Shown here: piece after piece, positions 1-64,000 of the stretch
Position numbering within the stretch: the first letter of the stretch is position 1
Layout of the letters: the number at the start of each line of letters is the position of its first letter
Source of the DNA: Acetobacteraceae bacterium
GTDB lineage: Bacteria; Pseudomonadota; Alphaproteobacteria; Acetobacterales; Acetobacteraceae
Direction: 5' to 3'
NCBI GenBank assembly: GCA_024280945.1
Contig: JAMXLO010000130.1
Location: 1-64,000 of the forward strand
DNA length: 64,000 nt
The notes under the pieces: model-generated
The model's input: the letters and a program-made list of their open reading frames with translations, nothing else
Told to the model about the DNA's origin: nothing
Database searches by the model: none
Translations under genes and position numbers: made by a program

Positions 1-827
1 TTGAGGATGATCTGCATTCCCGCGCTCTTCAGCTTGGGAATGGCATCGGGTGATGGCGCTTCGACGAAGTTGACCTGCCCGGTCAGCAGCGCAGCTGTAC
101 GTGTCGCGGCCTCCGGCATCGGCAACAGCACCAGTCGGTCATACTTGGCGATCCGTTTCGGGTCCCAGTACTCCTTGTTCGGCAGCATCTCGAGCCGTTC
201 ATGCGCCACCATGCGATCGAAGCGGAACGGCCCGGTGCCCGACGGGTGCTCGGCGTACGCGTTCCAGTCGTAGTTCAGCTGCTTGGCCCGGCATGGGCTC
301 ACCATCAGAATGTAGCTGGTCTGGTAGGGAAACAGCGATTCCACCACCTTGGTGGTGATCGCGACCGTGTGGTCGTCGAGCTTCTCGACCGAGGCGAAGT
401 TGGTCGTGTAGGCGCGCGACAGCGCCATCTGCTGTGTGTAGAACTGCGGTGCCTTGTCATCGGTGATGCGGCCGAAGTTCCAGACGACATCGTCGGCAGT
501 GAACGGACAACCGTCGTGCCATTTCACCCCCTGACGCAGCTTGTAGATCCAGCGGCGATGATCGTTCGGATCGACCTGCCACTCGGTCGCCAGTCCAGGC
601 TTGATGTCCGACGGCTTGTCGCTGCGGGATAGATCCCACAGGGCCAGCCCGTCATAGAGGTTGTACCCGACGAAGCGGAACCCTTCGAACCCCTGATCCG
701 GGTTGCCGGTCGTCGCTGGGATGTCGCCGGCAGTCATTGCGACCGTGAGGACCGAGTCGGCCTGCACCGGCGTTGCCAGCCAGCCAAGCAGACACGCCAG
801 GATCGACCGGGAAAGGATCGTTTTCAT
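1..827 (-). CDS. ABC transporter substrate-binding protein, family 5 (3' part missing)
   Basis: Periplasmic binding protein of the oligopeptide/dipeptide/nickel type (SBP_bac_5). The visible 275 residues start MKTILSRSILACLLGW, a typical signal peptide ending near VQA-DS. They then show the family's N-terminal lobe, with the phrases NLYDGLALWD, LATEWQVDPN, KWHDGCPFTADDVVWNF and HPSGTGPFRF. The gene runs off the left edge, so the C-terminal lobe and any permease genes lie outside the window. A GGGGCTTGGC stretch precedes the ATG; the ribosome site is weak. Family assignment is firm; the ligand cannot be read from the sequence. Confidence 0.88.
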   Translation of the reverse strand, partial: MKTILSRSILACLLGWLATPVQADSVLTVAMTAGDIPATTGNPDQGFEGFRFVGYNLYDGLALWDLSRSDKPSDIKPGLATEWQVDPNDHRRWIYKLRQGVKWHDGCPFTADDVVWNFGRITDDKAPQFYTQQMALSRAYTTNFASVEKLDDHTVAITTKVVESLFPYQTSYILMVSPCRAKQLNYDWNAYAEHPSGTGPFRFDRMVAHERLEMLPNKEYWDPKRIAKYDRLVLLPMPEAATRTAALLTGQVNFVEAPSPDAIPKLKSAGMQIIL

Positions 828-990
828 GCCAAGCCCCCTGCACTGAACATGCGCTTGTTGCAGCGCAGCATGGCGGGTGCCGCTTGTCTAGGCCTAATCG
901 TGGATGAATTGCATGCTCTGGCTACGCAATTGGCCAAGCATCATGCAAGTCTGCGCCAGTTGGTCCAGATATGCACAATTCACAGGCATA

Positions 991-1536
991 TCAGCGGCGG
1001 GCAACGTCTCCGCCTGGCATCATCTCCCGCGCTGCCTCCATGCTGGCGATGTTGGCCGAAGGCACGTAAGGCAGATTGAACAGCGCTTGCACCAGCTGCG
1101 GCGGCGGCAACGTGAACCCTGGCGCGGCGAGCGCCTGTAGGGCTGCCTGCTGATCACCCGCCTGCCACGCAGCGGCAAATCCCATCAGTGCGTTGACCAC
1201 GATCTGCGAGCGAATGCCGGTGTCGATCCCCAAGGCGCGACGCATATCGACCCGCGCCTGCAGCATCTGCTGCTTGGTAAGTGGCGAGACCTGCAGCCAG
1301 CGCGGGTTGCTGCTGAGCTCGCCGGCCAGGTAGTCGACCGCGGCACAGGCGCGTGCCGCGTCCACCGGGTCGTTGCGCGTGCGCTCAGGCGCGGCGAACG
1401 CCCAGGCAGACTGGTTTGCTGCCGCGACATCGTTGTCCAGCGTCCCGAACGCCGCAAACGGTAGCTGGGCAGTATCCGGCGCGGGCCTTGCCAGCGCACA
1501 CGAAGCAAACAGGAGACAACCGGGCAACGACCGCAT
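991..1536 (-). CDS. Hypothetical secreted protein or lipoprotein (181 aa)
   Basis: Not recognised as a named family. The chosen ATG gives a hydrophobic leader, MRSLPGCLLFASCALARP, which could be a signal peptide or a poor lipobox (FASC). The mature part is Ala/Gln-rich and mostly helical in character, with segments such as DYLAGELSS and LTKQQMLQARVDMRRALG. A longer reading to position 1767 adds residues of no protein-like character, so it was not used. It lies between an ABC binding-protein gene and a decayed adaptor gene, all on the minus strand. No function is proposed. Confidence 0.6.
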   Translation of the reverse strand: MRSLPGCLLFASCALARPAPDTAQLPFAAFGTLDNDVAAANQSAWAFAAPERTRNDPVDAARACAAVDYLAGELSSNPRWLQVSPLTKQQMLQARVDMRRALGIDTGIRSQIVVNALMGFAAAWQAGDQQAALQALAAPGFTLPPPQLVQALFNLPYVPSANIASMEAAREMMPGGDVARR

Positions 1537-1639
1537 GGTCAGTTCCGTACCTTGGTTGTTTGTGTCTAGCAGGTGGTGCGTATGCTGCGTTTGGCTAGTC
1601 GCGGCCGCACCGATCTCCACTTTGTATTCAACCGCCGAA

Positions 1640-2468
1640 AAGCTGTTCGACGCGCTCAACCCTGTGCCATGACGCCGACCGCACCGATACCTTGGTGAAC
1701 AATGGCTGAGGCGACTGTCCGCGATCAAAAGCGATGCGGAACAACTGCCGCCGATCGGTCGGCGCAAAGGCTCCGCCGAATTCTCCCGGAGGCACCGCGG
1801 CGACCGGTTCGCTTCGGGTTATCGTACCGTGAAGCTCTGCAGCCCTGTGCTCGCCACCACGCGATCGCGAGGCGCTGGCGAAAACAACCCGCCCGTCGGC
1901 ATATATGCGGCTACGAAGCGGACATCCTGATAAAGTACGAGAAGCGGCTGGCCCGGCTGCAGGACGGCGCCGTTGTCCGCCATGCGGACGCTCGCACCAG
2001 GCCGCCGTCGAATGACGAGTGCAACCACCCGACAGCATCGTTGGCCTGCACCATAGCCTGGGTGAGGTCGGCTATCTGCACTGTCAGGGCGCTCTGTTCG
2101 GCGGTCAGCCGCGCCAGGTCTTGCTTGCCATGGAATTCGTTCTCGACTGCAACCGAACGCTTGTCGAGCGGCAGGAAGCCTGTGGTAAGCAGCGATTCGT
2201 ATTTGCGCCTGGTGTCGATGGCCACGCTCTGCCGGGTTTGTGCCAGGCGATAACCGCGTTCACCGTCGCACTCCGAATTTCGCAATCCGGCAAGTCGGCG
2301 TCGACAACGACGATCTGCACCACAGAGCGCTGCCGCATAACCGACTGTTCGGCCAATCCGAGCACACATCGCTGCAAGGCATGTGCTTCGTTGTGCCCCA
2401 CCAGCAGTCAGACCCGGCAGGTCTGACCGTCCGCCAACCACCAGAACCTGCCCCAGATCGTTAGTCAA
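1640..2468 (-). pseudogene. Frameshifted HlyD-family membrane fusion protein relic
   Basis: Pieces of one periplasmic adaptor (HlyD/EmrA type) are spread over different minus-strand frames. Around 2250-2030 one frame gives the helical hairpin (RKYESLLTTGFLPLDKRSV, then a coiled-coil-like LTAEQSALTVQIADLTQAM). At about 2030-1820 a second frame continues with the barrel part (VRMADNGAVLQPGQPLLVLY, RFVAAYMPTGG). At about 1820-1640 a third frame gives PPGEFGGAFAPTDRRQLFRI and PLFTKVSVRS. At least two frameshifts are needed; the N-terminal third is unrecognisable. The boundaries are approximate. No partner transporter gene is adjacent. Confidence 0.6.
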
Positions 2469-2621
2469 ACTACCAAGACAGGGTGATCCCTCCCGCTGCC
2501 CGGACCCGGTGTTATGTCCGCGGTGCAGGCATTACTGCGGGGTACATCTAGTTGCATGCGGCGGTGTTTACCGCACGAGTCGATACCAGTTGGTTAGTGT
2601 CGCTACCAACGCCCGCCCGCG

Positions 2622-3170
2622 CTACACGGCGCTGCGAAGCCCGGTGCGGAACCGCGCCGCCAGTTGCCTGTACACCTCAGCGTTTCGATCGAACCGCCTG
2701 CGCTCCTCGTCCGTCATCACGCGCACCAGCTTGGCCGGCGCGCCGACCCAGAGCTCGTTGCGGCCGATCACCTTGCCCGGCGTCAGCAGACCGCCGGCGC
2801 CCAGCATCCCGCCTTCCTCGATCACCGCACCATCCAGCACCGTGGCGGCGATGCCGACAAACGCCCGGTTCTTCAGCGTGCAGGCGTGGATGACCGCGTT
2901 GTGCCCGACCGTCACATCGTCGCCGATATGCGTGGCACCCGCGCCGGTATCGACATGGACGATCGTGCCGTCCTGGATGTTGGTGCGCGCGCCGATGCGG
3001 ATGATGTTGAGGTCGCCGCGCACCAGGCAGTGAAACCAGATGCCGGTCTCCGAGCCGATCTCGACATCGCCGATCACTGCTGCACCGGGTGCGATGAACG
3101 CGTCAGGGGCCACCTTGGGCGTGACCCCGTCCAGCGAGAAGATCGGCCCGAGGCCAACGAGTTCAGGCAC
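2622..3170 (-). CDS. Gamma-carbonic anhydrase-like protein (left-handed beta-helix)
   Basis: 182-residue protein of the gamma-CA/YrdA/PaaY group, a trimeric left-handed beta-helix with hexapeptide repeats ([26 protein letters not shown]). The three zinc-type histidines of the family are visible at residues 72 (IVHVD), 90 (VGHNA) and 95 (VIHAC), with the conserved RGDLN at 51-55. Activity as a carbonic anhydrase is not guaranteed in this family. Its ATG overlaps the 3' end of argC by eight bases, so the two are probably translated from one message. Confidence 0.88.
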
Positions 3171-4086
3171 GCGCAGGCAAGCCCAGCATCAGCCGCAGAT
3201 TCTGCACCGCGGCCCCTGATGCACCCTTTCCCAGGTTGTCCAGCCGCGCCACCAGCACCGCCTGGCGGCGCCTTTCGTTGGTATGGACCGTGAGTTCCAG
3301 CAGGTTGCTATCGTTCAATGCCTCTGGTTCCACCTTGCCGTCGCTCTGGGGGGCGGTGACATGGACGAACTGGCAGCCGGCATAGCGCGCCTCGAGTACG
3401 GTCTGCAGGTCGGCTCCGGTTGGCCTGCCCGGCAGCGTGTCGAGATGCAGCGGCACCGACACCAGCATACCCTGCCGATAATGACCGACCGAAGGAACGA
3501 AGATCGGCCGGCGCGACAAACCACAGAATTGCTGCGTCTCCGGCAGGTGCTTGTGCTCGAGTTTCAGACCGTAGAGTTCGAACGCCGGGCCGCCATCCTG
3601 CTCGTGTGCCTCGATCATAGACCGCCCGCCGCCGGAGTAGCCGCTGACCGCATTGATGGTGATCGGGTAGTCAGGCGGGATGATGCCGGCGTCGACCAGC
3701 GGCCGCACCAGACCGATTGCGCCGGTAGGATAGCAGCCGGGATTGGCCACTCTTCGCGCCGCGGCGATGCGGTCGGCCTGCCCCTCGACCATCTCCGGAA
3801 AGCCATACGTCCAATCAGGATGTACGCGATGCGCCGTGCTGGCGTCCAAGAGCTTCGGGGCCGCGTTGCCCAGACTGTCGGCCATCGCCGCCGACTCGCG
3901 CGCCGCGTCATCAGGCAGGCAGAGGATGACCAGCTCCACCTCCGCCATCATCTCGCGCCGAGCATTTGGGTCGCGGCGGCGGTCGGTCGGCAGGCTCTTC
4001 AGATCGACATCAGGCAGTGCGCGCAGGCGGTCGCGGATGCCTAGCCCTGTCGTACCCGCTTCCCCATCGATGAACACGCTTGGCAT
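3163..4086 (-). CDS. argC: N-acetyl-gamma-glutamyl-phosphate reductase, type 2
   Basis: Third step of arginine synthesis: NADPH-dependent reduction of N-acetylglutamyl 5-phosphate to the semialdehyde. The length of 307 residues fits the short type-2 ArgC class. The N-terminal nucleotide fold ([16 protein letters not shown]) is intact, and the catalytic cysteine is C118 in [26 protein letters not shown] and KHLPE are further family signatures. The start at MPSVF was preferred to an ATG four codons upstream. The downstream carbonic-anhydrase-like gene overlaps its stop. A GC-rich intergenic repeat separates it from rpsI upstream. Confidence 0.95.
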
Positions 4087-4092
4087 GTCGAT

Positions 4093-4160
4093 CTCCAAAA
4101 GCTCCCCCTCCCCTCGCGGGAGGTGCCTGCCCCGGAGGTGATCCGGGGGTCAGGGGAGGG
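4093..4160. repeat. GC-rich intergenic palindromic repeat (REP-like)
   Basis: Between rpsI and argC lies a C-rich then G-rich segment (GCTCCCCCTCCCCTCGCGGG ... GGGGGTCAGGGGAGGG) that can fold on itself. A similar block (CCCCTCCCGCAAGGGGAGGG) occurs between dapD and dapE at 46193-46233. Short intergenic palindromes of this type are common in GC-rich alphaproteobacterial genomes. It may also act as a transcription barrier after rpsI, but there is no T-run. Confidence 0.5.
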
Positions 4161-4166
4161 CCGGCG

Positions 4167-4676
4167 TTACCGCTTGCTGAACTGGAAGCTGCGGCGGGCC
4201 TTCATCTTGCCGTACTTCTTGCGCTCGACCACGCGGGGGTCGCGGGTCAGGAAGCCGGCGACCTTCAGGATGCCGCGCAGCTCCGGTTCATAGTTGGTCA
4301 GCGCGCGGGAGATGCCATGCCGCACTGCGCCGGCCTGGCCGGACAGGCCGCCGCCGGTGACCGTGCAGAACACGTCGAACTGGTTATAGCGGTCAGCCAC
4401 CAGGAACGGCTGGGTGAGCAGCATGCGCAGCACGGGGCGCGCGAAATACTGCACCACCTTCTTGTTGTTCACCAAAATGTCGCCCCTGCCGGGCTTGATC
4501 CAGACCCGTGCGACGGCGTTCTTGCGTCGGCCGGTCGCATAAGAGCGGCCCAGACCATCACGCTTCGGCTCGCGCCGCGGCTGATCTCCTGCCTCTGGCG
4601 CGGCACCCTGTGTCGTTGCCTGCTGCACCGCCAGCATGTCTTTGAGGTCGGCGAGTGTGCGGGTGGTACCGGACAT
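4167..4676 (-). CDS. rpsI: 30S ribosomal protein S9
   Basis: Ribosomal protein uS9 of the small subunit, reaching with its C-terminus toward the P-site tRNA. The 169 residues include an N-terminal extension of roughly 35 residues rich in Gln/Ala, usual in alphaproteobacteria. The conserved core follows: [34 protein letters not shown] and [14 protein letters not shown]. The C-terminal end RRSFQFSKR matches the invariant xxFSKR tail. It follows rplM by four bases, the normal L13-S9 operon. Confidence 0.97.
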
Positions 4677-4680
4677 ACGA

Positions 4681-5145
4681 TCAGCCTCGCTTGTTCTTCG
4701 GGTTCATCGCAGCGATGTCGAGCGCCACCGGCTGCTGCGCCGCGTGCTTGTGCTCGGGGCCGGCATAGACATAGAGATGCTTCATCTGCCGTCGCTGCAG
4801 CGGGCCGCGCGTGATCATACGCTCCACCGCCTTCTCCAGCACGCTCTCCGGACGCTTGCCTTCGAGCCGTTGACGGATGGTACGTCCCTTGATTCCACCC
4901 GGATAGCCGGTGTGATAGTAGAATACCGACTGCTCGGGCTTCTTGCCGGTCACGCGCAGCTTGCCGGCGTTCACCACCACGACGTTATCGCCACAATCGA
5001 CATGCGGGGTGAATTGCGGCTTGTGCTTGCCGCGCAGCCGGTTGGCAATGATGGACGCCAGGCGGCCGAGTACGACGCCCTCCGCGTCGATCAGCACCCA
5101 GTCCTTCTTCACCTCTGCCGGCTTCAGCGAGAGCGTGCTCTTCAT
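4681..5145 (-). CDS. rplM: 50S ribosomal protein L13
   Basis: Ribosomal protein uL13, an early assembly protein of the large subunit. The 154 residues show the expected signatures: [44 protein letters not shown] and [20 protein letters not shown]. The start [16 protein letters not shown] was chosen because the family begins there; the 62 codons upstream in the same frame look non-coding. It is first in the rplM-rpsI operon, and a palindrome with a TATAAT core lies 68 bases upstream of the ATG. Confidence 0.97.
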
Positions 5146-5212
5146 ACTGGTGACCTTGTGGATTGGCGGCGGCATATGGCGGGAAACGCAGGCAGGGTCA
5201 AGGTTTCTGCCT

Positions 5213-5232
5213 TGTGGTATATAATTACCACA
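5213..5232. promoter_or_regulatory. 20-bp palindrome with TATAAT core upstream of rplM
   Basis: Seven-base arms TGTGGTA and TACCACA flank the six bases TATAAT, giving a perfect inverted repeat. It sits in the gap upstream of rplM (minus strand) and ahead of the unknown plus-strand genes at 5.4 kb. Its A/T-rich core stands out from the GC-rich surroundings. The layout is that of an operator overlapping a -10 element; which gene it serves and what binds are unknown. Confidence 0.45.
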
Positions 5233-5442
5233 CACGCTGTGGCGGTGACAGAAGGCCTGGTCCCGGCCCTGCGGCGTCGGGGGCTCATGCGGACCGAATA
5301 CGCCGGCAGGACCCTGCCGAAAGTGCTGCATGAATCCTGGATGGATCAGATCTTAGGCAATAGCCTATAGATCATTCATCATCTGACATGCTTGCACGCA
5401 TCCGTGCCAGCGAATGCTGGATTCAGCGCCATCTGCGCTGGC

Positions 5443-5748
5443 ATGTCACTTGCTGCGGCTTCGGTGATGGACGAGACGGTCTCTCTCGACCTGAACGGCA
5501 AACTGGTGCGCCGGCTTCGGCTGGTCCGCCAGGCCGTAGTGGTGGCCCGCACCGGCGGGGCCGATCGCTTGGCGGCCGGCCAGTTCCTGAAGGTGACCGG
5601 CGACAGTCCGTCGAAGCCGGGCCACTGCCTGGTGTTCAAGGAATGGTCCGACAGCGTCGTTGCGCTTTTCGCATGCCGGCAGGAATTCAACCCCGTTGCC
5701 GGCTGGTATCCGACCGGCCAGCACGCCGGCATCTACGCGGCGACATGA
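5443..5748 (+). CDS. Hypothetical protein (about 101 aa)
   Basis: Not recognised. The protein has a compact, beta-rich look (ETVSLDLNGKLVRRLRLV, RQAVVVARTGG, HCLVFKEWSDSVVALFACRQ). Its stop overlaps the start of the next gene (ATGA), which supports it as a real, translationally coupled gene. The start is uncertain: TTG at 5392, ATG at 5443 and ATG at 5467 are all possible and none has a clear ribosome site. An eight-base inverted repeat (TGCCAGCG at 5405, CGCTGGCA at 5436) ends on the ATG at 5443. Confidence 0.55.
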   Translation: MSLAAASVMDETVSLDLNGKLVRRLRLVRQAVVVARTGGADRLAAGQFLKVTGDSPSKPGHCLVFKEWSDSVVALFACRQEFNPVAGWYPTGQHAGIYAAT

Positions 5749-6260
5749 ACACCGAGTGGCGTCGCCGCTGGAAAGAAATTGCCGGGCGCTCCCACCGTCC
5801 ATCCGGCGAAGCCTCACTGACAACCGTGATCCTTGGGTTGGCCGTGGGTGCGCTGCTGACCGTCACCACCGGGCTGTGGTGCATGCGGCAACTTGAAACG
5901 TTCGGACCTTCGGTCGGCGGCATCATCGTGTTCAAGCCCGACCCGATCGCCTCGGAGCGTTGGGTGGTGAATGCCGTCCGTCTCGAGCGCAGCCTCGCCG
6001 GGTGGTCGCAGAATAATAATGTCCGGCATTGCGTGCTCAGCCCGGGGGTCATGGCAAGAGCCGGAGGCAGCCTGGTCATCGAGGCACGGCGAATGAGCCG
6101 CCCGCCGGCGTTCCAGGTGCATTGGGCCGGCGGTCGTACCGATAACGGCGCTGCGGATTGCGGTTCAGCTGCCGACCTTCTGCTGGAACGCACCGACGTG
6201 ATGCGTCTTGCCAATGCGGCCGGTGGGTTCAGTGGCGGGTTCCGACTGATCGGACCGTGA
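5745..6260 (+). CDS. Hypothetical membrane-anchored protein (171 aa)
   Basis: Unknown. MNTEWRRRWKEIAGRSHR is a basic cytoplasmic start. It is followed by one hydrophobic segment (about residues 25-45, VILGLAVGALLTVTTGLW) and then a periplasmic-type domain containing GGIIVFKPD, WSQNNNVRHCVLSPGVM and a second cysteine (NGAADCGSAADLL), a possible disulphide pair. It is coupled by ATGA to the upstream unknown gene. The pair has no clear link to the ribosomal genes behind it or the hydrolase ahead. Confidence 0.6.
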   Translation: MNTEWRRRWKEIAGRSHRPSGEASLTTVILGLAVGALLTVTTGLWCMRQLETFGPSVGGIIVFKPDPIASERWVVNAVRLERSLAGWSQNNNVRHCVLSPGVMARAGGSLVIEARRMSRPPAFQVHWAGGRTDNGAADCGSAADLLLERTDVMRLANAAGGFSGGFRLIGP

Positions 6261-6497
6261 CTCTGCAAGCGAAACGCGGACCGACGACCCAGGCTCGATG
6301 GCCACGGGGCACCATGCTGCCGCTGCGGCACGCGGCTCAGCGCCCGGATCGTGCTGCAGCAGCCACCCATACCAAGGCGAGTATGACAATCGACTATACG
6401 CTGCGCTGATCACACGCTGAATCGTTGCCGGCTCCCCGCGCATAGCAGCGTCTCACCCTGCCTCGCCACTCGAGACAGCGCCGGCTAAGCTGCATCG

Positions 6498-7544
6498 ATG
6501 CAGCAAGCCGACGGCGTTCCTTCCTTGAGGTTTCCCCACGCGCATCCTCCGGCTCCCGGTGAGCTGGTTGCGATCGCCGATGGCGTCTGCTGGTTCCGGT
6601 TGCCGCTGCCCTATCGGCTCGACCACGTCAACATCTACCTCATTCGGGATGACGATGGATGGACGGTGCTCGACACGGGTCTCGGCACTGACGCCTGTCG
6701 CACCACATGGGAATCGATCCTTTCCGGATCGCTGGCCGGACAGCACCTGACATCCATGGTGGTGACCCACTTCCATCCAGACCATGTCGGCCTCGCAGGA
6801 TGGCTGGCCGCGCGATTCGATCTGCCGCTGTCGATGCCGCGACCCGAATATTTGTACAGCCTGGCACTGCAATATGCGCCGGGCGATCTTGGCGCAGACA
6901 TGCACCGACCTTTCTATCGGCGTCACGGGCTTTCGCCTGAGGTGACCGAAGCCGTGCTCGGCCGCGGCCATGAGTATTTGCGGCAAACGACCGGTGTGCC
7001 CACGACGTATCATCGCATCCAGCATGGCGACACGCTGCGCGTGGGCGCCAGGGCGTTTCGGGTGATCACCGGCGGTGGACATGCGCTGGAACAGGCGATG
7101 CTGCATCGCGCCGAAGACAAACTGTTCTTTGCGGCAGACCAGGTGATCGCGCGCATCTCGCCCAATGTCAGCGTGCATGCGATGGAGCCGGATCTCGACG
7201 CGCTGGGCATCTACCTGCGCTCGCTATCGGGGCTGCGCGATACGGTAAGCGACGACGTGCTGGTGCTGCCGGGACACGGGTTGCCATTCTATGGTTTGCA
7301 TACCCGGATCGCCGAGTTGCTGGAGCATCACACCCAGCGCTGCGGCGCGATCACGCAGGCGTGCCGGCAACAACCGTTGTCGGTGGCCGAATTGGTGCCC
7401 CATGTGTTTCATCGCGTGCTGGACGAACATCAGACAGGATTCGCGTTCGGTGAAGTCCTGGCGCACGTAAACCACATGCTGGTTCAGAACCAACTGGTGC
7501 TACAGACTGGCGCCGACGGAATCGATCGCTATCAGGCGCAATAG
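6498..7544 (+). CDS. MBL-fold metallo-hydrolase
   Basis: Metallo-beta-lactamase-fold hydrolase of 348 residues. The metal site motif HFHPDH lies at residues 91-96, after NIYLIRDDDGWTVLDTGLG. Further ligands would be the His of GGGHALEQAML (about 193) and that of VLPGHGLPFYG (about 260). The second metal motif departs from the usual TPGHTPGH pattern. The C-terminal part carries a helical region as in glyoxalase II-like or LACTB2-like proteins (HVFHRVLDEHQTGFAFGEVLAHVNHML). Substrate unknown. It stands alone between two other plus-strand units; the 237 bases before it show nothing recognisable. Confidence 0.85.
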   Translation: MQQADGVPSLRFPHAHPPAPGELVAIADGVCWFRLPLPYRLDHVNIYLIRDDDGWTVLDTGLGTDACRTTWESILSGSLAGQHLTSMVVTHFHPDHVGLAGWLAARFDLPLSMPRPEYLYSLALQYAPGDLGADMHRPFYRRHGLSPEVTEAVLGRGHEYLRQTTGVPTTYHRIQHGDTLRVGARAFRVITGGGHALEQAMLHRAEDKLFFAADQVIARISPNVSVHAMEPDLDALGIYLRSLSGLRDTVSDDVLVLPGHGLPFYGLHTRIAELLEHHTQRCGAITQACRQQPLSVAELVPHVFHRVLDEHQTGFAFGEVLAHVNHMLVQNQLVLQTGADGIDRYQAQ

Positions 7545-7657
7545 GCATCGGCTGGCGGGGTCGATCTGCGGTCCTTGCTGCGCCCTCCGTCACCCTTACC
7601 CACCGCGCGCATCCGCGTACGCTGGACTTGCGTCGTTTCGCCTGACAACCTTTCGTC

Positions 7658-10069
7658 ATGGCGCGCGACGAGATGGTGGATGGCAAAGGCGGCCTGCGCC
7701 CGCAATGGCGCAGCCTTCTTGGCGTACTCGCCGGCCTTGGCCACGCCGAACTCGCCGATCGTGCCAGGCGACTGGAACGGGTGATGCAAGACGACGGCGT
7801 CGCGAGCCTGTTGCCGGGCTCGCCGCCTGATCCGTGGCGGTTCGATCCGATCCCGCTGCCGCTGAGCCAGACCGAATTCCTGACGCTCCAAGCCGGACTC
7901 GTGCAGCGGGCACGATTGCTCGATGCGATGCTCACGGATCTCTACGGCGATCAGAAAATGCTGTCGCAGGGCGCGCTGCCGCCGGCGCTGGTGTACGCCA
8001 ATCCTGACTTTCTGCGCCCGTGTCGTCACGCTGGCCTTGGGTCGCTGCACTGCTATGCGGCGGATCTGCTGCGGACCGAAGATGGTGCGTGGAACGTGCT
8101 GGCTGATCGCACCGGGCTGGCCGATGGCCTGGCACACGTGCTGCAGAACAGGCGACAGCTGGGGCGGGTCATACCTGAACTGTTCGCATCGCAGTTGCTC
8201 TGCAATCTCGACCCGTTCGTGGAACTCTGCATGGACGCGCTGCGGCGAGCAGCCGGTAGTGCGAGAGCCGCGCTGCTGACCCCGGGGCACGACGATCCCG
8301 CGTGGTACAGCCATGTTCTGCTGGCACGCGAGCTGTCCTGCGTGCTGGTTGAAGGCGGCGACCTGACCGTGCGGGACGGTGGCCTGTTCCTGAAGACATT
8401 GCGTGGTCTGCAGCCGATCGGCGCGTTGCTGCGCGGAATTCCTGGGCGCTCGATCGATCCGCTGGAACTTGAGCCTGATGGTCTCGGTGTGCCCGGGCTG
8501 CTTGCGGTTGCTCGTCATGCGGTGCGCATTCTCAACAGTCCGGGCAGCGAGTTGGTAGAGGCGCCAGGGTTCAGCGCTTTCCTGCCTGATCTCGCGCGTC
8601 GGCTGCTTGGCGAAACGCTCCAATTGCCCAGCGTACCGACCGTCTGGCTTGGCACCACGGACAGACCGTTCGGCTGGCAGGCGATCCCGGCATTCGCGCC
8701 GTCATGGCGACCGGCTTCACCGGAGGAGGTTGCGGCCGCACCTTGGCGCTATGTCGCCCGCACTGTGGTCGAGCCGTCAGTTGCGCCTTGTCTGTCAGGC
8801 GATGGTCTTGTGCCGCGCCCAATACTGGTCCGCATGTTCCTGATGCGCGATCGTGGTGTCTGGCACGCCTTGCCGGGCGGCCTCGGCTGCGTTCTGTTCG
8901 ATGCGCTTCAGACTTGGCCTGATCAGGGATCGTTGCTCGCGAAAGATGTCTGGGTGTTGGCCGAAAATCCGGCCGCCATCGAGGGACCACCGCCCTTCCG
9001 GGCGGCGCCACTGGCGATCCGGCGCACGGCCGGCGACATGCCGAGTAGGGTGGCAGACAATTTCTTCTGGCGCGGTCGCTATCTTGAGCGGCTGGAAGGT
9101 GCAGCGCGACTGCTATGCCTGACCATCGGTCGGCTGAGCGGCCCTGCCCCCACGCCGCACGAGGTGGCAGAACTCGACGTGCTGATCGCATGCCTTGCCC
9201 AAGCCGGGCTCGTGAACGCCGATGCGGTTGCCGGCCTGGGCACCACGGCTCTCAGCCATGCCTTGCTGCGTGCGGCAGGCTCCTGGGGAGCGGTACACGC
9301 GCTGCTTGGGCAGGTGTCACGGCTCACCGGGCTGTTGCGCGACCAGCTGACGTCGGAGATGCACGCGGTCACGGCCCGCGGTATGCGCGAGGTCGAGGAG
9401 GCTCTGAAACGTATTCCTGGACCGGCCGACGGCCAGGCGCTGGATGCCGCATCTCGCGCTATGTCGCGGGTGCTGGGATTTGCGGCGGCGCTGTCCGGGT
9501 TGACGGCAGAGAACATGGTGCGGGGCGGCGGGCGGCTGTTTCTGGACCTGGGTCGTCGGGTAGAGCGGGCCCAGGCGATTGCTGACCAGATCGCCTGCGC
9601 GCTGGAGTTCCCAGGCGCGGCACGGCAGCCCGCACGAGTGGAGCACGGGCTGCGGCTGGCGCTGGAGTTGTGCGATTCCTCGATCACTTACCGCAGCCGG
9701 TACCTGTCGGTTCTGCAGCCGGCTCCCGCGCTCGATCTGCTGCTTGCGGACGAAGGCAATCCGCGCGGATTGGCGTTTCAGCTTGCGGCGATACGCAGTC
9801 TATTGAGCGAAATCGGCAGCGGAGCCGATACGTCGCTGGCGGCAATCGCCACCACTTTGCTCGACGAACCGGCGTCAATGGTGCGAACCCTGAGTGAGGC
9901 CGCCGATCAGTCCGTTGCGGCATTGTTTCTGCCGGCGCGCCTGCGCTCGCTGCGCGATGCCGTAGCGGAATTATGCGAGCGTGTGTCGCGCCGCTACTTC
10001 GCGCTGCTGCCGACCGCGCGTGCCGTCGGGATCGAAGTGCCGTCGCGGTCACTGCGCGGGGCCGCTTGA
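7658..10069 (+). CDS. Fused circularly permuted ATP-grasp / Alpha-E domain protein
   Basis: An 803-residue fusion of two domains usually encoded by adjacent genes. Residues about 30-455 form a circularly permuted ATP-grasp domain (DUF404/DUF407 type), with signatures LLDAMLTDLYGDQKML, SLHCYAADLLR, NVLADRT and HVLLARELSCVLVEGGDLTV. Residues about 460-795 form the helical Alpha-E domain (DUF403), opening MPSRVADNFFWRGRYLERLE. ATP-grasp proteins of this group are predicted peptide or amide ligases; the product is unknown. Its stop overlaps the TTG start of a transglutaminase-like gene, the third member of this conserved set. An ATG five codons further in is also possible. Confidence 0.85.
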   Translation: MARDEMVDGKGGLRPQWRSLLGVLAGLGHAELADRARRLERVMQDDGVASLLPGSPPDPWRFDPIPLPLSQTEFLTLQAGLVQRARLLDAMLTDLYGDQKMLSQGALPPALVYANPDFLRPCRHAGLGSLHCYAADLLRTEDGAWNVLADRTGLADGLAHVLQNRRQLGRVIPELFASQLLCNLDPFVELCMDALRRAAGSARAALLTPGHDDPAWYSHVLLARELSCVLVEGGDLTVRDGGLFLKTLRGLQPIGALLRGIPGRSIDPLELEPDGLGVPGLLAVARHAVRILNSPGSELVEAPGFSAFLPDLARRLLGETLQLPSVPTVWLGTTDRPFGWQAIPAFAPSWRPASPEEVAAAPWRYVARTVVEPSVAPCLSGDGLVPRPILVRMFLMRDRGVWHALPGGLGCVLFDALQTWPDQGSLLAKDVWVLAENPAAIEGPPPFRAAPLAIRRTAGDMPSRVADNFFWRGRYLERLEGAARLLCLTIGRLSGPAPTPHEVAELDVLIACLAQAGLVNADAVAGLGTTALSHALLRAAGSWGAVHALLGQVSRLTGLLRDQLTSEMHAVTARGMREVEEALKRIPGPADGQALDAASRAMSRVLGFAAALSGLTAENMVRGGGRLFLDLGRRVERAQAIADQIACALEFPGAARQPARVEHGLRLALELCDSSITYRSRYLSVLQPAPALDLLLADEGNPRGLAFQLAAIRSLLSEIGSGADTSLAAIATTLLDEPASMVRTLSEAADQSVAALFLPARLRSLRDAVAELCERVSRRYFALLPTARAVGIEVPSRSLRGAA

Positions 10070-10920
10070 TATACCGCGTGCGGCATGTGACCCGGTACGA
10101 CTACCAGACGCCTGTCGATCTTGGCGCACATCTTGCGCATCTGCGACCGCGCGCGTTGCCGCACCAGAAGGTGTTGCGGGCTGGCGTGCATGCTGCCCCG
10201 GCCGTGTCATGGCGGCGCGAAGGCACGGACCATTTCGGCAACGAGGTCACCTGGCTGTTCCTCGATGTGGTGCATGCGGCCTTCCAGGTGACGGCTGATG
10301 CCACTGTCGATGTGGCGTGCCCCGAGGCGCCGGAGGCCGGTGCAACGGCGCACTGGGAAGAGGTAGCGCGACAGGCCTGGACCGATTGGCAGGTCGCGGA
10401 GTTCCTGTTCGACAGCCCGCATGCGCCCGCTGATCATGCAGCACGTGCCTACGCGTTTGATTGCTTTCCGGCGAGGCGCCCGGTGCTCGACGCCCTGCTT
10501 GATCTCAGTGCGAGAATTCACCGGGACTTCACATTTCGCGCCGGCGTCACTTCAACCAGCACGCGGATCAGCGAGGTGCTGCGGCGGCGCGAAGGCGTGT
10601 GCCAGGACTTCACCCATCTCATGATCAGCGCGCTGCGCAGTTTCGGGCTGCCGGCGCGATACGTCTCTGGTTACGTCCGCACGCGCCCGACGCGCGCACG
10701 ACTTGGTGCCGACCAGTCGCATGCCTGGGTCAGCTGCTGGCTCGGTCCTGCGCATGGCTGGTTGGACGTTGATCCTACCAACGGGATCGTTGTGCGAGAT
10801 GAACACGTGGTGCTTGGCTGGGGGCGTGACTTCGGTGACGTCACCCCGTTGCGTGGGGTGATTTTGGGTGGCGGCGAGCAGACGCTGTCGGTGGAGGTGG
10901 TGCTGGAGGAAGCGACGTAG
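10066..10920 (+). CDS. Transglutaminase-like cysteine protease-fold protein
   Basis: 284 residues with the bacterial transglutaminase-like N-terminal region (YRVRHVTRYDYQTPVDLGAH) followed by a transglutaminase/protease core. The catalytic triad is visible as Cys in RREGVCQDFTHL, His in GADQSHAWVSCW and Asp in WLDVDPTNG. The TTG start overlaps the TGA of the ATP-grasp/Alpha-E gene (TTGA), so translation is probably coupled. A longer in-frame reading to 9973 overlaps the upstream gene and is not needed. The set is thought to make and cut or cross-link a peptide or amide, but the substrate is not established. Confidence 0.87.
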   Translation: MIYRVRHVTRYDYQTPVDLGAHLAHLRPRALPHQKVLRAGVHAAPAVSWRREGTDHFGNEVTWLFLDVVHAAFQVTADATVDVACPEAPEAGATAHWEEVARQAWTDWQVAEFLFDSPHAPADHAARAYAFDCFPARRPVLDALLDLSARIHRDFTFRAGVTSTSTRISEVLRRREGVCQDFTHLMISALRSFGLPARYVSGYVRTRPTRARLGADQSHAWVSCWLGPAHGWLDVDPTNGIVVRDEHVVLGWGRDFGDVTPLRGVILGGGEQTLSVEVVLEEAT

Positions 10921-10944
10921 CACCGGCCAGTCTGCGATGCTGGG

Positions 10945-11712
10945 TTACGAAAACCGGGAAAAGTCCGGCTTGCGCTTCTCGATGAATGCCTGGAACGCTT
11001 CGGCAGCCTCCGGCGACACGAGGCGTTCACGGAACAGCGCCAGTTCCTCTTCGATGCGCGCGGTGACATCGGTTGTGCCATGTCGCATGAGCCGCTTGGT
11101 CAGGCGCAGTGCCTGGGGCGGCAGCGCCGCGAGTTGGCGCGCGACGCCGCGTGCTGTCTCCATCAGTTCCGTATCGTCAACCACCCGGTTGACGAAGCCC
11201 CATTCCAGTGCTGTCGCGGCATCCATGGGCTCGCCGAGTAGCAGCAACGCGCTGGCGCGCTGATGGCCGAGGAGACGTGGGAACAGCAGCGAACTGCCCG
11301 CCTCCGGCACCAGGCCAAGGCTGGTGAACGGCATCACGAACCGTGCTGAACGAGCGGCGACGATGAGGTCGCAATGCATCAGCATTGTGGTGCCGACGCC
11401 GATGGCGGCGCCGTTCACCGCAGCGATCAGCGGCTTCTGCATTGCCGAGAGCGTGGGGAGAAACCGCGAGGAGGAACTCTCTGTGTTGCCGGTGGCGCGT
11501 GCCTGGAAGTCGGCGATGTCGTTGCCCGACGTGAAGGTATCGCCGGTGCCGGTCAGCAGAGCCACGTGCAGCGTCGGATCGGCATCGACCCGGATGAAAG
11601 CGTCGGCCACCGCGTCGTACATGGCCCGCGTGAGGGCATTCTTCTTTTCTGGCCTGTTCAGGCGGATTTCCAGCACCGCGTCGGTGCGCGCAATGACGAC
11701 GGTGTCCGTCAC
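10945..11712 (-). CDS. Enoyl-CoA hydratase/isomerase family protein
   Basis: Crotonase-fold protein of 255 residues. Family features are EIRLNRPEKKNALTRAMY near the N-terminus, the CoA oxyanion-hole segment GTGDTFTSGNDIADF and KPLIAAVNGAAIGVGTTML, and FVMPFTSLGLVPEAGSSLLF with the acidic residue expected at the active site. The GTG start overlaps the stop of speE (GTGA), so it is the last gene of the speD-speE unit. The chemistry (hydratase, isomerase or other) cannot be settled from sequence; no fatty-acid oxidation partners are adjacent. Confidence 0.87.
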   Translation of the reverse strand: MTDTVVIARTDAVLEIRLNRPEKKNALTRAMYDAVADAFIRVDADPTLHVALLTGTGDTFTSGNDIADFQARATGNTESSSSRFLPTLSAMQKPLIAAVNGAAIGVGTTMLMHCDLIVAARSARFVMPFTSLGLVPEAGSSLLFPRLLGHQRASALLLLGEPMDAATALEWGFVNRVVDDTELMETARGVARQLAALPPQALRLTKRLMRHGTTDVTARIEEELALFRERLVSPEAAEAFQAFIEKRKPDFSRFS

Positions 11713-12596
11713 GCGTGGTCGCCGGCGGCTGACATCGGGAGGTGCCCGGCGATATAGGGCGGCAGATTGAAGGCACCGACATGGATGTCCGGCGTCCAGT
11801 AGCGCGTCGTGCCGAGGATGCCGGATGCGTCGGCACGTGCGTGTATCGTATCGACACTTGCCTGCGTGAGCGAGGCGTCCTTCGCGGCCCAACCGAGCGT
11901 CATGAAGCCGCCGACATAGGTCGGCACCGCGGCGACGTAGGCGGTCACGTGCGGGAAGAACTTTGCCCGCCGCGCGCTGGTTTCGCGCAGTTCGCCGGCC
12001 TGCATGAATGGCACGCCGCATTGGTTCACCACCAGGCCGCGCGCGGTGAGAATTCGCGCGGAGTTGGCATAGAACTCGTCGGTGAACAGCACTTCGCCGA
12101 CACCGATCGGGTCGGTGGAATCGACGATGATCACGTCGAATGCCGCGTCCGGCGCGCGCTTCACGTAGTCGATGCCGTCACCCACGATCACCTCGGCACG
12201 CGGATCGTTCCACGCATCGCCGCCGATCTTTGGCAGGAACTGCTTCGCCAGGCGGATCACCTCGCCGTCAATCTCGACCATCACCGCACGCTTCACGCCG
12301 CGATGCTGCAAAACGCGGCGCAACACCCCGCCATCACCGGCGCCGATGATCAGCACGTTCGCCGCCGCGCCATGGGCCACCAGCGGCACGTGGGTCAGCA
12401 TTTCCTGGTAGACGAACTCGTCGCGCTCGGTGATCTGTATCACCCCGTCCAGCACCATGACGCGGCCGTGCGAGAAGCTCTCGAACAGCACGATATCCTG
12501 GAACGCGCTCCGCACGCGCGCCAGCTCGCGCTTCACCAGGAAACGCTGGCCCCAATCGGCGTACAGCGTTTCGTTGATCCAGCTATCGGTCGCCAC
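11709..12596 (-). CDS. speE: Polyamine aminopropyltransferase (spermidine synthase)
   Basis: Transfers an aminopropyl group from decarboxylated S-adenosylmethionine to putrescine, forming spermidine. The 295 residues carry the nucleotide site ANVLIIGAGDGGVLRRVL and the catalytic aspartate region DVIIVDSTDPIG. The N-terminal beta domain (WINETLYADWGQRFLVKREL, GRVMVLDGVIQITERDEFVY) is complete. It follows speD by one base and is coupled to an enoyl-CoA hydratase-like gene, so the decarboxylase and transferase come from one transcript. Confidence 0.95.
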   Translation of the reverse strand: MATDSWINETLYADWGQRFLVKRELARVRSAFQDIVLFESFSHGRVMVLDGVIQITERDEFVYQEMLTHVPLVAHGAAANVLIIGAGDGGVLRRVLQHRGVKRAVMVEIDGEVIRLAKQFLPKIGGDAWNDPRAEVIVGDGIDYVKRAPDAAFDVIIVDSTDPIGVGEVLFTDEFYANSARILTARGLVVNQCGVPFMQAGELRETSARRAKFFPHVTAYVAAVPTYVGGFMTLGWAAKDASLTQASVDTIHARADASGILGTTRYWTPDIHVGAFNLPPYIAGHLPMSAAGDHA

Positions 12597-12597
12597 G

Positions 12598-13026
12598 TCA
12601 GGCGATCAGGCCGCGTCGCTGTTCCGACAGCAGGATCGACCGGGGTGCGAAGACCTCCTTCAGCACCGGCAACGAATGGTAGGGATTGCAGCTGCCGCAC
12701 ATGAAGATGTCGACCGCGGCGAAGTTGCGCTCCGGCCACGTATGGATCGATATGTGGCTTTCGGCCAGCACCAGGACGCCGCTCACGCCGCCGTCGGGTC
12801 CGAAATGGTGGAAGTGGCTGTGCAGGATCGTCGCGTTGGCCGCTTCCGCGGCGTCGCGCAGTGCACGATCGATCAACTCGGGATCGGTGAGATTGCTCGC
12901 TTCCCACAGATCCAGAAGCAGATGTGTGCCGGCGAACTTCACGCCGTCCTTTTCGACGAAATAGTCCTTCTGCTCGACTTCGCGCGGAGCGTCGGAGACC
13001 ATCCCCAGTGGGCTGAGTGCGTCCAT
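12598..13026 (-). CDS. speD: S-adenosylmethionine decarboxylase proenzyme
   Basis: Pyruvoyl-dependent enzyme that supplies decarboxylated AdoMet to SpeE. The 142-residue proenzyme is of the short prokaryotic class. The self-cleavage site is intact: LAES-HISIHTWPE, with cleavage between E89 and S90 so that Ser90 becomes the pyruvoyl group. FAGTHLLLDLW and the cysteine-containing FMCGSCNP are the other family marks. The start MDALSPLG was chosen over an upstream in-frame start at 13083 because the earlier residues do not fit the family. Confidence 0.94.
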   Translation of the reverse strand: MDALSPLGMVSDAPREVEQKDYFVEKDGVKFAGTHLLLDLWEASNLTDPELIDRALRDAAEAANATILHSHFHHFGPDGGVSGVLVLAESHISIHTWPERNFAAVDIFMCGSCNPYHSLPVLKEVFAPRSILLSEQRRGLIA

Positions 13027-13172
13027 TGCGTACCCTGTTCCTACCAGCAGACGGCCTGTTGAACGGACGCATCCCGCGTCCATTCCCTCGGGCCAAGGTG
13101 GCGGAAGATGGGGAAAGGGGAGCCGGCATGCAAGAGGCCAGATTTGTCGAGGCCCGATCGGACCCTACGGCG

Positions 13173-16166
13173 TCACTCCGGGGGCGGCTGCAACGCCTTC
13201 AGCTGCCCCGGCAGACGGCCCGCCAGAGTCGCTTCCTGGCCGGAGCGTTTGAGGTCGGCAGTGCTGCGCACAGGGTCTGCGGTGAGCAGCCGGAACATGT
13301 CGGCCAATGGACCTGTATCCATCCGAGGCCCCTCGTGCTCACGGAGCACCGCAAGCGCCGCGTCATCACCCGCCCGAGCGGCAGCGGTCGCAAGGCGCAG
13401 CAATGCCCGGCGTTGGACGTCGTTCAGCTTCCCCGTGGGGGGCACGATCCGCGCGACGTAGGCGGCGAGCGCCTTTTGTGCCGCGGGCCAGTCGTTTGCG
13501 TGCTCCAGGATGGTTGCCCGAGCCTCATCTGCCGCCGCGTTGTCTTGCCCGTTCAGAGCGGCGAGCGCCCGCTCCGTGTCGCCGCGGCGCGCGTTGGCCT
13601 CGGCTGCCAGCAGGGTGCGATGTCGGGCGAGTTCGTCGGGCAGGTCCGGAGCGGCGGAGGCATCGAGTGCCGCAAGCGCTTCCGCCGGGTCGTTCTCTCG
13701 CAGCCGCATGGCGGCCAGCCGGGCACCGAATCCGGCCCGCGCCGCGGGAGCGTTGCTTGTCCGCATCAGTTTCTCGAGCACCGGGCCGGCGCGCCTGGGC
13801 AGGTCGAGCGCCAGCAGACGATCCGCCAATCTCGCCTGGAGAGCTTCCCCGTCCTGGCCGGTGGGAAGCAGGTCGGCATTTTCCTCGACCAGCGCCACCA
13901 GATCCATTGGCGGCAGTGTGCCCAATGCGTCGCCACGCAGCAGTGCCGTAAACATGTCGTGCAACTCGCCACGGATGGTCGCCTTTTGCTCGGGGAACAG
14001 CGCCTCGGTGTCCCGCAGCAGGTTGAGGGCAGGCCGCCAATTCCCGCTGCGGGCCTGCAGTTCGGCCAGACGCTCGCGCAGCGCGCGCTCCTGCTCGTCA
14101 CCGCGCCACGTATAGAGCAGCCGCTCCAGTTGATCGGCCGCCTGGGGGGCGCTGATGGCGCCCGTCGCCAGGCGCACCTCGACGGCGCGCATAGCTGCAC
14201 GGGCGTGCACCGACTGGTCCCGCGATTGGTCCAGCCGGTCGTATGCGGCCAGCGCTGCTTCGTTATCGTGCCGTGCTTCGGCAAGCATCGCACGCGCCAG
14301 GTCGAGTGATGCGTCGTTGGGTCGCGCGGCAAGCAATACTGCCGCCGTGGCCGTCTCGCCGCCGATAACCAGCGTTTCGGCGACCAAAGGAAGCAGGCGG
14401 TTCCGCATTTCCGCGGGCATGGACAGTGCCAGGGGCGCGGTAGCGCCAAAGGTGGCAGCTGCCTCCGCGGAACCGGGCTGCAGCTCGGCAAGCCGCACTG
14501 CACGCCAGAACACGACGTCATCGGCGGCCGGAAGCGCCGGGTCAGTGAGCGCGCGTGCCTCTTCAGGCCGGTGCGCCAGCAATGCAGCGATCGATGCCAA
14601 TGCTGCGGTCTTCTGCGAAGCAGCCAGATGAGGATCGTCGGTCGCGGCAAGGCGCAGGACGGCCCCGGCCTCCGCGCCAAGTCCGAGCGCCATCATTGTG
14701 CGAGCCACCAGCTCACGGCCCGGACCGCGCGTCAACACGGGCGTCGCTACAGTCGCCTGCATTTCCTTGCTCAGCCGATCAAGCAGGGCTTCATCAGGCT
14801 GGCTCGGGAAATCCACTAGTCTCGTCAGGCCGACCGAATGTGCGAGCTGGTCGCCGACGTCGGACGCTGGCGATAGCGCGTTGGCGCCGGTCACAACGAA
14901 TCCTGGAGCGGTCGGTCGCAGCCCGATGGTGTCGGCTTTCGGTTCCACCGCGACGCCCTGCCAGCTCGACAGCAAGATGAATTCCGCTGTGCGGCGCCGC
15001 ACGGGGACGCCTTGTCCGCTACTTCGTTGAGTGCCGACGAGCAGAGTGGTGCCGCTGTCCGGATCGACGATGCTGACGACCGCACCCGGGGTCGCGGCCG
15101 ATAGCGACAGACGGTCGTCCGCCACCGTCGCCTGGATCGGCCGCAGCGGCAGTTCCTGGGGACCGGCGGCAATGCGCCACGTATCCCCCACGCGCGAGGA
15201 TGCCAACGTTATGCCGGGATCGAGCGGCAAGCGGATCACCGTTGCGGTCGGCAGCGTCTGCACGATCGCCGAGCCGAATACAGGGTCGTCGCGCAGCGGG
15301 GCCAGATCGATGGTCCGTGACTTGTCCAACACGATAAGAGCGGCGTTACTCATCCGGAACACGGCCAGCCCGAGCTGCGGATCAGCCTTTATGTCCAGCG
15401 CGCCGTCGGCGGCATTGTCTGACACGTCCTCGGGCTGAGGCTTCTCGGTGGAGACAGCACTTTGAGGCGGCGAGGCAGGCGCCGCATCTGGCTGTTGCGG
15501 CACGGGCTGTGCGCCAATCTGTGGCGTACCCGCAGCCGCCGGCTTTGGTGCACTCGCAAGCTGCTCCTGTTCGGGCGCAATGACATTTGCAGGTGGAGCT
15601 GAGGCGGGAGCCCCGTCCGCGGTGTTGGCTGAGCTGGTCCGCCTGGTCGTGTCCGGCGTCGCCGCGCCTGGCGTTGGCGGAGGCGGTTTTCCAGCCTCCG
15701 GCTGCGCAGGCTGCGATTTCGCCGTCTCCGGCTTGATCGGCTGCGCATTGGCTTGGGCCGGTTTCGCAGCGTCTGGCTTGCGGGAGACCGCGGCTGGTGT
15801 TGCAGACGCTGCCGGTGGTGTCGCGGGATCCCGCACGTCGATGACGAGGAGGTCGCCGTACCGCCAGTCGTGCAACACCGTGCCCGGTGCCACATCGAGC
15901 GTGGCCCGTCCTGTACCGCCGTTGATGCCGATAACGTTATGCGGGATCGCATTGGCGGGGCCAATCTTCAGGTCGCTGCCGAACTGGATGACCACGTGCT
16001 GATCCTGCTGGGTCAGGTGATACTCGGTCCGCGGCGGCAGGGCGAAGGTGACACGGCCGTAGCCGTCGTGGCTGCCGACGCGCACAACGACGCTGGAGCC
16101 GTCAGCGAGGGCGCCCGCGGGCAGCAGCAGCGCCGATACGAAAACCCAAAAAGGGCAAGGCTTCAT
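13173..16166 (-). CDS. Large exported repeat protein of the motility operon (997 aa)
   Basis: Exported protein of unknown function, last gene of the fliL-fliM-motE-cheY-cheZ operon. Signal peptide MKPCPFWVFVSALLLPAGALA. Residues about 23-112 form an AMIN-like beta domain (VRVGSHDGYGRVTFALP, DWRYGDLLVIDVRDP). Then comes a long Pro/Ala/Gln-rich linker (about 113-260), a second beta-rich part (about 265-430), and a C-terminal half of TPR-like helical repeats (AMLAEARHDNEAALAAYDRL, ARRGDTERALAALNG). The ATG overlaps the cheZ stop (ATGA). The position and architecture suggest a periplasmic partner of the flagellar motor or envelope; this is inference. Confidence 0.75.
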   Translation of the reverse strand: MKPCPFWVFVSALLLPAGALADGSSVVVRVGSHDGYGRVTFALPPRTEYHLTQQDQHVVIQFGSDLKIGPANAIPHNVIGINGGTGRATLDVAPGTVLHDWRYGDLLVIDVRDPATPPAASATPAAVSRKPDAAKPAQANAQPIKPETAKSQPAQPEAGKPPPPTPGAATPDTTRRTSSANTADGAPASAPPANVIAPEQEQLASAPKPAAAGTPQIGAQPVPQQPDAAPASPPQSAVSTEKPQPEDVSDNAADGALDIKADPQLGLAVFRMSNAALIVLDKSRTIDLAPLRDDPVFGSAIVQTLPTATVIRLPLDPGITLASSRVGDTWRIAAGPQELPLRPIQATVADDRLSLSAATPGAVVSIVDPDSGTTLLVGTQRSSGQGVPVRRRTAEFILLSSWQGVAVEPKADTIGLRPTAPGFVVTGANALSPASDVGDQLAHSVGLTRLVDFPSQPDEALLDRLSKEMQATVATPVLTRGPGRELVARTMMALGLGAEAGAVLRLAATDDPHLAASQKTAALASIAALLAHRPEEARALTDPALPAADDVVFWRAVRLAELQPGSAEAAATFGATAPLALSMPAEMRNRLLPLVAETLVIGGETATAAVLLAARPNDASLDLARAMLAEARHDNEAALAAYDRLDQSRDQSVHARAAMRAVEVRLATGAISAPQAADQLERLLYTWRGDEQERALRERLAELQARSGNWRPALNLLRDTEALFPEQKATIRGELHDMFTALLRGDALGTLPPMDLVALVEENADLLPTGQDGEALQARLADRLLALDLPRRAGPVLEKLMRTSNAPAARAGFGARLAAMRLRENDPAEALAALDASAAPDLPDELARHRTLLAAEANARRGDTERALAALNGQDNAAADEARATILEHANDWPAAQKALAAYVARIVPPTGKLNDVQRRALLRLATAAARAGDDAALAVLREHEGPRMDTGPLADMFRLLTADPVRSTADLKRSGQEATLAGRLPGQLKALQPPPE

Positions 16167-16789
16167 TCGAAGCTGGCCAGCAGCTTGTCGATGTCCGACT
16201 GATCCATGGCAACGGTGGGATGCTGCGGTCCGTTCAGCAGCGCAGGCTCTGCCGGTTCGACGGTGCCAGCGATCGGTCCCTGGTGTTCGCTGGCGCCGAA
16301 GGTGGCGACGATCTGCGCGACTTTCGCCTCGATCGTCTTCAGCGTTGTGACGACCTTGGTGATGCGCTGGCCGGTGATGTCCTGGAAACTGCACGCCTCG
16401 TAGATCCGGGTGGTTGCATCCTGCAGTTTCGTTGCTGCCTCACCGGTGAGATCGGTCGCCACTTCGTCCAGTGTCTCACAGCTGCTCAGGATGGCATTGG
16501 TCGCAGTCGCGGTGTGCTCGACGATGGCGTCCAACTCGTCAGTGGCAAACGGGATGTGATTGTCAGTGATGTCGTCGACGCGCAACGCGGCGATTTCGGC
16601 CTTGGCGGACGCGATCGTCCGACCCAGCGCCTCGACCTCGGCCAGCACCGATGTCTCCTGCGCCGAGAGGTCCCCGCTCAGCGTCGACAATATGGCGCGC
16701 ACGACGTCGGCCACCAGATCCGGCTCTGTCGCAGGATATCGAAGCCTTATTGCGGCAAGACGGTCCGCCAGCTGGTCTGCATCAGCCAT
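16163..16789 (-). CDS. cheZ: Protein phosphatase CheZ
   Basis: Chemotaxis phosphatase acting on phosphorylated CheY. 208 residues, mostly helical. The catalytic segment ACSFQDITGQRITKVV places Asp at 137 and Gln at 141, matching D143/Q147 of E. coli CheZ. The C-terminal tail MDQSDIDKLLASFE is the short helix that tethers CheY. The start MADADQLADRL was chosen because upstream codons lie inside cheY. It overlaps cheY by eight bases at its start and the 997-residue gene by four bases at its end. Confidence 0.92.
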   Translation of the reverse strand: MADADQLADRLAAIRLRYPATEPDLVADVVRAILSTLSGDLSAQETSVLAEVEALGRTIASAKAEIAALRVDDITDNHIPFATDELDAIVEHTATATNAILSSCETLDEVATDLTGEAATKLQDATTRIYEACSFQDITGQRITKVVTTLKTIEAKVAQIVATFGASEHQGPIAGTVEPAEPALLNGPQHPTVAMDQSDIDKLLASFE

Positions 16790-17168
16790 GGCCGAGCACC
16801 TTCTCAATCTTATCGCGCAGGGTTTCGGCATTGAACGGCTTGACGATGTAGTTCGACACGCCGGCCTGCTTGGCGGCAACGACGTTCTCCACCTTGCTCT
16901 CTGCCGTCACCATGATGAACGGCACCGCCTTCAGCTTGGCATCGGCACGAACTTCCTGCAGCAACTGCAGGCCTGTCATTGGCGCCATGTTCCAATCGCT
17001 GATCACAAGACCGAAGTTGCCGGACCGGAGCTTGGCCAGCGCCTCGGCGCCGTCGGTGGCTTCCTCGACGTTGTTGAACTCGATCTGTTTCAGCAGGTTG
17101 CGGATGATGCGCAGCATCGTCTTGTAGTCATCGACGATCAGCACATTGATGGATTTGTCGATCGGCAT
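16782..17168 (-). CDS. cheY: Chemotaxis response regulator CheY
   Basis: Single-domain receiver of 128 residues that carries the chemotaxis signal to the FliM/FliN switch. Acidic pocket D13-D14 (NVLIVDDY), phosphoacceptor D58 (LVISDWNMAPMTG), T88 (IMVTAES) and K110 (YIVKPF) are all present. No output domain. It overlaps cheZ and lies 23 bases after the motE-like gene in the same operon. MPIDKS was taken as the start over an in-frame GTG nine codons upstream. Confidence 0.95.
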   Translation of the reverse strand: MPIDKSINVLIVDDYKTMLRIIRNLLKQIEFNNVEEATDGAEALAKLRSGNFGLVISDWNMAPMTGLQLLQEVRADAKLKAVPFIMVTAESKVENVVAAKQAGVSNYIVKPFNAETLRDKIEKVLGHG

Positions 17169-17191
17169 CGCGGTTCGATCCCTGTTCCTGC

Positions 17192-17827
17192 TCAACTGCC
17201 CGTCTGGCCGTCCCGTTGTGTCCGCATCTGTGCGAGCTTGGCGGTCAGGTCGCGCGCTTTGTCCGGCTGCATCGCAGCCAGCACCGGCGCTGCCTTCGCC
17301 TCTTTCATGCGGTCCACCACCTGCAGCAGCACCGGCATGTCGAGGTCGTTGAAGATGGCAGCCGCATCACGCGGCTTCATTGCCTCGTAGAGCCTGACCA
17401 GACCCTGCCAACTGGCATCTTCGCGCTCTTTGCGCACGGTCTCGAGCGCCTCGAGCTTCTTTTGCAATGCCTGCAGCTCTGCGACGCGAGCGGTCAGTTT
17501 GTGCTCAGCCGCGATCAGCATCGACTCGCGTACGGTAAGCGCGGCGTCGCGAGCATCCAGCTCCTGCCGCCGCTGACGGAGCTCGAGCAGTACCACCCGT
17601 TCAGCATCAGTGACCGGCGGCGGCCCAGCATCCTGCGACGGTTGTGCCGAAGGTTCGGGCGGCGTTTCGGATGACGATGCAGTGGTCGCGTGTGCACCCG
17701 CCGCAGCCGAAGGGGCTGCGTCCAAGGTCGGCACGGCGGCCCTCACCAGTTCGGCGGATTTCACTGCGAGCAAGCTGCTGAGCGTGAAGATGGTGACGGG
17801 CAGCAAACGGATCGTGCCGAGCTTCAT
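17192..17827 (-). CDS. MotE-like flagellar protein (MgtE_N-type domain)
   Basis: 211-residue protein of the MotE type described in rhizobia, where it chaperones the periplasmic motility protein MotC. An N-terminal hydrophobic segment (about residues 7-25) acts as signal or anchor. A Pro/Ala/Ser-rich linker follows. A coiled-coil region runs at about 75-130 (LRQRRQELDARDAAL, RVAELQALQKKLEALE). The C-terminal MgtE_N-like domain has LVRLYEAMKPRDAAAIFNDL and VLAAMQPDKARDLTAKLAQM. It is two bases downstream of the DUF6468 gene. No motC homologue is visible here. Confidence 0.82.
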   Translation of the reverse strand: MKLGTIRLLPVTIFTLSSLLAVKSAELVRAAVPTLDAAPSAAAGAHATTASSSETPPEPSAQPSQDAGPPPVTDAERVVLLELRQRRQELDARDAALTVRESMLIAAEHKLTARVAELQALQKKLEALETVRKEREDASWQGLVRLYEAMKPRDAAAIFNDLDMPVLLQVVDRMKEAKAAPVLAAMQPDKARDLTAKLAQMRTQRDGQTGS

Positions 17828-17829
17828 GG

Positions 17830-18261
17830 CTATTTGGCCATCCTGAGCGCCTTCATCAGGTCGCGCTCGGCCTGACTTCGTACGTGATGTTCAGCCCTAT
17901 CGTTATCCGACACGACGGTCAGCCGCGGCGTGTCGGCGGCGAGCGGCCGCCCGATGCGAACCACCTGCTCCAGCCGATCGGCGAGCCGGTTGCCACGCTC
18001 GATCAGCAGCACAAGGTCGTCCTTTAAGGACAGGGCAGCATCCGTCTGGCGGGCGATCTGGATTCCCGCTCCGTCGGTTGCCGCACGCAACCTGTCGATG
18101 CCGCGCTCGGCTTGCCGCGTACTTTCATTGAAGCCGGCGATCAGCTCCTGCAGTTGCACACGATCGCGTTTCAAGACGCCGAGTGCGCGCTCGAGCCGCA
18201 CGGCGTGGAACAGCGTGGCCGCGAGCAGTGCCACCAGTGCGAGTTCCAGGACCCACTGCAT
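17830..18261 (-). CDS. DUF6468 flagellar-operon protein
   Basis: 143 residues: an N-terminal membrane helix (MQWVLELALVALLAATLFHA), then a helical, coiled-coil-prone region (LERALGVLKRDRVQLQELI, LKDDLVLLIERGNRLADRLE). Proteins of this layout, classed as DUF6468, sit in flagellar operons of Rhodospirillales, as here between fliM and the motE-like gene. No biochemical role is known. The layout suggests an inner-membrane accessory factor of the motor or export apparatus, which is inference. Confidence 0.78.
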   Translation of the reverse strand: MQWVLELALVALLAATLFHAVRLERALGVLKRDRVQLQELIAGFNESTRQAERGIDRLRAATDGAGIQIARQTDAALSLKDDLVLLIERGNRLADRLEQVVRIGRPLAADTPRLTVVSDNDRAEHHVRSQAERDLMKALRMAK

Positions 18262-18308
18262 ACGACAGAGTTTCGCGCGGGAGTGTTAGGAAACTGCGAA
18301 CACGCGCG

Positions 18309-19373
18309 TCAGTGCTCGGCCAATTGGGGACGAGGCAAGGGCCGTTCTATGCGGACGGCGATAGAGCTCTTGCGCCGTCCGATACGGCCTTCGAACAACG
18401 GCACAGAACCGCAGCGCACCACCACCGGCGCTCCGAGTGCGGTATTGAGCACGATCCGGCTGCCCGGTTCCAGAGACATCACGTCGGACAACCGCATCGT
18501 CTGTTCGTCCAACACGACATCAAGCTCTATTTCGGTGTTCCACAGTTCTTCGGCCAGGTGGGTTTCCCAGATCGAATCGCGGCCAAACTTTTCGCCCATG
18601 AACTGCTGCAGCAGCAATTCGCGCACCGGCTCCAGTGTGGCGTATGGCAGCAGCAGTTCCATCCGGCCGCCGCGATCCTCCATGTCGATGCGCAACCGCG
18701 CGAGGATGGCTGCGTTCGACAGGCGGCTGATGGTGGCGAAACGCGGGTTCACCTCGAGGCGTTCGAAGCGGAAGGTCACAGGACAGAGCGGATCGAAGCT
18801 TGCGGACAGGTCGGCCAGTACGACCTGGATCAGGCGCTCGACCAGGGTGCGTTCGATCGTGGTATAGGGACGGCCTTCGATGCGCATCGCTGCGGTGCCG
18901 CGTCGTCCGCCGAGCAGCACGTCAACGATCGAATAGATCATCGCGGAATCGACGATCATCAGGCCGTAATTGTCCCACTCCTCGGCCTTGAACACCGCCA
19001 GCATGGCCGGCAGCGGAATCGAATTCAGGTAGTCCCCGAAGCGCAGCGACAGGATATTGTCGATGCCGACCTCGACATTGTCCGAGGTGAAGTTGCGCAG
19101 GCTGGTGGACATGATGCGCACGAGCCGGTCGAACACGATCTCCAGCATCGGCAGACGCTCGTACGAAACGAGGCCCGAGCTGATGATCCTTTGCATGCCG
19201 GTGCGGTTCTCACCGCCCGCCGGTCCGTCGTCGAAGCCCAACAGGCTGTCGATCTCGGCCTGATTGAGCACACGGGCGGGCTGAGCTGGGGTTTCATCGC
19301 CGCCTTGGGTCTCGGCCCCCCACGCCGCCGCCAGTTCTTCATCGGACTGGGATGGCTGCTGTGTATCGCTCAT
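18309..19373 (-). CDS. fliM: Flagellar motor switch protein FliM
   Basis: C-ring switch protein of 354 residues that binds CheY-P and sets rotation direction. The N-terminal CheY-binding motif is visible in VLNQAEIDSLLGFDDG. The middle domain begins near ISSGLVSYERLPMLEIVFD. The C-terminal SpoA-type domain follows (ELWNTEIELDVVLDEQTMRL, SRIVLNTALGAPVVVRCGSV, FEGRIGRRKSSIAVRI). The residues before the motif are Gln/Glu/Ala-rich. It overlaps fliL by four bases (ATGA). fliG and fliN are not in the window. Confidence 0.95.
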   Translation of the reverse strand: MSDTQQPSQSDEELAAAWGAETQGGDETPAQPARVLNQAEIDSLLGFDDGPAGGENRTGMQRIISSGLVSYERLPMLEIVFDRLVRIMSTSLRNFTSDNVEVGIDNILSLRFGDYLNSIPLPAMLAVFKAEEWDNYGLMIVDSAMIYSIVDVLLGGRRGTAAMRIEGRPYTTIERTLVERLIQVVLADLSASFDPLCPVTFRFERLEVNPRFATISRLSNAAILARLRIDMEDRGGRMELLLPYATLEPVRELLLQQFMGEKFGRDSIWETHLAEELWNTEIELDVVLDEQTMRLSDVMSLEPGSRIVLNTALGAPVVVRCGSVPLFEGRIGRRKSSIAVRIERPLPRPQLAEH

Positions 19374-19897
19374 TGGATCAGCATCTGAGTGAACAGCACG
19401 TCGGTGATCTTTGCGGGCGCCGCGGCCAGGTTGGCGCGCGCCATGAGTTCTTCACGGAGCCGGTAGGTGCCGGTGGAACCGCGCAATTCCTGCGGTCGCA
19501 TTTCGCGGATATAGGTGAGGAACAGATCCTGCAGGCGTGGCATTGCTGCCTTGACGCGCTCGACATCCGGCTGCCTGCGCACCTCGAGGCGGACGACGAG
19601 TTTCACGTAGCTTGTCCGCGGCGAGTTGTTGTTGAGATTGGTGATCAGTTCCGGCAGATCGACGTAGATTGGCTGCGATGGTGCCTCCGGCTCGGTTGCG
19701 GGCGAGTCGTGCCTGATGCCAAGCAGGCCCGGCACGACCCCGCTGAACCATAGGCCGCTGCCCAAGCCGGCCAGCGCGACCGGCGCGCCGAACACGATCA
19801 GCCGGCGCTTGATGCCGGAGGCCGGCGCTTTAGCGGATGATTGATCTGGTGCGTCGTCCGGCTTTTCCGGGTCGACCGCTGGCGCGGCCTTGGCCAC
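19370..19897 (-). CDS. fliL: Flagellar basal body-associated protein FliL
   Basis: 175-residue inner-membrane protein that stabilises the stator/motor. An N-terminal charged tail (DPEKPDDAPDQSS) precedes one membrane helix (about 31-55, LIVFGAPVALAGLGSGLWF). The periplasmic FliL domain follows: YVDLPELITNLNNN, YVKLVVRLEVRR and the conserved C-terminus EELMARANLAAAPAKITDVL. The start is GTG with a good ribosome site (AAGGAG) seven bases upstream. It is the first gene of the minus-strand motility operon, divergent from flgF across a 199-base gap. Confidence 0.92.
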   Translation of the reverse strand: MAKAAPAVDPEKPDDAPDQSSAKAPASGIKRRLIVFGAPVALAGLGSGLWFSGVVPGLLGIRHDSPATEPEAPSQPIYVDLPELITNLNNNSPRTSYVKLVVRLEVRRQPDVERVKAAMPRLQDLFLTYIREMRPQELRGSTGTYRLREELMARANLAAAPAKITDVLFTQMLIQ

Positions 19898-20069
19898 GGG
19901 CTGCTCCTTCGGCCTGCTGCATGGAAGAATGGCAGCGAGGCGTTAAGGAAGACTTGCCCGGCAGATTTCGCCGGGCGCGGCAACAGATGCCGGTTCGCGG
20001 GGGGCGACGCGCCGTGGCGCAACGCGGCGAGATTGCTTCGTTGCTGGGCGCTTGAGAAGCACCGGAGTT

Positions 20070-20084
20070 TGGCATGCGCGTTGC
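20070..20084 (+). promoter_or_regulatory. Sigma-54-type promoter for the flgF operon
   Basis: TGGCAT-GCGCG-TTGC matches the sigma-54 consensus TGGCAC-N5-TTGC at all but one base, with exactly ten bases between the -24 GG and the -12 GC. It lies in the divergent fliL/flgF gap and faces flgF. Sigma-54 control of flgF operons is established in Caulobacter. The expected start of transcription, about 12 bases after the GC, would fall at about 20095-20097, on the flgF ATG. Confidence 0.55.
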
Positions 20085-20096
20085 GTCTGGGATGGC

Positions 20097-20837
20097 ATGG
20101 ACATCGTCAGCAACATCGCTCTATCGCGTCAGGCCGCGCAGCAGCGCGTCATGGACGTCATTGCGAACAACGTTGCCAATGCCAATACGCCTGGTTTCAA
20201 GGCGGAAAGGGTGCAGTTCAGCGATTGGCTGGCGCGGCAGAGCACGAGCGGGGTGCCGCGCGGCGACCGCAACATCGCCTTCACCCAGGATCGTGCGACA
20301 TGGCGCGAGCAGCAGGCCGGCACGATCACGCATACCGGCAACACCTATGACCTTGCGCTCACCAGCGATGGTTACTTCACCGTTAAGACGCCGAACGGCC
20401 CGCGACTCACGCGCGACGGCCGCTTCGGCCTGATGCCGAACGGCACGATATCTGACGGCGCAGGCAACGCATTGCTGGACACCAACGGCCAGCCGATCGT
20501 CGTATCGCAGACCGACACGCGGATTTCCATCGCCGGCGATGGGACGGTCTCCAGCGAGAACGGTCAGCTTGGCAAGATCGGCATCGTCAAGCCGGCCGAT
20601 CCGATGCGCCTGGCCGCGGAAGGCAACACGCTGTTCAGCACCGCATCACCCACCGCGGCGGTTGCCTCGCCTGGTATCGTCCAGGGCTCAATCGAAGATT
20701 CCAATGTCCAGCCCATACTGGAAACCACGCGGATGCTGGATGGCCTGCGCCAGTTCCAGTTCGTCAGCCAGTTCATCCAGGCAGAGAGTGACCGGCAGCA
20801 GTCGGTGATCGACAAGCTGCTGTCGCAGAGCAATTAG
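20097..20837 (+). CDS. flgF: Flagellar basal-body rod protein FlgF
   Basis: Proximal rod protein of 246 residues. The N-terminal rod motif is present (QQRVMDVIANNVANANTPGF). The D1 region follows (GDRNIAFTQDRATWREQQAG, LTRDGRFGLMPNG). The C-terminal rod helix is GIVQGSIEDSNVQPILETTR through QFIQAESDRQQSVIDKLLSQ. The start MDIVSNIALSRQ was chosen over an in-frame ATG 15 codons upstream because it begins the family homology. Ribosome-site evidence is weak, in line with the proposed leaderless message. First of flgF-flgG-flgA-flgH. Confidence 0.94.
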   Translation: MDIVSNIALSRQAAQQRVMDVIANNVANANTPGFKAERVQFSDWLARQSTSGVPRGDRNIAFTQDRATWREQQAGTITHTGNTYDLALTSDGYFTVKTPNGPRLTRDGRFGLMPNGTISDGAGNALLDTNGQPIVVSQTDTRISIAGDGTVSSENGQLGKIGIVKPADPMRLAAEGNTLFSTASPTAAVASPGIVQGSIEDSNVQPILETTRMLDGLRQFQFVSQFIQAESDRQQSVIDKLLSQSN

Positions 20838-20847
20838 GAGACGGGGC

Positions 20848-21633
20848 ATGCGCTCGCTCGATATCGCCGGCACAGGAATGCAGGCGCAGCAGACCAACGT
20901 CGAAGTGATCTCGAACAACATCGCGAATATGACGACGACCGGCTTCAAGCGGAAACGGCCAGAGTTCCAGGACCTGATCTATCAGAACCTGCGCCGCGTC
21001 GGCGCCGACAGTTCGGACAGCGGCAGCATCGTGCCATCGGGTGCACAGGTCGGTCTTGGCGTCCGCACTGCAGCCATCTATCGCATAAACGAGCAGGGTA
21101 ACCTGCAGCAGACGTCGAACCAGCTGGACATGGCGGTGCAGGGCAACGGGTACTTCCAGGTGACGCTGCCTTCAGGCGACACCGCCTACACCCGTGACGG
21201 CACATTCGGGCTGGCAGCCGACGGCACCATCGTCACTGCCGACGGCTACGTGGTGCAGCCAGGCGTACAGATCCCCGCCAATGCCACCAGTGTCACGGTG
21301 AACCAGTCGGGACAGGTCCAGGTTACGCTGAGCGGCCAGACGACGCCGCAGACCGCGGGGCAACTGCAACTGGCAGTGTTTCCCAACGATGCCGGCCTGG
21401 AGGCACAGGGCGGCAATATGTACCTCGAGACCGCCGCGTCCGGCCAACCGGTCACCGGCAATCCGGCCTCGCCTGGCTTTGGTTCGGTGATGCAGGGTTT
21501 TATCGAAACCTCCAACGTGAATGTCGTCAGCGAGATCACCAACCTGATCACCGCGCAGCGCGCGTACGAGATGAACAGCAAGGTGATCACCACCAGTGAC
21601 GACATGCTGTCCACCCTGACCAATCTGCGGTGA
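20848..21633 (+). CDS. flgG: Flagellar basal-body rod protein FlgG
   Basis: Distal rod protein of 261 residues, the usual length. The N-terminal motif is EVISNNIANMTTTGFKRKRP. The FlgG-specific insert is GADSSDSGSIVPSGAQVGLG, a segment linked in other bacteria to rod length control. The C-terminus VMQGFIETSNVNVVSEITNL and AQRAYEMNSKVITTSDDML is complete. It follows flgF by ten bases with a GGAGACGGGG ribosome site. Confidence 0.96.
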   Translation: MRSLDIAGTGMQAQQTNVEVISNNIANMTTTGFKRKRPEFQDLIYQNLRRVGADSSDSGSIVPSGAQVGLGVRTAAIYRINEQGNLQQTSNQLDMAVQGNGYFQVTLPSGDTAYTRDGTFGLAADGTIVTADGYVVQPGVQIPANATSVTVNQSGQVQVTLSGQTTPQTAGQLQLAVFPNDAGLEAQGGNMYLETAASGQPVTGNPASPGFGSVMQGFIETSNVNVVSEITNLITAQRAYEMNSKVITTSDDMLSTLTNLR

Positions 21634-21637
21634 TCCG

Positions 21638-22582
21638 ATGAACAGGCTGTCGCTAGCCCTGATGGCACTGAGTATCGGCCTCGCGCATGGCGAGGCCGCC
21701 ACGTTGCGGACGAACACGACGCTGCATGCATCCACGGTGCGGCTGTCCGACCTGTTCGAAGGCGTCGACGGCAAGGTCGACCGTGTATTGGGTCCTGGTC
21801 CGGGACCAGGTGGCCGCATCGTCGTGGAAGCGCCGCAGCTTCGGGCGATTGCGCAGCAGTTCGGGGTAGACTGGCGTCCTGCCTCATCGGCCGATCGCGC
21901 CGTGCTGGAACGCCCGGGGCGACCACTGCGGCGCGACGACGTCATGGATGCCATACGGAATGCGCTCATCGCGGCCGGCGCATCGGCCGATTGCGAGGTG
22001 GATCTCGCCGCATTCACGCCGCCGCTGGTTCCGGTGGAGGCCGTGCCGCGGCCGGTGGTCTCCGACATCGATTACGATGCAGCGGTCGGGCGCTTCAGCG
22101 TCATGCTGTCGGTAACCGGCGACGGCATGGACCCCCTGCACTTGCGTGTCGACGGGCGTGCAGACGACACGGTCACACTGCCGGTTGCCGCGACACGGCT
22201 GGTTGCCGGCGGCATCGTGCGGCCCAGCGATGTGCGCATGGCACGGGTCCGCACCTCGGTGCTGCGCGGCGACGTGACGCGCAACCAGAGTGACGCGATC
22301 GGCATGCAGACGAAGCGGATGATCGCGGCAGGGCAGCCGCTGTTCATCAACGATTTGATGCGCCCGTCGATGGTGGTGAAAGGTGCCACCGTGCTGATGG
22401 TGCTTGACAGTCCAGGCATCGCGCTGACGGCGCAGGGTCAGGCTATCGAGTCGGGTGCGATCGGCGAGCGGATCCGGGTACTCAATCCGAGCTCGCGCGC
22501 GACGGTGGAAGCCGAGGTAACTGGATCCGACCGCGTTCGAGTGGCGCCGAGCGCGATACCGATGACGGTGAGCGCGCGATGA
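21638..22582 (+). CDS. flgA: Flagellar P-ring assembly chaperone FlgA
   Basis: Periplasmic chaperone needed for the P ring. 314 residues with a signal peptide (MNRLSLALMALSIGLAHGEA). The N-terminal domain carries TLHASTVRLSDLFEGVDGKV. A SAF-type domain follows near LVAGGIVRPSDVRMARVRTS. The C-terminal FlgA domain has KRMIAAGQPLFINDLMRPSM, VVKGATVLMVLDSPGIALTA, IGERIRVLNPSSRATVEAEV and GSDRVRV. It overlaps flgH by four bases (ATGA). flgI, which encodes the P ring itself, is not in the window. Confidence 0.93.
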   Translation: MNRLSLALMALSIGLAHGEAATLRTNTTLHASTVRLSDLFEGVDGKVDRVLGPGPGPGGRIVVEAPQLRAIAQQFGVDWRPASSADRAVLERPGRPLRRDDVMDAIRNALIAAGASADCEVDLAAFTPPLVPVEAVPRPVVSDIDYDAAVGRFSVMLSVTGDGMDPLHLRVDGRADDTVTLPVAATRLVAGGIVRPSDVRMARVRTSVLRGDVTRNQSDAIGMQTKRMIAAGQPLFINDLMRPSMVVKGATVLMVLDSPGIALTAQGQAIESGAIGERIRVLNPSSRATVEAEVTGSDRVRVAPSAIPMTVSAR

Positions 22583-23316
22583 AACCGACGTCACGCATTG
22601 CGCTGCCGGTGCTCGCATGCCTGCTGTTGGCAGGGTGCGGTTCTTTGACACGCATGTCGGAGATTGGGCGCGCGCCGGCCATGACGCCCACTTCGGATCC
22701 CACCAAGGATCCGACCTGGCGGCCGGTCAGCATGCCGATGCCCACGCGCGAACCGACCCCGAATGAGGCGAACGCACTGTGGCGTTCCGGTTCGCGGGCG
22801 TTCTTCAAGGACCAGCGGGCGGCGCAGGTTGGCGACATCGTCACCATTCTGGTGGCGATGAACGACACGGCAAACTTCAAGAATGCGACGGCGACCAGCC
22901 GGACGGGTGGCGAGACGGGCAGTCTGGCACAATTCTTCGGCCTGCAGGCGCGACTGCCACCGACGATCAAGGACCCCGCCAAGATCCTGGATGTGGGCAG
23001 CACCAACAACAATACCGGGGCCGGCGAGATCAAGCGGACCGAGACGGTCATGATCAAGTTGGCGGGCGTGGTGACCCAGGTACTGCCGAACGGCAACCTG
23101 GTGGTTTCCGCGCGGCAGGAATTCCGGGTGAACCACGAACTGCGCGAGTTGCAGGTCACCGGCGTGATCCGTCCGCAGGACATCGCGTCCGACAACACCG
23201 TGCACCATGACAGGATGGCGGAGGCGCGCATCGCCTATGGCGGTCGCGGCCAGCTCACCGAAGTCAACCAGACGCGGTGGGGTCAGCAGCTGATGGATAT
23301 CCTGCTGCCGTTCTAG
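22579..23316 (+). CDS. flgH: Flagellar L-ring protein FlgH
   Basis: Outer-membrane L-ring lipoprotein of 245 residues. The lipobox LLAGC places the lipidated cysteine at residue 20. The family core is seen in NALWRSGSRAFFKDQRAAQV, GDIVTILVAMNDTANFKNAT, GVVTQVLPNGNLVVSARQEF and VTGVIRPQDIASDNTVHHDR. It ends with GGRGQLTEVNQTRWGQQLMD. Last gene of the flgF operon; the next gene is on the other strand. Confidence 0.95.
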   Translation: MKPTSRIALPVLACLLLAGCGSLTRMSEIGRAPAMTPTSDPTKDPTWRPVSMPMPTREPTPNEANALWRSGSRAFFKDQRAAQVGDIVTILVAMNDTANFKNATATSRTGGETGSLAQFFGLQARLPPTIKDPAKILDVGSTNNNTGAGEIKRTETVMIKLAGVVTQVLPNGNLVVSARQEFRVNHELRELQVTGVIRPQDIASDNTVHHDRMAEARIAYGGRGQLTEVNQTRWGQQLMDILLPF

Positions 23317-23342
23317 CGGACGGCACACTAGCGGGCAGCGGG

Positions 23343-23849
23343 TCATTTCCCCGGCGGGACCCAGATGCTTTCGCCCGGGAGATGCGCCCCGGCCAAGTGC
23401 CGCCGGCGAAAATACAGGCGAGCCTGAGCGAACAGGCCAGCGAGCCCCTCCAATGGTCCGAGGCAAAACTCCGCCCCCGCGGCTGACAGCAGCGCCGTGC
23501 GCAATGCCTGCTCCGCCAGCTTGCTCGCTCCAGCCTGAGCAAGGCTCGCCGCCTGCAGCAGGCGCTTTTCGTGGTGCGACAGATGCGGACAGTGGGGACA
23601 ATGTATGGCAACCGGCTCGCGAGCCGTCCTGGCCAGGACCGCCATCAGCCGGTCGACCGAAAAAGCGGCGTCGGGCGCCCCGACGATTCGCATAGCGGCG
23701 GCCAAGCCTGGTATCGGATCCTCGCCGCGACGCCAGTCCGCCACCCAGCCACGCATGGCCCACAACAGAGCGGCTTCCGGTAAGTCCAGGCCGTCCGTGA
23801 CGTCAGGGTAGGTGGCGGAACGCGTGTCGAGGCGGATGACCTGACCCAT
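23343..23849 (-). CDS. Hypothetical protein with a CPHCP motif (168 aa)
   Basis: Not recognised as a named family. The protein is mostly helical. A cysteine pair lies in AIHCPHCPHLSHHEKRLL, suggesting a small metal site, followed by helices with LAEQALRTALLSAAGAEFCL and LFAQARLYFRRRHLAGAHLP. The start MGQVIRLDTRS has a good ribosome site (GAGAGGGG) six bases upstream, better than an ATG nine codons earlier. It converges on flgH and diverges from bfd across the gap with two Fur-like sites, so its expression may respond to iron. No signal peptide. Confidence 0.7.
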   Translation of the reverse strand: MGQVIRLDTRSATYPDVTDGLDLPEAALLWAMRGWVADWRRGEDPIPGLAAAMRIVGAPDAAFSVDRLMAVLARTAREPVAIHCPHCPHLSHHEKRLLQAASLAQAGASKLAEQALRTALLSAAGAEFCLGPLEGLAGLFAQARLYFRRRHLAGAHLPGESIWVPPGK

Positions 23850-23885
23850 GCGACCCCTCTCGTTTGCTGTCGGCATGATGGCCTA

Positions 23886-23906
23886 ATTGAGAATGCGTCG
23901 CAATAG
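23886..23906. promoter_or_regulatory. Candidate Fur-type box 1 upstream of bfd
   Basis: TTGAGAATGCGTCGCAATA resembles Fur-family boxes of the TGAGAAT/TCGCAA type and is an imperfect inverted repeat. It lies between the divergent CPHCP-protein gene and bfd, in the position expected for iron control of bfd-bfr. No matrix score could be computed. Confidence 0.45.
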
Positions 23907-23946
23907 CATTAGTTCGCCACGGAGGCGCATACGCACCCTCACGTAC

Positions 23947-23968
23947 TTGCGAACGACTCGCATTCGCG
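23947..23968. promoter_or_regulatory. Candidate Fur-type box 2 upstream of bfd
   Basis: TTGCGAACGACTCGCATTCG read in reverse is similar to box 1 (GAATGCGA-GTCG-TTCGCAA). It ends about 30 bases before the bfd GTG start. Two related sites in one 150-base gap support regulation by a Fur/Irr-type metalloregulator; which one is not known. Confidence 0.42.
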
Positions 23969-23998
23969 CTAGGCAGCGGTCGGCCCCTGGAGCACACC

Positions 23999-24208
23999 GT
24001 GTACATCTGTCTCTGCAACGCCTTGACCGACCATGACGTTAAGCGTGCGGCCGCCGGAGGAGCGCGCCGTCCGCGAGAGGTCTATGACAGCTGCAACACG
24101 CGCGTGCAGTGCGGGTCCTGTACCGGTATGATCCTGTGTGCGTTGCGCACCCTGATCATGGAGCGGGCGGACGAAGCGGTCGCCGCAATGCCGACCGCGG
24201 CAACATGA
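23999..24208 (+). CDS. bfd: Bacterioferritin-associated ferredoxin
   Basis: Small [2Fe-2S] protein of 69 residues that reduces the heme of bacterioferritin to release stored iron. The four ligands are C4 and C6 (MYICLCNALTD) and C38 and C41 (VQCGSCTG), the spacing of the Bfd/BFD-like domain. The start is GTG. It lies 39 bases upstream of bfr in the same direction, the usual operon. Confidence 0.92.
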   Translation: MYICLCNALTDHDVKRAAAGGARRPREVYDSCNTRVQCGSCTGMILCALRTLIMERADEAVAAMPTAAT

Positions 24209-24247
24209 TCACTGTCCGGCGCCCACCGCGCTGGTCCAGGAGCCGCC

Positions 24248-24733
24248 ATGAAAACTGACCCCAAAGTCATCGAACACCTCAACACCCAACTGACCAACGA
24301 ACTCACCGCCATCAATCAGTATTTTCTGCACGCGCGCACCCTGAAACACTGGGGCGTTACACTGCTCGGTAAAGCCGAGTACGACGAATCCATCGACGAG
24401 ATGCGCCACGCCGATGCGCTGATCGAGCGGATCCTGTTTCTCGACGGCTTGCCCAATGTGCAGCGGCTCAATCAGGTGATGATTGGTCAGAGCGTCGAAG
24501 AGATCCTTCGGGCGGACCTGCAGCTGGAGGAAAAGGCGCTGGCAGATTTGCGGGACGCGATCGCCTATTGCGAACATGTCCGTGACTTTGTCTCACGCGA
24601 TCTGCTGCGGCACATCCTCAGCAAGGAAGAGGATCACGTGGACTTTCTCGAACGCCAGTTCGACTTGATCAGGCAGATCGGGATCGAGCGGTATATCCAG
24701 CTGAATTCCGCTCCCGCGCCGGAACAGGAGTAG
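24248..24733 (+). CDS. bfr: Bacterioferritin
   Basis: Heme-containing iron-storage ferritin of 161 residues, forming a 24-subunit shell. Met52, the axial heme ligand shared between two subunits, is in DEMRHADALIERI. The ferroxidase ligands are visible as E18 (LTNELTAINQYF), E51 and H54 of the same segment, E94-region (LQLEEKALADL) and EEDH late in the protein (SKEEDHVDFLERQ). An AGGAG ribosome site precedes the ATG. The bfd gene precedes it. Confidence 0.96.
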   Translation: MKTDPKVIEHLNTQLTNELTAINQYFLHARTLKHWGVTLLGKAEYDESIDEMRHADALIERILFLDGLPNVQRLNQVMIGQSVEEILRADLQLEEKALADLRDAIAYCEHVRDFVSRDLLRHILSKEEDHVDFLERQFDLIRQIGIERYIQLNSAPAPEQE

Positions 24734-24789
24734 CGCGCTGACATCCCGGTTCGCTTAGGAGAGGCGCAGACGACCAGCCGCGTGGCGCC

Positions 24790-26385
24790 TCAGACCTTCC
24801 GCGTCCTGTCGTAGCGAATGAAGTCCGATTGCGGACCCAGGTGGAAGCCAACGACATTCTTTTGCGCCACCGTGACATCGGTCTGCTGCAGCATGAACGC
24901 GATCGGCGACCGGTCCCATGCCTGCTGCTGCATTGTGTGGTACAGTTCGACGCGCTTGTTTGTGTCCAGCTCTGCGGCCGCCTGCGCCACCTCATCAGTC
25001 AGCTCCTTGTCATGGAAGTGACAGCGCCAGGCAATGATCTTCAGTGGGCTGTCATCGGCATCGTTGGGATTGGCATTGAAGGCCTGCGCATTGGAGTTCG
25101 GATCGAAGTAGTCGGGAAACCACTGGTTTATGACCAACTGGTGCTGACGAGCCCGCATCTTTGTCACCAGCTGCTTGTTGGTTGCTGGCAGGAGCGAGAC
25201 TTTGATCCCCACCGCCGACAGGTTTGCCTGAAGTGCGGTCGCGATATCGCTGAATGGATGTTCTGACGGGTGATCCAGCGTCGCCGTGAAGCCCTGAGCG
25301 TAACCTGCCTGCGCCAGCAGCGCCTTGGCCTTGTCGGGATCATGTCTGAACGGTTGGTTGGTCAATGCACCCAGAATCATCGTCGGTTCGAATGCCTGGT
25401 TCACGATGTAATTGTCGGGAGCGATGTTCTTCTGGATCCCCTCATAATCGATCGCCCACTTCAATGCCTGTCGCACATCCGCCTTGGCAAACGGCGCGTA
25501 GCCCTCGTTGCCCGCCAGGTACAACTGGTTGGTGGTCGGCGAAGTAAAGCGATGAAGATCAGCATCGTTGACGATGGACCGGAGCTGATCGCTGGTCAAA
25601 TTTCGCGCCAGGTCGATGTCGCCTCTTTGCAGCAACAGCAGCTGCGTGGCTGGCTCCTTGACATGGCGGATGAATATCCGCTTGGTCGCAGGCGGCGTGT
25701 TTGCATGCGGGTTGGCGTCGAGAATGATGTGCTCGTCGGCCTGGAAGGACGTCAACTGATATGGTCCATTGCCCGCCGAGTGCCCGTTGAGCCATTGGTT
25801 GCCGAGGTCGTCCTTGACCTGATGCGCCAGTGCAGTGGCCTTCTCAACGATGCCACCGACCTGTGCTGACAAGCAGTAGAGCACGAAGCTGGTCGCTGCC
25901 GGTTTCGGCAGTTCAATCTCCAGGGTGTGCGAGTCGGTGGCGCGGATCAACTGCGTGACGTTGTCTTTGGTGAAGCCAAACTGGGTCAGGATAAAGCCAG
26001 GCGTCAGGTTCATAGTGATCGCGCGATGCAGCGAGAATTCTGCATCGGCCGAGGTCATCGGATTGCCCGAAGCGAAGCGGGCATCCTTTGTCAGGTGAAA
26101 GATGAACTTCCTGCCGTCTGATGAGACCTCCCAGGCCTCGGCAAGATCAGGGCGAACTTGACTCAGATTGTCGAGGTCAGGCGAAACCAGCTTGCGATAG
26201 ATGTTGACCCCGACCTCGATGGAGGTGAACTCGTAAGCCTGCGCCGGATCGAGCGCCACGATGTCATCGATCTGCTTGCCCATCACGATCGCGTTGGCCG
26301 GAGTCGCGGCGTACGCCCGGTCGACGGAGAAGGGTCCGGCAATGGCAACCGCTCCGGCGGCGATGAGCTCGCGACGTCTCAGCAT
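24790..26385 (-). CDS. ABC transporter substrate-binding protein, family 5 (orphan)
   Basis: 531-residue periplasmic binding protein of the peptide/opine/nickel class. The start MLRRRELIAAGAVAIAG looks like a twin-arginine leader, cut near AYA-AT. Family features include LDPAQAYEFTSIEVGVNIYR, RPDLAEAWEVSSDGRKFIFH, SAGNGPYQLTSFQADEHI and the C-terminal DYFDPNSNAQAFN. A GAGGGG ribosome site supports this start over one 52 codons upstream. No permease or ATPase gene is adjacent, so it probably serves a transporter encoded elsewhere. Ligand unknown. Confidence 0.9.
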   Translation of the reverse strand: MLRRRELIAAGAVAIAGPFSVDRAYAATPANAIVMGKQIDDIVALDPAQAYEFTSIEVGVNIYRKLVSPDLDNLSQVRPDLAEAWEVSSDGRKFIFHLTKDARFASGNPMTSADAEFSLHRAITMNLTPGFILTQFGFTKDNVTQLIRATDSHTLEIELPKPAATSFVLYCLSAQVGGIVEKATALAHQVKDDLGNQWLNGHSAGNGPYQLTSFQADEHIILDANPHANTPPATKRIFIRHVKEPATQLLLLQRGDIDLARNLTSDQLRSIVNDADLHRFTSPTTNQLYLAGNEGYAPFAKADVRQALKWAIDYEGIQKNIAPDNYIVNQAFEPTMILGALTNQPFRHDPDKAKALLAQAGYAQGFTATLDHPSEHPFSDIATALQANLSAVGIKVSLLPATNKQLVTKMRARQHQLVINQWFPDYFDPNSNAQAFNANPNDADDSPLKIIAWRCHFHDKELTDEVAQAAAELDTNKRVELYHTMQQQAWDRSPIAFMLQQTDVTVAQKNVVGFHLGPQSDFIRYDRTRKV

Positions 26386-26552
26386 GGTGGTTTCCCCTCG
26401 TGGACTTGAGGAGGCTAACCCAACGCACGCGATACGCAATCCATCTTCGGGCCTCATCCGTCGCGCACAATACAGTGTTCGGAGCCGATCCTGCCTCCTA
26501 CGAACCACAGATCGAGTCAATCGTTGTGAGAGCTCATACACTGGAGGCGCGT

Positions 26553-26921
26553 ATGTCGAGTACCACGGCTGGGCGAGTGAAGGATCCCGGAGACACGACT
26601 GGCCGCTTGGTTGCAGCCAGCAAGGTCAATGGCACTGCCGTCTATGATATGAAGGGCGAGCGTCTAGGCAGCGTCGAAGATATCATGATCGATAAGATGT
26701 CCGGGCAGGTGAACTACGCGATATTGTCTTTTGGCGGATTTCTCGGGATTGGGAGCGAGTATTATCCGTTGCCCTGGCGCAAGCTGACGTACGATACGGG
26801 TCTCGGCGGATTTCGGGTGGATATCGCAAGGGAAACCCTGGAAGGGGCCCCAAGGTACGAGCGCGACAGCGCCTGGTCGGACTGGGCCGCCGTTGACACC
26901 TATTATGGGCCTGCCATCTGA
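26553..26921 (+). CDS. PRC-barrel domain protein
   Basis: 122-residue cytoplasmic protein with one PRC-barrel (about residues 27-95): LVAASKVNGTAVYDMKGERL, GSVEDIMIDKMSGQVNYAIL and YYPLPWRKLTYDTGLGGFRV. Such free-standing PRC-barrel proteins are common in Rhizobiales/Rhodospirillales and are often stress-induced; their partner is unknown. The ATG has a CTGGAGG ribosome site eight bases upstream, better than a longer reading to 26400. It diverges from the orphan binding-protein gene. Confidence 0.88.
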   Translation: MSSTTAGRVKDPGDTTGRLVAASKVNGTAVYDMKGERLGSVEDIMIDKMSGQVNYAILSFGGFLGIGSEYYPLPWRKLTYDTGLGGFRVDIARETLEGAPRYERDSAWSDWAAVDTYYGPAI

Positions 26922-26935
26922 GCATCTGGACTGCC

Positions 26936-26967
26936 GGAGAGGGTCTGGTTTTCGGCAGGCCCTCTCC
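26936..26967. terminator. Hairpin between convergent genes
   Basis: GGAGAGGG (26936) and CCCTCTCC (26960) form a perfect eight-base stem 15 bases after the PRC-barrel stop, before a convergent small gene. A second, overlapping stem (CTGCCG/CGGCAG) competes with it. There is no T-run, so its role as a bidirectional terminator is only likely. Confidence 0.4.
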
Positions 26968-27034
26968 TGCCTTGCCAGGTCCATGAGTAGCTGGGAGCAT
27001 TCGGCTTCAACGCCTCGGCGGCCTGGCTCATGCG

Positions 27035-27295
27035 TCACGGAGGAATAGGACGCTGATTGCAGGGCTGGGTTGATGGCAGCCAACCTCCACCCTCTCCTGG
27101 CCCCGGGTTACCGCCGCAAAAGGACCAGTATCTCCCGGGCGGAAAGCAGACGGCGGCTCTTGGACTGTAGCGTTGATCTCCAGCCAGTGAAACGCACTGG
27201 AGCTTGCCGTACGGAAACGCTGCAGACGCAGAACTGCCCAGACCTCCCAGGGCGGCCAATGCGCAAGCCGAGAACAGAGCGACCTTCTTCGGCAT
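27035..27295 (-). CDS. Small secreted cysteine-containing protein (86 aa)
   Basis: Unknown. A clear signal peptide (MPKKVALFSACALAALGGLG, cut after ASA) is followed by about 60 residues with four cysteines (LQCVSLAG, AAVCFPPG, WSFCGGNPG, QPCNQRP), which may form two disulphides. The rest is Gly/Pro-rich. A start four codons upstream (MVEK) is also possible. It lies a few tens of bases upstream of nothing obvious and behind gshB on the same strand. Confidence 0.55.
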   Translation of the reverse strand: MPKKVALFSACALAALGGLGSSASAAFPYGKLQCVSLAGDQRYSPRAAVCFPPGRYWSFCGGNPGPGEGGGWLPSTQPCNQRPIPP

Positions 27296-27348
27296 CTTCT
27301 CCACCATCCGGAATCGCGTGACAGGGACGGACCGCGGAACGGTGAATG

Positions 27349-28326
27349 TCAACCGCGACGCGTCTCGATGCTGTTCCAGATCATCGCCTCGATGCTGATG
27401 CCGTCGAAGCGGTCGATTTCCTGGATGCCGGTAGGGGATGTGACGTTGATCTCGGTCAGCCAGTCACCGATCACATCGATCCCGACAAAGATCATGCCCT
27501 GGCTCCGCAAGGTCGGTCCGATCGCCGCGCAGATCTCGCGATCGCGCGCGCTCAGCGTCCACTTCTCCGGCCGGCCGCCGACATGCATGTTCGAGCGTGC
27601 CTCGCCTTCCGCAGGCACGCGGTTGACCACGCCCACCGGCTCGCCGTCCACCAGGATGATGCGCTTGTCGCCTTGCCGCACGGCGGGCTCGTAGCGCTGG
27701 AACATCAGCGGCTCGCGCGAGCGGGCGAAATGCATCTCCAGCAGTGCAGCGAGGTTCTCATCGTCGGGCTTGATGCGGAACACGCCGGCACCGCCATTGC
27801 CAAACAGCGGCTTGACGATGATGTCCTTGTGCTCGAGCCGGAAGGAACGGATCGCCTCGAGGTCCCATGTGATCATCGTGGGCGGCATCAGCTCGGGGAA
27901 GTGCGTGACCAGCAGCTTCTCGGGAGCATTGCGCACCGCCGCAGGGTCGTTCACCACCAGCGTGTGCGGGTGGATGTGCTCCAGCAGATGGGTCGCGGTT
28001 ATATACGCCATGTCGAACGGCGGGTCTTGGCGCATCATTACGATGTCCATGGTTGCGAGGTCGATCAGGACCGGTTCGCCAAAGGCATAGTGCGCACCCC
28101 GCTTGCGTTCGACGGTGACGGGACGGGCGCGCGCCTGCAGACGCTCTTCGCGACGTTCACCTTGCCGCCTGACCCCCTCGCGCAGAGCCATGTTGCGGAC
28201 CTCGTAGTGCCATAACGCGTGGCCCCGGCGCTGCGCCTCCAGCATCAGGGCAAAGGTGGAGTCGGCATCGATGTTGATCGATTCAATCGGGTCCATCTGG
28301 ACCGCGACCTTCAGTTTTCCCGCCAT
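27349..28326 (-). CDS. gshB: Glutathione synthetase
   Basis: ATP-grasp ligase joining gamma-glutamylcysteine and glycine. The 325 residues match the bacterial GshB length. Features: the N-terminal [40 protein letters not shown], the nucleotide-binding [32 protein letters not shown] and the metal site [20 protein letters not shown]. Complete and in good order. It stands alone on the minus strand, diverging from an LLM-type oxidoreductase gene 75 bases away. Confidence 0.95.
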
Positions 28327-28401
28327 GGCGATCCCCTGTCCGGCATCAGGCCGTTCTGTCTATGGTGACACGGCTGGAAATGCCAGAGGAGCGCGACCGA
28401 G

Positions 28402-29466
28402 ATGAAATTCGGCTTCACCGTCATGGCTGACATCGACGAAATCGGCTTCTTCAGCCATGCGGAGGCACTCGGCTACGATTCCGTCTGGGTGACCGACAGT
28501 CAGATGCTGTTCTCGGACTGCTACGCGGTTCTGGCGCTTGCGGCACGCCAGACCAGTCGTTTGCACATCGGGCCAGGCACCGCGATATGCGGCACGCGCA
28601 TTCCGCCCGTGCAGGTTGCGGCGATGGCAACGCTGAACCGGATCGCACCCGGCCGCGTCTTCCTTGGGATCGGCACCGGGCATACCGCCATGCGCAGCAT
28701 GGGACAGCGGCCCATGAAGATCGCCGAGTTTGCCGAGTATCTGCGAGTGCTGGCGGCGCTGCTGCGCGGCGAGGTGGTGGACTACGCGTTCAACGGCGTC
28801 ACACGCCCGATCAGCATGCTGATGCACGAATGGAAATACATGAACCTGGAGCCCCGCATCCCGCTCTACGTGTCGGGCTTCGGACCGCGCGCGATGGGGC
28901 TGGCGGGCGAATACGGCGATGGCCTGGTCTTCGCAATTCCACCGCGCGGCGTACCTGTGGCGCAGGCACTCGCACACGCGCGCCAAGGTGCCAGCCGCGT
29001 CAATCGCGACCTCGGCAATTTTCACTCCGCAGCGCTGACCAGCGTTGGTGTGCTTCAGCCCGGCGAGGCGGTCGATTCAGATCGTATCAAGGAGACGCTT
29101 GGTCCGAATGTGATGGCGAGCGTGGGATACTTCTATGACGATGTGCAGAAGGGGCGCATCCAACTGCCGCCGTTCCTCGAGCGGATCTGGCGGCCGTACT
29201 GCGCGCTGGTCGAGCAGACGCCCGCCGAGTACCGCCACTTCCGCACGCACGAGTTCCACTATAGCAGGCTGCACCCTGGCGAAGCCGCTCTGATCGACGC
29301 CCAGCTCATTCGCGATACCTGCCTGGTCGGCACGCCCGAGGAACTCATCGAGCTGATCCGCGCGCTCGAGCGCGACGGGCTGCAGGAACTGAGCTTCGCC
29401 ACCGGTACATCAGCGAAGTGGCGGCTGGCGGAGGACTTCGCGCGGCTGGTGCTGGCAAAGCTTTGA
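28402..29466 (+). CDS. LLM class flavin-dependent oxidoreductase
   Basis: Bacterial-luciferase-like TIM-barrel oxidoreductase of 354 residues (F420/FMN-dependent MTHMPT-reductase-like branch). Signatures: the N-terminal KFGFTVMADIDEIGFFSHAE, SVWVTDSQMLFSDCYAVLAL, RLHIGPGTAICGTRIPPVQV, PGRVFLGIGTGHTAM and YVSGFGPRAMGLAGEYGDGL. The C-terminal LVGTPEELIELIRALERDGL is typical. Cofactor and substrate cannot be decided. No electron-donor partner lies beside it. Confidence 0.87.
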   Translation: MKFGFTVMADIDEIGFFSHAEALGYDSVWVTDSQMLFSDCYAVLALAARQTSRLHIGPGTAICGTRIPPVQVAAMATLNRIAPGRVFLGIGTGHTAMRSMGQRPMKIAEFAEYLRVLAALLRGEVVDYAFNGVTRPISMLMHEWKYMNLEPRIPLYVSGFGPRAMGLAGEYGDGLVFAIPPRGVPVAQALAHARQGASRVNRDLGNFHSAALTSVGVLQPGEAVDSDRIKETLGPNVMASVGYFYDDVQKGRIQLPPFLERIWRPYCALVEQTPAEYRHFRTHEFHYSRLHPGEAALIDAQLIRDTCLVGTPEELIELIRALERDGLQELSFATGTSAKWRLAEDFARLVLAKL

Positions 29467-29483
29467 CAGATCCCGCGGACGGG

Positions 29484-29780
29484 TCAGCGGCCTTCGGCGG
29501 GCGCTTCCGCGCTGGGGGAAACGCCAAGGGCCGGATGCACCGGTGCTCTTAGTTCCCGCGCGTGTTTGACCAGGAGAGACGTGCGCTCGCGCAGGACCAG
29601 GTTGATGTTCGGCTGGTTCAGCAGCACGGCCATCTTAACGAACCCGTCGAGGGTTCCGATCTGCAGTTTTTCCTCCTGCCTGCCGCCAAATGATGGCGCC
29701 GTCTCAACGCCAAAGATTGCCCCGCCCGCGCCCCTAACCACACGGCCAAACTTGCTTTCTGCCTCTGCCAAGCTGGTCAT
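29484..29780 (-). CDS. Hypothetical protein (98 aa)
   Basis: Unrecognised. The start MTSLAEAESKFGRVVRGAGG was preferred to one 17 codons upstream; an AGGTGCTGAAC stretch precedes it. The protein has no signal peptide or membrane segment. It contains an Ile/Leu-rich middle (LQIGTLDGFVKMAVLLNQPN, NLVLRERTSLLVKHARELR) and a low-complexity Ala/Pro/Glu tail. The coding evidence is an open frame and plausible composition only. The 150 bases upstream hold nothing else. Confidence 0.4.
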   Translation of the reverse strand: MTSLAEAESKFGRVVRGAGGAIFGVETAPSFGGRQEEKLQIGTLDGFVKMAVLLNQPNINLVLRERTSLLVKHARELRAPVHPALGVSPSAEAPAEGR

Positions 29781-29934
29781 GTTCAGCACCTCCCAAAAGC
29801 GGAAAAGCCCGCCGCGCTTCGCGGCAGGCACCTACGCCGGGGCGGTCGTCGCCGCCCACTGAGGAGCAGATTACGCCAGACGGTACCGTTGTCAAACTAT
29901 TACGGTGGACGAGGCACTGTGGCGGCCTCGGTCG

Positions 29935-30303
29935 TCAGGAGCACGTGTCGCCGACCGAGCACGAGGGCACGGCACCACAGGCGCGGATAATCGGATCGGC
30001 AGCAACGATCCCCATGACGTGTCCCCAGTCCTCTGCCTTGCATCGCGTCTCCGCGCTGTCTGACCGCGCCCGTGAACCACCAAGCAATAGCTGCCTGGCA
30101 ATGCACCGGGCCTTTTCCTCCGGCGCGTGGAGCGCAATCCAGGTGAGCCCCTGCCAAGAGAAGACATGCCACTGGCCATGCATGTCGAGGACCGCGACAT
30201 CGCTGTCGCCCTCACCCGACAATGACATCACTGCCGGCATGCACCGATCTGGTGCCTGCGAGCAGAGCAGCAGCAGCGTCATGGCGACAATTGCTCGCTT
30301 CAC
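29935..30303 (-). CDS. Hypothetical secreted protein (122 aa)
   Basis: Unknown exported protein. The GTG start gives a good signal peptide (MKRAIVAMTLLLLCSQAPD). The mature part has five or more cysteines (RCMPAVM, KARCIAR, TRCKAEDW, RACGAVPSCSVGDTCS) and a hydrophobic strand region (VAVLDMHGQWHVFSWQGLTW). It follows the secreted lactonase-like gene by 63 bases on the same strand. The function is not predictable. Confidence 0.5.
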   Translation of the reverse strand: MKRAIVAMTLLLLCSQAPDRCMPAVMSLSGEGDSDVAVLDMHGQWHVFSWQGLTWIALHAPEEKARCIARQLLLGGSRARSDSAETRCKAEDWGHVMGIVAADPIIRACGAVPSCSVGDTCS

Positions 30304-30366
30304 GTCGCGCCCCACGCCTATTGCCGCCACCGCATGCGAAACAGCGAACCGGGTCAGGAGCTGGTC

Positions 30367-31167
30367 TTACTGGTAGTAGTCGGGGGCGTGCTTCATGGTC
30401 TGGCTCTGCGGCTTGTCGTGATTGATCCACAGCTGCGCGTCGTTCTGCGCCATCACTTCGGCCATACGCTGCATCGAGGCCGACGATTTGGCTTTATCGA
30501 CGTTGATCGACGGTACGCGCCTGGCGTCCCAGTTGCTCTTGAGATGCACGGCGTCACCTGACAGCAGGACGGCGCCGGTTTCGCTCAATCTTACCAGCAG
30601 GGATTGATGTCCGGGGGTGTGGCCCGGCGTTGACAAGATCATGACACTGCCGTCGCCGAAGACATCATGGTCACCTTGCAGCTTGGTGACCGGGTGTGAC
30701 TCCTTGAAGCGGGGCGAGCCGTCCTGGTTGGGCCAGTCATACTCTGCCTGTTGGACCAGCAGCATGGCTTGTGGGAAGAGTTCGACATTCCCGATGTGAT
30801 CGGGATGGGTATGCGACACTGCCAGATATTTCACCTCGGCCGGTTTGATCCCGATCTTCGCCAGTTCACCTTCCAGCGTACTGGTCCGCCGCCAGGCAGA
30901 TGGGTCGGTCGATGGCCTTGAGTAGATCGCATCGGGCAGGCCGGTATCCCAAACCATCCAGTCTTTGCCGTGCTTGATCACGTAGCAGGTGTCGACGAAA
31001 TCGATCGGCTGGCCAACGTTGACACCCGGCGTCCAAGGCGACACGTCTGGCGCCGTCCGTTCCCCACACGCGACCACATAAAGGCGATCGGCCGTCGCCT
31101 CTGCGTAAGCTGCCCTGGTTATCAGCAACAACGCCAGCAGCGCCGCAGCCACGTGCCATGATTTCAC
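30367..31167 (-). CDS. Secreted MBL-fold hydrolase, N-acyl-homoserine-lactonase-like
   Basis: 266 residues with a signal peptide (MKSWHVAAALLALLLITRAAYA). The metallo-beta-lactamase fold follows, with the di-metal motif HTHPDH at 119-124, the second His in STPGHTPGHQSLLV, Asp in LLSGDAVHLKSNWD and the late His in LWINHDKPQ. The sequence resembles the N-acyl homoserine lactonase family of this fold. Activity on acyl-homoserine lactones is an inference from family. It would act in the periplasm or outside the cell. An MFS transporter gene lies upstream on the same strand. Confidence 0.82.
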   Translation of the reverse strand: MKSWHVAAALLALLLITRAAYAEATADRLYVVACGERTAPDVSPWTPGVNVGQPIDFVDTCYVIKHGKDWMVWDTGLPDAIYSRPSTDPSAWRRTSTLEGELAKIGIKPAEVKYLAVSHTHPDHIGNVELFPQAMLLVQQAEYDWPNQDGSPRFKESHPVTKLQGDHDVFGDGSVMILSTPGHTPGHQSLLVRLSETGAVLLSGDAVHLKSNWDARRVPSINVDKAKSSASMQRMAEVMAQNDAQLWINHDKPQSQTMKHAPDYYQ

Positions 31168-31293
31168 GATGCTGTCCCTGAAAGTGCCGTGAACCTGAAG
31201 GGAGCGTAAGGGCCGGAATGGCGGCGGGCAACCGCGGCATCAGCCGAACCTTTTGCGGAGGTTCGCCGAGAAGCACGCATACGCGACACCAAG

Positions 31294-32691
31294 TCATGCG
31301 TGCGAGATTGCCTCGAGCGCAAGTCCCTTGGTGCGTGGGCCAAAGCCGCCGATCGAGATCACCACGATGACCATCGAGAAAGCGATGAAGCCGAACACCG
31401 CAATGACGCCACCCAGGTTGAGCAGATAGGCCACGATCAGGCCGGACAGTGCAGCGGACAGCCGGCTCCACGAATACACAAAGCCCACGGCGCGAGAACG
31501 GATGCGCGTTGGAAACAGCTCCGATTGATAATTGTGGAAGCTGTAGGACATCCAGTTGTTGCACAGCGTCACCAGCACACCGAGTACGATCAGCAGCACG
31601 GCATGGGTGGCGTTGGCGAACAGCATACCGAAGACAGCAATGCCTATCGCACCGCCGCAAACCTGCCATTTCCGCTCCATCTTGTCGGCGACCAGGGTGC
31701 CAAGCAGCGGGCCGACCGGGTTGGCAATGGCGATGATGAAGGAATAGAGCAGGCTTGTGGTGATCGTGATGCCTTTGGAGATCAGCAGCGTCGGCACCCA
31801 GGCGGCGAAGCCGTAATAGCCGAAGGTCTGGAAGAAGTTGAATACCGAGAGAACGATGGCGCGCCGATCGTAAGGCGGTTGCCAGATCTCGGCGAAGGTG
31901 CCTTCTCCCGTCTCGTGCTCGACGGGTTGCCCGGCCGCCGGCAGAGCGCCACCGACGTCCCGCGCCACGGCTCGCTCGATCGATGCCGTGACCCTTTCGG
32001 CCTCGGCGAGGCGGTTGTGTCGGGCAAGCCAGCGCGGTGATTCCGGCAACCCGAGGCGGATGAACCAGATCACGATGGCGCCCGCGGAGCCGATCAGCAC
32101 CACCCAGCGCCAACCATCGAAGCCAAACGGCGCGTGCGGCACGAGCAGAAAGGCGATGAACGCCATGATCGGCACGGCGAGGAACTGGAAGAATTGGTTG
32201 TAGGCAAAGGCGCGCCCGCGATGCGTGGCCGGCACCAACTCGGCGACGTAGGTGTCGATGGTGACCAGTTCGACACCGATGCCGATGCCGGCGATGAACC
32301 GCCACAGGTCGACCCCAAAGCCCGAGCTTTGGAACGCCATGATCGCGGTGGTGATCGAGTACCAGATCAGCGAGAAGGTGAACACGGTGCGCCGGCCATA
32401 GTTGTCGGCGACGTGGCCCAGGAAGATCGCGCCGACAAACAGACCGGCAAACAGCGAGAACACAAAAGTGCCGATGCCGGCGACACCAAATGGGCCAAGA
32501 ATGTTGAGCGGGCCGAGTGACTCTGGCGTGAAGTATCCAGCCTTGGCGAGACCCGGAGCGATATACGCGGTGAGGAACAGGTCGTAGAGCTCGAAGCATC
32601 CGCCGAGTGAGATCAGGGTAACCAGATACCAGATATGCTTCGTCATCGGCAGCCGGTCGAGCCGGGCTGCCAATTCCGCCTGTGTGGGCAT
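31294..32691 (-). CDS. MFS transporter, sugar/organic-acid porter type
   Basis: 465-residue major facilitator with about 12 membrane helices. The family motifs are GHVADNYGRRTVF between helices 2 and 3, and PESPRWLARHNRLAEAERV in the central loop. FELYDLFLTAYIAPGLAKAG in helix 1 is usual for the metabolite:H+ symporter (aromatic acid/sialic acid-like) branch. The start MPTQAELAARLDRLPMTKHI matches the family; the 84 upstream in-frame codons do not. The substrate is not predictable. The gene diverges from a Uma2-family gene. Confidence 0.9.
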   Translation of the reverse strand: MPTQAELAARLDRLPMTKHIWYLVTLISLGGCFELYDLFLTAYIAPGLAKAGYFTPESLGPLNILGPFGVAGIGTFVFSLFAGLFVGAIFLGHVADNYGRRTVFTFSLIWYSITTAIMAFQSSGFGVDLWRFIAGIGIGVELVTIDTYVAELVPATHRGRAFAYNQFFQFLAVPIMAFIAFLLVPHAPFGFDGWRWVVLIGSAGAIVIWFIRLGLPESPRWLARHNRLAEAERVTASIERAVARDVGGALPAAGQPVEHETGEGTFAEIWQPPYDRRAIVLSVFNFFQTFGYYGFAAWVPTLLISKGITITTSLLYSFIIAIANPVGPLLGTLVADKMERKWQVCGGAIGIAVFGMLFANATHAVLLIVLGVLVTLCNNWMSYSFHNYQSELFPTRIRSRAVGFVYSWSRLSAALSGLIVAYLLNLGGVIAVFGFIAFSMVIVVISIGGFGPRTKGLALEAISHA

Positions 32692-32819
32692 TCGGGGGTT
32701 CCTCTCGCGGAAAGGCCTCGTCGCCGGTTGGCATCGGCCCTCCACTGCGTCAAGCCACAGCGCCGTGCTTGCGGAGCCGGACTGATATGTCCATCTCTCG
32801 CGGCACAAGGAGCAACGTG

Positions 32820-33383
32820 ATGGCGAAGGCGCAGGTTGCCGAACCCTGCCAGCGGATGACCCGATCGGAGTATCGCGCCTGGGCGGAGCAGCAGCCCGTG
32901 GGCCGCTTCGAGCGCATCGACGGCGTGGTTGTCGCCATGGCACCCGAGCGGGTGGAGCACAATGACCGGAAGATGCTGACTTGGCTGGCGCTGCGGCGCG
33001 CGGTTCGCGAAGCCGGCGTAGCGTGTCACGTGGTCGGTGACGGAATGACGGTGGAGGTCGGCGACAGCGACTATGAGCCGGATGCCATGCTGTACTGTGG
33101 CGAACGGCTGGCAGCCGGCAGTACGACGGTTCCCCACCCGTTGCTGGTCGTCGAGGTGCTGTCGCCCAGCACCAGTGCGACGGATCGGGCGTGGAAGCTG
33201 CGCGAGTATTTTCGGCTGGCTTCGGTGCGGCACTACCTGATCGTCTGGGCCGACCGGCAGCAGATCGTGCACCATCAGCGCGACGATGCGGGGACAGTCG
33301 CGACGACAGTGCTGACGGAGGGGGAGATACGGCTCACGCCGCCCGGCATCTCCGTCGGGGTGGCAGAAATCTACGCGGACTAG
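32820..33383 (+). CDS. Uma2 family protein (PD-(D/E)XK nuclease fold)
   Basis: 187 residues of the Uma2/DUF820 family, a restriction-endonuclease-like fold of unknown biological role. Visible: [19 protein letters not shown] with the conserved early Glu region, [12 protein letters not shown] (the PD/E step), [20 protein letters not shown] (the ExK-like position with E of VEVLS) and [20 protein letters not shown]. The ATG has an AAGGAG ribosome site seven bases upstream. A second Uma2 gene lies at 42.1 kb. Confidence 0.87.
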
Positions 33384-33409
33384 GCCAGCGCCGCCTGTGA
33401 GCCAGCAGG

Positions 33410-33439
33410 CTTGTGCCCGGGTTTCCGCCAGCCCATCTA
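33410..33439 (+). promoter_or_regulatory. Sigma-32 (RpoH)-type heat-shock promoter for hslVU
   Basis: CTTG (33410-33413) is followed after 18 bases by CCCATCTA (33432-33439), matching the RpoH consensus of CTTG in the -35 and CCCCATnTA in the -10. hslVU is a classic RpoH operon in E. coli. A start some seven bases downstream of the -10 falls at about 33446-33448, on the hslV ATG, and no ribosome site is visible there. Confidence 0.55.
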
Positions 33440-33447
33440 AGCGCGTC

Positions 33448-34014
33448 ATGCAAAACACGAAGTTCGCCGTGGCTGACCCGACTGGGTGGCACGGCACCAC
33501 CATCCTGTGCGTCAGGCGGGATGGACACGTAGCGATGGCCGGGGATGGCCAGGTCTCGATGGGTCAGACCATCGTCAAGGGGAACGCCCGCAAAGTGCGC
33601 AGGATTGGTGCCGCCGGTACGGTCCTGGCCGGATTTGCTGGCGCCACCGCCGATGCGTTCACCCTGCTGGAACGCCTGGAGAGCAAGCTGGAGCGGTTTC
33701 CTGGCCAGCTCGAGCGCGCCTGCGTCGATCTGGCGAAGGACTGGCGGACCGATCGCTACCTGCGACGGCTCGAGGCGATGATGGCGGTGGCCGACAAGGA
33801 TCGCAGCTTCACCCTGACCGGCACAGGCGATGTGCTGGAACCGGAGGACGGCGTGATCGCGATCGGCTCGGGCGGCAACTACGCGCTCTCCGCCGCACGC
33901 GCGCTGATGGCCGTGGAAGGCCTGTCCGCCGAAGAGATCGCCCGGCGGTCGATGAAGATCGCCGCCGAGATCTGCGTCTACACCAACGACAACGTCATCA
34001 TCGAGACCATCTAA
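33448..34014 (+). CDS. hslV: ATP-dependent protease peptidase subunit HslV
   Basis: Proteasome-like threonine peptidase of 188 residues, forming a double hexamer that is capped by HslU. Mature proteins start at the catalytic threonine. Here a 16-residue propeptide ([16 protein letters not shown]) precedes T17-T18 ([20 protein letters not shown]). [14 protein letters not shown] and the C-terminus [11 protein letters not shown] are typical. Propeptides of this kind are usual in alphaproteobacterial HslV. Its stop is directly followed by the hslU ATG. The RpoH-like promoter ends nine bases upstream. Confidence 0.95.
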
Positions 34015-35337
34015 ATGGAAGTACCGACCTATTCGCCGAGAGAGATCGTCTCCGAACTCGACCGCTTCATCGTCGGCCAGACCGACGCAAAGCGGGCCGT
34101 GGCGATCGCGCTGCGCAACCGCTGGCGGCGCCAGCACGTGCCCGAGGCGATGCGCGAGGAAATTGTCCCGAAGAACATCCTGATGATCGGGCCGACCGGC
34201 TGCGGCAAGACCGAGATTGCACGCCGGCTGGCCAAGCTCGCACAGGCGCCGTTCCTGAAAGTGGAAGCGACCAAGTTCACCGAGGTCGGCTATGTTGGCC
34301 GCGACGTCGAAAGCATTGCGCGCGACCTGGTCGAGGCCAGCATCAATATGCTGCGCGAGGCCTCGCGCAAGGAAGTCCAGGCCCAGGCACAACTGGCCGC
34401 CGAGGAGCGGCTGATCACCGCGCTGGTGGGCGAAGGCGCGGCGGCGGACACGCGCTCCAAATTCCGTCGCATGCTGCGGGGGGGAGAATTCGAGCAGAGG
34501 GAAATCGAGATCGAAGTGGCGCAGTCGGGCGGGACGCCGATCGGCCAGCTCGACATCCCGGGCATGCCACCCGGTCAGGTGATCAACCTGGGCGAGATGA
34601 TGAAGGGCATGTTCGGCGGCCGTCCGACGCAGAAACGCAAACTGACGGTGGAGGCGGCGCGGCGGCTGCTGGAGGAGGAAGAGGCCGACAAGCTGCTGGA
34701 CAATGACCGGCTGACCAAGGACGCGGTGTCGCACGCCGAGAACAACGGCATCGTGTTCATCGACGAGATCGACAAGGTGGCGGCGCGGACCATGGAGGGT
34801 GGCTTCCGCGGCGGCGATGTCTCGCGTGAGGGCGTGCAGCGTGACCTGCTGCCGTTGATCGAAGGCACCACCGTCAGTACCAAGTATGGGCAGATAAAGA
34901 CCGACCACGTGCTGTTCATCGCCTCGGGCGCGTTCCACCTGGCGAAGCCCGCCGATCTGCTGCCGGAGCTGCAAGGGCGGCTGCCGATCCGGGTGGAGCT
35001 GTCGCCGCTGTCGCGGGCCGACCTGCGGCGGATCCTGACCGAGCCGGAGCACTCGCTGCTGAAGCAGTCAATCGCTCTGATGGCGACCGAGCAGGTGACG
35101 CTGGCGTTCACCGACGATGCGATCGACGCGCTGGCGGAGCTGGCTGCCGACATCAACGAGCGGGTGGAGAATATCGGCGCCAGGCGATTGCAGACCGTGC
35201 TGGAGCGGCTCTTGGAGGAGATCAGCTTCACCGCCACCGATAAGGCGGGCGAGACGGTGACGATAGACGCCGCCTATGTAAATGAACGGGTGGCGCCGCT
35301 GGCGCAGAAGGGCGATCTGAGCCGGTTCATCCTGTAG
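34015..35337 (+). CDS. hslU: ATP-dependent protease ATPase subunit HslU
   Basis: AAA+ unfoldase of 440 residues that feeds substrates to HslV. Walker A is GPTGCGKT (59-66) and Walker B is [13 protein letters not shown] (about 243-255). The inserted I domain lies between them ([20 protein letters not shown]). Sensor and arginine-finger regions are in [20 protein letters not shown] and [20 protein letters not shown]. The C-terminal tail ends LSRFIL, which inserts into HslV to activate it. No gap to hslV. Confidence 0.97.
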
Positions 35338-35344
35338 GCTCACT

Positions 35345-35373
35345 GCCCATCCCTGCTTTTTGCAGGGATGGGC
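35345..35373 (+). terminator. Perfect 12-bp hairpin after hslU
   Basis: GCCCATCCCTGC and GCAGGGATGGGC form a perfect 12-base stem around a TTTTT loop, starting eight bases after the hslU stop. The position fits a transcription terminator for hslVU, though the T-run is in the loop and not after the stem. Confidence 0.6.
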
Positions 35374-35588
35374 GGCCGCTTAGCAACTCTCAGGATCGCT
35401 TTGGCACCATCGCATCGCCATGCTTCCCGCTGAAACAACTCGGGGAGCACGGCCATGGCCACCAACACAATGACTTCGACAATCGAGGGCACGACTTCGG
35501 CAACTCGGTGACCATCGACCAATTCGACCCGGGCACCGCAGCCAAGCATCGGGGCATCCTTGGAAAAAGTTGATCTCCGGTCGTCGCG
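35374..35588 (+). other. Gap with a His/Asp-rich open frame lacking a start codon
   Basis: The gap between hslU and rnd has a plus-strand frame, open up to a TGA at 35571. It reads His/Asp/Asn-rich (QLGEHGHGHQHNDFDNRGHD, then SVTIDQFDPG). No ATG, GTG or TTG start was found in it downstream of hslU. It may be a gene remnant or chance. Nothing else is recognised here. Confidence 0.25.
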
Positions 35589-35603
35589 GTGTACAAGCGC
35601 GGC

Positions 35604-36788
35604 ATGCCTCGCCCACCCCGCCTCGCATTTCCGCCACCGACCCTGATCTCCACCACCGCCGCTCTCAAGGCCTTGTGCGAGCGGCTCGCGGCTGAAGAGT
35701 TCGTCACCGTCGATACAGAGTTCATGCGGGAGCGGACCTATTGGCCGGAGCTGTGCGTCGTGCAGCTCGCCGGTGAGCGTGAGGTCTCGGTGATCGATGC
35801 GCAAGGTCCGGATATCGATCTGGCGCCCCTCGGCCGACTGCTCGCCGATGAGCGCGTATTGAAAGTATTTCACGCCGCGCGGCAAGACATCGAGATCTTT
35901 GTGCTGCGTTTCGGTGATGTGCCACGCCCCCTGTTCGACACGCAGATCGCCGCCATGGTTGCCGGGTTTGGCGAGCAGGTCGGCTACGATGCGCTGGTCT
36001 CAGCTCTGGCGGGCGGTTCGATAGACAAGGCGCACCGCTTCAGTGACTGGTCGGCGCGGCCGCTCTCGGCATCACAGATCGCCTATGCCGCCGCTGATGT
36101 GACGTATCTGCGAATTGTATACACGAAGCTCTGTGCGCGCCTTAAGCGGGAAGGCAGGCTTGACTGGGTGGCGGAGGAAATGGCGGCGCTGGGCGATCCG
36201 GCGATGTACCGCCCGGATCCTGATGCGCTGTGGGAACGGCTGCGACCGCGCAGCAACAATCGACGTTTTCTCGGAACCGTGCGCGCACTGGCGGCGTGGC
36301 GGGAACGCGAAGCGCAGCGGGTGAACATTCCACGCCAGAGGCTGTTGCGCGACGAGACGCTTCTGGAGATAGCGGCAACAGCGCCCGGTTCACCCGACGC
36401 ATTGGCGCGGGCGCGTGGGATCAGCCGCGGCTTTGCCGAGGGCCGCACGGGCGCGTCGCTACTCGCCGCAATCGCAGAAGCGGAGCTGCTGCCGGACGAA
36501 GCTTTGCCTCCCGCGCCGCGCGCGAGAGAGGGTGCCCGTCCATCGCCTGCCCTGGTATCGTTGCTGAAGGTCCTGCTCGCCGCAAAATGCGAGGACCATC
36601 ACGTAGCGGCGCGATTGGTCGCCTCGTCGGAGGACATCGATCGACTGGCCAGCGAAGATGCGCCCGACATCGCCGCTCTGCACGGCTGGCGACGCGAGGT
36701 GTTCGGCGAGGACGCTCTGGCGCTGAAACGAGGGCAGGTAGCACTCGGAGTCGCGGGGCGCAAGGTAAGGCTGATTCCTGCCGACTGA
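35604..36788 (+). CDS. rnd: Ribonuclease D
   Basis: 3'-5' exoribonuclease for tRNA end maturation. The 394 residues carry the DEDDy metal sites: VTVDTEFMRE, VFHAARQDIEIF, LFDTQIAAMVAGFGEQVGYD and IAYAAADVTYLR. Then follow the HRDC-type helical regions (VRALAAWREREAQRVNIPRQ, LLRDETLLEIAATAP). The C-terminal region is complete. ATG at 35604 (MPRPPR) was chosen; an in-frame GTG at 35589 is possible. Neither has a strong ribosome site. Confidence 0.93.
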   Translation: MPRPPRLAFPPPTLISTTAALKALCERLAAEEFVTVDTEFMRERTYWPELCVVQLAGEREVSVIDAQGPDIDLAPLGRLLADERVLKVFHAARQDIEIFVLRFGDVPRPLFDTQIAAMVAGFGEQVGYDALVSALAGGSIDKAHRFSDWSARPLSASQIAYAAADVTYLRIVYTKLCARLKREGRLDWVAEEMAALGDPAMYRPDPDALWERLRPRSNNRRFLGTVRALAAWREREAQRVNIPRQRLLRDETLLEIAATAPGSPDALARARGISRGFAEGRTGASLLAAIAEAELLPDEALPPAPRAREGARPSPALVSLLKVLLAAKCEDHHVAARLVASSEDIDRLASEDAPDIAALHGWRREVFGEDALALKRGQVALGVAGRKVRLIPAD

Positions 36789-36856
36789 CTACTCTTTGCG
36801 TTGCGAGGAGCGAATGACGTGTTAGGGTCCGCCCCCGAATCGATCCGGGCTACCCC

Positions 36857-39034
36857 ATGAGCGATCCGACAAGGGCCCACGGAGCCACCCGCCAACTCGC
36901 GACGCACCTTGTCCTCATGGTCGTCGCGTTCCTCCCCATTATCGCCAACGGATTCATTGCGCTGACCGCGGTCGATCAGCTCCGCGTCGCCCATCGCGAA
37001 GTCGAGAACACGCTGGAGGTGGTTCAGGCCCTGCAGCAGCTCGACAGTTTGGTTGTTTCGAGCAGCCATGACGAACATGGTTACCGGGTATTCGCGGATC
37101 CGGCGCTACTCGCCGCATATCGGGCGAAGCAAGTTGCCATCGCAAATACGTTGCGATATACGCGCGACCTCATCGCGATCGGTGGCGGCAGTCGGACGTA
37201 CCTGGAGCAAATCAGCTCGTTGATCGAACAGGACGTAGCTGCCTTTGCGGCTCTGGAAGGACGAGCCGAGCCCCTCCCTCGGTCTGCGGGTCGGCCTGCT
37301 GACCTCAATGCCAGCGCGGCACGAGGCGACGAGATCATGGCCGCCATCAACGGTCTGCTGGCAGATCAGCAGCAGCTTCTCCGCCGGCGCCTCAAGGTTA
37401 TCGCCTCGCGTAATACCGTGACGTTGATCACCATTCTGCTCGGCACCGGCGGCGGCATTGCCATGGTCGGGATCATCTTTTACCTGATGCGGCGCGACCT
37501 TCGCAGCAGTCAGCAACTGGCGGAGATGAGTTCGGGCGCACTGCACGCGAGCGAGCAGCGATTCCGCCGCATCTTCGAGGAGAGTCCTCTCGGGAAGCTA
37601 CTTAGCGAACCCGACGGCCGCATCACGCAGGTCAACCCGGCCTTTTGCCGAATGCTTCGCCGTCATGCGGACGAGCTCGTCGGAAACAGCCTCGCCGCAT
37701 TGGCACATGTCGATGACAGGGAATTGCTGGAGGATGCCGTTCGGCGGGGTACGAAGCCCGACCAGCAAATAGAAATCCGCTTTGTCACTCGCACTGGCGG
37801 AGTCGCCTGGGCAGGTGTCCACCTGACACACTTAGGAGGTGCCTCAGGCGAACGGCCCGGATTGCTGTTGGGGCTCACCGAGGACATTACGCGCCAGAAG
37901 CGTGCAGAAGCCGAGCTACGGCAAGCACAGAAGATGGACGCGATCGGCCAGCTCACCGGCGGCATTGCACATGACTTCAACAATCTGCTTGGTGTCATCA
38001 TCGGCAACGTCGAGTTCCTGATGGAAGCGGCACATGACTCAGTGCAGACCGAGATGGCAAAGGAGATACTGGACAGTGCGCTCAGCGGCGCTGATCTCAC
38101 TCGCCGGCTGCTCGCTTTCGCCCGCCGTCAGCCTTTGCAGCCGCGACTGATCGATCTCAACGCGTATCTGCCGAACCACATCGCGATCGTGCGGCGACTG
38201 CTGGGCGAGTCCGTCACTATCTGCACCGACCTGACGCAGGACCTTTGGCACACCCGGGCCGATCCCTCCCAAATCGGTGACGCGCTGCTCAATCTTGCCA
38301 TCAACGCGCGCGATGCGATGCCAGACGGGGGCAACATCCTGATCCGGACAGCAAACGTGCGTCTGCACGCGGGTCAGGACGCGGCGGTGAAACCCGGCGA
38401 TTATGTCGCCCTGTCCGTTACAGATACCGGCATCGGCATGGCACCGGAGCTGCAGGAGCGTGTCGTGGAGCCGTTTTTCACCACGAAGGCGCCCGGGAGC
38501 GGCAGCGGCCTAGGCCTGAGCATGGTCTTCGGCTTTGCCAAGCAGTCCGGTGGCGACCTCGTCATCGAAAGTGACCCTGGTCGCGGTACCACCGTGCGGC
38601 TCTATTTGCCGCGAGCCTTGGGGCAGGAAATACCGACAGCCGACGAGAACGTTGCTGTGAGTCTGCCGCGTGGAACCGAGTCGATTCTGGTGGTCGATGA
38701 CAAGCCCGAGATGCGGGCGGTCGCGTGCCGTCATCTCATTTCTCTAGGGTACCGAGTGAGCGAGGCCGAGAGCGGACCGGCCGCCTTGAAGCTGCTTCGG
38801 CAGCGCGATGAATTTGATCTGCTGTTCACCGATATCGTCATGCCGGAGGGCATGACCGGTCATCAGTTGGCGAGCGCGGCCAAGCGCCTCCACCCTCGGC
38901 TGAAGGTGCTGTTCACGACAGGCTTTTCGCATTCCAATCCGCACAAGCAAGCACCCACGGATAACGGCACCATCCTCAAGCCATATCGGCGACAGCAATT
39001 GGCAACCGCCGTCCGTGCTGCACTGGAGGTGTGA
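36857..39034 (+). CDS. Hybrid sensor histidine kinase (CHASE3-PAS-HisKA-HATPase-REC)
   Basis: Membrane sensor of 725 residues. Two membrane helices (about 20-41 and 188-212) enclose a CHASE3-type periplasmic domain (VDQLRVAHREVENTLEVVQA, SSSHDEHGYRVFADPALLAA). A PAS domain covers about 230-345 (RFRRIFEESPLGKLLSEPDG). The phosphorylated histidine is H372 in GQLTGGIAHDFNNLLG. The ATPase domain has NLAINARDAMPDGG, DTGIGM and GSGLGLSMVFGFAKQSGGD. A C-terminal receiver has its acceptor at D659 (LLFTDIVMPEGMTG). No response-regulator gene is adjacent; the signal is unknown. Confidence 0.93.
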   Translation: MSDPTRAHGATRQLATHLVLMVVAFLPIIANGFIALTAVDQLRVAHREVENTLEVVQALQQLDSLVVSSSHDEHGYRVFADPALLAAYRAKQVAIANTLRYTRDLIAIGGGSRTYLEQISSLIEQDVAAFAALEGRAEPLPRSAGRPADLNASAARGDEIMAAINGLLADQQQLLRRRLKVIASRNTVTLITILLGTGGGIAMVGIIFYLMRRDLRSSQQLAEMSSGALHASEQRFRRIFEESPLGKLLSEPDGRITQVNPAFCRMLRRHADELVGNSLAALAHVDDRELLEDAVRRGTKPDQQIEIRFVTRTGGVAWAGVHLTHLGGASGERPGLLLGLTEDITRQKRAEAELRQAQKMDAIGQLTGGIAHDFNNLLGVIIGNVEFLMEAAHDSVQTEMAKEILDSALSGADLTRRLLAFARRQPLQPRLIDLNAYLPNHIAIVRRLLGESVTICTDLTQDLWHTRADPSQIGDALLNLAINARDAMPDGGNILIRTANVRLHAGQDAAVKPGDYVALSVTDTGIGMAPELQERVVEPFFTTKAPGSGSGLGLSMVFGFAKQSGGDLVIESDPGRGTTVRLYLPRALGQEIPTADENVAVSLPRGTESILVVDDKPEMRAVACRHLISLGYRVSEAESGPAALKLLRQRDEFDLLFTDIVMPEGMTGHQLASAAKRLHPRLKVLFTTGFSHSNPHKQAPTDNGTILKPYRRQQLATAVRAALEV

Positions 39035-39052
39035 GACGGCGCCGCTGTGACC

Positions 39053-40006
39053 TCAGAGCCGCAGCAGTCGGATCGCATTGCCACTGGCGATCTTCGCCTT
39101 GTCCTCTGCACAAAGCGGAATGCCGGGCAGCCAGTCTGTGCCTGGCTTGTTGAGCACGAAGGGATAGTCGACCGAGAACATGATGCGGTCCACGCCAAGC
39201 TCCTGCACGCAGCACAACAGGGCGGGATTGGAGAAGAAGCCACTCGTCGTGATGTAGAAATGTTCACAGAACGCATCGCGGAATGATTGTCCGCCGCCGC
39301 GGGAAAACCCTGCGTCGATGCGCCATAGCAGGAATGGCAGCCCCTCGCCGAGGTGACCGAGGATGATCTTTAGTTTCGGGTAAGCGTCAAACACGCCCGA
39401 CAGCACCATGCGGACGCCTTGGGTCGCGGTTTCCACCGTGAAGCCCCAGGCAGCGCGCAGGATCATCGGCCAGTCCTGCACATAGTCCTGGTAATAGGTT
39501 TCGATCACCGCCGGATGCGGCATGGTAGGATGCAGATAGAGCGGCACATCCAACGCCGCGGCGCGTTCGCAGATCGGCCAGAATCGTTTGTCATCGAAGA
39601 ATATGCCGTTGGTGGTGCCGTTGATCAGCGCGCCTTTGAAATCGAGTTGTGTCACCGCGCGCTCCAACTCGTCGGCTGCTGCCTTGGGATCAGGCGTCGG
39701 GATCGCTGCGAATGCGGCAAAGCGATCGGGATGCGCCCGGACGGTTTGCGCCAGTCGGTCGTTGGCAATGCGCGCGAGACGGACGGCCGTATCGGCGTCC
39801 ATCTTCTGCAGGCCGGGATTGGCATGCGACAGCACCTGCATGTCGATGCCTGCTTCGTCCATTTCCCTGATGCGGAGATTGGTGAGATCGTTCAGACGCT
39901 CGGCAACCGCAGGAAGCTGACGCTGGTCCTCCGGCGCATAGGCGCGCAGGACATCGGGATCCTGGTAGTGCTCTTCCATGGTGATGACGCGTGGCCTTGC
40001 TGCCAT
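39053..40006 (-). CDS. Amidohydrolase-2 family protein (ACMSD/decarboxylase-like)
   Basis: 317-residue TIM-barrel metal hydrolase or decarboxylase of the amidohydrolase 2 family, close to gamma-resorcylate-decarboxylase types. Features: ITMEEHYQDPDVL at the first metal site, IDMQVLSHANPGLQ, LDVPLYLHPTMPHPAVIETY (barrel His), KIILGHLGEGLPFLLWRID and DRIMFSVDYPFV with the metal-site Asp. The usual HxH metal pair at the start is replaced by an E-H (EEH) form, as in that decarboxylase group. Start at MAARPRVITMEE. It is 14 bases downstream of the phytanoyl-CoA dioxygenase-like gene. Substrate unknown. Confidence 0.86.
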   Translation of the reverse strand: MAARPRVITMEEHYQDPDVLRAYAPEDQRQLPAVAERLNDLTNLRIREMDEAGIDMQVLSHANPGLQKMDADTAVRLARIANDRLAQTVRAHPDRFAAFAAIPTPDPKAAADELERAVTQLDFKGALINGTTNGIFFDDKRFWPICERAAALDVPLYLHPTMPHPAVIETYYQDYVQDWPMILRAAWGFTVETATQGVRMVLSGVFDAYPKLKIILGHLGEGLPFLLWRIDAGFSRGGGQSFRDAFCEHFYITTSGFFSNPALLCCVQELGVDRIMFSVDYPFVLNKPGTDWLPGIPLCAEDKAKIASGNAIRLLRL

Positions 40007-40020
40007 GGCGATGGTCCTTC

Positions 40021-40872
40021 TTAAGCCGGAGCGAAGCTCTCGGCGTGACGCTGCACCTGCTGCTTATAATTGGCGCGGTAACGCTCGCTCACCGACTGAT
40101 GGACGGCGAGCGCTGCCGCATCGCGCTCGGCTGCTGGCGGATCGATCAGCTCGAAATGGCCGTAGGTGTCAACGCCGCGCACCAGCATCGCCTTCAGTCG
40201 AACGGAGCCGTTCACCCGAACGTGCGCCGGAATATAATTGAGCCCGATGCCGACACGGCGGTGCGCCGCGCGGTTCGGTGCGGATCGGTGCACGGCCAGT
40301 TCATGGTGCAGCGAAAATGAGCCGGCGGGCAGCGCCATCGCCACCGGATCGCTGTCGTCGAATGGCTCCATGATGGTCTGGCCGGCGCGGTTGATGCTGT
40401 TTGCCAGGCCGAGTGCGGCGTGCTGGTACAGCCGAGGCATACCGCGGAACGACAGTTGTTCCATACAACCGGCCTCCGCCGTGGCATCGGTCAGCGCAAC
40501 CCAGGCGCAGACCTGCTCCCGAGGCTCCAGGCCAAAATATGCGCCATCCTGATGCCAGGCGGCAAAGGTCGGGGCCTTTGGCTCTTTGATGAAGAACGTG
40601 CTGGTCCAGACCAGGATATTCGGGCCGATCACGTCTTCCACCGCATCGAGGATGCGGGGGTGGCGAACCAGGTCATTGAACCAGGGAGAATGCGCATAGG
40701 CGTGCGAGCGCCATTTCACATCGGCTTCGGCGACCGGGCCGCCGAGGTCGGACTCGAGGCGAGCGAGACCGCCCAGGCAGGTTGCGACTTCGCTGGGGCT
40801 GAGTGCGGGGATCGGGAACAGGAAACCGTTGTGGCGATAGTAGTCCACCTGCTGCTGAGTGAGTGCTTTCAT
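40021..40872 (-). CDS. Phytanoyl-CoA dioxygenase family protein
   Basis: Fe(II)/2-oxoglutarate-type dioxygenase of 283 residues. The iron facial triad is visible as H and D in AAWHQDGAYFGLE and the distal His in SLHHELAVHRSAPNRAAHRR, whose Arg would bind 2-oxoglutarate. The N-terminus MKALTQQQVDYYRHNGFLFP is typical, and the 20 in-frame codons before it are not. Transcribed together with the downstream amidohydrolase-type gene, suggesting a shared catabolic route. Confidence 0.88.
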   Translation of the reverse strand: MKALTQQQVDYYRHNGFLFPIPALSPSEVATCLGGLARLESDLGGPVAEADVKWRSHAYAHSPWFNDLVRHPRILDAVEDVIGPNILVWTSTFFIKEPKAPTFAAWHQDGAYFGLEPREQVCAWVALTDATAEAGCMEQLSFRGMPRLYQHAALGLANSINRAGQTIMEPFDDSDPVAMALPAGSFSLHHELAVHRSAPNRAAHRRVGIGLNYIPAHVRVNGSVRLKAMLVRGVDTYGHFELIDPPAAERDAAALAVHQSVSERYRANYKQQVQRHAESFAPA

Positions 40873-41021
40873 GAATGCCTCCGTCGGGCGACACGCGCCA
40901 TTGCAAAAAGAATACCTGCATCGGCAGCGCACGCCAGTCGCGCCGTCGCTGGTGACAGGGCGGTTGGACGACGGTGCCTGCGCGCCGTATCGTCACGACG
41001 ACCGATACGGAACCACTTCGC

Positions 41022-42095
41022 ATGTCTCTCCTGGAACCCGGTGGCATCGACTGCGACATCCACCCCGCCGTCCCCAACATCCGAGCGCTGCACCCATATT
41101 TGTCGGACCACTGGCGCGACGTCGTCATACAGCGCGGCGTGCATGAGCTTGAGTCGATCGCCTACCCGACGAATTCACCACTGACATCGCGGCCCGACTG
41201 GCGCCTGCCGAACGGCAAGCCCGGCTCCGACCTCGACGCATTGCGCGCCCACGCGCTGACGCCGTTCGGCACGTCGGTTGCCATCTGCAACTGCCTCTAT
41301 GGAGTACAGCTCTTGTTCTCGGAGGACATGGGTGCCGGCTTCGCCCGTGCCGTGAACGATTGGATCGCCGCGGAGTGGCTGGACAAGGAGCCGCGTCTGC
41401 GTGCGTCGATCGTGGTACCGATGCAGAATGCCGAGCTCGCGGTAGAAGAGATCGACCGCGTCGCACCCGACAAACGTTTCGTGCAAATACTGCTCCTGGT
41501 TATGCACGACCACCCGTTAGGCAAGCGTCATTACTGGCCGATTTATGCCGCCGCAGAGAGACATGGGCTGCCGGTCGGCATCCATGCCGGCTCGGCCTAT
41601 CGCCATCCCGTCACGCCACTTGGCTGGCCGACCTACTACACCGAGGATTATGCGGCGCAAGCCACCGCCTTCCAGGCGGCGCTGTCCTCGCTCGTGTGTG
41701 AGGGGGTGTTCACCAAGTTCCCTGACCTGAAGATCGTGCTGCTGGAGTCCGGCTTCACCTGGCTGCCGGCGCACCTATGGCGGCTGACAAAATTCTGGCG
41801 CGGGCTGCGCATGGAGGTGCCGTGGGTCGACCGCGCGCCGACAGACATCGTTCGCGAGCACGTACGTCTGACCGTCACGCCGTGCGATGGGCCGCCATCA
41901 CCGGAAATGTTGCAAAAGCTGATGGAGCACATGGGCTCGGACGAGATGCTGCTGTTCTCGACCGACTACCCGCATTGGCAATTTGACGGCGACGCGGTGC
42001 TGCCGGACGGTTTGTCGCGTGACCTGGTCAGGAAGATCATGATCGACAACCCGCGAGCGACGTATACCCGCCTGGTGTCTGAAGTCGTCGCATGA
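41022..42095 (+). CDS. Amidohydrolase-2 family protein
   Basis: 357-residue metal-dependent TIM-barrel protein. The first metal site is the Asp-x-His of GGIDCDIHPAVPNI. The barrel histidine is in LPVGIHAGSAYRHPVTPLGW. FTKFPDLKIVLLESGFTWLP and LLFSTDYPHWQFDGDAVLP complete the site. It is a clear paralogue of the protein encoded at 42.8 kb. It diverges from the dioxygenase-like gene and its stop overlaps the start of a Uma2 gene (ATGA). Substrate not predictable. Confidence 0.87.
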   Translation: MSLLEPGGIDCDIHPAVPNIRALHPYLSDHWRDVVIQRGVHELESIAYPTNSPLTSRPDWRLPNGKPGSDLDALRAHALTPFGTSVAICNCLYGVQLLFSEDMGAGFARAVNDWIAAEWLDKEPRLRASIVVPMQNAELAVEEIDRVAPDKRFVQILLLVMHDHPLGKRHYWPIYAAAERHGLPVGIHAGSAYRHPVTPLGWPTYYTEDYAAQATAFQAALSSLVCEGVFTKFPDLKIVLLESGFTWLPAHLWRLTKFWRGLRMEVPWVDRAPTDIVREHVRLTVTPCDGPPSPEMLQKLMEHMGSDEMLLFSTDYPHWQFDGDAVLPDGLSRDLVRKIMIDNPRATYTRLVSEVVA

Positions 42096-42661
42096 GCGCC
42101 GCCAACCAGCTCCCTGCCGGAATGACAGCGGCCGAGTTTCTGGATTGGAACCCGCAGGACAGCGATCGGTGGGAGTTGGTCGACGGCACCCCGCAGGCGA
42201 TGGCGCCGGCGTCCCCTCGTCATGGGGCGATCCAGAACGAGACGGGACGGCTGATCGCCAACCACCTCGCTGAAGCGCGACCGGCGTGCCGGGTCATCAC
42301 CGAGCCGGGCGTCCAGCCCAGGGTCCGCGCTAACCTCAACGTGCGCGTGCCCGACCTTGCGGTCACCTGTGCCGAATGGGATCCGGACGAACGTCTGCTG
42401 CACCAGCCTCTGCTCGTCGTCGAGATCCTGTCACCGTCGAACCGGGCAGACACGTGGGCGAACGTCTGGAGCTACGTCACTATTCCAAGCGTGCTGGAGA
42501 TTCTGGTGCTGCATACTGCGGACCTCCGTGCCGATCTGCTGCGCCGCCAAGGCGATGGCACCTGGCCGGACAATCCAGTGTCACTCGTCGCGGGGGACAC
42601 AGTGACGCTGCCGAGCATTGGCTTCACTGCGCCGCTCACCGCCTTTTATCGCACAGCATAG
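42092..42661 (+). CDS. Uma2 family protein (second copy)
   Basis: 189 residues of the Uma2/DUF820 nuclease-like fold: MTAAEFLDWNPQDSDRWELV with the early Glu, VRVPDLAVTCAEWDPDERLL (the PD step) and HQPLLVVEILSPSNRADTWA. It differs considerably from the copy at 32.8 kb, so it is not a recent duplicate. The ATG overlaps the amidohydrolase stop. The stop codon lies inside an 18-base tandem repeat. Role unknown. Confidence 0.87.
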   Translation: MSAANQLPAGMTAAEFLDWNPQDSDRWELVDGTPQAMAPASPRHGAIQNETGRLIANHLAEARPACRVITEPGVQPRVRANLNVRVPDLAVTCAEWDPDERLLHQPLLVVEILSPSNRADTWANVWSYVTIPSVLEILVLHTADLRADLLRRQGDGTWPDNPVSLVAGDTVTLPSIGFTAPLTAFYRTA

Positions 42662-42693
42662 TCGCGCCGCCTAAGATAGTCGCGCCGCCTAAC
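42658..42693 (+). repeat. 18-bp tandem duplication across a stop codon
   Basis: Two copies of ATAGTCGCGCCGCCTAA(G/C) lie head to tail, differing only in the last base. The first copy contains the TAG that ends the second Uma2 gene. Confidence 0.85.
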
Positions 42694-42777
42694 GCGGGGA
42701 CTTGTCACCTCACCTCACCGGCACGATCATACCGCCACTCCGCGACAATTCGTTCGCGCCCTCCGGGAGACCGCCGC

Positions 42778-43884
42778 ATGAACGTCCAGGTCACCAGCCG
42801 CCCCATCGTGCAACCCGCCACCAGCTCGAAGCTGGCCATCGCCGATGGCGACATCCATCCGCAGCGCAACTCCTACAAGGACTTGTTTCCTTACATGGAA
42901 GCGCGCTGGGTCGAGATGGCGAAGACCTTCGGCTCGCGTCCGCGCCAGGCGTATCAGGCCGGTCCGGCCTATCCGAAGGGGCAGCCGAACGCGTCCCGTC
43001 GCGACGCCTGGCCGCCTGGCGGACGTCCCGGCAGCAGTCTGCCGTTGCTGCAGAAGCAGTTGCTGGACGAGAACAACATTACGCTGGGCATCCTGAACCC
43101 GACCGGCGACAACGGCGCCAGCTTCCAGAATCGCGAGTTCGGTGCCGGTGTCGCCAGCGCGATGAACCGCTGGGTGGAAGCCGAGTGGCTGATCGAGCCG
43201 CGCCTGAAGGGTTCAATTGTAGTCCCGTACGAAGACGCCGATGCCGCCGTGGCCGAAATCGAGCGCTGGGCTGGTGATCCGCGTTTCGTCCAGGTGCTGA
43301 TGGTGACCCGCACCGCCAATCCGCCTGGCCAGAAGCAATACTGGAAGATCTACGAAGCCGCGGCGGCGGCGAACCTGCCGATCGGCGTGCATGCCTTCGG
43401 CTTCGGCGGCTACCCGGTCACCGGCTCTGGTTGGCCGTCCTTTTATATCGAGGACATGGTCGGTCACGCCCAGTCGTCACAATCCTTCCTCACCAGCCTT
43501 GTGATCGAGGGCGTGTTCGAGCGCATTCCGAATTTCAAGCTGGTGCTGATCGAGTCAGGCTTTGCCTGGCTGCCGCCCCTGGCGTGGCGATTGGACAAGC
43601 TGTGGACCCGGCTGAAGCAGGAGACGCCGCATCTGAGGCGTGCGCCCTCAGAGTACATTCGCGAGAGCGTCTGGCTGACCACCCAGCCCATGGAAGAGCC
43701 TCAGCCGCGCGAACACGTGCTGGATGCGATCGACTGGATCGGCTGGGACCGGCTGATCTTCGCCACCGACTATCCACACTGGGACTATGATGATCCCACC
43801 CAGGTACTGCCGATGCCGCTCCCTGAACAGCAACGGCGTGACTTCTTCTTCAACAATGCGATGAAGCTGTATCGGCAGGTCTGA
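42778..43884 (+). CDS. Amidohydrolase-2 family protein (paralogue of the 41-kb gene)
   Basis: 368-residue metal-dependent TIM-barrel protein. Metal-site Asp-x-His in IADGDIHPQRNSYKDLFPYM, barrel His in NLPIGVHAFGFGGYPVTGSG, and RIPNFKLVLIESGFAWLPPL and LIFATDYPHWDYDDPT matching the 41-kb paralogue almost segment by segment. An extra Pro/Gly-rich loop (YPKGQPNASRRDAWPPGGRP) sits near residues 62-80. The start at 42778 matches the paralogue; a much longer in-frame reading crosses the Uma2 gene. Function unknown; a shared or branched substrate range with its paralogue is likely. Confidence 0.87.
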   Translation: MNVQVTSRPIVQPATSSKLAIADGDIHPQRNSYKDLFPYMEARWVEMAKTFGSRPRQAYQAGPAYPKGQPNASRRDAWPPGGRPGSSLPLLQKQLLDENNITLGILNPTGDNGASFQNREFGAGVASAMNRWVEAEWLIEPRLKGSIVVPYEDADAAVAEIERWAGDPRFVQVLMVTRTANPPGQKQYWKIYEAAAAANLPIGVHAFGFGGYPVTGSGWPSFYIEDMVGHAQSSQSFLTSLVIEGVFERIPNFKLVLIESGFAWLPPLAWRLDKLWTRLKQETPHLRRAPSEYIRESVWLTTQPMEEPQPREHVLDAIDWIGWDRLIFATDYPHWDYDDPTQVLPMPLPEQQRRDFFFNNAMKLYRQV

Positions 43885-43915
43885 CACGACACGTCACCGC
43901 GGGGGGCGCACTGCG

Positions 43916-44476
43916 CTACCCCGCTGCGCCGAACCCAGCCAGAAAAATCCCGATCGAGACATCGACCGCGACCAATCCGACGGCGGGAAGTGCTCCAATC
44001 CCCAGAGCGAGCCGAAAGGCGAACCATTCGAGCCAGAGCGCCCAGCCGACCCCGACAAGCTGTGCAACCTGGTCGACGAGCTTTGGCACACCTAGCAGGC
44101 CGGGAATGCTGAATCCGACCAGCATCATGTATTGGATGACGTTGCACCAGTTCCACAGCGCGATGCAGCGCGGCCAATGCGCACCCAGGCCCATGATGCC
44201 AACCAGCCGATGTGACAGCACCGCAAACCCGCACCACCCGATCAGATAAGACAGCAGGTCCAGCGCAAGCAGATGCGCCGCATGCGGCGGTGCTCCCGTC
44301 TGAATCCAGGCGAGGAGACGCAGACACACAAAAGCGGGCAAGCAGATTGCCACGGCCCAAAAGCTCCGAGCTGCGCCAGCCATATCGGCCTCGACGTGGC
44401 GCAGGCCGTCGGCGCGGCCGCGTGCCAGCAACCAGGCGGCGTGCAGTCCGGATGACACGGCGGCGCTGGTGTTCAC
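43916..44476 (-). CDS. Hypothetical multi-pass membrane protein A (186 aa)
   Basis: Unrecognised membrane protein with about four or five hydrophobic helices (AVAICLPAFVCLRLLAW, LLALDLLSYLIGWCGFAVLS, MMLVGFSIPGLLGV, LALGIGALPAVGLVAVDVSI). It is a distant paralogue of the upstream gene: both begin with an LARGR-DG segment, have a N/W-C motif in the middle (NWCNVIQ against NWCQWVI) and a W-LW--WF--R--LG segment near the end. The GTG start overlaps the upstream stop (GTGA). Last gene of the dapD-dapE unit. Confidence 0.7.
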   Translation of the reverse strand: MNTSAAVSSGLHAAWLLARGRADGLRHVEADMAGAARSFWAVAICLPAFVCLRLLAWIQTGAPPHAAHLLALDLLSYLIGWCGFAVLSHRLVGIMGLGAHWPRCIALWNWCNVIQYMMLVGFSIPGLLGVPKLVDQVAQLVGVGWALWLEWFAFRLALGIGALPAVGLVAVDVSIGIFLAGFGAAG

Positions 44477-45060
44477 GAAGCGGGCGCACCCAGCGTCAAA
44501 GCACGAGGTCCAACCACCAGCAGAGCCGTGGCAAAATTCACCGCGATCACCATCAGCAGCGCCCGGGAGCGTGACAGGCCAAGGCCGTAGCGCACCAGAA
44601 ACCAGTGAAGCCAGAGCACATAGGATAGCAAACCGAGCAAGAGCCCCATCTGCGCCACCCGGCGTGGCAGTCCCAGAGCCGCGAGCACGCCGAATATCAT
44701 CAGCAGCGCGAAGCCGACGAATGGTATGACCCACTGGCACCAGTTGAACGCCGTGGCGAAGTGCAGCCAGAATTGCTGCCGGCGCCACAGTCGGGCGACC
44801 TCGAACGACAGCACCAACGGCGCGACCAGAGCACATAACGTTGCCAGCAGATCGGATAGCGCGCTCAGCCCGCCGCCGCCCAGCAACATCAGCATGCCAC
44901 CGACCAGCGGGAACGCGATCAGGGGAGCAAGACTCGCGAGGAATGAATCACGGGTGGCACCGAACTGCTGCATGCCGTCTGGCCGGCCACGCGCCAAGCG
45001 CACAATGCCGAGCATTATGCTCGCGGGGCGGCCACGCGGACCGCGCTGGCGGCCGCTCAT
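44473..45060 (-). CDS. Hypothetical multi-pass membrane protein B (195 aa)
   Basis: Unrecognised membrane protein with about five helices ([96 protein letters not shown]). It is related to protein A downstream. The ATG overlaps the dapE stop (ATGA), and its own stop overlaps gene A, so all three are probably co-translated. Why a lysine-pathway operon ends in two such proteins is not known. Confidence 0.72.
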
Positions 45061-46187
45061 GCCAGGAAGGCCGCAAGGATGCCGCGATAGACCCGCGCCA
45101 GCTCATGCAATTCGGCGACGGGCACTCGCTCGTCTGCTTGATGCATCGTCGCGCCCACCAGACCAAATTCCGCCACTGGACAATAACGGGCAATGAAGCG
45201 CGCGTCCGATGTCCCCCCTCCCGTGTCGAGTTTGGGTTCCACGCCGGTCGTATCGACGATTGCCTGCCGCAGCAGGTTCACCAAAGGGCCCGGCTCGGTC
45301 AGGAACGATTCACCGCTGATCGTGATGTCGAGGTCGAAGCGTTCGGCGTGCTGGGCCGTCACCGCACGGAGCCAGGCAGACAGGGCGGCACCGGAGTGGT
45401 CACTGTTGAAGCGAATGTTCAGCATGGCGCTCGCTTCGGCAGGGATCACGTTGGTCACCGGATTGCCGACATCGATACTGGTGAACTGCAGGCTGGATGG
45501 CTGGAACCAGTCGTTGCCAGCATCAAGCGGGGCGGCGGTCAGCGCATCAGCGATGCGCACCAGACGGTGTACCGGGTTGTCGGCGCGCTGCGGGTAGGCG
45601 ACGTGACCCTGTGTACCGTGCACCGTGATCTTGGCATTGAGACTGCCGCGGCGGCCGATCTTTACCATGTCGCCCAGGGTCACCGGGCAGGTCGGCTCGC
45701 CGACGATACAGAAGTCGGGGATCTGTTCGTGTGCCTGCATCCATTCCAGGACACGGACGGTGCCATCGACGGCGGGGCCTTCTTCGTCACCGGTGATCAG
45801 CAGGCTGACCGAGCCGCGCGGCGGACCGTCGGCGAGGTACTGCGCCGAGGCTGCAACGAATGCGGCGATCGCGCCCTTCATGTCGCAGGCACCTCGGCCG
45901 TAGAGGATGCCATTGCGGACTTCACCCCCGAACGGATCCGACTGCCAGTCGGCGGCGCCCGCCGGCACCACATCGGTGTGGCCGGCAAAGCAGATGTGCG
46001 GCGCGCCGGTGCCGATGCGTGCGAACAAATTGTCGATCTCGCCATAGCGCAGCGGCGTCACGGTGAAGCCAAGTTGCGTCAGCGCATTCGCCAGCGCGAA
46101 TTGCGCGCCCGCGTCGGCGGGAGTGACCGACGCGCAGCGGATCAGCGCCTGGGCGAGCGGCAGGGGATCGCCAAAGGAATGCAACAC
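45057..46187 (-). CDS. dapE: Succinyl-diaminopimelate desuccinylase
   Basis: M20-family di-zinc hydrolase of the lysine/diaminopimelate pathway. Metal-site motifs: [29 protein letters not shown] (bridging Asp), [15 protein letters not shown] (catalytic Glu pair) and the final His in [13 protein letters not shown]. The GTG start at 46187 gives 376 residues, the normal length, and has a purine-rich GGAGGGGG segment five bases upstream. An ATG at 46250 would add 21 residues encoded by a GC-rich intergenic repeat. It follows dapD. Confidence 0.92.
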
Positions 46188-46192
46188 CTGGG

Positions 46193-46233
46193 CCCCCTCC
46201 CCCCCGCCCCCCTCCCGCAAGGGGAGGGGGAGC
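46193..46233. repeat. GC-rich intergenic palindromic repeat (REP-like)
   Basis: CCCCTCCCGCAAGGGGAGGG with flanking C and G runs lies between dapD and dapE. It resembles the block after rpsI at 4093-4160. If translated it would give the low-complexity [13 protein letters not shown] at the head of DapE. It may also supply the ribosome site for the GTG start. Confidence 0.55.
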
Positions 46234-46252
46234 ATTGCGTCACTGGCCACGA

Positions 46253-47092
46253 TCAGTCGCGCAGCAATTCGTTTATCGAGGTTTTCGCCCTGGTCTGCTC
46301 GTCCACCGTCTTCACAATCACCGCACAGTAGAGCGACGGGCCAGGCGAGCCGTCCGGTAGCGTCCGCCCCGGCAGTGACCCAGGTACCACCACCGAATAG
46401 GGCGGGACACGGCCAACATAGACCTCGCCCGTTGCCCGGTCGATCACCTTGGTGGAGGCGCCGATGAACACGCCCATCGACAGGACGCTGCCGCGCTCGA
46501 TCACCACACCCTCGGCGACCTCCGAACGCGCGCCGACGAAGCAGTCATCCTCGATAATGACCGGGTTGGCCTGCAGTGGCTCCAGCACGCCGCCGATGCC
46601 GACACCGCCGGACAGGTGGCAGTTGGCACCGATCTGCGCACAGCTGCCCACCGTGGCCCAGGTGTCAACCATGGTGTTGCGGCCGACATAGGCGCCGATA
46701 TTGACGAAACTCGGCATCAGGACGGCCCCAGGGGCAACATAGGCTGCGCGCCGCACCACCGCCCCCGGCACTGCGCGAAAGCCTGCCTCACGGAACCGGT
46801 TCTCGCCCCAGCCGGTGAATTTCAATGGTACCTTGTCCCAAACCGGCGTACCGCCCGGCCCCTGCATCGCTGTCGAATCGGTGAGCCGGAATGACAACAG
46901 TACCGCCTTCTTCAGCCACTGATTCACCTGCCAGCCGCTCGCAGTCGGTTCGGCGACACGCGCGGTACCCAAGTCCAGCAGCTCGAGCGCCGCATCCACA
47001 GCGTCCCGTGCCGCGCCCTTGGTCGAAGGCGACAACGATTCGCGGCCTTCCCAGAGCTCCTCGATCGGCTGTTGCAGCGCGTGGTGGCTCAT
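46253..47092 (-). CDS. dapD: 2,3,4,5-tetrahydropyridine-2,6-dicarboxylate N-succinyltransferase
   Basis: Acyltransferase of the succinylase branch of diaminopimelate synthesis. 279 residues with the left-handed beta-helix core. Features: [76 protein letters not shown] and [20 protein letters not shown]. Start [14 protein letters not shown] was chosen over one 24 codons upstream. It is the first gene of dapD-dapE-membrane B-membrane A. Confidence 0.95.
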
Positions 47093-47190
47093 GCGGGAAT
47101 TCCTTGCCGTGTGGTCTGCCGGACCTTGCGCAGCGACCCGGACCCTGTCAACGCGGCATGGCAACCCTTCGTTAGGGCGGCTCCTGTCTA

Positions 47191-48603
47191 ATGACGGTCG
47201 GGACAGGACGCCCGGTTATGAACGAGATCACCCCTGTACGCCCAGGCCCGCTGACAACGGTGGATGCAAGCCTGCGGCAAGCGCTGCTTGATAGTCGCCA
47301 ACGTTGGCGCGACCTGGTCATGACAGTGGCTGACCTCGTTTTTGAAACCGACGCCACTGGGCGCTTCATCTTCCTGGCACCCGATCCGGTGCTCGGCTGG
47401 CCCACAGCCACGCTGATCGGCCAACCCGCCGAGTTGCTGCTGGCCTGCGGCGTCGGGCCAAATACGTTCAATCCGTTTCGTCTCACCGTTCCCACCAAGC
47501 GTCGGCGTGCCTGGCTGAAACGGATCGACGGCAGCTTGGTCATGCTGGCCTGCTCAGGGGGACCGCTGCTGGACGGCGAGGGGCGCGTTGTGGGCGCCCG
47601 TGGTCTCGGCGTCGATTGGACAGACTTCGATACAGAGGCCGGACACACCGCAGCTGCGTTGCGCCGCGGCGAGGTGCTGGACCACATCTTGTGGCGGATG
47701 GGCCGAGAGGTAATGGCGCCGCGGATGATGCAGGCGGCGCTGGAGGGATTGACGAACGCGGTTGGCGCGGAGGGTGCGGCGGTCATCGAGATCGGCCGTG
47801 AGACGGCCCCGGCGCTGCTGCATCGCGCCGGCAATGGTGCGGACGACATCAAGATCGAGGCCGCCGCACTGCTGGCGACGTCGAGTGACGCGGTGGATGC
47901 CGCCGCCATGGATGGCCGGCGGATCGTGGTTGCCAGCTGTCGCACCAGGTTCGGGGCGAATGCAGGGATTGCATTGTGGCGTTCACCCGGTGCGCGCCAA
48001 TGGGATCAGGAGGACCGCTTGCTGCTGCGCTCCGCGGCCAGCCTGATCTGCATGGTGCTGGAGCATGAGGCCATTCAACAAGAAATGGCACGACAGGCGC
48101 GCACCGATCCGCTCACCGGTCTGCTCAATCGCCGCGCCTTCCTCGAGGAGATGGAGCGGCATATCGATCGACTCGATCGCGAAGAACAACCGGGCACGTT
48201 GATGTTCGCTGACCTCGACGACTTCAAGCCGGTGAATGACCGCCTGGGACACGAAGCCGGCGACGAAGTGCTGAAACGCACAGCGACGATTCTGCGCAAT
48301 GCCGTGCGACCGAGCGATGTTGTCGCCCGACTGGGTGGGGATGAATTCGCCCTGTGGATGGATGGTGCAGACCACCTGACGGCAGCCGAACGTGCTGACC
48401 AACTTTGCACCGCCGTGCCCGAGACCCTGCGTGAGATTACCGGCGAAGGGCCCTTGCCGACGATTTCCGTCGGCATCGCGACGCGGGAGCCAGGGAGTGG
48501 CGAGCCAGTGGACAGCCTGCTGCGGCGCGCCGATGAGGCGATGTATACTGTGAAGCGAAAGGGCCGCGGTCATTGGCACGTCGCTCAGGCAGATGACCTG
48601 TGA
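47191..48603 (+). CDS. Diguanylate cyclase (PAS-GAF-like-GGDEF)
   Basis: 470-residue cytoplasmic enzyme making cyclic di-GMP. A PAS domain (about 35-155: [20 protein letters not shown]) is followed by a GAF-like domain (about 165-295) and a GGDEF domain (about 305-465). The active site GGDEF at 382-386 is intact. An RxxD inhibitory site is present as R373-P-S-D376, exactly five residues before it, so product inhibition is expected. No membrane segment. A second ATG at 47218 is possible. Its stop overlaps the GTG of the DUF2336 gene. Confidence 0.92.
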
Positions 48604-49820
48604 GCGGCGAGAAAGGCGGGTCTCCCCGCTCGGATGAAGCGGGCCGCGTCAAGCTGGGCGCAGGGGCAGAGACCGACCCGGATCTACTGATCGACCTCGC
48701 CACGGATCCGTCAGTCACTGTCCGGGCTGCGGTGGCTCTCAACGGGGCAGCGCCGGGCCGGATCAATGGGTTGCTGGCCAAGGATCGCGACGAGCGGGTG
48801 CGTATTCTGCTTGCCCGGAAGCTGACGGCATTGATTCCCGGCCTGTCGCAGGTTGAGCGCGCACAACTGTACCAGGAGACCTGGGATACGCTGAACATGC
48901 TGGTTGCCGACGAGGCGACGCGGGTGCGCGCCGTGATCGCCGATGCAGTCAAAGAGTTGCCTGATGCCCCGCGAGCACAGATCCGGCAGTTGGCACAGGA
49001 TGCCGATCTCTCTGTGTATGAGCCGGTTGTTCGCCTGTCGCCGCTCCTGAGTACCGAGGACCTGCTGGCGCTCGTGACCAAGCCGCCGGCAGCTGGGACT
49101 GTCCTGGCCGTGGCCAGACGGGCGCGGCTGGAACCCGCGGTGTCGGATGCAATTGCTGGCACCGCCGATACCGCAGCCATACGTGCGCTTCTCGATAACC
49201 CGCTGGCGCAGATCCGGGAGGCCACGCTCGACGCCTTGGTTGCCCGTTCGGTGGACCATCCAGACTGGCATGCGCCGCTGGTGCGGCGTCCGTCACTGCC
49301 GCCCCGTGCAGCCAAGATGCTGTCCGAGATCGTTTCAGCGCATCTGCTCGCGGAGCTTGCCACGCGCGCCGATCTGCCCCCATCGCTTGCGGAGGAGTTG
49401 CGGCAGCGCGTCGCTGTGCGGTTGGCACCAGACCGGGAACCGGGGCGCCCCCGCGACATGACCGCGGAAGAAGCCCTGACCGAGGCACAGAGACTGGCTT
49501 CGCGAGGCATTCTGGACGAAGCGAAACTGCTGGAAGCAGTGCAGCGAGGGGAATCGCGCTTCGTCGCGTCGCTTCTCGCGGTGGCGGCAAACCTCCCGGT
49601 TTCGGTGGTCGACCGAGCCTCCACCCTGCGCAGCGCAAAGGGAATGGTCAGCCTGGTATGGAAGGCTGGTTATTCCATGCGGGCGGCCGTGGCGGTACAG
49701 ACGCTGCTCGCCCGGCTTGCCCCCGACGATGTGCTGCATCCAGGGCCGGCTGACAACTTCCCGCTCGCGATCGAGGAGATGCGTTGGCAGCTCGATTTCC
49801 TCGCGCGCATGGGACGATAG
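48600..49820 (+). CDS. DUF2336 domain protein
   Basis: 406-residue all-helical protein of the DUF2336 family, HEAT-like in texture (LATDPSVTVRAAVALNGAAP, LLAKDRDERVRILLARKLTA, LLDNPLAQIREATLDALVAR). Proteins of this family occur widely in alphaproteobacteria, often near motility or cyclic-di-GMP genes, and have no settled biochemical role. The GTG start overlaps the stop of the diguanylate cyclase, so the two are likely partners; that it is an effector of cyclic di-GMP is only a hypothesis. Confidence 0.82.
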   Translation: MSGEKGGSPRSDEAGRVKLGAGAETDPDLLIDLATDPSVTVRAAVALNGAAPGRINGLLAKDRDERVRILLARKLTALIPGLSQVERAQLYQETWDTLNMLVADEATRVRAVIADAVKELPDAPRAQIRQLAQDADLSVYEPVVRLSPLLSTEDLLALVTKPPAAGTVLAVARRARLEPAVSDAIAGTADTAAIRALLDNPLAQIREATLDALVARSVDHPDWHAPLVRRPSLPPRAAKMLSEIVSAHLLAELATRADLPPSLAEELRQRVAVRLAPDREPGRPRDMTAEEALTEAQRLASRGILDEAKLLEAVQRGESRFVASLLAVAANLPVSVVDRASTLRSAKGMVSLVWKAGYSMRAAVAVQTLLARLAPDDVLHPGPADNFPLAIEEMRWQLDFLARMGR

Positions 49821-49929
49821 CCCAGCAGCACAACCGGCAAGGCATAGGTCCTGCAGCGCGCTCATGGGCGATCTTGCCCCGTCATGATCGTCTGCGTCAG
49901 ACTGCCACGACGATGGAGGAGACGCCGAC

Positions 49930-51324
49930 ATGGGCATCACCGCCGAACTGGCGCAGTTCACCGCGAACATTCGTTTGGATCGCTTGCCGCCCGAAGTCGT
50001 GCAGCGCACGAGATTCCTGGTTCTTGATCTGGTCGGCAACATCGTGCGCGCCCGGCACGATGCGGAGAGTACGGCGTCATTCCTTGGCGCAGTACGCGCA
50101 ATCGGCATGGCCGCTGGCAACTCCGGCGTCTTCGGCGATGCGGCGCGATACACGCCTGCTGGCGCCGCATTTCTGAATGGTGCGCTGGCGCATTCGCTGG
50201 ATTTCGACGACACGCATGCGGCTGGCTCGCTCCATCCGGGTGCGCCGGTGATCCCGGCTGCACTGACAGCAGGCGAAATGGCGGGCGCCTCGGGGGCGGA
50301 CGTGCTGGCGGCTATCGTCGCCGGGTATGAAATCACCTGCCGGATCGCCCTGGCGCTACCAGCCGGCGAGCACTACGACCGCGGCTTTCATCCTACCGCG
50401 ACATGCGGCGCCTTCGGCGCAGCAGCGGCGGCTGCGCGGGTGTTCGGGCTCGATGCGGCTGGGGTAGAAGGCGCGCTTGGCACCGTCCTGAGCCAGTGTG
50501 CAGGCAGCCTGCAATTCCTGGTCAATGGCGCCTGGACCAAGCGGTTTCAGGTCGGCTGGGCAGCATGCAACGGCCTGATGGCGGCGACGCTGGTGCGTGA
50601 GGGTTTCAAGGGAGCGGCTGAGGCGCTGGAGGGCCGGCATGGTTTCCTGCACGCCTATGCACCGAATCCCAAACCGGAACGCGCAGTGCAGGACCTAGGC
50701 TCGGTTTTCGAGCTGATGCACACGGCGGTAAAGCCGTACCCATCCTGTCGCTACGGTCACGCGGGCATCGACGCAGCCCTGGCCTTGCGGGCCGCCAACG
50801 ACATCAAACCCGCGGAAATCGCAGCGGTCACGCTGGGGCTGCCGCGCGCCGGGATGATGCTGATCGGCGAGCCTGCAGACAAGAAGGCGGATCCGCAGAA
50901 CGTGGTGGACGGGCAGTTCAGCGGGCCGTTCGTCGTCTCCGCCGCGCTGGCAACCGGCGCGATGGGGTGGGACAGCTATGAATTGCTGCAGGATGCGACA
51001 GTGCGCAATCTGCTGGCCAAGGTGACCTGCACATTCGATCCGGAAATCGAGGCGGAATTCCCCGCCAACATGTCCGGCAAGCTGACCGTCGCGGCGCGCG
51101 GACAGACGTTTGCGCAAAAGGTCGTCGTGCCGAAGGGTGAGCCGGACAACTTCCTGACCGAGGCAGAATTGCGGGCAAAGTTTGCTGGCCTCACCCAGGC
51201 GGTGCTCGGCGCGCAGCGCTCGGCCAGGCTCGCTGACGCCGTGCTGGCTCTTGATGGAGCCCCCGATGTTGCCGGGCTCATACGGCTTGCTGCGCCATTG
51301 GCCTCGGCACGGCTGGCTGGCTAG
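49930..51324 (+). CDS. MmgE/PrpD family protein
   Basis: 464 residues of the MmgE/PrpD fold (2-methylcitrate dehydratase, immune-responsive and related lyases). Features: FLNGALAHSLDFDDTHAAGS with the active-site Asp/His, HPGAPVIPAALTAGEMAGAS, GYEITCRIALALP, HPTATCGAFGAAAAAARVFG and KPYPSCRYGHAGIDAALALR. A GGAGGAG ribosome site precedes the ATG. There is no methylcitrate-cycle neighbour, so the substrate is probably not 2-methylcitrate; it may be another hydroxy acid. Confidence 0.9.
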   Translation: MGITAELAQFTANIRLDRLPPEVVQRTRFLVLDLVGNIVRARHDAESTASFLGAVRAIGMAAGNSGVFGDAARYTPAGAAFLNGALAHSLDFDDTHAAGSLHPGAPVIPAALTAGEMAGASGADVLAAIVAGYEITCRIALALPAGEHYDRGFHPTATCGAFGAAAAAARVFGLDAAGVEGALGTVLSQCAGSLQFLVNGAWTKRFQVGWAACNGLMAATLVREGFKGAAEALEGRHGFLHAYAPNPKPERAVQDLGSVFELMHTAVKPYPSCRYGHAGIDAALALRAANDIKPAEIAAVTLGLPRAGMMLIGEPADKKADPQNVVDGQFSGPFVVSAALATGAMGWDSYELLQDATVRNLLAKVTCTFDPEIEAEFPANMSGKLTVAARGQTFAQKVVVPKGEPDNFLTEAELRAKFAGLTQAVLGAQRSARLADAVLALDGAPDVAGLIRLAAPLASARLAG

Positions 51325-51441
51325 TAAAGCGGGTCAGCGTCGCGCCGAAGCATCTTGCTGTGATCGGCGCGCTGCCCTAGCAGGCGGTGCTTCGTCTCGG
51401 CGGATATCCCCTCCGGGCGCTGATTTGGAGTCCGACCTGTT

Positions 51442-52509
51442 ATGCCGACCTTCACCCCTCAGGCTCTCCACGCACTGAGCTTACTGATCGCGCGGCGCAT
51501 GGGGAGTGCCGAAGATGAGGCGCAGGAGGTGGCCGATCATCTTGTGCGCGCCAATCTCGCTGGCCACGACAGCCACGGCGTCGGCATGTTGCCAGCCTAT
51601 GTGCGGCTGCTGCAGGACGGGCTGCTGGTGCCCAACCAGGTGCCGAATACGGTGCTGGATGCCGGCGCGTTGCTGGTGGTCGATGCGCGGCGCGGTTTCG
51701 GCCAGCGGATGGCGGCGGACGCGGTGCGCCGCGCGATCGACCGCGCGCATGAGCTTGGCGCCTGCGTGCTGGCGTTGCGCAACGCTTCGCATGTCGGCCG
51801 CATCGGCACCTATGCCGAATTGGCTGCGCGGGACGGTTGCGCCTTCACGGCGTTCGTCAACGTCGCCGACCATCGTGACGTGCAGGCGCCCTGGGGCTGC
51901 GCCGAGCCGCGGCTGGGCACCAATCCGTTCTGCGCAGCAGTGCCCGGCGTCGACGGACCGTCGCTGTTGTTGGATATCGTGACCACGACGATTGCGGCTG
52001 GCAAGGCACGTGTGGCCGCCAATAAGGGACAGCGGGTGCCGGAGGGTTGCCTGATCGACGACACGGGCCAGCCCACCGATGACCCAACCGGCTTTATCCG
52101 CGACCGTACCGGTGCTCTGCTGTCGTTCGGGCGGCACAAGGGTTCGGGACTGGCGGTGATGTGCGAGATCATGGCTGGCGCAGTCGGAGGAGGGCAACGC
52201 GTCGATCAACCGGTGCGAGGCGGCATTCTCAACTCGATGCTGGCGACGGTGATCGATGTGTCACGCCTGGCAGATCCGGCTGCCGTGGCGGACCACGTCG
52301 AGGCGACCAAATCACACATCCGTTCCTCGCGTCCGGCGCCAGGGTTCGACGAGGTGCAGTTGCCTGGAGAACCGGAGCGCCTAGCGGCTCAGCAGCGCAC
52401 CGACACCGGGATCCCCGTCGACGAAACGACGTGGTACGAGATACGTGAGGCCGCGGCGAAACTCGGCATAACCGACGCAGAGGTCGACCGGGCAGTTGGC
52501 GTGAACTAG
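51442..52509 (+). CDS. Ldh-type (malate/L-lactate/ureidoglycolate) dehydrogenase
   Basis: 355-residue NAD(P)-dependent dehydrogenase of the Ldh2/malate-lactate family. Features: RANLAGHDSHGVGMLPAYVR (catalytic His region), ALRNASHVGRIGTYAELAAR, GTNPFCAAVPG, LDIVTTTIAAGKARVAANKG, and GRHKGSGLAVMCEIMAGAVG near the C-terminus. The precise 2-hydroxy acid is not decidable. It follows the MmgE/PrpD gene by 117 bases; the two may form one catabolic unit. Confidence 0.9.
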   Translation: MPTFTPQALHALSLLIARRMGSAEDEAQEVADHLVRANLAGHDSHGVGMLPAYVRLLQDGLLVPNQVPNTVLDAGALLVVDARRGFGQRMAADAVRRAIDRAHELGACVLALRNASHVGRIGTYAELAARDGCAFTAFVNVADHRDVQAPWGCAEPRLGTNPFCAAVPGVDGPSLLLDIVTTTIAAGKARVAANKGQRVPEGCLIDDTGQPTDDPTGFIRDRTGALLSFGRHKGSGLAVMCEIMAGAVGGGQRVDQPVRGGILNSMLATVIDVSRLADPAAVADHVEATKSHIRSSRPAPGFDEVQLPGEPERLAAQQRTDTGIPVDETTWYEIREAAAKLGITDAEVDRAVGVN

Positions 52510-52671
52510 GGTGCCTGGCGCAGGAGTAGTGTCGAGCAGCTTGAGGCAGCGGTCTTGCAAACGGCCAGGCTGGCGAAAAGCTGTGGTGCGAATGGGTCGT
52601 AGAACCTGGCTGATCTGGCGCAACGCAAAGCCATGGCTGAACTGAGGACTGCCCAGATGCAGAACGGTCAT

Positions 52672-52761
<90 letters not shown>

Positions 52762-52790
52762 GGGGCGATGCAGGCGGCTTTCACCGTCGT

Positions 52791-53309
52791 CTACCCCGCC
52801 GGAGCCGGAGCAGCCACTGCCATCCGTTGATTGCCCGCAGCAACGTCCAGACGATATTGCGTCCAGTTTTGCTGATAGTCGGGCGGCGTGTTGATCAGCG
52901 CGGAAGTTACGAACTGATCGCTCACCTCAGCGACAGTGGGACCACCAACCGGTACACCGAAGCCAATTCCTGAACCAATCGAACTGCAGCAGCCGGTGAA
53001 CCCGAAGCCGCCGATCCCGAGGCCAATCGACGGTGGAGGGTTGTAAAGCACGTGAGGACCACTGAGCACCGAAAAGCCCACGGCGGGATAGCGGCTGCCG
53101 TCCGGACCAACCAAGGCGATATCGGATGCGGGCTGAAGCCCGCTGACCAGGACATGCACCGCATGGTGGCTCGCATCGTATTCAGCGATGGCGCTATTTG
53201 GCGAAGGGAGTCGCGGTCCGGCGCACGCTGACAGGACAGCGACCAAGGCCAACAAGGGTAACGCACAGCGCATCGCCGTATGTAACGCCGCGCGAGCCAT
53301 GTCGTTCAC
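52791..53309 (-). CDS. Hypothetical lipoprotein (172 aa)
   Basis: Exported lipoprotein: the leader ALPLLALVAVLSACAG has a clear lipobox (LSAC), with lipidated Cys29 if translation begins at the first Met. The mature part is unrecognised. It contains a Gly-rich run (GLGIGGFGFTGCCSSIGSG), possibly a membrane-associated hairpin as in glycine-zipper proteins, followed by DQFVTSALINTPPDYQQNWT. Starts at residues 4 or 13 are also possible. It reads toward the tRNA-Ser gene. Confidence 0.7.
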   Translation of the reverse strand: MNDMARAALHTAMRCALPLLALVAVLSACAGPRLPSPNSAIAEYDASHHAVHVLVSGLQPASDIALVGPDGSRYPAVGFSVLSGPHVLYNPPPSIGLGIGGFGFTGCCSSIGSGIGFGVPVGGPTVAEVSDQFVTSALINTPPDYQQNWTQYRLDVAAGNQRMAVAAPAPAG

Positions 53310-53619
53310 CGCCTCGCCGGGTCAGGTCGGCTCCCGCCCCCGCGCCTCCGCCGCCACTGGCGGCACTCGGTGCGTCCGGATGCGCCGATCGAGCGCCGGC
53401 CTGTCTCCAGCCATGCCAGGAGCACCCAACCACCGCACTCGCGCAAACGGCATGAGACACGGCAAATCCAACTGTTGCGGCCACACCCGGCTGAGCGGCA
53501 AGCGACGGTCAGATCGAAGCCCGTGAGCCGATTCAACGGACATACTCGCCTCTCGTCGTTCGGCTGCCGGTGCGTTTGCCGCTATTGCACCCGGGACTTT
53601 CGCCAAGTTGCCCGGTTCT
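53310..53619. other. Gap without a recognisable gene
   Basis: Three hundred bases between two lipoprotein genes on the minus strand. Several open frames exist on both strands, but they are Arg/Ser/Pro-rich shadows without family features. No RNA gene, strong hairpin or repeat was seen. Confidence 0.4.
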
Positions 53620-53928
53620 CTATTTGTTTCGTTCGTCGGTAGGCGGGCTGACGCCAGGTGCCTGATCGGCCTTCTCGGCCGGCACGAGCCAATCGTGGAC
53701 ACTGGTTCCCGCAACATTCCCAGCATCCCCCACTGACTGGCCAGCCTGGTTCAGAGCGCGGCCGACTCTGAGACCGAAGTCGCCGACACCCTGTTGCGCG
53801 TTGCCCACTGTCTGATCAATTTTGGCCCCGGTGCGCTCCATCACGCCTGGTTGCCCTGGCTCCTGGCAGCCGGAGGCCACGACCGCAAAAAGCAGCCAAA
53901 TTGCGTTTCTCCAAACGCACAGATACAC
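53620..53928 (-). CDS. Hypothetical lipoprotein beside the polyene cluster (102 aa)
   Basis: Small exported lipoprotein. The leader NAIWLLFAVVASGCQEPG contains the lipobox VASGC. The mature part is short and helical with a repeated feel (AKIDQTVGNAQQGVGDFGLR, VGRALNQAGQSVGDAGNVAG). A GTG start at 53928 gives a normal-length leader; an ATG at 53985 is possible but makes an unusually long one. It diverges from the acyl carrier protein gene; aryl polyene clusters often carry a lipoprotein, so it may belong to the cluster. Confidence 0.6.
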   Translation of the reverse strand: MYLCVWRNAIWLLFAVVASGCQEPGQPGVMERTGAKIDQTVGNAQQGVGDFGLRVGRALNQAGQSVGDAGNVAGTSVHDWLVPAEKADQAPGVSPPTDERNK

Positions 53929-54009
53929 CCTCCCAAACTCAGATTGAGCCTGTCGACAGGCGGCCCGTCGTGTGGTCAGACGCATGGAGAATCCCGCATT
54001 GTGAAGCGA

Positions 54010-54057
54010 TTGTGCGCCGAATCGACACATTATATTATTGCGACATATCATTGCGAC
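54010..54057 (+). promoter_or_regulatory. Candidate promoter and direct repeats ahead of the polyene cluster
   Basis: TTGTGC (54010-54015) and TATTAT (54033-54038) are separated by 17 bases, a plausible sigma-70 promoter facing the ACP gene. Two copies of ATTGCGAC (54037-54044 and 54050-54057) repeat with a 13-base period across the expected start. The region is unusually A/T-rich for this genome. Confidence 0.4.
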
Positions 54058-54107
54058 GCTATCTGAGGCTCGCGGAAGCGGCAAGAAAACACTGACTGGA
54101 AGTTACG

Positions 54108-54374
54108 ATGGATACAGGTGCGACCACCGAAATTGAAGTTGCTCAGCTTCTGATCAACACATTGCATCTCGACCAGTCGCCGGGGGAAATCCAACCGGAT
54201 GAGCCGCTGTTTGGCGATGGTCTGGGTCTTGATTCGATCGACGCCTTGGAAATCGCGCTTGCCATTTCCAAAGTCTATGGCTTCGCCCTGAAATCGGACG
54301 AAGGTCGGGCCCATCAGGTATTCGCGTCGCTGCGAAATTTGACACGCTATATCGACGCTCATCGGATCAGGTAG
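54108..54374 (+). CDS. Acyl carrier protein of the aryl polyene-type cluster
   Basis: 88-residue ACP. The 4'-phosphopantetheine site is Ser43 in GDGLGLDSIDALEIALAI, and the N-terminal helix ATTEIEVAQLLINTLHLDQS is as expected. It carries the growing polyene chain. First gene of the plus-strand cluster. E. coli-type aryl polyene clusters have two ACP genes; only one is found here. Confidence 0.93.
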   Translation: MDTGATTEIEVAQLLINTLHLDQSPGEIQPDEPLFGDGLGLDSIDALEIALAISKVYGFALKSDEGRAHQVFASLRNLTRYIDAHRIR

Positions 54375-54433
54375 GATGCTGAACCTTCGACAGAGCCTGG
54401 TGGACCGATCAGCGGTGGAAATCTCGATCGCCT

Positions 54434-55786
54434 GTGTCTGAATCCGATCCAACATGTCCTTTGATCGGCCGCGCGCCAGATGAGCCGATGTTCAGGCTCA
54501 GCGGAGGAACTATCAAGGCCGGCACATTCCTAGGTAATGCACAAGACGTCGCTGGTGCCTTGTCACCCGGTTCCTTTGTCCTGAACCTCTGCCGAGACAG
54601 GTTGCTGTTCGCGCTGGCGCTGGCTGCGGCGATGCTGCGTGGTCAGGTCACACTTCTAAGCAGTGACCGGTCGCCTGAATGGCTCGCAACTTTATCAGAA
54701 AGCTATCCCGGGCTCTACGCTGTCGCCGACTATCCGGCGCCGCCGGCGCAGCCGTTCTCCTGGCATCTGCTGGACAAGGGTTCGATCAGGCTGACAGGAC
54801 AGCGGGTTGCCATCCCTAACATCCCGGCAGCGCAATTGGCATGCATCGTGTTTACCAGCGGAACCACCGGGCAGCCGCTCGCGCATCGGAAGCCATGGGG
54901 CGGGCTGGTCGAGCGGAGCATCGACGCGGCCGTCTGGCTGGAACTGGCGAGCGACCGAACCACCAGCGTCGTTGGCATGGTTCCTCCACACCACATGTAT
55001 GGTTTGGAAACGACCGTGCTGCTTCCGCTGCATGCTCCCGCAGCTACATGGTGCGGCCCGGCCTTCTATCCCCAGGATGTCGTGGCTGCATTGCGATCGG
55101 TTCCTGCGCCGCGCGTTTTGGTCACCACGCCGTTGCAGATCCGTACGCTGCTCCATGCATCGATTGATCTGCCGCCGATCGACCGCATTGTTTCGGCAAC
55201 GGCCCCACTGTTCCCTGAGATGGCGCAAGCCGCGGAGGAACGCTGGAAGACGCGAGTCGTCGAGATCTTCGGAGCGACCGAGGTCGGTTCGATCGCCGGG
55301 CGCCGCACCACCGCTGATGATGTGTGGACAACCTATCCCCGCGTACGCCTGCAACAGGCAAACCCTGAAGGCGAAACGCTCGTGGTCGGTCCGCACGCTG
55401 CAGCTTACCCGCTTAGCGATATCGTAGAGCTGCTCGATGATCGGCAATTTCGCTTGGTTGGCCGCCGGCCGGACGTGGTGAAACTCGGCGGCCGGCGCGC
55501 TTCATTGGCTGAACTCAACCGCATCCTGGCGGGCTTGGACGGGGTCATCGATGGCCAGTTTGTGGCGCCAGACGATCTGGATCGCCAGCCGGCAGCCCGG
55601 CTGCTGGTTTTCGTCGTTGCGCCCGAGCGTAGTGCTGAAGACCTGTTGGCCGAATTGCGGCACCGCATCGATCCACTGTTTCTGCCGCGTCGCATTTTCA
55701 AGGTTGATACGTTGCCTCGGAATGACGTCGGCAAATTGACCCATCAGGCACTGAATACTTTGCGCGCACGGACCAGCGAAGCCTGA
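54434..55786 (+). CDS. AMP-forming acyl-ACP/acyl-CoA ligase (aryl starter ligase)
   Basis: 450-residue ANL-superfamily adenylating enzyme. The phosphate-binding loop is TSGTTGQP (141-148), but the usual following Lys is displaced (LAHRKPW). VVEIFGATEVGSIAGRRT is the A5-like motif, and LVGRRPDVVKLGGRRASLAE is the hinge region. The C-terminal catalytic lysine is K434 in PRNDVGKLTHQAL. It is shorter than typical ligases of 500 or more residues. By position and family it should load an aromatic acid such as 4-hydroxybenzoate onto the ACP, as ApeH does; the substrate is inferred. GTG start. Confidence 0.85.
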   Translation: MSESDPTCPLIGRAPDEPMFRLSGGTIKAGTFLGNAQDVAGALSPGSFVLNLCRDRLLFALALAAAMLRGQVTLLSSDRSPEWLATLSESYPGLYAVADYPAPPAQPFSWHLLDKGSIRLTGQRVAIPNIPAAQLACIVFTSGTTGQPLAHRKPWGGLVERSIDAAVWLELASDRTTSVVGMVPPHHMYGLETTVLLPLHAPAATWCGPAFYPQDVVAALRSVPAPRVLVTTPLQIRTLLHASIDLPPIDRIVSATAPLFPEMAQAAEERWKTRVVEIFGATEVGSIAGRRTTADDVWTTYPRVRLQQANPEGETLVVGPHAAAYPLSDIVELLDDRQFRLVGRRPDVVKLGGRRASLAELNRILAGLDGVIDGQFVAPDDLDRQPAARLLVFVVAPERSAEDLLAELRHRIDPLFLPRRIFKVDTLPRNDVGKLTHQALNTLRARTSEA

Positions 55787-55795
55787 ATTCGGGTC

Positions 55796-56095
55796 ATGGG
55801 ATCGGAACCACTATTCATGATCGAACCCGACCACCCGAGCCTTGCCGGGCATTTTCCGGGCAGGCCAGTGGTTCCGGGTGTTGTTGTTCTTGATCAAACC
55901 ATCGCCCTGATCCTGTGCGACCGGCCAAATCGGTCTGTCATCGCACTGCGCGAGGTGAAGTTCCTTTCACCGGTTCTTCCTGGTGATGTGGTCACCATCG
56001 AGATCGTCGTGACACCGGACCGTGTGACCTTTAGCGGCAAGGTTGGAAACCGCCCGGTCATTCGCGGCGAAGCTCAGCTTGACGTCGCCGCATGA
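55796..56095 (+). CDS. Short hotdog-fold dehydratase (ApeI-like)
   Basis: 99-residue FabZ/FabA-like hotdog protein. The catalytic His is H19 in DHPSLAGHFPGRPVVPGVVV, followed by ALREVKFLSPVLPGDVVTIE. It corresponds to the short partner (ApeI) of the two-subunit dehydratase in aryl polyene synthesis. The larger partner would be the protein at 61.9 kb. The ATG is ten bases after the ligase stop, and its stop overlaps the next gene (ATGA). Confidence 0.87.
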   Translation: MGSEPLFMIEPDHPSLAGHFPGRPVVPGVVVLDQTIALILCDRPNRSVIALREVKFLSPVLPGDVVTIEIVVTPDRVTFSGKVGNRPVIRGEAQLDVAA

Positions 56096-57123
56096 CGGCA
56101 GCGCGCTGGGCTGGTCGTCGCGAGCGAGGCAGCGAATCGCTCATACGATTGATGATATGGCTCTCGCTCACGCTCGGCTGGTCCGTCGGGCATGCTCTGC
56201 TGTACCCGATCACACTCTACTTCGTGCTGATGGTGCGCGGCGGTCGCCGGGCGTCTCGCGCATTTCTTCACCGCGTGTTAGGCCGCCCAGCGACGCATCT
56301 GGAGGTATTCCGGCATTTCTTCGGGTTCTCCTGCGTCCTGCTCGACCGGCTGTTCCTTCTGTCGAACCGACTGCGCTACTTCGATATCCAGGTGAACGGC
56401 CTCAACGACATCGAGGGGGCGTTGGCCCAATCGCGTGGCTGCATCTTGCTCGGCTCCCATCTCGGTAGTTTCGAAGTATTGCGTGTCGTCGCACAGCAAT
56501 CACCGGTGCCGGTGAAGATCTTGATGTATCGCGGCAACAGCCGCCCGTACAGCCGGCTGATCGAGGCGCTCGATCCCACGCTGGCGGAAAGCGTTATCGA
56601 GGTTGGCGAGCCCGAGGCGATGCTGCGGGTGCAGGAGTGCGCACAGCGCGGCGAGATCGTCAGCATCCTGGCCGACCGCGCACCGCAGCAAGACAGGACG
56701 GTCACTGTACCGTTCCTGGGAGATCCAGCGGCATTTCCGGCCGGTCCGCTGATCCTCGCCGCCGCCCTCGGCACGCCGGTAGTGCTGTTCTTTGGCATCC
56801 GCACCGGCAACCGACGCTATCAGGTGCACTTCGAATACTTTGCCGATCGGATTATCCTCGATCGCGCGCGCCGAGCCGAAGATCTTGCGAGCTGGGTTCG
56901 GCGCTACGCTGCAAGGCTGGAGATGTATGCTCGGCAAAATCCATTCAATTGGTTCAATTTCTACGACTTCTGGGAACATCGCACGGCTGCATTACAAGCG
57001 CCGCAGACTCGGTCTGCTGACGCTGCTGCTGACGCTGTCTCGTTCGGGGATGTCGGCGGCAGTTGCCGAGACGTCGCATCGCACGATCGGCGAGCTGATG
57101 CAGCTTCTGGCGCAGGTGGCTGA
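56092..57123 (+). CDS. LpxL/HtrB-like lipid acyltransferase
   Basis: 343-residue membrane-bound acyltransferase. An N-terminal hydrophobic segment (about 17-42) is followed by the catalytic HxxxxE motif in ILLGSHLGSFEVLRVVAQQS and the substrate loops LMYRGNSRPYSRLIEA, VSILADRAPQQDRTVTVPFL and AFPAGPLILAAALGTPVVLF. It probably attaches the polyene or fatty acyl chain to a lipid anchor. After NPFNWFNFYDFWEH the last 45 or so residues look like an out-of-frame reading of the next gene; see the findings. Confidence 0.85.
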   Translation: MTAARWAGRRERGSESLIRLMIWLSLTLGWSVGHALLYPITLYFVLMVRGGRRASRAFLHRVLGRPATHLEVFRHFFGFSCVLLDRLFLLSNRLRYFDIQVNGLNDIEGALAQSRGCILLGSHLGSFEVLRVVAQQSPVPVKILMYRGNSRPYSRLIEALDPTLAESVIEVGEPEAMLRVQECAQRGEIVSILADRAPQQDRTVTVPFLGDPAAFPAGPLILAAALGTPVVLFFGIRTGNRRYQVHFEYFADRIILDRARRAEDLASWVRRYAARLEMYARQNPFNWFNFYDFWEHRTAALQAPQTRSADAAADAVSFGDVGGSCRDVASHDRRADAASGAGG

Positions 57124-57583
57124 GAGCCGCTCCACCTTTACCGAAGTGAAGACGATCGCTGTCCTGACAGTGCCATTGCGCGCGAGCGGCGTGTTATATT
57201 ACCGGCGGCCGGACTACTTTGAAAAGACGACCACGCAGCCACAGCTGGAAAGACTGGTGGTTGATGGAGACCGGCTGACGATGTCGACAGGCGACGAGCC
57301 GGCTCGCGTCGTCGATCTGGACAGCCAACCGATGATTCGCGGCCTGGTGGATGCAATCCGTGGCACGTTGGCAGGCGAGCTTGCGGTGTTGCAGCGAGTC
57401 TATCGCGTGGAGATGGAGGGCGATCTGACAGGTTGGCGCCTCGCGCTGACACCAACGGATTCCGCAGTAGGGCGCGCAGTAAGCCGCATCGTCATCGAGG
57501 GCAGGCAGGATTCATTGCAGTTCATCCACACCATTCAGGCGAATGGCGACGAAAGCCGCATGACGATCAGCGGAGCCTCTTGA
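56927..57583 (+). CDS. LolA-like outer-membrane lipoprotein carrier-type protein
   Basis: Periplasmic LolA/LolB-fold protein, about 218 residues from the ATG at 56927. A signal-type segment (RLGLLTLLLTLSRSGMSAAV) precedes the fold: QVAESRSTFTEVKTIAVLTV, GVLYYRRPDYFEKTTTQPQ, LERLVVDGDRLTMSTGDEPA, and the C-terminal RIVIEGRQDSLQFIHTIQA. It probably carries the lipid-linked product across the periplasm. The start is uncertain because the leader is long. The start chosen overlaps the acyltransferase by 197 bases. The stop overlaps the MMPL start (TTGA). Confidence 0.75.
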   Translation: MLGKIHSIGSISTTSGNIARLHYKRRRLGLLTLLLTLSRSGMSAAVAETSHRTIGELMQLLAQVAESRSTFTEVKTIAVLTVPLRASGVLYYRRPDYFEKTTTQPQLERLVVDGDRLTMSTGDEPARVVDLDSQPMIRGLVDAIRGTLAGELAVLQRVYRVEMEGDLTGWRLALTPTDSAVGRAVSRIVIEGRQDSLQFIHTIQANGDESRMTISGAS

Positions 57584-59904
57584 GCGCGCGCAGCGGGCCG
57601 ATCCTGCTTGCGGTGGCGGTAACCGCGCTGATAGCGGGAGTGGTGCTCAGCCATGCGACCATCCGAAGCGATATGGCGGATTTCCTGCCGCAAGGCCGCA
57701 CCGCAGGTACAAGCCTGGTATCCAAGGAGTTGCTTTCGGGCGCGGCTACCAGCCTGATCATGCTTGGGATCGAAGGAGCGCGGCCTGGCGAGTTGGCTCG
57801 CATCAGCCAGTCGATGACCAGGGCGCTCGATCGTACGGGGCTGTTTTCCTTCATCAACAACGGCAGCCAGGATCTGTTGGCGAACGATGCGGAGCAGGTG
57901 CTGTTCAGGCACCGTTACCTGTTGTCGCCCACCACGACCGCGGAAGCTTTCGCCATTCCAGCCCTACGCGATGACATGGAGAGGCTGCTGCGCGGCCTGC
58001 AATCTTCCGCGGCGCCGCTGGTGGAGCAATTCGGCACGGCCGATCTGCCTGGGGCATTTCCAGCGCTACTGCATGACCTGATCGGCTCCAGCAGGGTGCA
58101 CACGCTGCATGGCGTCTGGTTTGCGGCTGATCGTCAACGCGCTCTCATCCTTGCCAGCACTCGCGCCGGTGGCATGGATGTCGAGGCGCAGGAGGCGGTG
58201 AGCACAGCCATCCAGCAGGCGTTCACCGCCGCAGAACCTGGGAATGCCAAGCTACTTGCCGCCGGTCCTGCGGTGTTCGCGCGGGCGGCGGCACAAGCCA
58301 TGCGCGCCGATGTCATGCTGCTGTCGATCGCTTCGACGGCACTGCTTGCCGCGTTGTTGTTGTGGCGCTTCCGCTCGGTCTGGATGCTGATTGTTGTTGC
58401 CATACCGGTGACACTCGGAATCGCCGCAGCGACGTTGGTTGTGCAACTCGTCTTCGGCTTCGTGCACGGAATTACGATCGGCTTTGGCATGACGATGCTG
58501 GGTGTGACGCTCGATTATCCAGTGCTGTTGGTCGGACATCGCAAGCATGGCGAAGCGGCAAAGGACACATTGCGGCGCATCGGACAGGCATTCAGGCTGA
58601 CGGCCCTGTCAACCGCGCTGGGACTGACCGGAATGCTGTTCTCTGGTTTCCCTGGGCTGTCGCAACTCGGCTGCTTTTCCGTTGTGGGCGTCGCAGTGGC
58701 CGCTGCAGCGACGCGCTGGCTGCTGCCTTATCTCATCGTCGCCGCCGGCGTGGCCCCGGTGTCGGCGGGTGATGCGGCTCGACTGCTGCGTATCGAGCAC
58801 CTGCGGGTGTGGCGCGGCTACGTTGCGGGAGCCTGCGTTCTGGCTGCTGGGTGGCTCACGATCGTGGGTGGGCCACGCTGGCAGAGCGAGCTGGCGGCGC
58901 TCAGTCCGGTACCGGCGTCCGACTTCGCGCTGGACGCCGAACTGCGCGGCGAGATCGGTGCGCCCGATGCGGTATTGCTGGGTGTTGTGCAGGGGGATAC
59001 GGCGGAAGCAGTGCTGCGCCAGGAAGAGCAACTGCTGCCTGGCCTCGATGCGCTGATCCGCGACCGCGTGCTGAGCGGGGCGGAAGTCGCCGCTAGGCTG
59101 TTGCCGAGTGCCGCGACCCAGTTGGCGCGCCGTGCCGCCTTGCCAGCTCCCGATGAACTCGCCGCGCGCATCGCGACGGCGCAGGCGGGACTGCCCTTCC
59201 GGCCCGGCGTCTTTCAGCCGTTCGTTGATGCCGTGGCCGCCAGTCACACGATGCCGCCATTACTCCCATCCGACATCGACAGCCCGATGCTTCGGGCACG
59301 CCTCGACTCGCTGCTGTTCACGCGCGATGGCCTTTGGTATGGCGTGATCGCGCCGACCGACCTGCGCGACCCGTCCCGCTTCGCGGCAACGCTGCAGCAG
59401 GATGGCGCAATGTACCTCGACATTGCGGGGGAGACGAACGCAATCGTTGCCGATTCCACGAGCAAGGCATGGCGCTGGCTTGTCGCGGGCGGATTGGCGG
59501 CGCTCGCGGCGGTAACCGTCGGCCTGCGTTCGCCCCAGCGTGTGGCGACGGTCGCTGCCGCCATCCTTGCCGCGCTGCTGCTCACCGTGGTGATCCTGAC
59601 GGCCGCGGGGGTACCCTTGTCGCTGATCCACATCATAGCGCTGCAATTCGTTTGCAGCGTCGGCCTCGACTACGCTCTGTTCTTTGCTCGGCGGCAATTG
59701 GACCAAGAGGAGCGGGCCCGTACGCTTCGTACGCTCGCAACATGCAACGCCATGACTGTACTCACGTTTGCTATGCTGGCACTGTGCCGGACGCCGCTGC
59801 TGCAACAGATCGGTATCACCGTCGTGATCGGTTCCCTGGCCGCATTCGTGCTTGCCTTCCTGTTTGCCGGTGAGCGCCCGAACGACCGGCCGGAACCAAC
59901 GTGA
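57580..59904 (+). CDS. MMPL/RND-family exporter
   Basis: 774-residue transporter of the MMPL/RND type with two six-helix halves, each preceded by a periplasmic domain. Helix-rich parts include LLSIASTALLAALLLW, AIPVTLGIAAATLVVQLVFG, ITIGFGMTMLGVTLDYPVLL and, in the second half, IHIIALQFVCSVGLDYALFF. The two LDYPVLL/LDYALFF segments carry the Asp of the proton path. TTG start overlapping the LolA-like stop. Exporters of this group are constant members of aryl polyene and xanthomonadin clusters. Confidence 0.9.
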   Translation: MSARSGPILLAVAVTALIAGVVLSHATIRSDMADFLPQGRTAGTSLVSKELLSGAATSLIMLGIEGARPGELARISQSMTRALDRTGLFSFINNGSQDLLANDAEQVLFRHRYLLSPTTTAEAFAIPALRDDMERLLRGLQSSAAPLVEQFGTADLPGAFPALLHDLIGSSRVHTLHGVWFAADRQRALILASTRAGGMDVEAQEAVSTAIQQAFTAAEPGNAKLLAAGPAVFARAAAQAMRADVMLLSIASTALLAALLLWRFRSVWMLIVVAIPVTLGIAAATLVVQLVFGFVHGITIGFGMTMLGVTLDYPVLLVGHRKHGEAAKDTLRRIGQAFRLTALSTALGLTGMLFSGFPGLSQLGCFSVVGVAVAAAATRWLLPYLIVAAGVAPVSAGDAARLLRIEHLRVWRGYVAGACVLAAGWLTIVGGPRWQSELAALSPVPASDFALDAELRGEIGAPDAVLLGVVQGDTAEAVLRQEEQLLPGLDALIRDRVLSGAEVAARLLPSAATQLARRAALPAPDELAARIATAQAGLPFRPGVFQPFVDAVAASHTMPPLLPSDIDSPMLRARLDSLLFTRDGLWYGVIAPTDLRDPSRFAATLQQDGAMYLDIAGETNAIVADSTSKAWRWLVAGGLAALAAVTVGLRSPQRVATVAAAILAALLLTVVILTAAGVPLSLIHIIALQFVCSVGLDYALFFARRQLDQEERARTLRTLATCNAMTVLTFAMLALCRTPLLQQIGITVVIGSLAAFVLAFLFAGERPNDRPEPT

Positions 59905-61080
59905 ATGGACCGGCCGGTCTTGACTGCCACAACGATCATCAGCGCCATCGGCCGCGGCTCCGCGATGACATTGGAGGCGCTGAGGTCACGCCGCCACGGC
60001 TTGCGTCCTTGCGATTTTGCCAATGTCACGGATGGATACATCGGCCGGGTAGCAGCAGCGGATGCGCACGCACTGCCGCCGGCGCTGGCACACTTCGACT
60101 GTCGCAACAATCGCCTGGCTGACCTGGCTATTAGGACTGATGATTTCGCACGTGCCGTCATGGCGGCGCGTGACCGTTACGGCCCCGGTCGTATCGCGGT
60201 CATACTCGGCACCAGCACGTCGGGTGTGCGCGCAACGGAAGAGGCGTATCGGGCGCGCGATCCTGACACCGGTATGCTTCCCGCGGCGTTCGACTATACG
60301 CACACGCACGATATGTTCTCTCTGGCGCATTTCGTCCGCAGTGCGCTGGAGCTCCGCGGGCCGGCAATGGTCATCTCGACTGCCTGCGCATCCAGCGCGC
60401 AGACGTTCATCGATGCCCACCATCTGATGGAGAGCGGGGAATGTGACGCAGCGGTGGTGGGAGGTGCCGACAGCCTGTGCGGCATGACCTTGCGCGGCTT
60501 CGCTTCGCTGGAGTTGATCTCGCCTGTCCCGTGCCGGCCATGCGACACTGACCGGGCCGGAATCTCAATTGGCGAGGCTGCTGGCTTCGCGCTGCTGGAG
60601 CAGACGGGCGACGGTATTGCGTTGCTCGGTTGGGGCACGAGCTGCGACGGCTATCACATGTCTGCACCACATCCACAGGCTGCCGGTGCGATAACCGCGA
60701 TGCGGGGGGCGCTCACCTCCGGTGGATTGGAGGCCGCTGACATCGACTACGTCAATTTGCATGGCACCGGTACCCGCGCGAACGATGCCATGGAGGACCA
60801 GGCCGTCGCGACAGTGCTCGGCAACGCGACCGCGTGCAGCTCTACGAAGGGCTGGACCGGCCACACGCTTGGCGCGTCCGGCATCCTGGAAGTTGTGATC
60901 GGCGCACTGTGTATCCGGCATGGATTACTGCCTGGCTGTCTCAATGTGACCACGCTCGATCCCAGTTTTCGCTCGCGGGTCATCTTGCATAACGAAGAGC
61001 GCCCGGTGCGCACCGTAATGAGCAACGCCTTCGGCTTCGGTGGTATCAACTGCAGCCTGATCCTCGGCGCCGCCCGATGA
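59905..61080 (+). CDS. Beta-ketoacyl synthase (KS, ApeO-like)
   Basis: 391-residue condensing enzyme of the FabF type. The Cys-His-His triad is complete: C161 in MVISTACASSAQTFID, H286 in YVNLHGTGTRAND and H320 in GWTGHTLGASGILEVV, with K315 close by. SIGEAAGFALL and MSNAFGFGGINCSLILG are other signatures. It follows the MMPL gene without a gap and overlaps the chain-length-factor-like gene. Together the two should form the KS-CLF pair for chain extension. Confidence 0.93.
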   Translation: MDRPVLTATTIISAIGRGSAMTLEALRSRRHGLRPCDFANVTDGYIGRVAAADAHALPPALAHFDCRNNRLADLAIRTDDFARAVMAARDRYGPGRIAVILGTSTSGVRATEEAYRARDPDTGMLPAAFDYTHTHDMFSLAHFVRSALELRGPAMVISTACASSAQTFIDAHHLMESGECDAAVVGGADSLCGMTLRGFASLELISPVPCRPCDTDRAGISIGEAAGFALLEQTGDGIALLGWGTSCDGYHMSAPHPQAAGAITAMRGALTSGGLEAADIDYVNLHGTGTRANDAMEDQAVATVLGNATACSSTKGWTGHTLGASGILEVVIGALCIRHGLLPGCLNVTTLDPSFRSRVILHNEERPVRTVMSNAFGFGGINCSLILGAAR

Positions 61081-61895
61081 TCGAGGGATTCATTCACGCC
61101 GTCTCGGTCTGTGGTCCGGGACTCGATGATTGGCCGCGCAGCCGCCCAATTCTTGCCGGGTCGCAGGAGTACGTATGGCGTGAAGCGATTCCCAACATGC
61201 CCAGTATCCTGCCTGCCAACGAGCGGCGCCGCGTTGGCGCGGCGGTTCGGCTGGCGCTGACGATCGCTCAGCAGGCGCATGAGATGGCTGGTCTGGCGCC
61301 TGGCAGCATCAGCAGCGTATTCGCAACGTCGAACGGCGACGGCGCGGTCATGCACGCAATGTTGCAGAGCTTGGCCGCAGACGAGGCTGTCTCGCCCACC
61401 CAGTTCCACAATTCGGTGCACAATGCGGCGGCCGGTTACTGGTCCATCGCGACCGGTTCGCAGCAGCCAGCCAGTTGCCTCGCCGGCCATGACGCGACGC
61501 CGGCGGCAGCACTGCTGAAGGTATTGGCCACCGTTCGGGTGACGCAGCAACCGCAGCTGCTTTGCATCTACGAAGCCTCTATGCCACCGCCGCTCGACGC
61601 CAAGCGTCCGACGCGTGGTCTCTTTGGCGCAGGTCTCGTCATCGCACCACAGGTGGGCGAAACCACCCTGGCCAGGCTTTCCGTCGCTTACCAGCCAGGG
61701 GTTGCGGTGGAAGGCGACATGCCGAGCCTGACGGCGCTGCACGCGCTGGCTCGCGGCAATTCCGCGGCGCAGCTGCTGCCTCTCTTGGAGGCAGTCGCTC
61801 GGAACGTCCCCGCCACATTCAGCCTGGCCTTGTTGGAAGGCAGCTTGCGGGTCAGGGTGCAGCCATGGTCACTCGCCAGCGAATCCTCGAGCTGA
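61077..61895 (+). CDS. Beta-ketoacyl synthase chain-length-factor-like protein (ApeC-like)
   Basis: 272-residue protein of the short KS-like family (Ketoacyl-synt_2, N-terminal thiolase half only). The characteristic HNSVHNAAAGYWSIATGSQQ and SSVFATSNGDGAVMHAMLQS are visible, whereas the C-terminal thiolase half with its two His motifs is missing. It cannot condense alone and should set chain length in a heterodimer with the 59.9-kb KS. ATGA overlap with that gene; its end overlaps the next gene by 31 bases. Confidence 0.88.
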   Translation: MIEGFIHAVSVCGPGLDDWPRSRPILAGSQEYVWREAIPNMPSILPANERRRVGAAVRLALTIAQQAHEMAGLAPGSISSVFATSNGDGAVMHAMLQSLAADEAVSPTQFHNSVHNAAAGYWSIATGSQQPASCLAGHDATPAAALLKVLATVRVTQQPQLLCIYEASMPPPLDAKRPTRGLFGAGLVIAPQVGETTLARLSVAYQPGVAVEGDMPSLTALHALARGNSAAQLLPLLEAVARNVPATFSLALLEGSLRVRVQPWSLASESSS

Positions 61896-62308
61896 TCCCG
61901 CATCAGGGCGCGATGTGCCTGTTGGAGTCGGCGCTGTCGTGGTCGGCGACCGAAATAACCTGCGTGACGCGGTCGCACCTGTCGCCGGACAACCCGTTGC
62001 GACGCGGTGGCCGACTGCATTCTGTCTGTGGCATCGAATACGGCCTGCAGGCGGCTGCACTGCACGGCGGGCTGTTGGATGGCGCGAGGCAGCCAGCCGG
62101 TTACCTGGCCGCGCTGCGCGATGTCAGCATCCGCGTCGAGCGGCTGGACGCCCCGTCGCTTGGCACGCTGCATGTGACGGCGACACAGGAGATCTGCACC
62201 CCGCATGGTCTTATCTATCGGTTTGCCCTCGCAGCCGAGGCTGGCACCGACTTGTTGAGCGGGCGCGCGGTGCTGGCCAGGCGTTCGGCAGCAACGGACG
62301 CCGCGTGA
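61865..62308 (+). CDS. Hotdog-fold dehydratase (ApeP-like)
   Basis: 147-residue hotdog protein of the larger FabZ-like type. The conserved pattern starts RILELIPHQGAMCLLESALS with the PHQG-type His, followed by HSVCGIEYGLQAAALHGGLL and YLAALRDVSIRVERLDAPSL. It resembles ApeP, the second subunit of the two-part 3-hydroxyacyl-ACP dehydratase of aryl polyene synthesis. Its stop overlaps the GTG of the ketoreductase gene. Confidence 0.83.
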   Translation: MVTRQRILELIPHQGAMCLLESALSWSATEITCVTRSHLSPDNPLRRGGRLHSVCGIEYGLQAAALHGGLLDGARQPAGYLAALRDVSIRVERLDAPSLGTLHVTATQEICTPHGLIYRFALAAEAGTDLLSGRAVLARRSAATDAA

Positions 62309-63024
62309 AACGCGCGCTGGTCACCGGAGGCGCCGGCACGTTGGGGGCGGCGATCTGCCGACGCCTGGCGCACGATGGCCTGCACGTGATCGTGCACGCC
62401 CATACCCGAGTTGACGCCGCCGAGGACGTGGCCACGGCCATTCGTGCCGGCGGCGGTTCAGCCGAGACGTTGAGCTGCGATCTCACGGATGTCGATGCGA
62501 CCGCGACGGCGTTGCAGCCGGTTCTGGCCGATGGCGTGCCACAGGTGCTGGTACACAGCGCCGGCACGCATGACGATGTGCCGATGGCCGGTATGTCGGA
62601 GCACCAGTGGCGCCAGGTGATCGACGTATCGTTGAACGGATTTTACGCGGTCAGCCGGCCTCTGCTGCTGCCGATGATGGCGACGCGTTGGGGGCGTATC
62701 ATCGCAATCTCCTCGGTATCCGCTGTCATGGGCAATCGGGGACAGGTGAACTACGCCGCTGCCAAGGCAGGCCTGATTGGCGCGGTGCGCGCACTGGCGC
62801 TGGAACTCGCCAGCCGAGGCGTGACAGTGAACGCCATTGCTCCGGGAATCATCGATTCGCCATGGGTTGCTGCAGCGTTGGACCACCGGCGCATTGCCGA
62901 GATCGTGCCCATGAAGCGTGCCGGCAGACCCGATGAGGTTGCTGACCTGGTCGGTTTCATTGCGTCGGACCAGGCGGCCTACATTACGGGCCAGACGATC
63001 ATGATCAATGGCGGGATGGCGTAG
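62305..63024 (+). CDS. 3-oxoacyl-ACP reductase (ApeQ/FabG-like)
   Basis: 239-residue short-chain dehydrogenase. Cofactor loop RALVTGGAGTLGAAICRRLA, catalytic Ser137 (IIAISSVSA), Tyr150 and Lys154 (VNYAAAKAGL), and a conserved C-terminus ITGQTIMINGGMA. It reduces the 3-keto group after each extension. GTG start overlapping the dehydratase stop. Last plus-strand gene before a minus-strand glycosyltransferase. Confidence 0.94.
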   Translation: MKRALVTGGAGTLGAAICRRLAHDGLHVIVHAHTRVDAAEDVATAIRAGGGSAETLSCDLTDVDATATALQPVLADGVPQVLVHSAGTHDDVPMAGMSEHQWRQVIDVSLNGFYAVSRPLLLPMMATRWGRIIAISSVSAVMGNRGQVNYAAAKAGLIGAVRALALELASRGVTVNAIAPGIIDSPWVAAALDHRRIAEIVPMKRAGRPDEVADLVGFIASDQAAYITGQTIMINGGMA

Positions 63025-63042
63025 CTGCGAAAGCAGAGGCAG

Positions 63043-63798
63043 TCATCGACAGTGGCGCAGAGGCTGCAAGGTCAGCGATCGCCACAGGCCGATCGGATAC
63101 ATGCCCGCACGGAGAAGTTTACGCGCGACCATCAGCACGATTCGTGTGATATCCGCCACCGGCTGGAAGTGGCTTGCGCGCTGGACAGCTGGGCCATAGA
63201 CCGTCGGAATGTCCACGGCAACCGTGAAGAAGCCAAGCCGAGCAGCCTCGATGAGGATTTCGCTCTCGAAGGCGAAGCCGGGTGCCTTCGGCGGACGCGT
63301 TTCGAGCTGCTGCACCAGGTTTGCCGGATAAATCCGGAATCCGGACTGACTGTCATCGATTGGATGGCCCGCCGCCCAGGATATCCAGAAGTCGGCGACG
63401 CGGTTGGCGACGAAGCGTGCGCGGGGAGCATCGTAACCGGTCGCTCGGCGAGAGCCAATGATGATGTGACCCGGCCACTGGCGGCTACATTCCAGCAGAC
63501 GTGGCAGGTCTTCCGGCCGGTGCTGGCAGTCGCCATCCAATGTGACGATGTGCGACGCGCCAGCCTGCACCGCGGCCAGCATGCCCCGCATCAGGCTGGC
63601 ACCCTTGCCCACATTATGCGGATGGCGCAGCACCGTGGCACCATTCTCCGCCGCTATCCTGGCGGTGTCGTCGCACGAGCCGTCGTCGACGACGACAACG
63701 CTCGACACCTCAGGAAGCATCCGGCACCGGCTGACGATGACGCCGATCGTGGCCGCCTCCTGGTATGCCGGAATCACTACGTGGACACTGGCCGCCAT
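63043..63798 (-). CDS. Family 2 glycosyltransferase
   Basis: 251-residue GT2/DPM1-like enzyme. The nucleotide-sugar site is VHVVIPAYQEAATIGVIVSR and SSVVVVDDGSCDDTARIAA, with the metal-binding aspartates in IVTLDGDCQHRPEDLPRLLE and the acceptor-side region DSQSGFRIYP. No C-terminal membrane domain is apparent. The start MAASVHVV was chosen over one 21 codons upstream. It converges on the ketoreductase gene. Aryl polyene clusters usually include such an enzyme to glycosylate the anchor. Confidence 0.87.
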   Translation of the reverse strand: MAASVHVVIPAYQEAATIGVIVSRCRMLPEVSSVVVVDDGSCDDTARIAAENGATVLRHPHNVGKGASLMRGMLAAVQAGASHIVTLDGDCQHRPEDLPRLLECSRQWPGHIIIGSRRATGYDAPRARFVANRVADFWISWAAGHPIDDSQSGFRIYPANLVQQLETRPPKAPGFAFESEILIEAARLGFFTVAVDIPTVYGPAVQRASHFQPVADITRIVLMVARKLLRAGMYPIGLWRSLTLQPLRHCR

Positions 63799-63887
63799 GC
63801 GCGCCACCGCTCTGTTGCCTCCCCTCTTTTGGTCATGGCATGACCCGCGTATCGTTCTCAAGATCGTTCAGCGCGGAGCAGAACTGG

Positions 63888-64000
63888 ATGAGCAGCGTGG
63901 CACGACAAGTCGGTGAGCGCTGCGACGTTCTGGTGATCGGTGGCGGCCCAGCGGGTTCGACCGCGGCGGCCCTGCTCGCGCAGCACGGCAGGCATGTGGT
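63888..64000 (+). CDS. FAD-dependent oxidoreductase (5' end only)
   Basis: The 37 visible residues contain the dinucleotide fold CDVLVIGGGPAGSTAAALL, typical of halogenase/geranylgeranyl-reductase-like flavoproteins; such proteins occur in xanthomonadin and aryl polyene clusters. The ATG has a GGAG ribosome site nine bases upstream. An in-frame ATG at 63840 is also possible. The gene continues beyond the right edge. Confidence 0.8.
   Translation, partial: MSSVARQVGERCDVLVIGGGPAGSTAAALLAQHGRHV

Follow-up and report, generated by a model that had tools for sequence, protein, structure and literature searches.

Our analysis of a 64 000-nucleotide stretch of an Acetobacteraceae bacterium assembly (GCA_024280945.1, contig JAMXLO010000130.1; hereafter the window) revealed a gene pair at 7658-10920 in which a fused ATP-grasp-like/Alpha-E protein has lost the motifs of a catalytic ligase while its modelled fold is kept, and is followed by a transglutaminase-like gene, TG1. 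We consider it fairly probable that the pair, a non-catalytic ATP-grasp/Alpha-E adaptor and a cysteine transglutaminase/peptidase, is a reduced arm of a peptide-tagging system linked to nitrogen. That system has itself already been predicted in print: Iyer et al. 2009 reportedly proposed a peptide-tagging or modification system with an ATP-grasp, Alpha-E, a DUF2126-type ligase and a transglutaminase. The available portions of two papers cite this prediction (PMC6376114, PMC5666114). The present locus resembles that system in bringing together Alpha-E, an ATP-grasp fold and a transglutaminase gene, but neither DUF2126 nor Anbu was found in the genome and the fused ATP-grasp is without catalytic motifs.

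The fused gene (7658..10069, + strand, ATG start) encodes 803 residues, and TG1 (10066..10920, + strand) encodes 284. The TTG start of TG1 (10066-10068) overlaps the TGA stop of the fused gene (10067-10069), so that the original description of an 803-residue fusion with a transglutaminase-like gene starting inside its stop codon was confirmed by the reading frames and Pfam; one same-genus relative also has a 4-nt overlap, GTGA, and the two genes are probably translationally coupled. Chance or artefact as the origin of the fused frame was ruled out by the Pfam scores and by full-length, one-frame relatives in many genomes. TG1 carries Bact_transglu_N (PF08379) and Transglut_core (PF01841) domains and, by alignment, a putative catalytic triad (Cys179 at 10600, His219 at 10720 and Asp236 at 10771; span 10600..10773, + strand), each residue of which was invariant in 25/25 aligned transglutaminase proteins. 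On these sequence features TG1 is classed as a bacterial transglutaminase-like protein, which would hydrolyse or transfer amides via its Cys-His-Asp centre. No RNA element reached the gathering score in window positions 1-20000, and none of the fused protein, TG1, the separate ATP-grasp and the DUF2126 protein of relative G001 matched an NCBIfam family at E ≤0.001.

Residues 1-435 of the fused protein (7658..8962, + strand) form the ATP-grasp-like domain. Pfam assigned CP_ATPgrasp_2 (PF14403) with 295.2 bits against a cut-off of 32, over residues 66-335 and a second stretch, and CP_ATPgrasp_1 with 183 bits. The AlphaFold2 model (pLDDT 85.8) aligned by VIA-align with 3n6x, the CP ATP-grasp of Methylobacillus flagellatus (Mfla_0391), at Z 37.7 (rmsd 3.0 over 416 residues, 29 % identity); 3n6x was also the sole confident match in a PDB profile search. 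The overall fold is likewise that of glutathionylspermidine synthetase, YgiC and eukaryotic glutathione synthetases (Z about 20-24 for YgiC, GspS and glutathione synthetases). By profile score and modelled glutathione-synthetase-like fold, the fused protein is thus a member of the CP_ATPgrasp_2 fold family. However, 3n6x is a 474-residue chain without an Alpha-E part, and it keeps VLEDN, ADDK and VVK..SGGYG.

These motifs are lost in the fused protein. Where separate ATP-grasps have VLEDN, it has VLADR (residues 147-151; 8096..8110, + strand), with Glu replaced by Ala149 and Asn by Arg151. In place of NAxGTGVADDK or a close variant it has NSPGSELVEAP (residues 293-303; 8534..8566, + strand), so that DDK becomes EAP, and in place of LVVKxxxxSGGYG or a close variant it has WQAIPAF (residues 340-346; 8675..8695, + strand), in which the Lys is lost and the Gly-rich loop absent. 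A catalytic ligase would be expected to show the E-x-N metal motif, the DDK and VK lysines and the loop, whereas here A-D-R, E-A-P and A-I stand without a loop. The residues E171, N173, D330, K331 and K378, together with Gly-Gly, were fixed in 28/28 separate-gene ATP-grasps, the whole of the separate set. Among 107 fused proteins, gathered by similarity to the Acetobacteraceae protein, the first four were found in none and K378 in 4; among 157 fused rows, in which the Acetobacteraceae protein is counted twice, the counts were 2 (Glu in L184 and L225), 0, 0, 1 (the first Lys, in L182) and 13 (the second Lys). The two types were separated by a 156/28 split with a FastTree support of 1.0 and a branch of 0.88.

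Glutathionylspermidine synthetase is a ligase in which the E-x-N motif and two lysines are catalytic. Glutathionylspermidine synthetases differ from the fused protein in keeping these residues (E330, N332, K498 and K533, invariant in 13 sequences), and roles for the residues lost here are carried over from them by fold and motif. Whole-profile alignment by hhalign was unsuccessful in linking the two by sequence; a sub-region alignment lined up the E-x-N motif, but with P 0.1. Because motif residues are lost while the fold is kept, the fused type looks like a conserved pseudo-ATP-grasp, predicted to be catalytically dead. In so far as it has the fused protein itself make a peptide or amide at the expense of ATP, the original prediction was therefore not supported, given that residues fixed in all separate ATP-grasps examined are gone; the loss of ATP-binding residues, which it had named as evidence against itself, was found here and almost throughout the fused clade. 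The literature searched yielded no description of fused proteins having lost catalysis, although Iyer et al. 2009 may contain one.

On the motif evidence, the fused protein is less likely to be a ligase than to be a conserved partner, without catalysis of its own, in a bacterial system that modifies peptides. Its ATP-grasp half would no longer make an acyl-phosphate or amide, and would most likely act as a shell that binds a substrate or partner and positions peptides or amides for Alpha-E and TG1. Several residues were kept in the 157 fused rows (R161 in 154; R187, D261, D293 and R440 in 157 each; D478 in 156), and because D158, R161 and D172 persist, the domain may still bind nucleotide or metal, or follow a different chemistry. 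It is accordingly conceivable, though we hold it doubtful, that this half, while catalytically inactive, still binds nucleotide or substrate and regulates TG1 or DUF2126 as an ATP sensor. The invariance of D261, D293, R440 and R187 in both groups suggests a kept pocket or shell, but both ATP-contacting lysines, as identified by analogy, are mostly gone.

The Alpha-E domain (residues 461-781; 9038..10000, + strand) is all helical in the predicted models, scores 181 bits against a cut-off of 20.8 for PF04168 and keeps both ER motifs, which places it in that family. In the first motif (W471..R474..E477-R478; 9068..9091, + strand) the W, R474 and R478 were present in 156/156 fused rows and E477 in 154/156. 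In the second (G632-R633..E636-R637; 9551..9568, + strand), G632 and E636 were found in all 156, R637 in 155 and R633 in 151. The second motif aligns with the first (hhalign, E 0.001). Modelled alone, the domain had no Foldseek match at E ≤0.001, and its best VIA Z of 10.3 lies within the range that helical bundles reach by chance.

The two domains were originally described as usually separate genes, which was half right: separate pairs do occur, but a one-frame fusion was seen in 47/120 relatives and, in a phylum sample of 299 genomes, in at least 85 of the 156 with a family match, so that a rare fusion can be rejected. The expected co-occurrence of the three domains in relatives was borne out, with a transglutaminase gene adjoining the fused one in 136 of the 147 loci with room for it. 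The original claim that the fusion shows both domains acting in one complex survives in a weaker form: because the fusion is lasting, their working in one polypeptide or complex is plausible, complex formation itself being a further step of interpretation. DUF2126 was present in 42/47 fused relatives versus 9/73 others, and lay directly upstream in 33 of those 42. In most relatives the module follows DUF2126, a putative amidoligase that carries a transglutaminase domain itself; a search of the literature by the name 'DUF2126' found no paper.

No DUF2126 lies beside the fused gene here, and the assembly, a draft of 156 contigs, gave 0 matches; with the G001 DUF2126 protein as query, the only matches in it were the two transglutaminase paralogues. 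Because the assembly is a draft, DUF2126 may sit in a gap, though not at the fused locus. An MBL-fold hydrolase gene (6498..7544, + strand; Pfam), immediately upstream of the fused gene, occupies the site where most relatives have DUF2126; its membership of the set is uncertain, and the other loci scanned held no ORF similar to it.

The pair could also be a decaying relic left after DUF2126 and the original operon were lost, which we regard as unlikely. Besides the missing DUF2126, a second transglutaminase gene, TG2, and M81 adjoin in G001 but here lie on another contig with transporter genes between them, and the fused protein departs from residues common among relatives (E to S at u244, R to G at u286 and R to C at u458). 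Against decay, the frames are intact, the transglutaminase triad and ER motifs are kept and four other fused relatives (G044, G064, G083 and G114) are likewise without DUF2126. Purifying selection is also indicated by dN/dS against G001 of ~0.22 for residues 1-450, 0.11 for Alpha-E and 0.12 for TG1, ratios that are well below 1 but rough because dS is near 1, and that cannot date the loss of DUF2126.

A second, separate Alpha-E was found in 45/47 fused genomes (exceptions G032 and G069), and the module is nearly always accompanied by a separately encoded ATP-grasp/Alpha-E pair with intact motifs. In the Acetobacteraceae genome such a pair lies on contig C140, with all ATP-grasp motifs intact, and may be the active ligase partner; with no DUF2126 found and with the second transglutaminase gene on another contig, any ATP-driven step would have to come from this pair. 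This bears on the quite improbable alternative that the fused protein retains ATP-dependent ligase activity, other residues having taken over the handling of Mg and ATP. Such a ligase would fit the kept fold, the nearly fixed D158, R161, D172, N321, R440 and D478 and the clear purifying selection, but no fused row (n=157) keeps two of Glu171, Asn173, Asp330, Lys331 and Lys378, whereas the separate ATP-grasp encoded elsewhere in this genome retains all five.

Returning to the non-catalytic adaptor, we lean, by a modest degree, towards a wider reading in which the CP-ATP-grasp/Alpha-E fusions, a widespread family annotated as ATP-grasp in Pseudomonadota, Planctomycetota, Verrucomicrobiota and Myxococcota, are a pseudo-ligase clade that diverged a single time from the catalytic one and was retained as a dedicated non-catalytic subunit. 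The predicted tagging system would then have an active and an inactive ATP-grasp/Alpha-E arm that cooperate, and this genome and four others of the 47 fused relatives would run the inactive arm without DUF2126. If so, a large family is named for a reaction beyond its ability, and the separate ATP-grasp and DUF2126 are where the search for the product of the system should begin. In that case the fused protein would offer a natural handle on substrate recognition by Alpha-E and the transglutaminase, because their residues are those kept.

Related sets have been tied to nitrogen limitation. The available part of the Burkholderia cenocepacia H111 report describes NtrC-dependent expression, with sigma-54, of the related cluster I35_5080-5083 (DUF404/DUF407, DUF403, transglutaminase-like and large transglutaminase-like; PMC5491218), and in Pseudomonas putida PP_2688 and PP_2685 are expressed more strongly with nitrate than with ammonium (PMC8050072). 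In H111, as far as that part goes, ATP-grasp and Alpha-E are separate genes, whereas in the Acetobacteraceae genome they are fused and no sigma-54-like site lies just upstream of the fused gene or the MBL-fold gene. Allowing one mismatch, the whole window holds three sigma-54-like sites on the + strand and none on the - strand, and the site at 5439 is not evidence because there are three such sites on that strand. Of 25 loci scanned, 17 hold the start of the DUF2126 operon, and sigma-54-like sites precede it in 13 of these.

The Yersinia bercovieri Anbu operon, in the available part of its description, shares the set of ATP-grasp, alphaE and transglutaminase, but has Anbu and a separate, active ATP-grasp that released phosphate from ATP; the same part reports that, when Anbu was used as bait, specific interactions between proteins of the operon were not detected (PMC6376114). 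Although Anbu operons, in the accessible portions of PMC6376114 and PMC5666114, contain these three genes, membership of the present pair in an Anbu-type peptidase operon is extremely improbable and is refuted for this assembly, in which the sole proteasome-family match is HslV (window 33397-34014), followed by an HslU-like ORF.

The original prediction described an ATP-grasp/Alpha-E fusion coupled to a transglutaminase-like gene, and its coordinates and description were confirmed by open reading frames and domain matches. The fused gene (7658-10069, forward strand) encodes 803 residues carrying CP_ATPgrasp_2/CP_ATPgrasp_1 and Alpha-E domains in one open frame, and the TTG start of the transglutaminase-like gene TG1 (10066-10920, forward strand) overlaps its TGA stop. 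Room of at least 300 bases for a neighbour was available in 147 fused loci (one further locus had less), and in 136 of them the next gene, on the same strand and no more than 600 bases away, was a transglutaminase gene. By alignment, its start precedes the end of the fused stop codon by 4 nt in 64 of the 136. The 11 remaining loci comprise three in which the transglutaminase frame exceeds our 1000-aa filter (L051, L060 and L108), one with the gene about 0.9 kb away (L086), one with a piece truncated at the locus end (L098), and six in which none was found (L041, L042, L196, L202, L203 and L218, the last four with <1.5 kb of downstream sequence). Cys179, His219 and Asp236 of TG1 were invariant in all 25 aligned transglutaminase proteins.

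When 107 fused proteins were aligned with 28 ATP-grasps encoded by separate genes (numbered by reference sequence L008), E171, N173, D330, K331, K378 and G384-G385 were present in all 28 separate proteins, whereas E171, N173, D330 and K331 occur in none of the fused proteins and K378 in four. The window protein has A149, R151, A302, P303 and I343, and its glycine-rich loop is missing. The set was enlarged to 157 fused rows, with the window protein included twice (as WIN and L180), by adding 50 of at least 85 fusions from a phylum sample (the 30 best loci and 20 picked from other families). E171 was then found in 2 rows, N173 and D330 in none, K331 in 1 and K378 in 13, and no row had more than one of the five. 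Since the fused set was collected by similarity to the window protein, it may have passed over active fusions of a different type. An approximate maximum-likelihood tree of the ATP-grasp domain placed 156 fused and 28 separate sequences on opposite sides of a branch of length 0.88 (support 1.0).

We strongly infer that the lost residues would be Mg/ATP binders, based upon a 3n6x/glutathione synthetase-like fold, resemblance to the glutathionylspermidine synthetase motif and a weak local alignment to that motif (P 0.1). The AlphaFold2 model of the fused protein (49 sequences) had a mean pLDDT of 85.8, and its residues 1-435 best matched 3n6x, the CP ATP-grasp structure of Methylobacillus flagellatus (Z 37.7), followed by YgiC, glutathionylspermidine synthetase and glutathione synthetases (Z ~20-24). 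E330, N332, K498 and K533 of glutathionylspermidine synthetase, which we take to be catalytic Mg/ATP residues, were invariant in an alignment of 13 such sequences. Other positions of the fused ATP-grasp half are kept: R187, D261, D293 and R440 in all 157 rows, N321 and D478 in 156, R161 and N186 in 154, D172 in 151 and D158 in 148 (otherwise Glu). With the acidic and basic ones among these retained, the ATP-grasp half may still bind a ligand. Comparison with one same-genus genome (G001), in which a dS of ~1 makes the ratios rough, gave a dN/dS of ~0.22 for residues 1-450, against 0.11 for Alpha-E, 0.12 for TG1 and 0.09 for the separate ATP-grasp, which shows the ATP-grasp half to be under purifying selection, though looser.

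The Alpha-E motifs were intact across 156 fused rows, with W471, R474, R478, G632 and E636 in every row, R637 in 155, E477 in 154 and R633 in 151. The GRxxER helix motif occurs there in two copies (9068-9091 and 9551-9568); hhalign matched one copy to the other across 23 columns (E 0.001), and the two may represent an old internal duplication. The best reading of our data is that the fused protein is a pseudo-ATP-grasp/Alpha-E adaptor that would present substrates to TG1, a cysteine enzyme, while a separate ligase would carry out any ATP-driven step. The same genome encodes, at the end of contig C140, a separate ATP-grasp/Alpha-E pair whose motifs are intact. A second, separate Alpha-E gene was present in 45 of 47 fused genomes (exceptions G032 and G069), whereas 29 genomes had Alpha-E without a complete fused gene, an asymmetry that an accessory arm would give.

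As query, the fused protein matched 76 of 120 relatives, a set that includes the window's own genome; a one-frame fusion, counted from rows, was present in 47, one of which (G105) has a stop within the aligned stretch; three more genomes (G003, G013 and G040) carry only partial copies. In a phylum sample of 299 genomes, 156 had a fused-profile match and at least 85 of these a one-frame fusion, counted by hand as ≥525 model positions without stops. A pattern matched 162 stretches in named genomes, of which 95 encoded a relative; the best 80 of the 95 came mainly from Acetobacteraceae and Sphingomonas, and also from Planctomycetota, Verrucomicrobiales and Myxococcales.

DUF2126, a putative amidoligase, was found in 42 of the 47 fusion genomes versus 9 of 73 without (Fisher p 6e-18, kinship ignored), two of the nine being G003 and G013 with their partial copies, and lay directly upstream of the fused gene in 33 of the 42. 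The order in G001 is DUF2126, fused gene, TG1, TG2 (a second transglutaminase gene) and M81 peptidase. A profile search found no DUF2126 in the window's own genome, and the G001 protein as query matched only the two transglutaminase genes there, the only PF08379 genes found in the assembly. By gene order, an MBL-fold gene takes the DUF2126 place upstream of the fused gene; no clear Shine-Dalgarno sequence precedes the fused-gene ATG in 7545-7657, and coupling to the MBL-fold gene is possible. On contig C103 (L009, 10063-15900), ABC-transporter genes (two BPD_transp_1 permeases and an SBP_bac_8 binding protein) lie between TG2 and an MlrC-like M81 gene, which adjoin within the DUF2126 operon of G001. 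No DUF2126-like frame was recognised upstream of the fused gene in the flanks of Sphingomonas-type loci L071-L073, L075-L081, L083-L105 and L107-L118, so a version without adjoining DUF2126 may be common there.

Two papers link related gene sets to nitrogen limitation (PMC5491218, PMC8050072). Our search of 25 loci (L039-L061, L063 and L067) for TGGCAC-N5-TTGCW with at most one mismatch found a site on the forward strand in 14 and on the reverse strand in none. The start of DUF2126 is included in 17 of the 25 loci, and 13 of these (L044-L048, L050-L054, L059, L060 and L063) have a sigma-54-like -24/-12 site ahead of the DUF2126 operon, perfect in nine cases. Eleven of the sites precede the inferred start by 33-389 bases, the L050 site by ~1.1 kb, and the L051 site lies at the front of the DUF2126 frame. 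L039, L040, L055 and L058 had none, and the 14th site (L061) falls inside the fused gene. A narrower scan of 25 long transglutaminase-bearing frames found the site in 5, versus 0.84 expected from shuffling; none was seen just upstream of the fused gene in the window or in the G001 stretch scanned.

Genes for spermidine synthase (Pfam) and adenosylmethionine decarboxylase (NCBIfam) occupy 11709-13083 on the reverse strand, starting <1 kb from the end of TG1. Spermidine is a substrate of glutathionylspermidine synthetase, and this adjacency may be chance. At 33397-35337, HslV (NCBIfam), the sole proteasome-family match in the genome, is followed by an HslU-like frame. A 1073-aa reverse-strand frame (13173-16394), which matched no Pfam family at E ≤0.001, adjoins putative flagellar genes.

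Follow-up and report, generated by a model that had tools for sequence, protein, structure and literature searches.

A predicted aryl polyene lipid pathway of the xanthomonadin/arcuflavin type in an Acetobacteraceae genome

Near the end of the 64,000-base stretch of DNA analysed here (the window), which represents bases 1-64000 of one contig of an Acetobacteraceae genome (6.42 Mb, 156 contigs, 99% complete), a tight run of genes was originally predicted to specify a type II polyketide route to an aryl polyene pigment. This raises the questions of whether the gene content fits such a product and from where its aromatic starter could be drawn. As judged from gene content and homology, the locus very probably encodes a fatty-acid-like type II polyketide pathway that would make an aryl polyene lipid of the xanthomonadin/arcuflavin type, a known kind of yellow membrane pigment.

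Layout of the gene run and its continuation along the contig

Open reading frames were listed and scanned against Pfam and NCBIfam in the window and in the rest of the contig, which reaches position 78410. Features of the cluster are as follows, with contig coordinates.

54108..54374, +, acyl carrier protein (ACP; PF00550 3.5e-8; NF006617 110.9 bits, cut-off 70)
54434..55786, +, putative AMP-forming acyl/aryl-ACP ligase in the ApeH/ArcT position (PF00501 1.3e-15)
55796..56095, +, ApeI-like hotdog dehydratase (PF22818 ApeI-like 35.5 bits, cut-off 28.5)
56092..57123, +, LpxL/HtrB-type acyltransferase (PF03279 1.4e-11)
56927..57583, +, LolA-like periplasmic lipid carrier, start inferred (PF19574 5.5e-23)
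57580..59904, +, MMPL/RND-type inner-membrane exporter (PF03176 7e-17)
59905..61080, +, ApeO-type ketosynthase (KS; NF006618 503.6 bits, cut-off 407; 6qsp_A 8e-71)
61077..61895, +, ApeC-type chain length factor (CLF; PF13723 1.4e-24)
61862..62308, +, ApeP-like hotdog dehydratase partner, start near 61862 proposed (profile match 6qsr_B 1.7e-7)
62305..63024, +, FabG-type ketoreductase (NF004200 333.6 bits, cut-off 273)
63043..63801, -, GT2 glycosyltransferase (PF00535 8.9e-20)
63888..65192 (63888..64000 in the window), +, flavin halogenase-like oxidoreductase (PF04820 1.5e-26)
65186-65974, -, DUF218 protein
65995-66654, +, methyltransferase
66632-67279, -, MlaC-like protein
67290-67730, +, DUF3060 protein
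67820-68578, -, UbiE-type methyltransferase
68575-69450, -, polysaccharide deacetylase

All twelve genes named in the original prediction are present, and the first ten, from the ACP to the ketoreductase (54108-63024, +), form a tight run in the order given. As read directly from the sequence, short gaps separate the ACP from the ligase (59 nt) and the ligase from the ApeI-like dehydratase (9 nt). The remaining junctions overlap or abut: ATGA between the ApeI-like dehydratase and the acyltransferase, an overlap of about 197 nt between the latter and LolA, TTGA between LolA and the exporter (whose TTG start at 57580 overlaps the LolA stop), TGA directly followed by ATG between exporter and KS, ATGA between KS and CLF, an overlap of about 34 nt between CLF and the ApeP-like gene, and GTGA before the ketoreductase. 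Since most junctions overlap or abut, these ten genes are likely carried on one message; a promoter and terminator scan gave the same counts as shuffled sequences and was uninformative. The tight overlaps proposed earlier as evidence for a single message thus hold for some junctions, including ATGA, TTGA, and GTGA, but not for the two gapped ones, and the message can span the ten plus-strand genes but not the GT2 gene, which lies on the minus strand and would be transcribed separately. At 56927-57123, the LolA start falls inside the acyltransferase frame and overlaps the C-terminal tail of that protein; a frameshift at this junction was considered and rejected, as four relatives also have extended acyltransferase tails.

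The cluster was expected to run off the window's edge, and reading the contig to its end confirmed this: the FAD gene continues to 65192, and further cluster-type genes follow to about 69450. The GT2 gene is convergent with the ketoreductase gene, an orientation also found at loci L034/L058 (57% identity), L042, and L059, and the flavoenzyme gene is located behind it. In relatives, the core genes are again accompanied by homologues of the flavoenzyme, the GT2, the two methyltransferases, and the deacetylase, and DUF218 and MlaC are each linked in one family relative. Further upstream in the window, positions 39053-43884 contain a group of three amidohydrolase-like genes with a phytanoyl-CoA dioxygenase-like gene, as judged from the translations by eye alone.

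Predicted functions and likeness to described clusters

The residues and structural matches of the core proteins agree with their proposed roles. The phosphopantetheine serine of the ACP (Ser43 in GLGLDSID) is kept across 17 homologues, and the KS retains a catalytic Cys161-His286-His320 triad that is conserved in 21. Its nearest solved structure is 6qsp_A (8e-71), which we take to belong to the Xenorhabdus ApeO:ApeC complex. The CLF shows no conserved active-site Cys in the alignment, and its only matches among solved structures are 7f28_A and 6qsp_B. In the ApeI-like dehydratase, H19 in the motif GHFPG is conserved. Searched as a single sequence, the ApeP-like protein gave no hit in Pfam, whereas a profile built from 10 homologues matches 6qsr_B at 1.7e-7, presumably part of an ApeI:ApeP complex. 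The ketoreductase residues S137, Y150, and K154 and the acyltransferase H123 (motif HLGSFE) are likewise conserved. Judged by its closest solved match (halogenase 8zop_A, 1e-54) and motifs, the flavoenzyme is halogenase-like: WxWxIP is conserved in its homologues, and Lys78, which aligns with the lysines of solved halogenases, is conserved in 11 of them, so that a reading as an enzyme lacking the halogenase lysine was rejected.

The ligase is less closely placed. Its top NCBIfam model is TIGR02372 (4-coumarate-CoA ligase) with a score far under the cut-off, and it stays below every specific family cut-off, with no equivalog model exceeded; FTSGTTG and K434 are conserved in its homologues. Best hits of the ligase, KS, and CLF in fatty acid or siderophore clusters had been named as grounds for abandoning the prediction. 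The structural matches of KS and CLF are not of this kind, and homologues of both stand beside ligase, ACP, LolA, and MMPL genes in the same order in dozens of records. The ligase is syntenic throughout.

In the pathway that these genes suggest, the ligase would load an aromatic acid onto the ACP and the KS-CLF pair would extend it with malonyl units. Ketoreductase and ApeI/ApeP-like pair would reduce and dehydrate each unit, and without enoyl reduction (no enoyl reductase was found in the gene run) a conjugated polyene would result. The acyltransferase and GT2 could then join the polyene to an anchor, either a lipid or a sugar, decoration would fall to the flavoenzyme and methyltransferases, and the MMPL and LolA-like proteins may move the product toward the outer membrane. 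The locus contains the features of aryl polyene and xanthomonadin clusters: an ApeO-type KS with Cys-His-His beside an ApeC-type CLF, ApeI- and ApeP-type dehydratases, a dedicated ACP, AMP-ligase, and ketoreductase, and a LolA-like carrier with an MMPL exporter and an acyltransferase.

Among described systems, the gene content matches that of the arcuflavin cluster of Azoarcus sp. BH72 (arcA-X), which comprises a halogenase-like protein, glycosyltransferase, acyltransferase, ketoreductase, dehydratases, KS-domain protein, methyltransferase, polysaccharide deacetylase, exporter, LolA, AMP-ligase, and ACP (PMC3949708). The two gene sets are the same apart from XanB2. The arcuflavin genes, XanB2 (arcB) among them, are split into separate blocks and show linkage to dialkylresorcinol genes, whereas the Acetobacteraceae genome lacks XanB2. 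The xanthomonadin cluster has a single ACP, as here, but contains XanB2 to supply 3-hydroxybenzoate. Compared to the aryl polyene (APE) clusters of E. coli CFT073 and Xenorhabdus doucetiae, the pathway of which has been reconstituted in vitro (PMC8253772), counterparts of ApeH, I, L, M, O, P, Q, and C are found, and the KS is about 43% identical to the APE cluster KS. However, the E. coli type has two ACPs, a CLF at its start, a fused glycosyltransferase/acyltransferase, a thioesterase, and a third KS (ApeR), while the present cluster has one ACP, one KS with a CLF, and separate GT2 and acyltransferase genes; two ACPs, ApeR, and the fused protein were not found in it. Given the single ACP, the separate GT2 and LpxL-type acyltransferase, the halogenase-like flavoenzyme, the methyltransferase, and the polysaccharide deacetylase, the predicted arrangement is the xanthomonadin/arcuflavin one and not that of the E. 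coli APE cluster.

Distribution and ketosynthase phylogeny

A CLF match was obtained in 21 of the 60 relatives searched, mostly at E < 1e-40. Thirteen other records have the complete ten-gene order, far beyond chance, and most of 80 named loci share long parts of it. The 13 include plasmids of Roseomonas haemaphysalidis and Azospirillum ramasamyi, the latter with two extra genes between exporter and KS; a Variovorax plasmid match was discarded as a cluster, being a lone KS. A search of 84,980 species genomes turned up at least 590 stretches that code for relatives; the best ones come from Acetobacteraceae, with Burkholderia, Cupriavidus, Azoarcus, and others next. The KS tree places the window in a clade of 22 rows (SH-aLRT 92) and, more narrowly, in a set of 17 rows with a support of 99; all rows of the 22-row clade with a named family are Acetobacteraceae or Roseomonadaceae, and two are labelled only Proteobacteria. 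Very long branches lead to E. coli ApeO and the outgroup, leaving the deep root unsure. The scan and the tree both bear out the alphaproteobacterial host predicted from the DNA and place it in the Acetobacteraceae.

Aryl polyene clusters were reported in 2021 from 19 of 43 (44%) acidophilic Acetobacteraceae strains, in a predictive survey that called the products undescribed (PMC8776678). These clusters from the same bacterial family have KS-linked adenylation, halogenase-like, and transport genes, as here, making the locus one further member of a very common cluster family. For related pigments, the reported role is protection against light or oxidants (PMC3949708, PMC8776678). Loci L050 and L051 (genomes G016 and G015, same family) have an E. 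coli-like order of CLF, ACP, ligase, ApeI-like, GT2, acyltransferase, MMPL, and KS genes at 25-49% identity, which suggests two separate aryl polyene cluster types within this family. Elsewhere in the host genome (C8:10616-12568), two ketosynthase-type genes lie side by side.

Competing readings and the source of the aromatic starter

The aryl polyene reading draws on the family matches, the 6qsp, 7f28, and 6qsr matches of KS, CLF, and ApeP-like protein, the conserved catalytic residues, the gene order, the KS tree, the arcuflavin gene list, and the APE pathway. Against it stand the ligase scores below specific cut-offs and the failure to find a hydroxybenzoate-starter enzyme (UbiC, XanB2, or an Rv2949c-type lyase) in the genome. 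The missing starter source and the kinship of the enzymes with fatty acid synthases would also suit an operon for an unusual fatty acid or lipid built on an aliphatic starter. We consider this improbable, as the solved structures closest to KS and CLF are those of aryl polyene enzymes, the run holds no enoyl reductase, and the gene set is that of arcuflavin minus XanB2. A flexirubin-type route from tyrosine through tyrosine ammonia-lyase is hardly credible: LolA and FabG do score against flexirubin models (for LolA2, NF053544, 9e-12), but both below the cut-offs, and the sole aromatic ammonia-lyase of the genome exceeds the histidine ammonia-lyase cut-off while reaching 305 against the 700 bits needed for flexirubin TAL (FlxA). 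A tyrosine or phenylalanine ammonia-lyase starter was rejected, this only lyase being HutH-type. At C141:133609-137982, its gene is flanked on one side by that of a thiamine-diphosphate enzyme and on the other by that of a distant APH(6)-like kinase, with no evident hut operon.

A separate alternative concerns the origin of the cluster, which could be a recent genomic island at the tRNA-Ser gene (52672-52761) about 1.3 kb upstream, an idea that the lack of a CLF match in one other genome of the genus (only 73% complete) would favour. This is very unlikely, since the tRNA 3' end (14-20 nt) is not repeated elsewhere on the contig, the GC content of the core (0.634) equals that of the contig (0.637) with no shift, and in the tree the KS lies among orthologues from its own family; the island was rejected on the first two grounds. 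In that single incomplete genus-mate, no flank was conserved by which an empty site could be recognised.

XanB2, the chorismatase that marks the xanthomonadin/arcuflavin subtype, was not matched in the host genome with either PF21168 or a XanB2 protein, both of which find matches elsewhere; UbiC is missing from the host and from 59 of the 60 relatives. XanB2 occurs in the cluster loci of many members of the beta/gammaproteobacterial sister branch, with two Acidocella among the carriers, and in one Rhodospirillales genome. In genome G089, its gene adjoins a flavoenzyme gene like that of the window, and in G147, a ligase and an ApeI-like gene. Relatives in the window's branch gave either no XanB2 match or a weak one (G035 at 31% identity; G003 at E 8e-4, with stops). 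Because UbiC and XanB2 are absent here and not convincing in the searched same-branch relatives, the Acetobacteraceae-type branch may possibly draw its starter from an unrecognised enzyme or use another acid, e.g. 4-aminobenzoate, although we regard this as a tentative proposal and rather unlikely. The same gap in the source of 4-hydroxybenzoate was acknowledged for Hyphomicrobium, where 4-aminobenzoate was raised as an alternative ubiquinone substrate (PMC12423496). If the proposal is true, the missing step would become apparent from the pigment head group, and the same step may also contribute to ubiquinone in these alphaproteobacteria. 4-Hydroxybenzoate supply in an alphaproteobacterium with neither UbiC nor XanB2 is acknowledged as unexplained (PMC12423496), and a visible pigment made from such an acid would offer an easy test. 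The modest value of the locus lies in this distribution: XanB2 is present in many loci of the sister branch and in Acidocella, whereas the Acetobacteraceae-type branch has neither XanB2 nor UbiC. A XanB2-like protein is encoded in a 1.9 Mb genome of the same family (G033, C12:19641-20318), and as this genome has no CLF match, the protein may serve ubiquinone rather than pigment synthesis.
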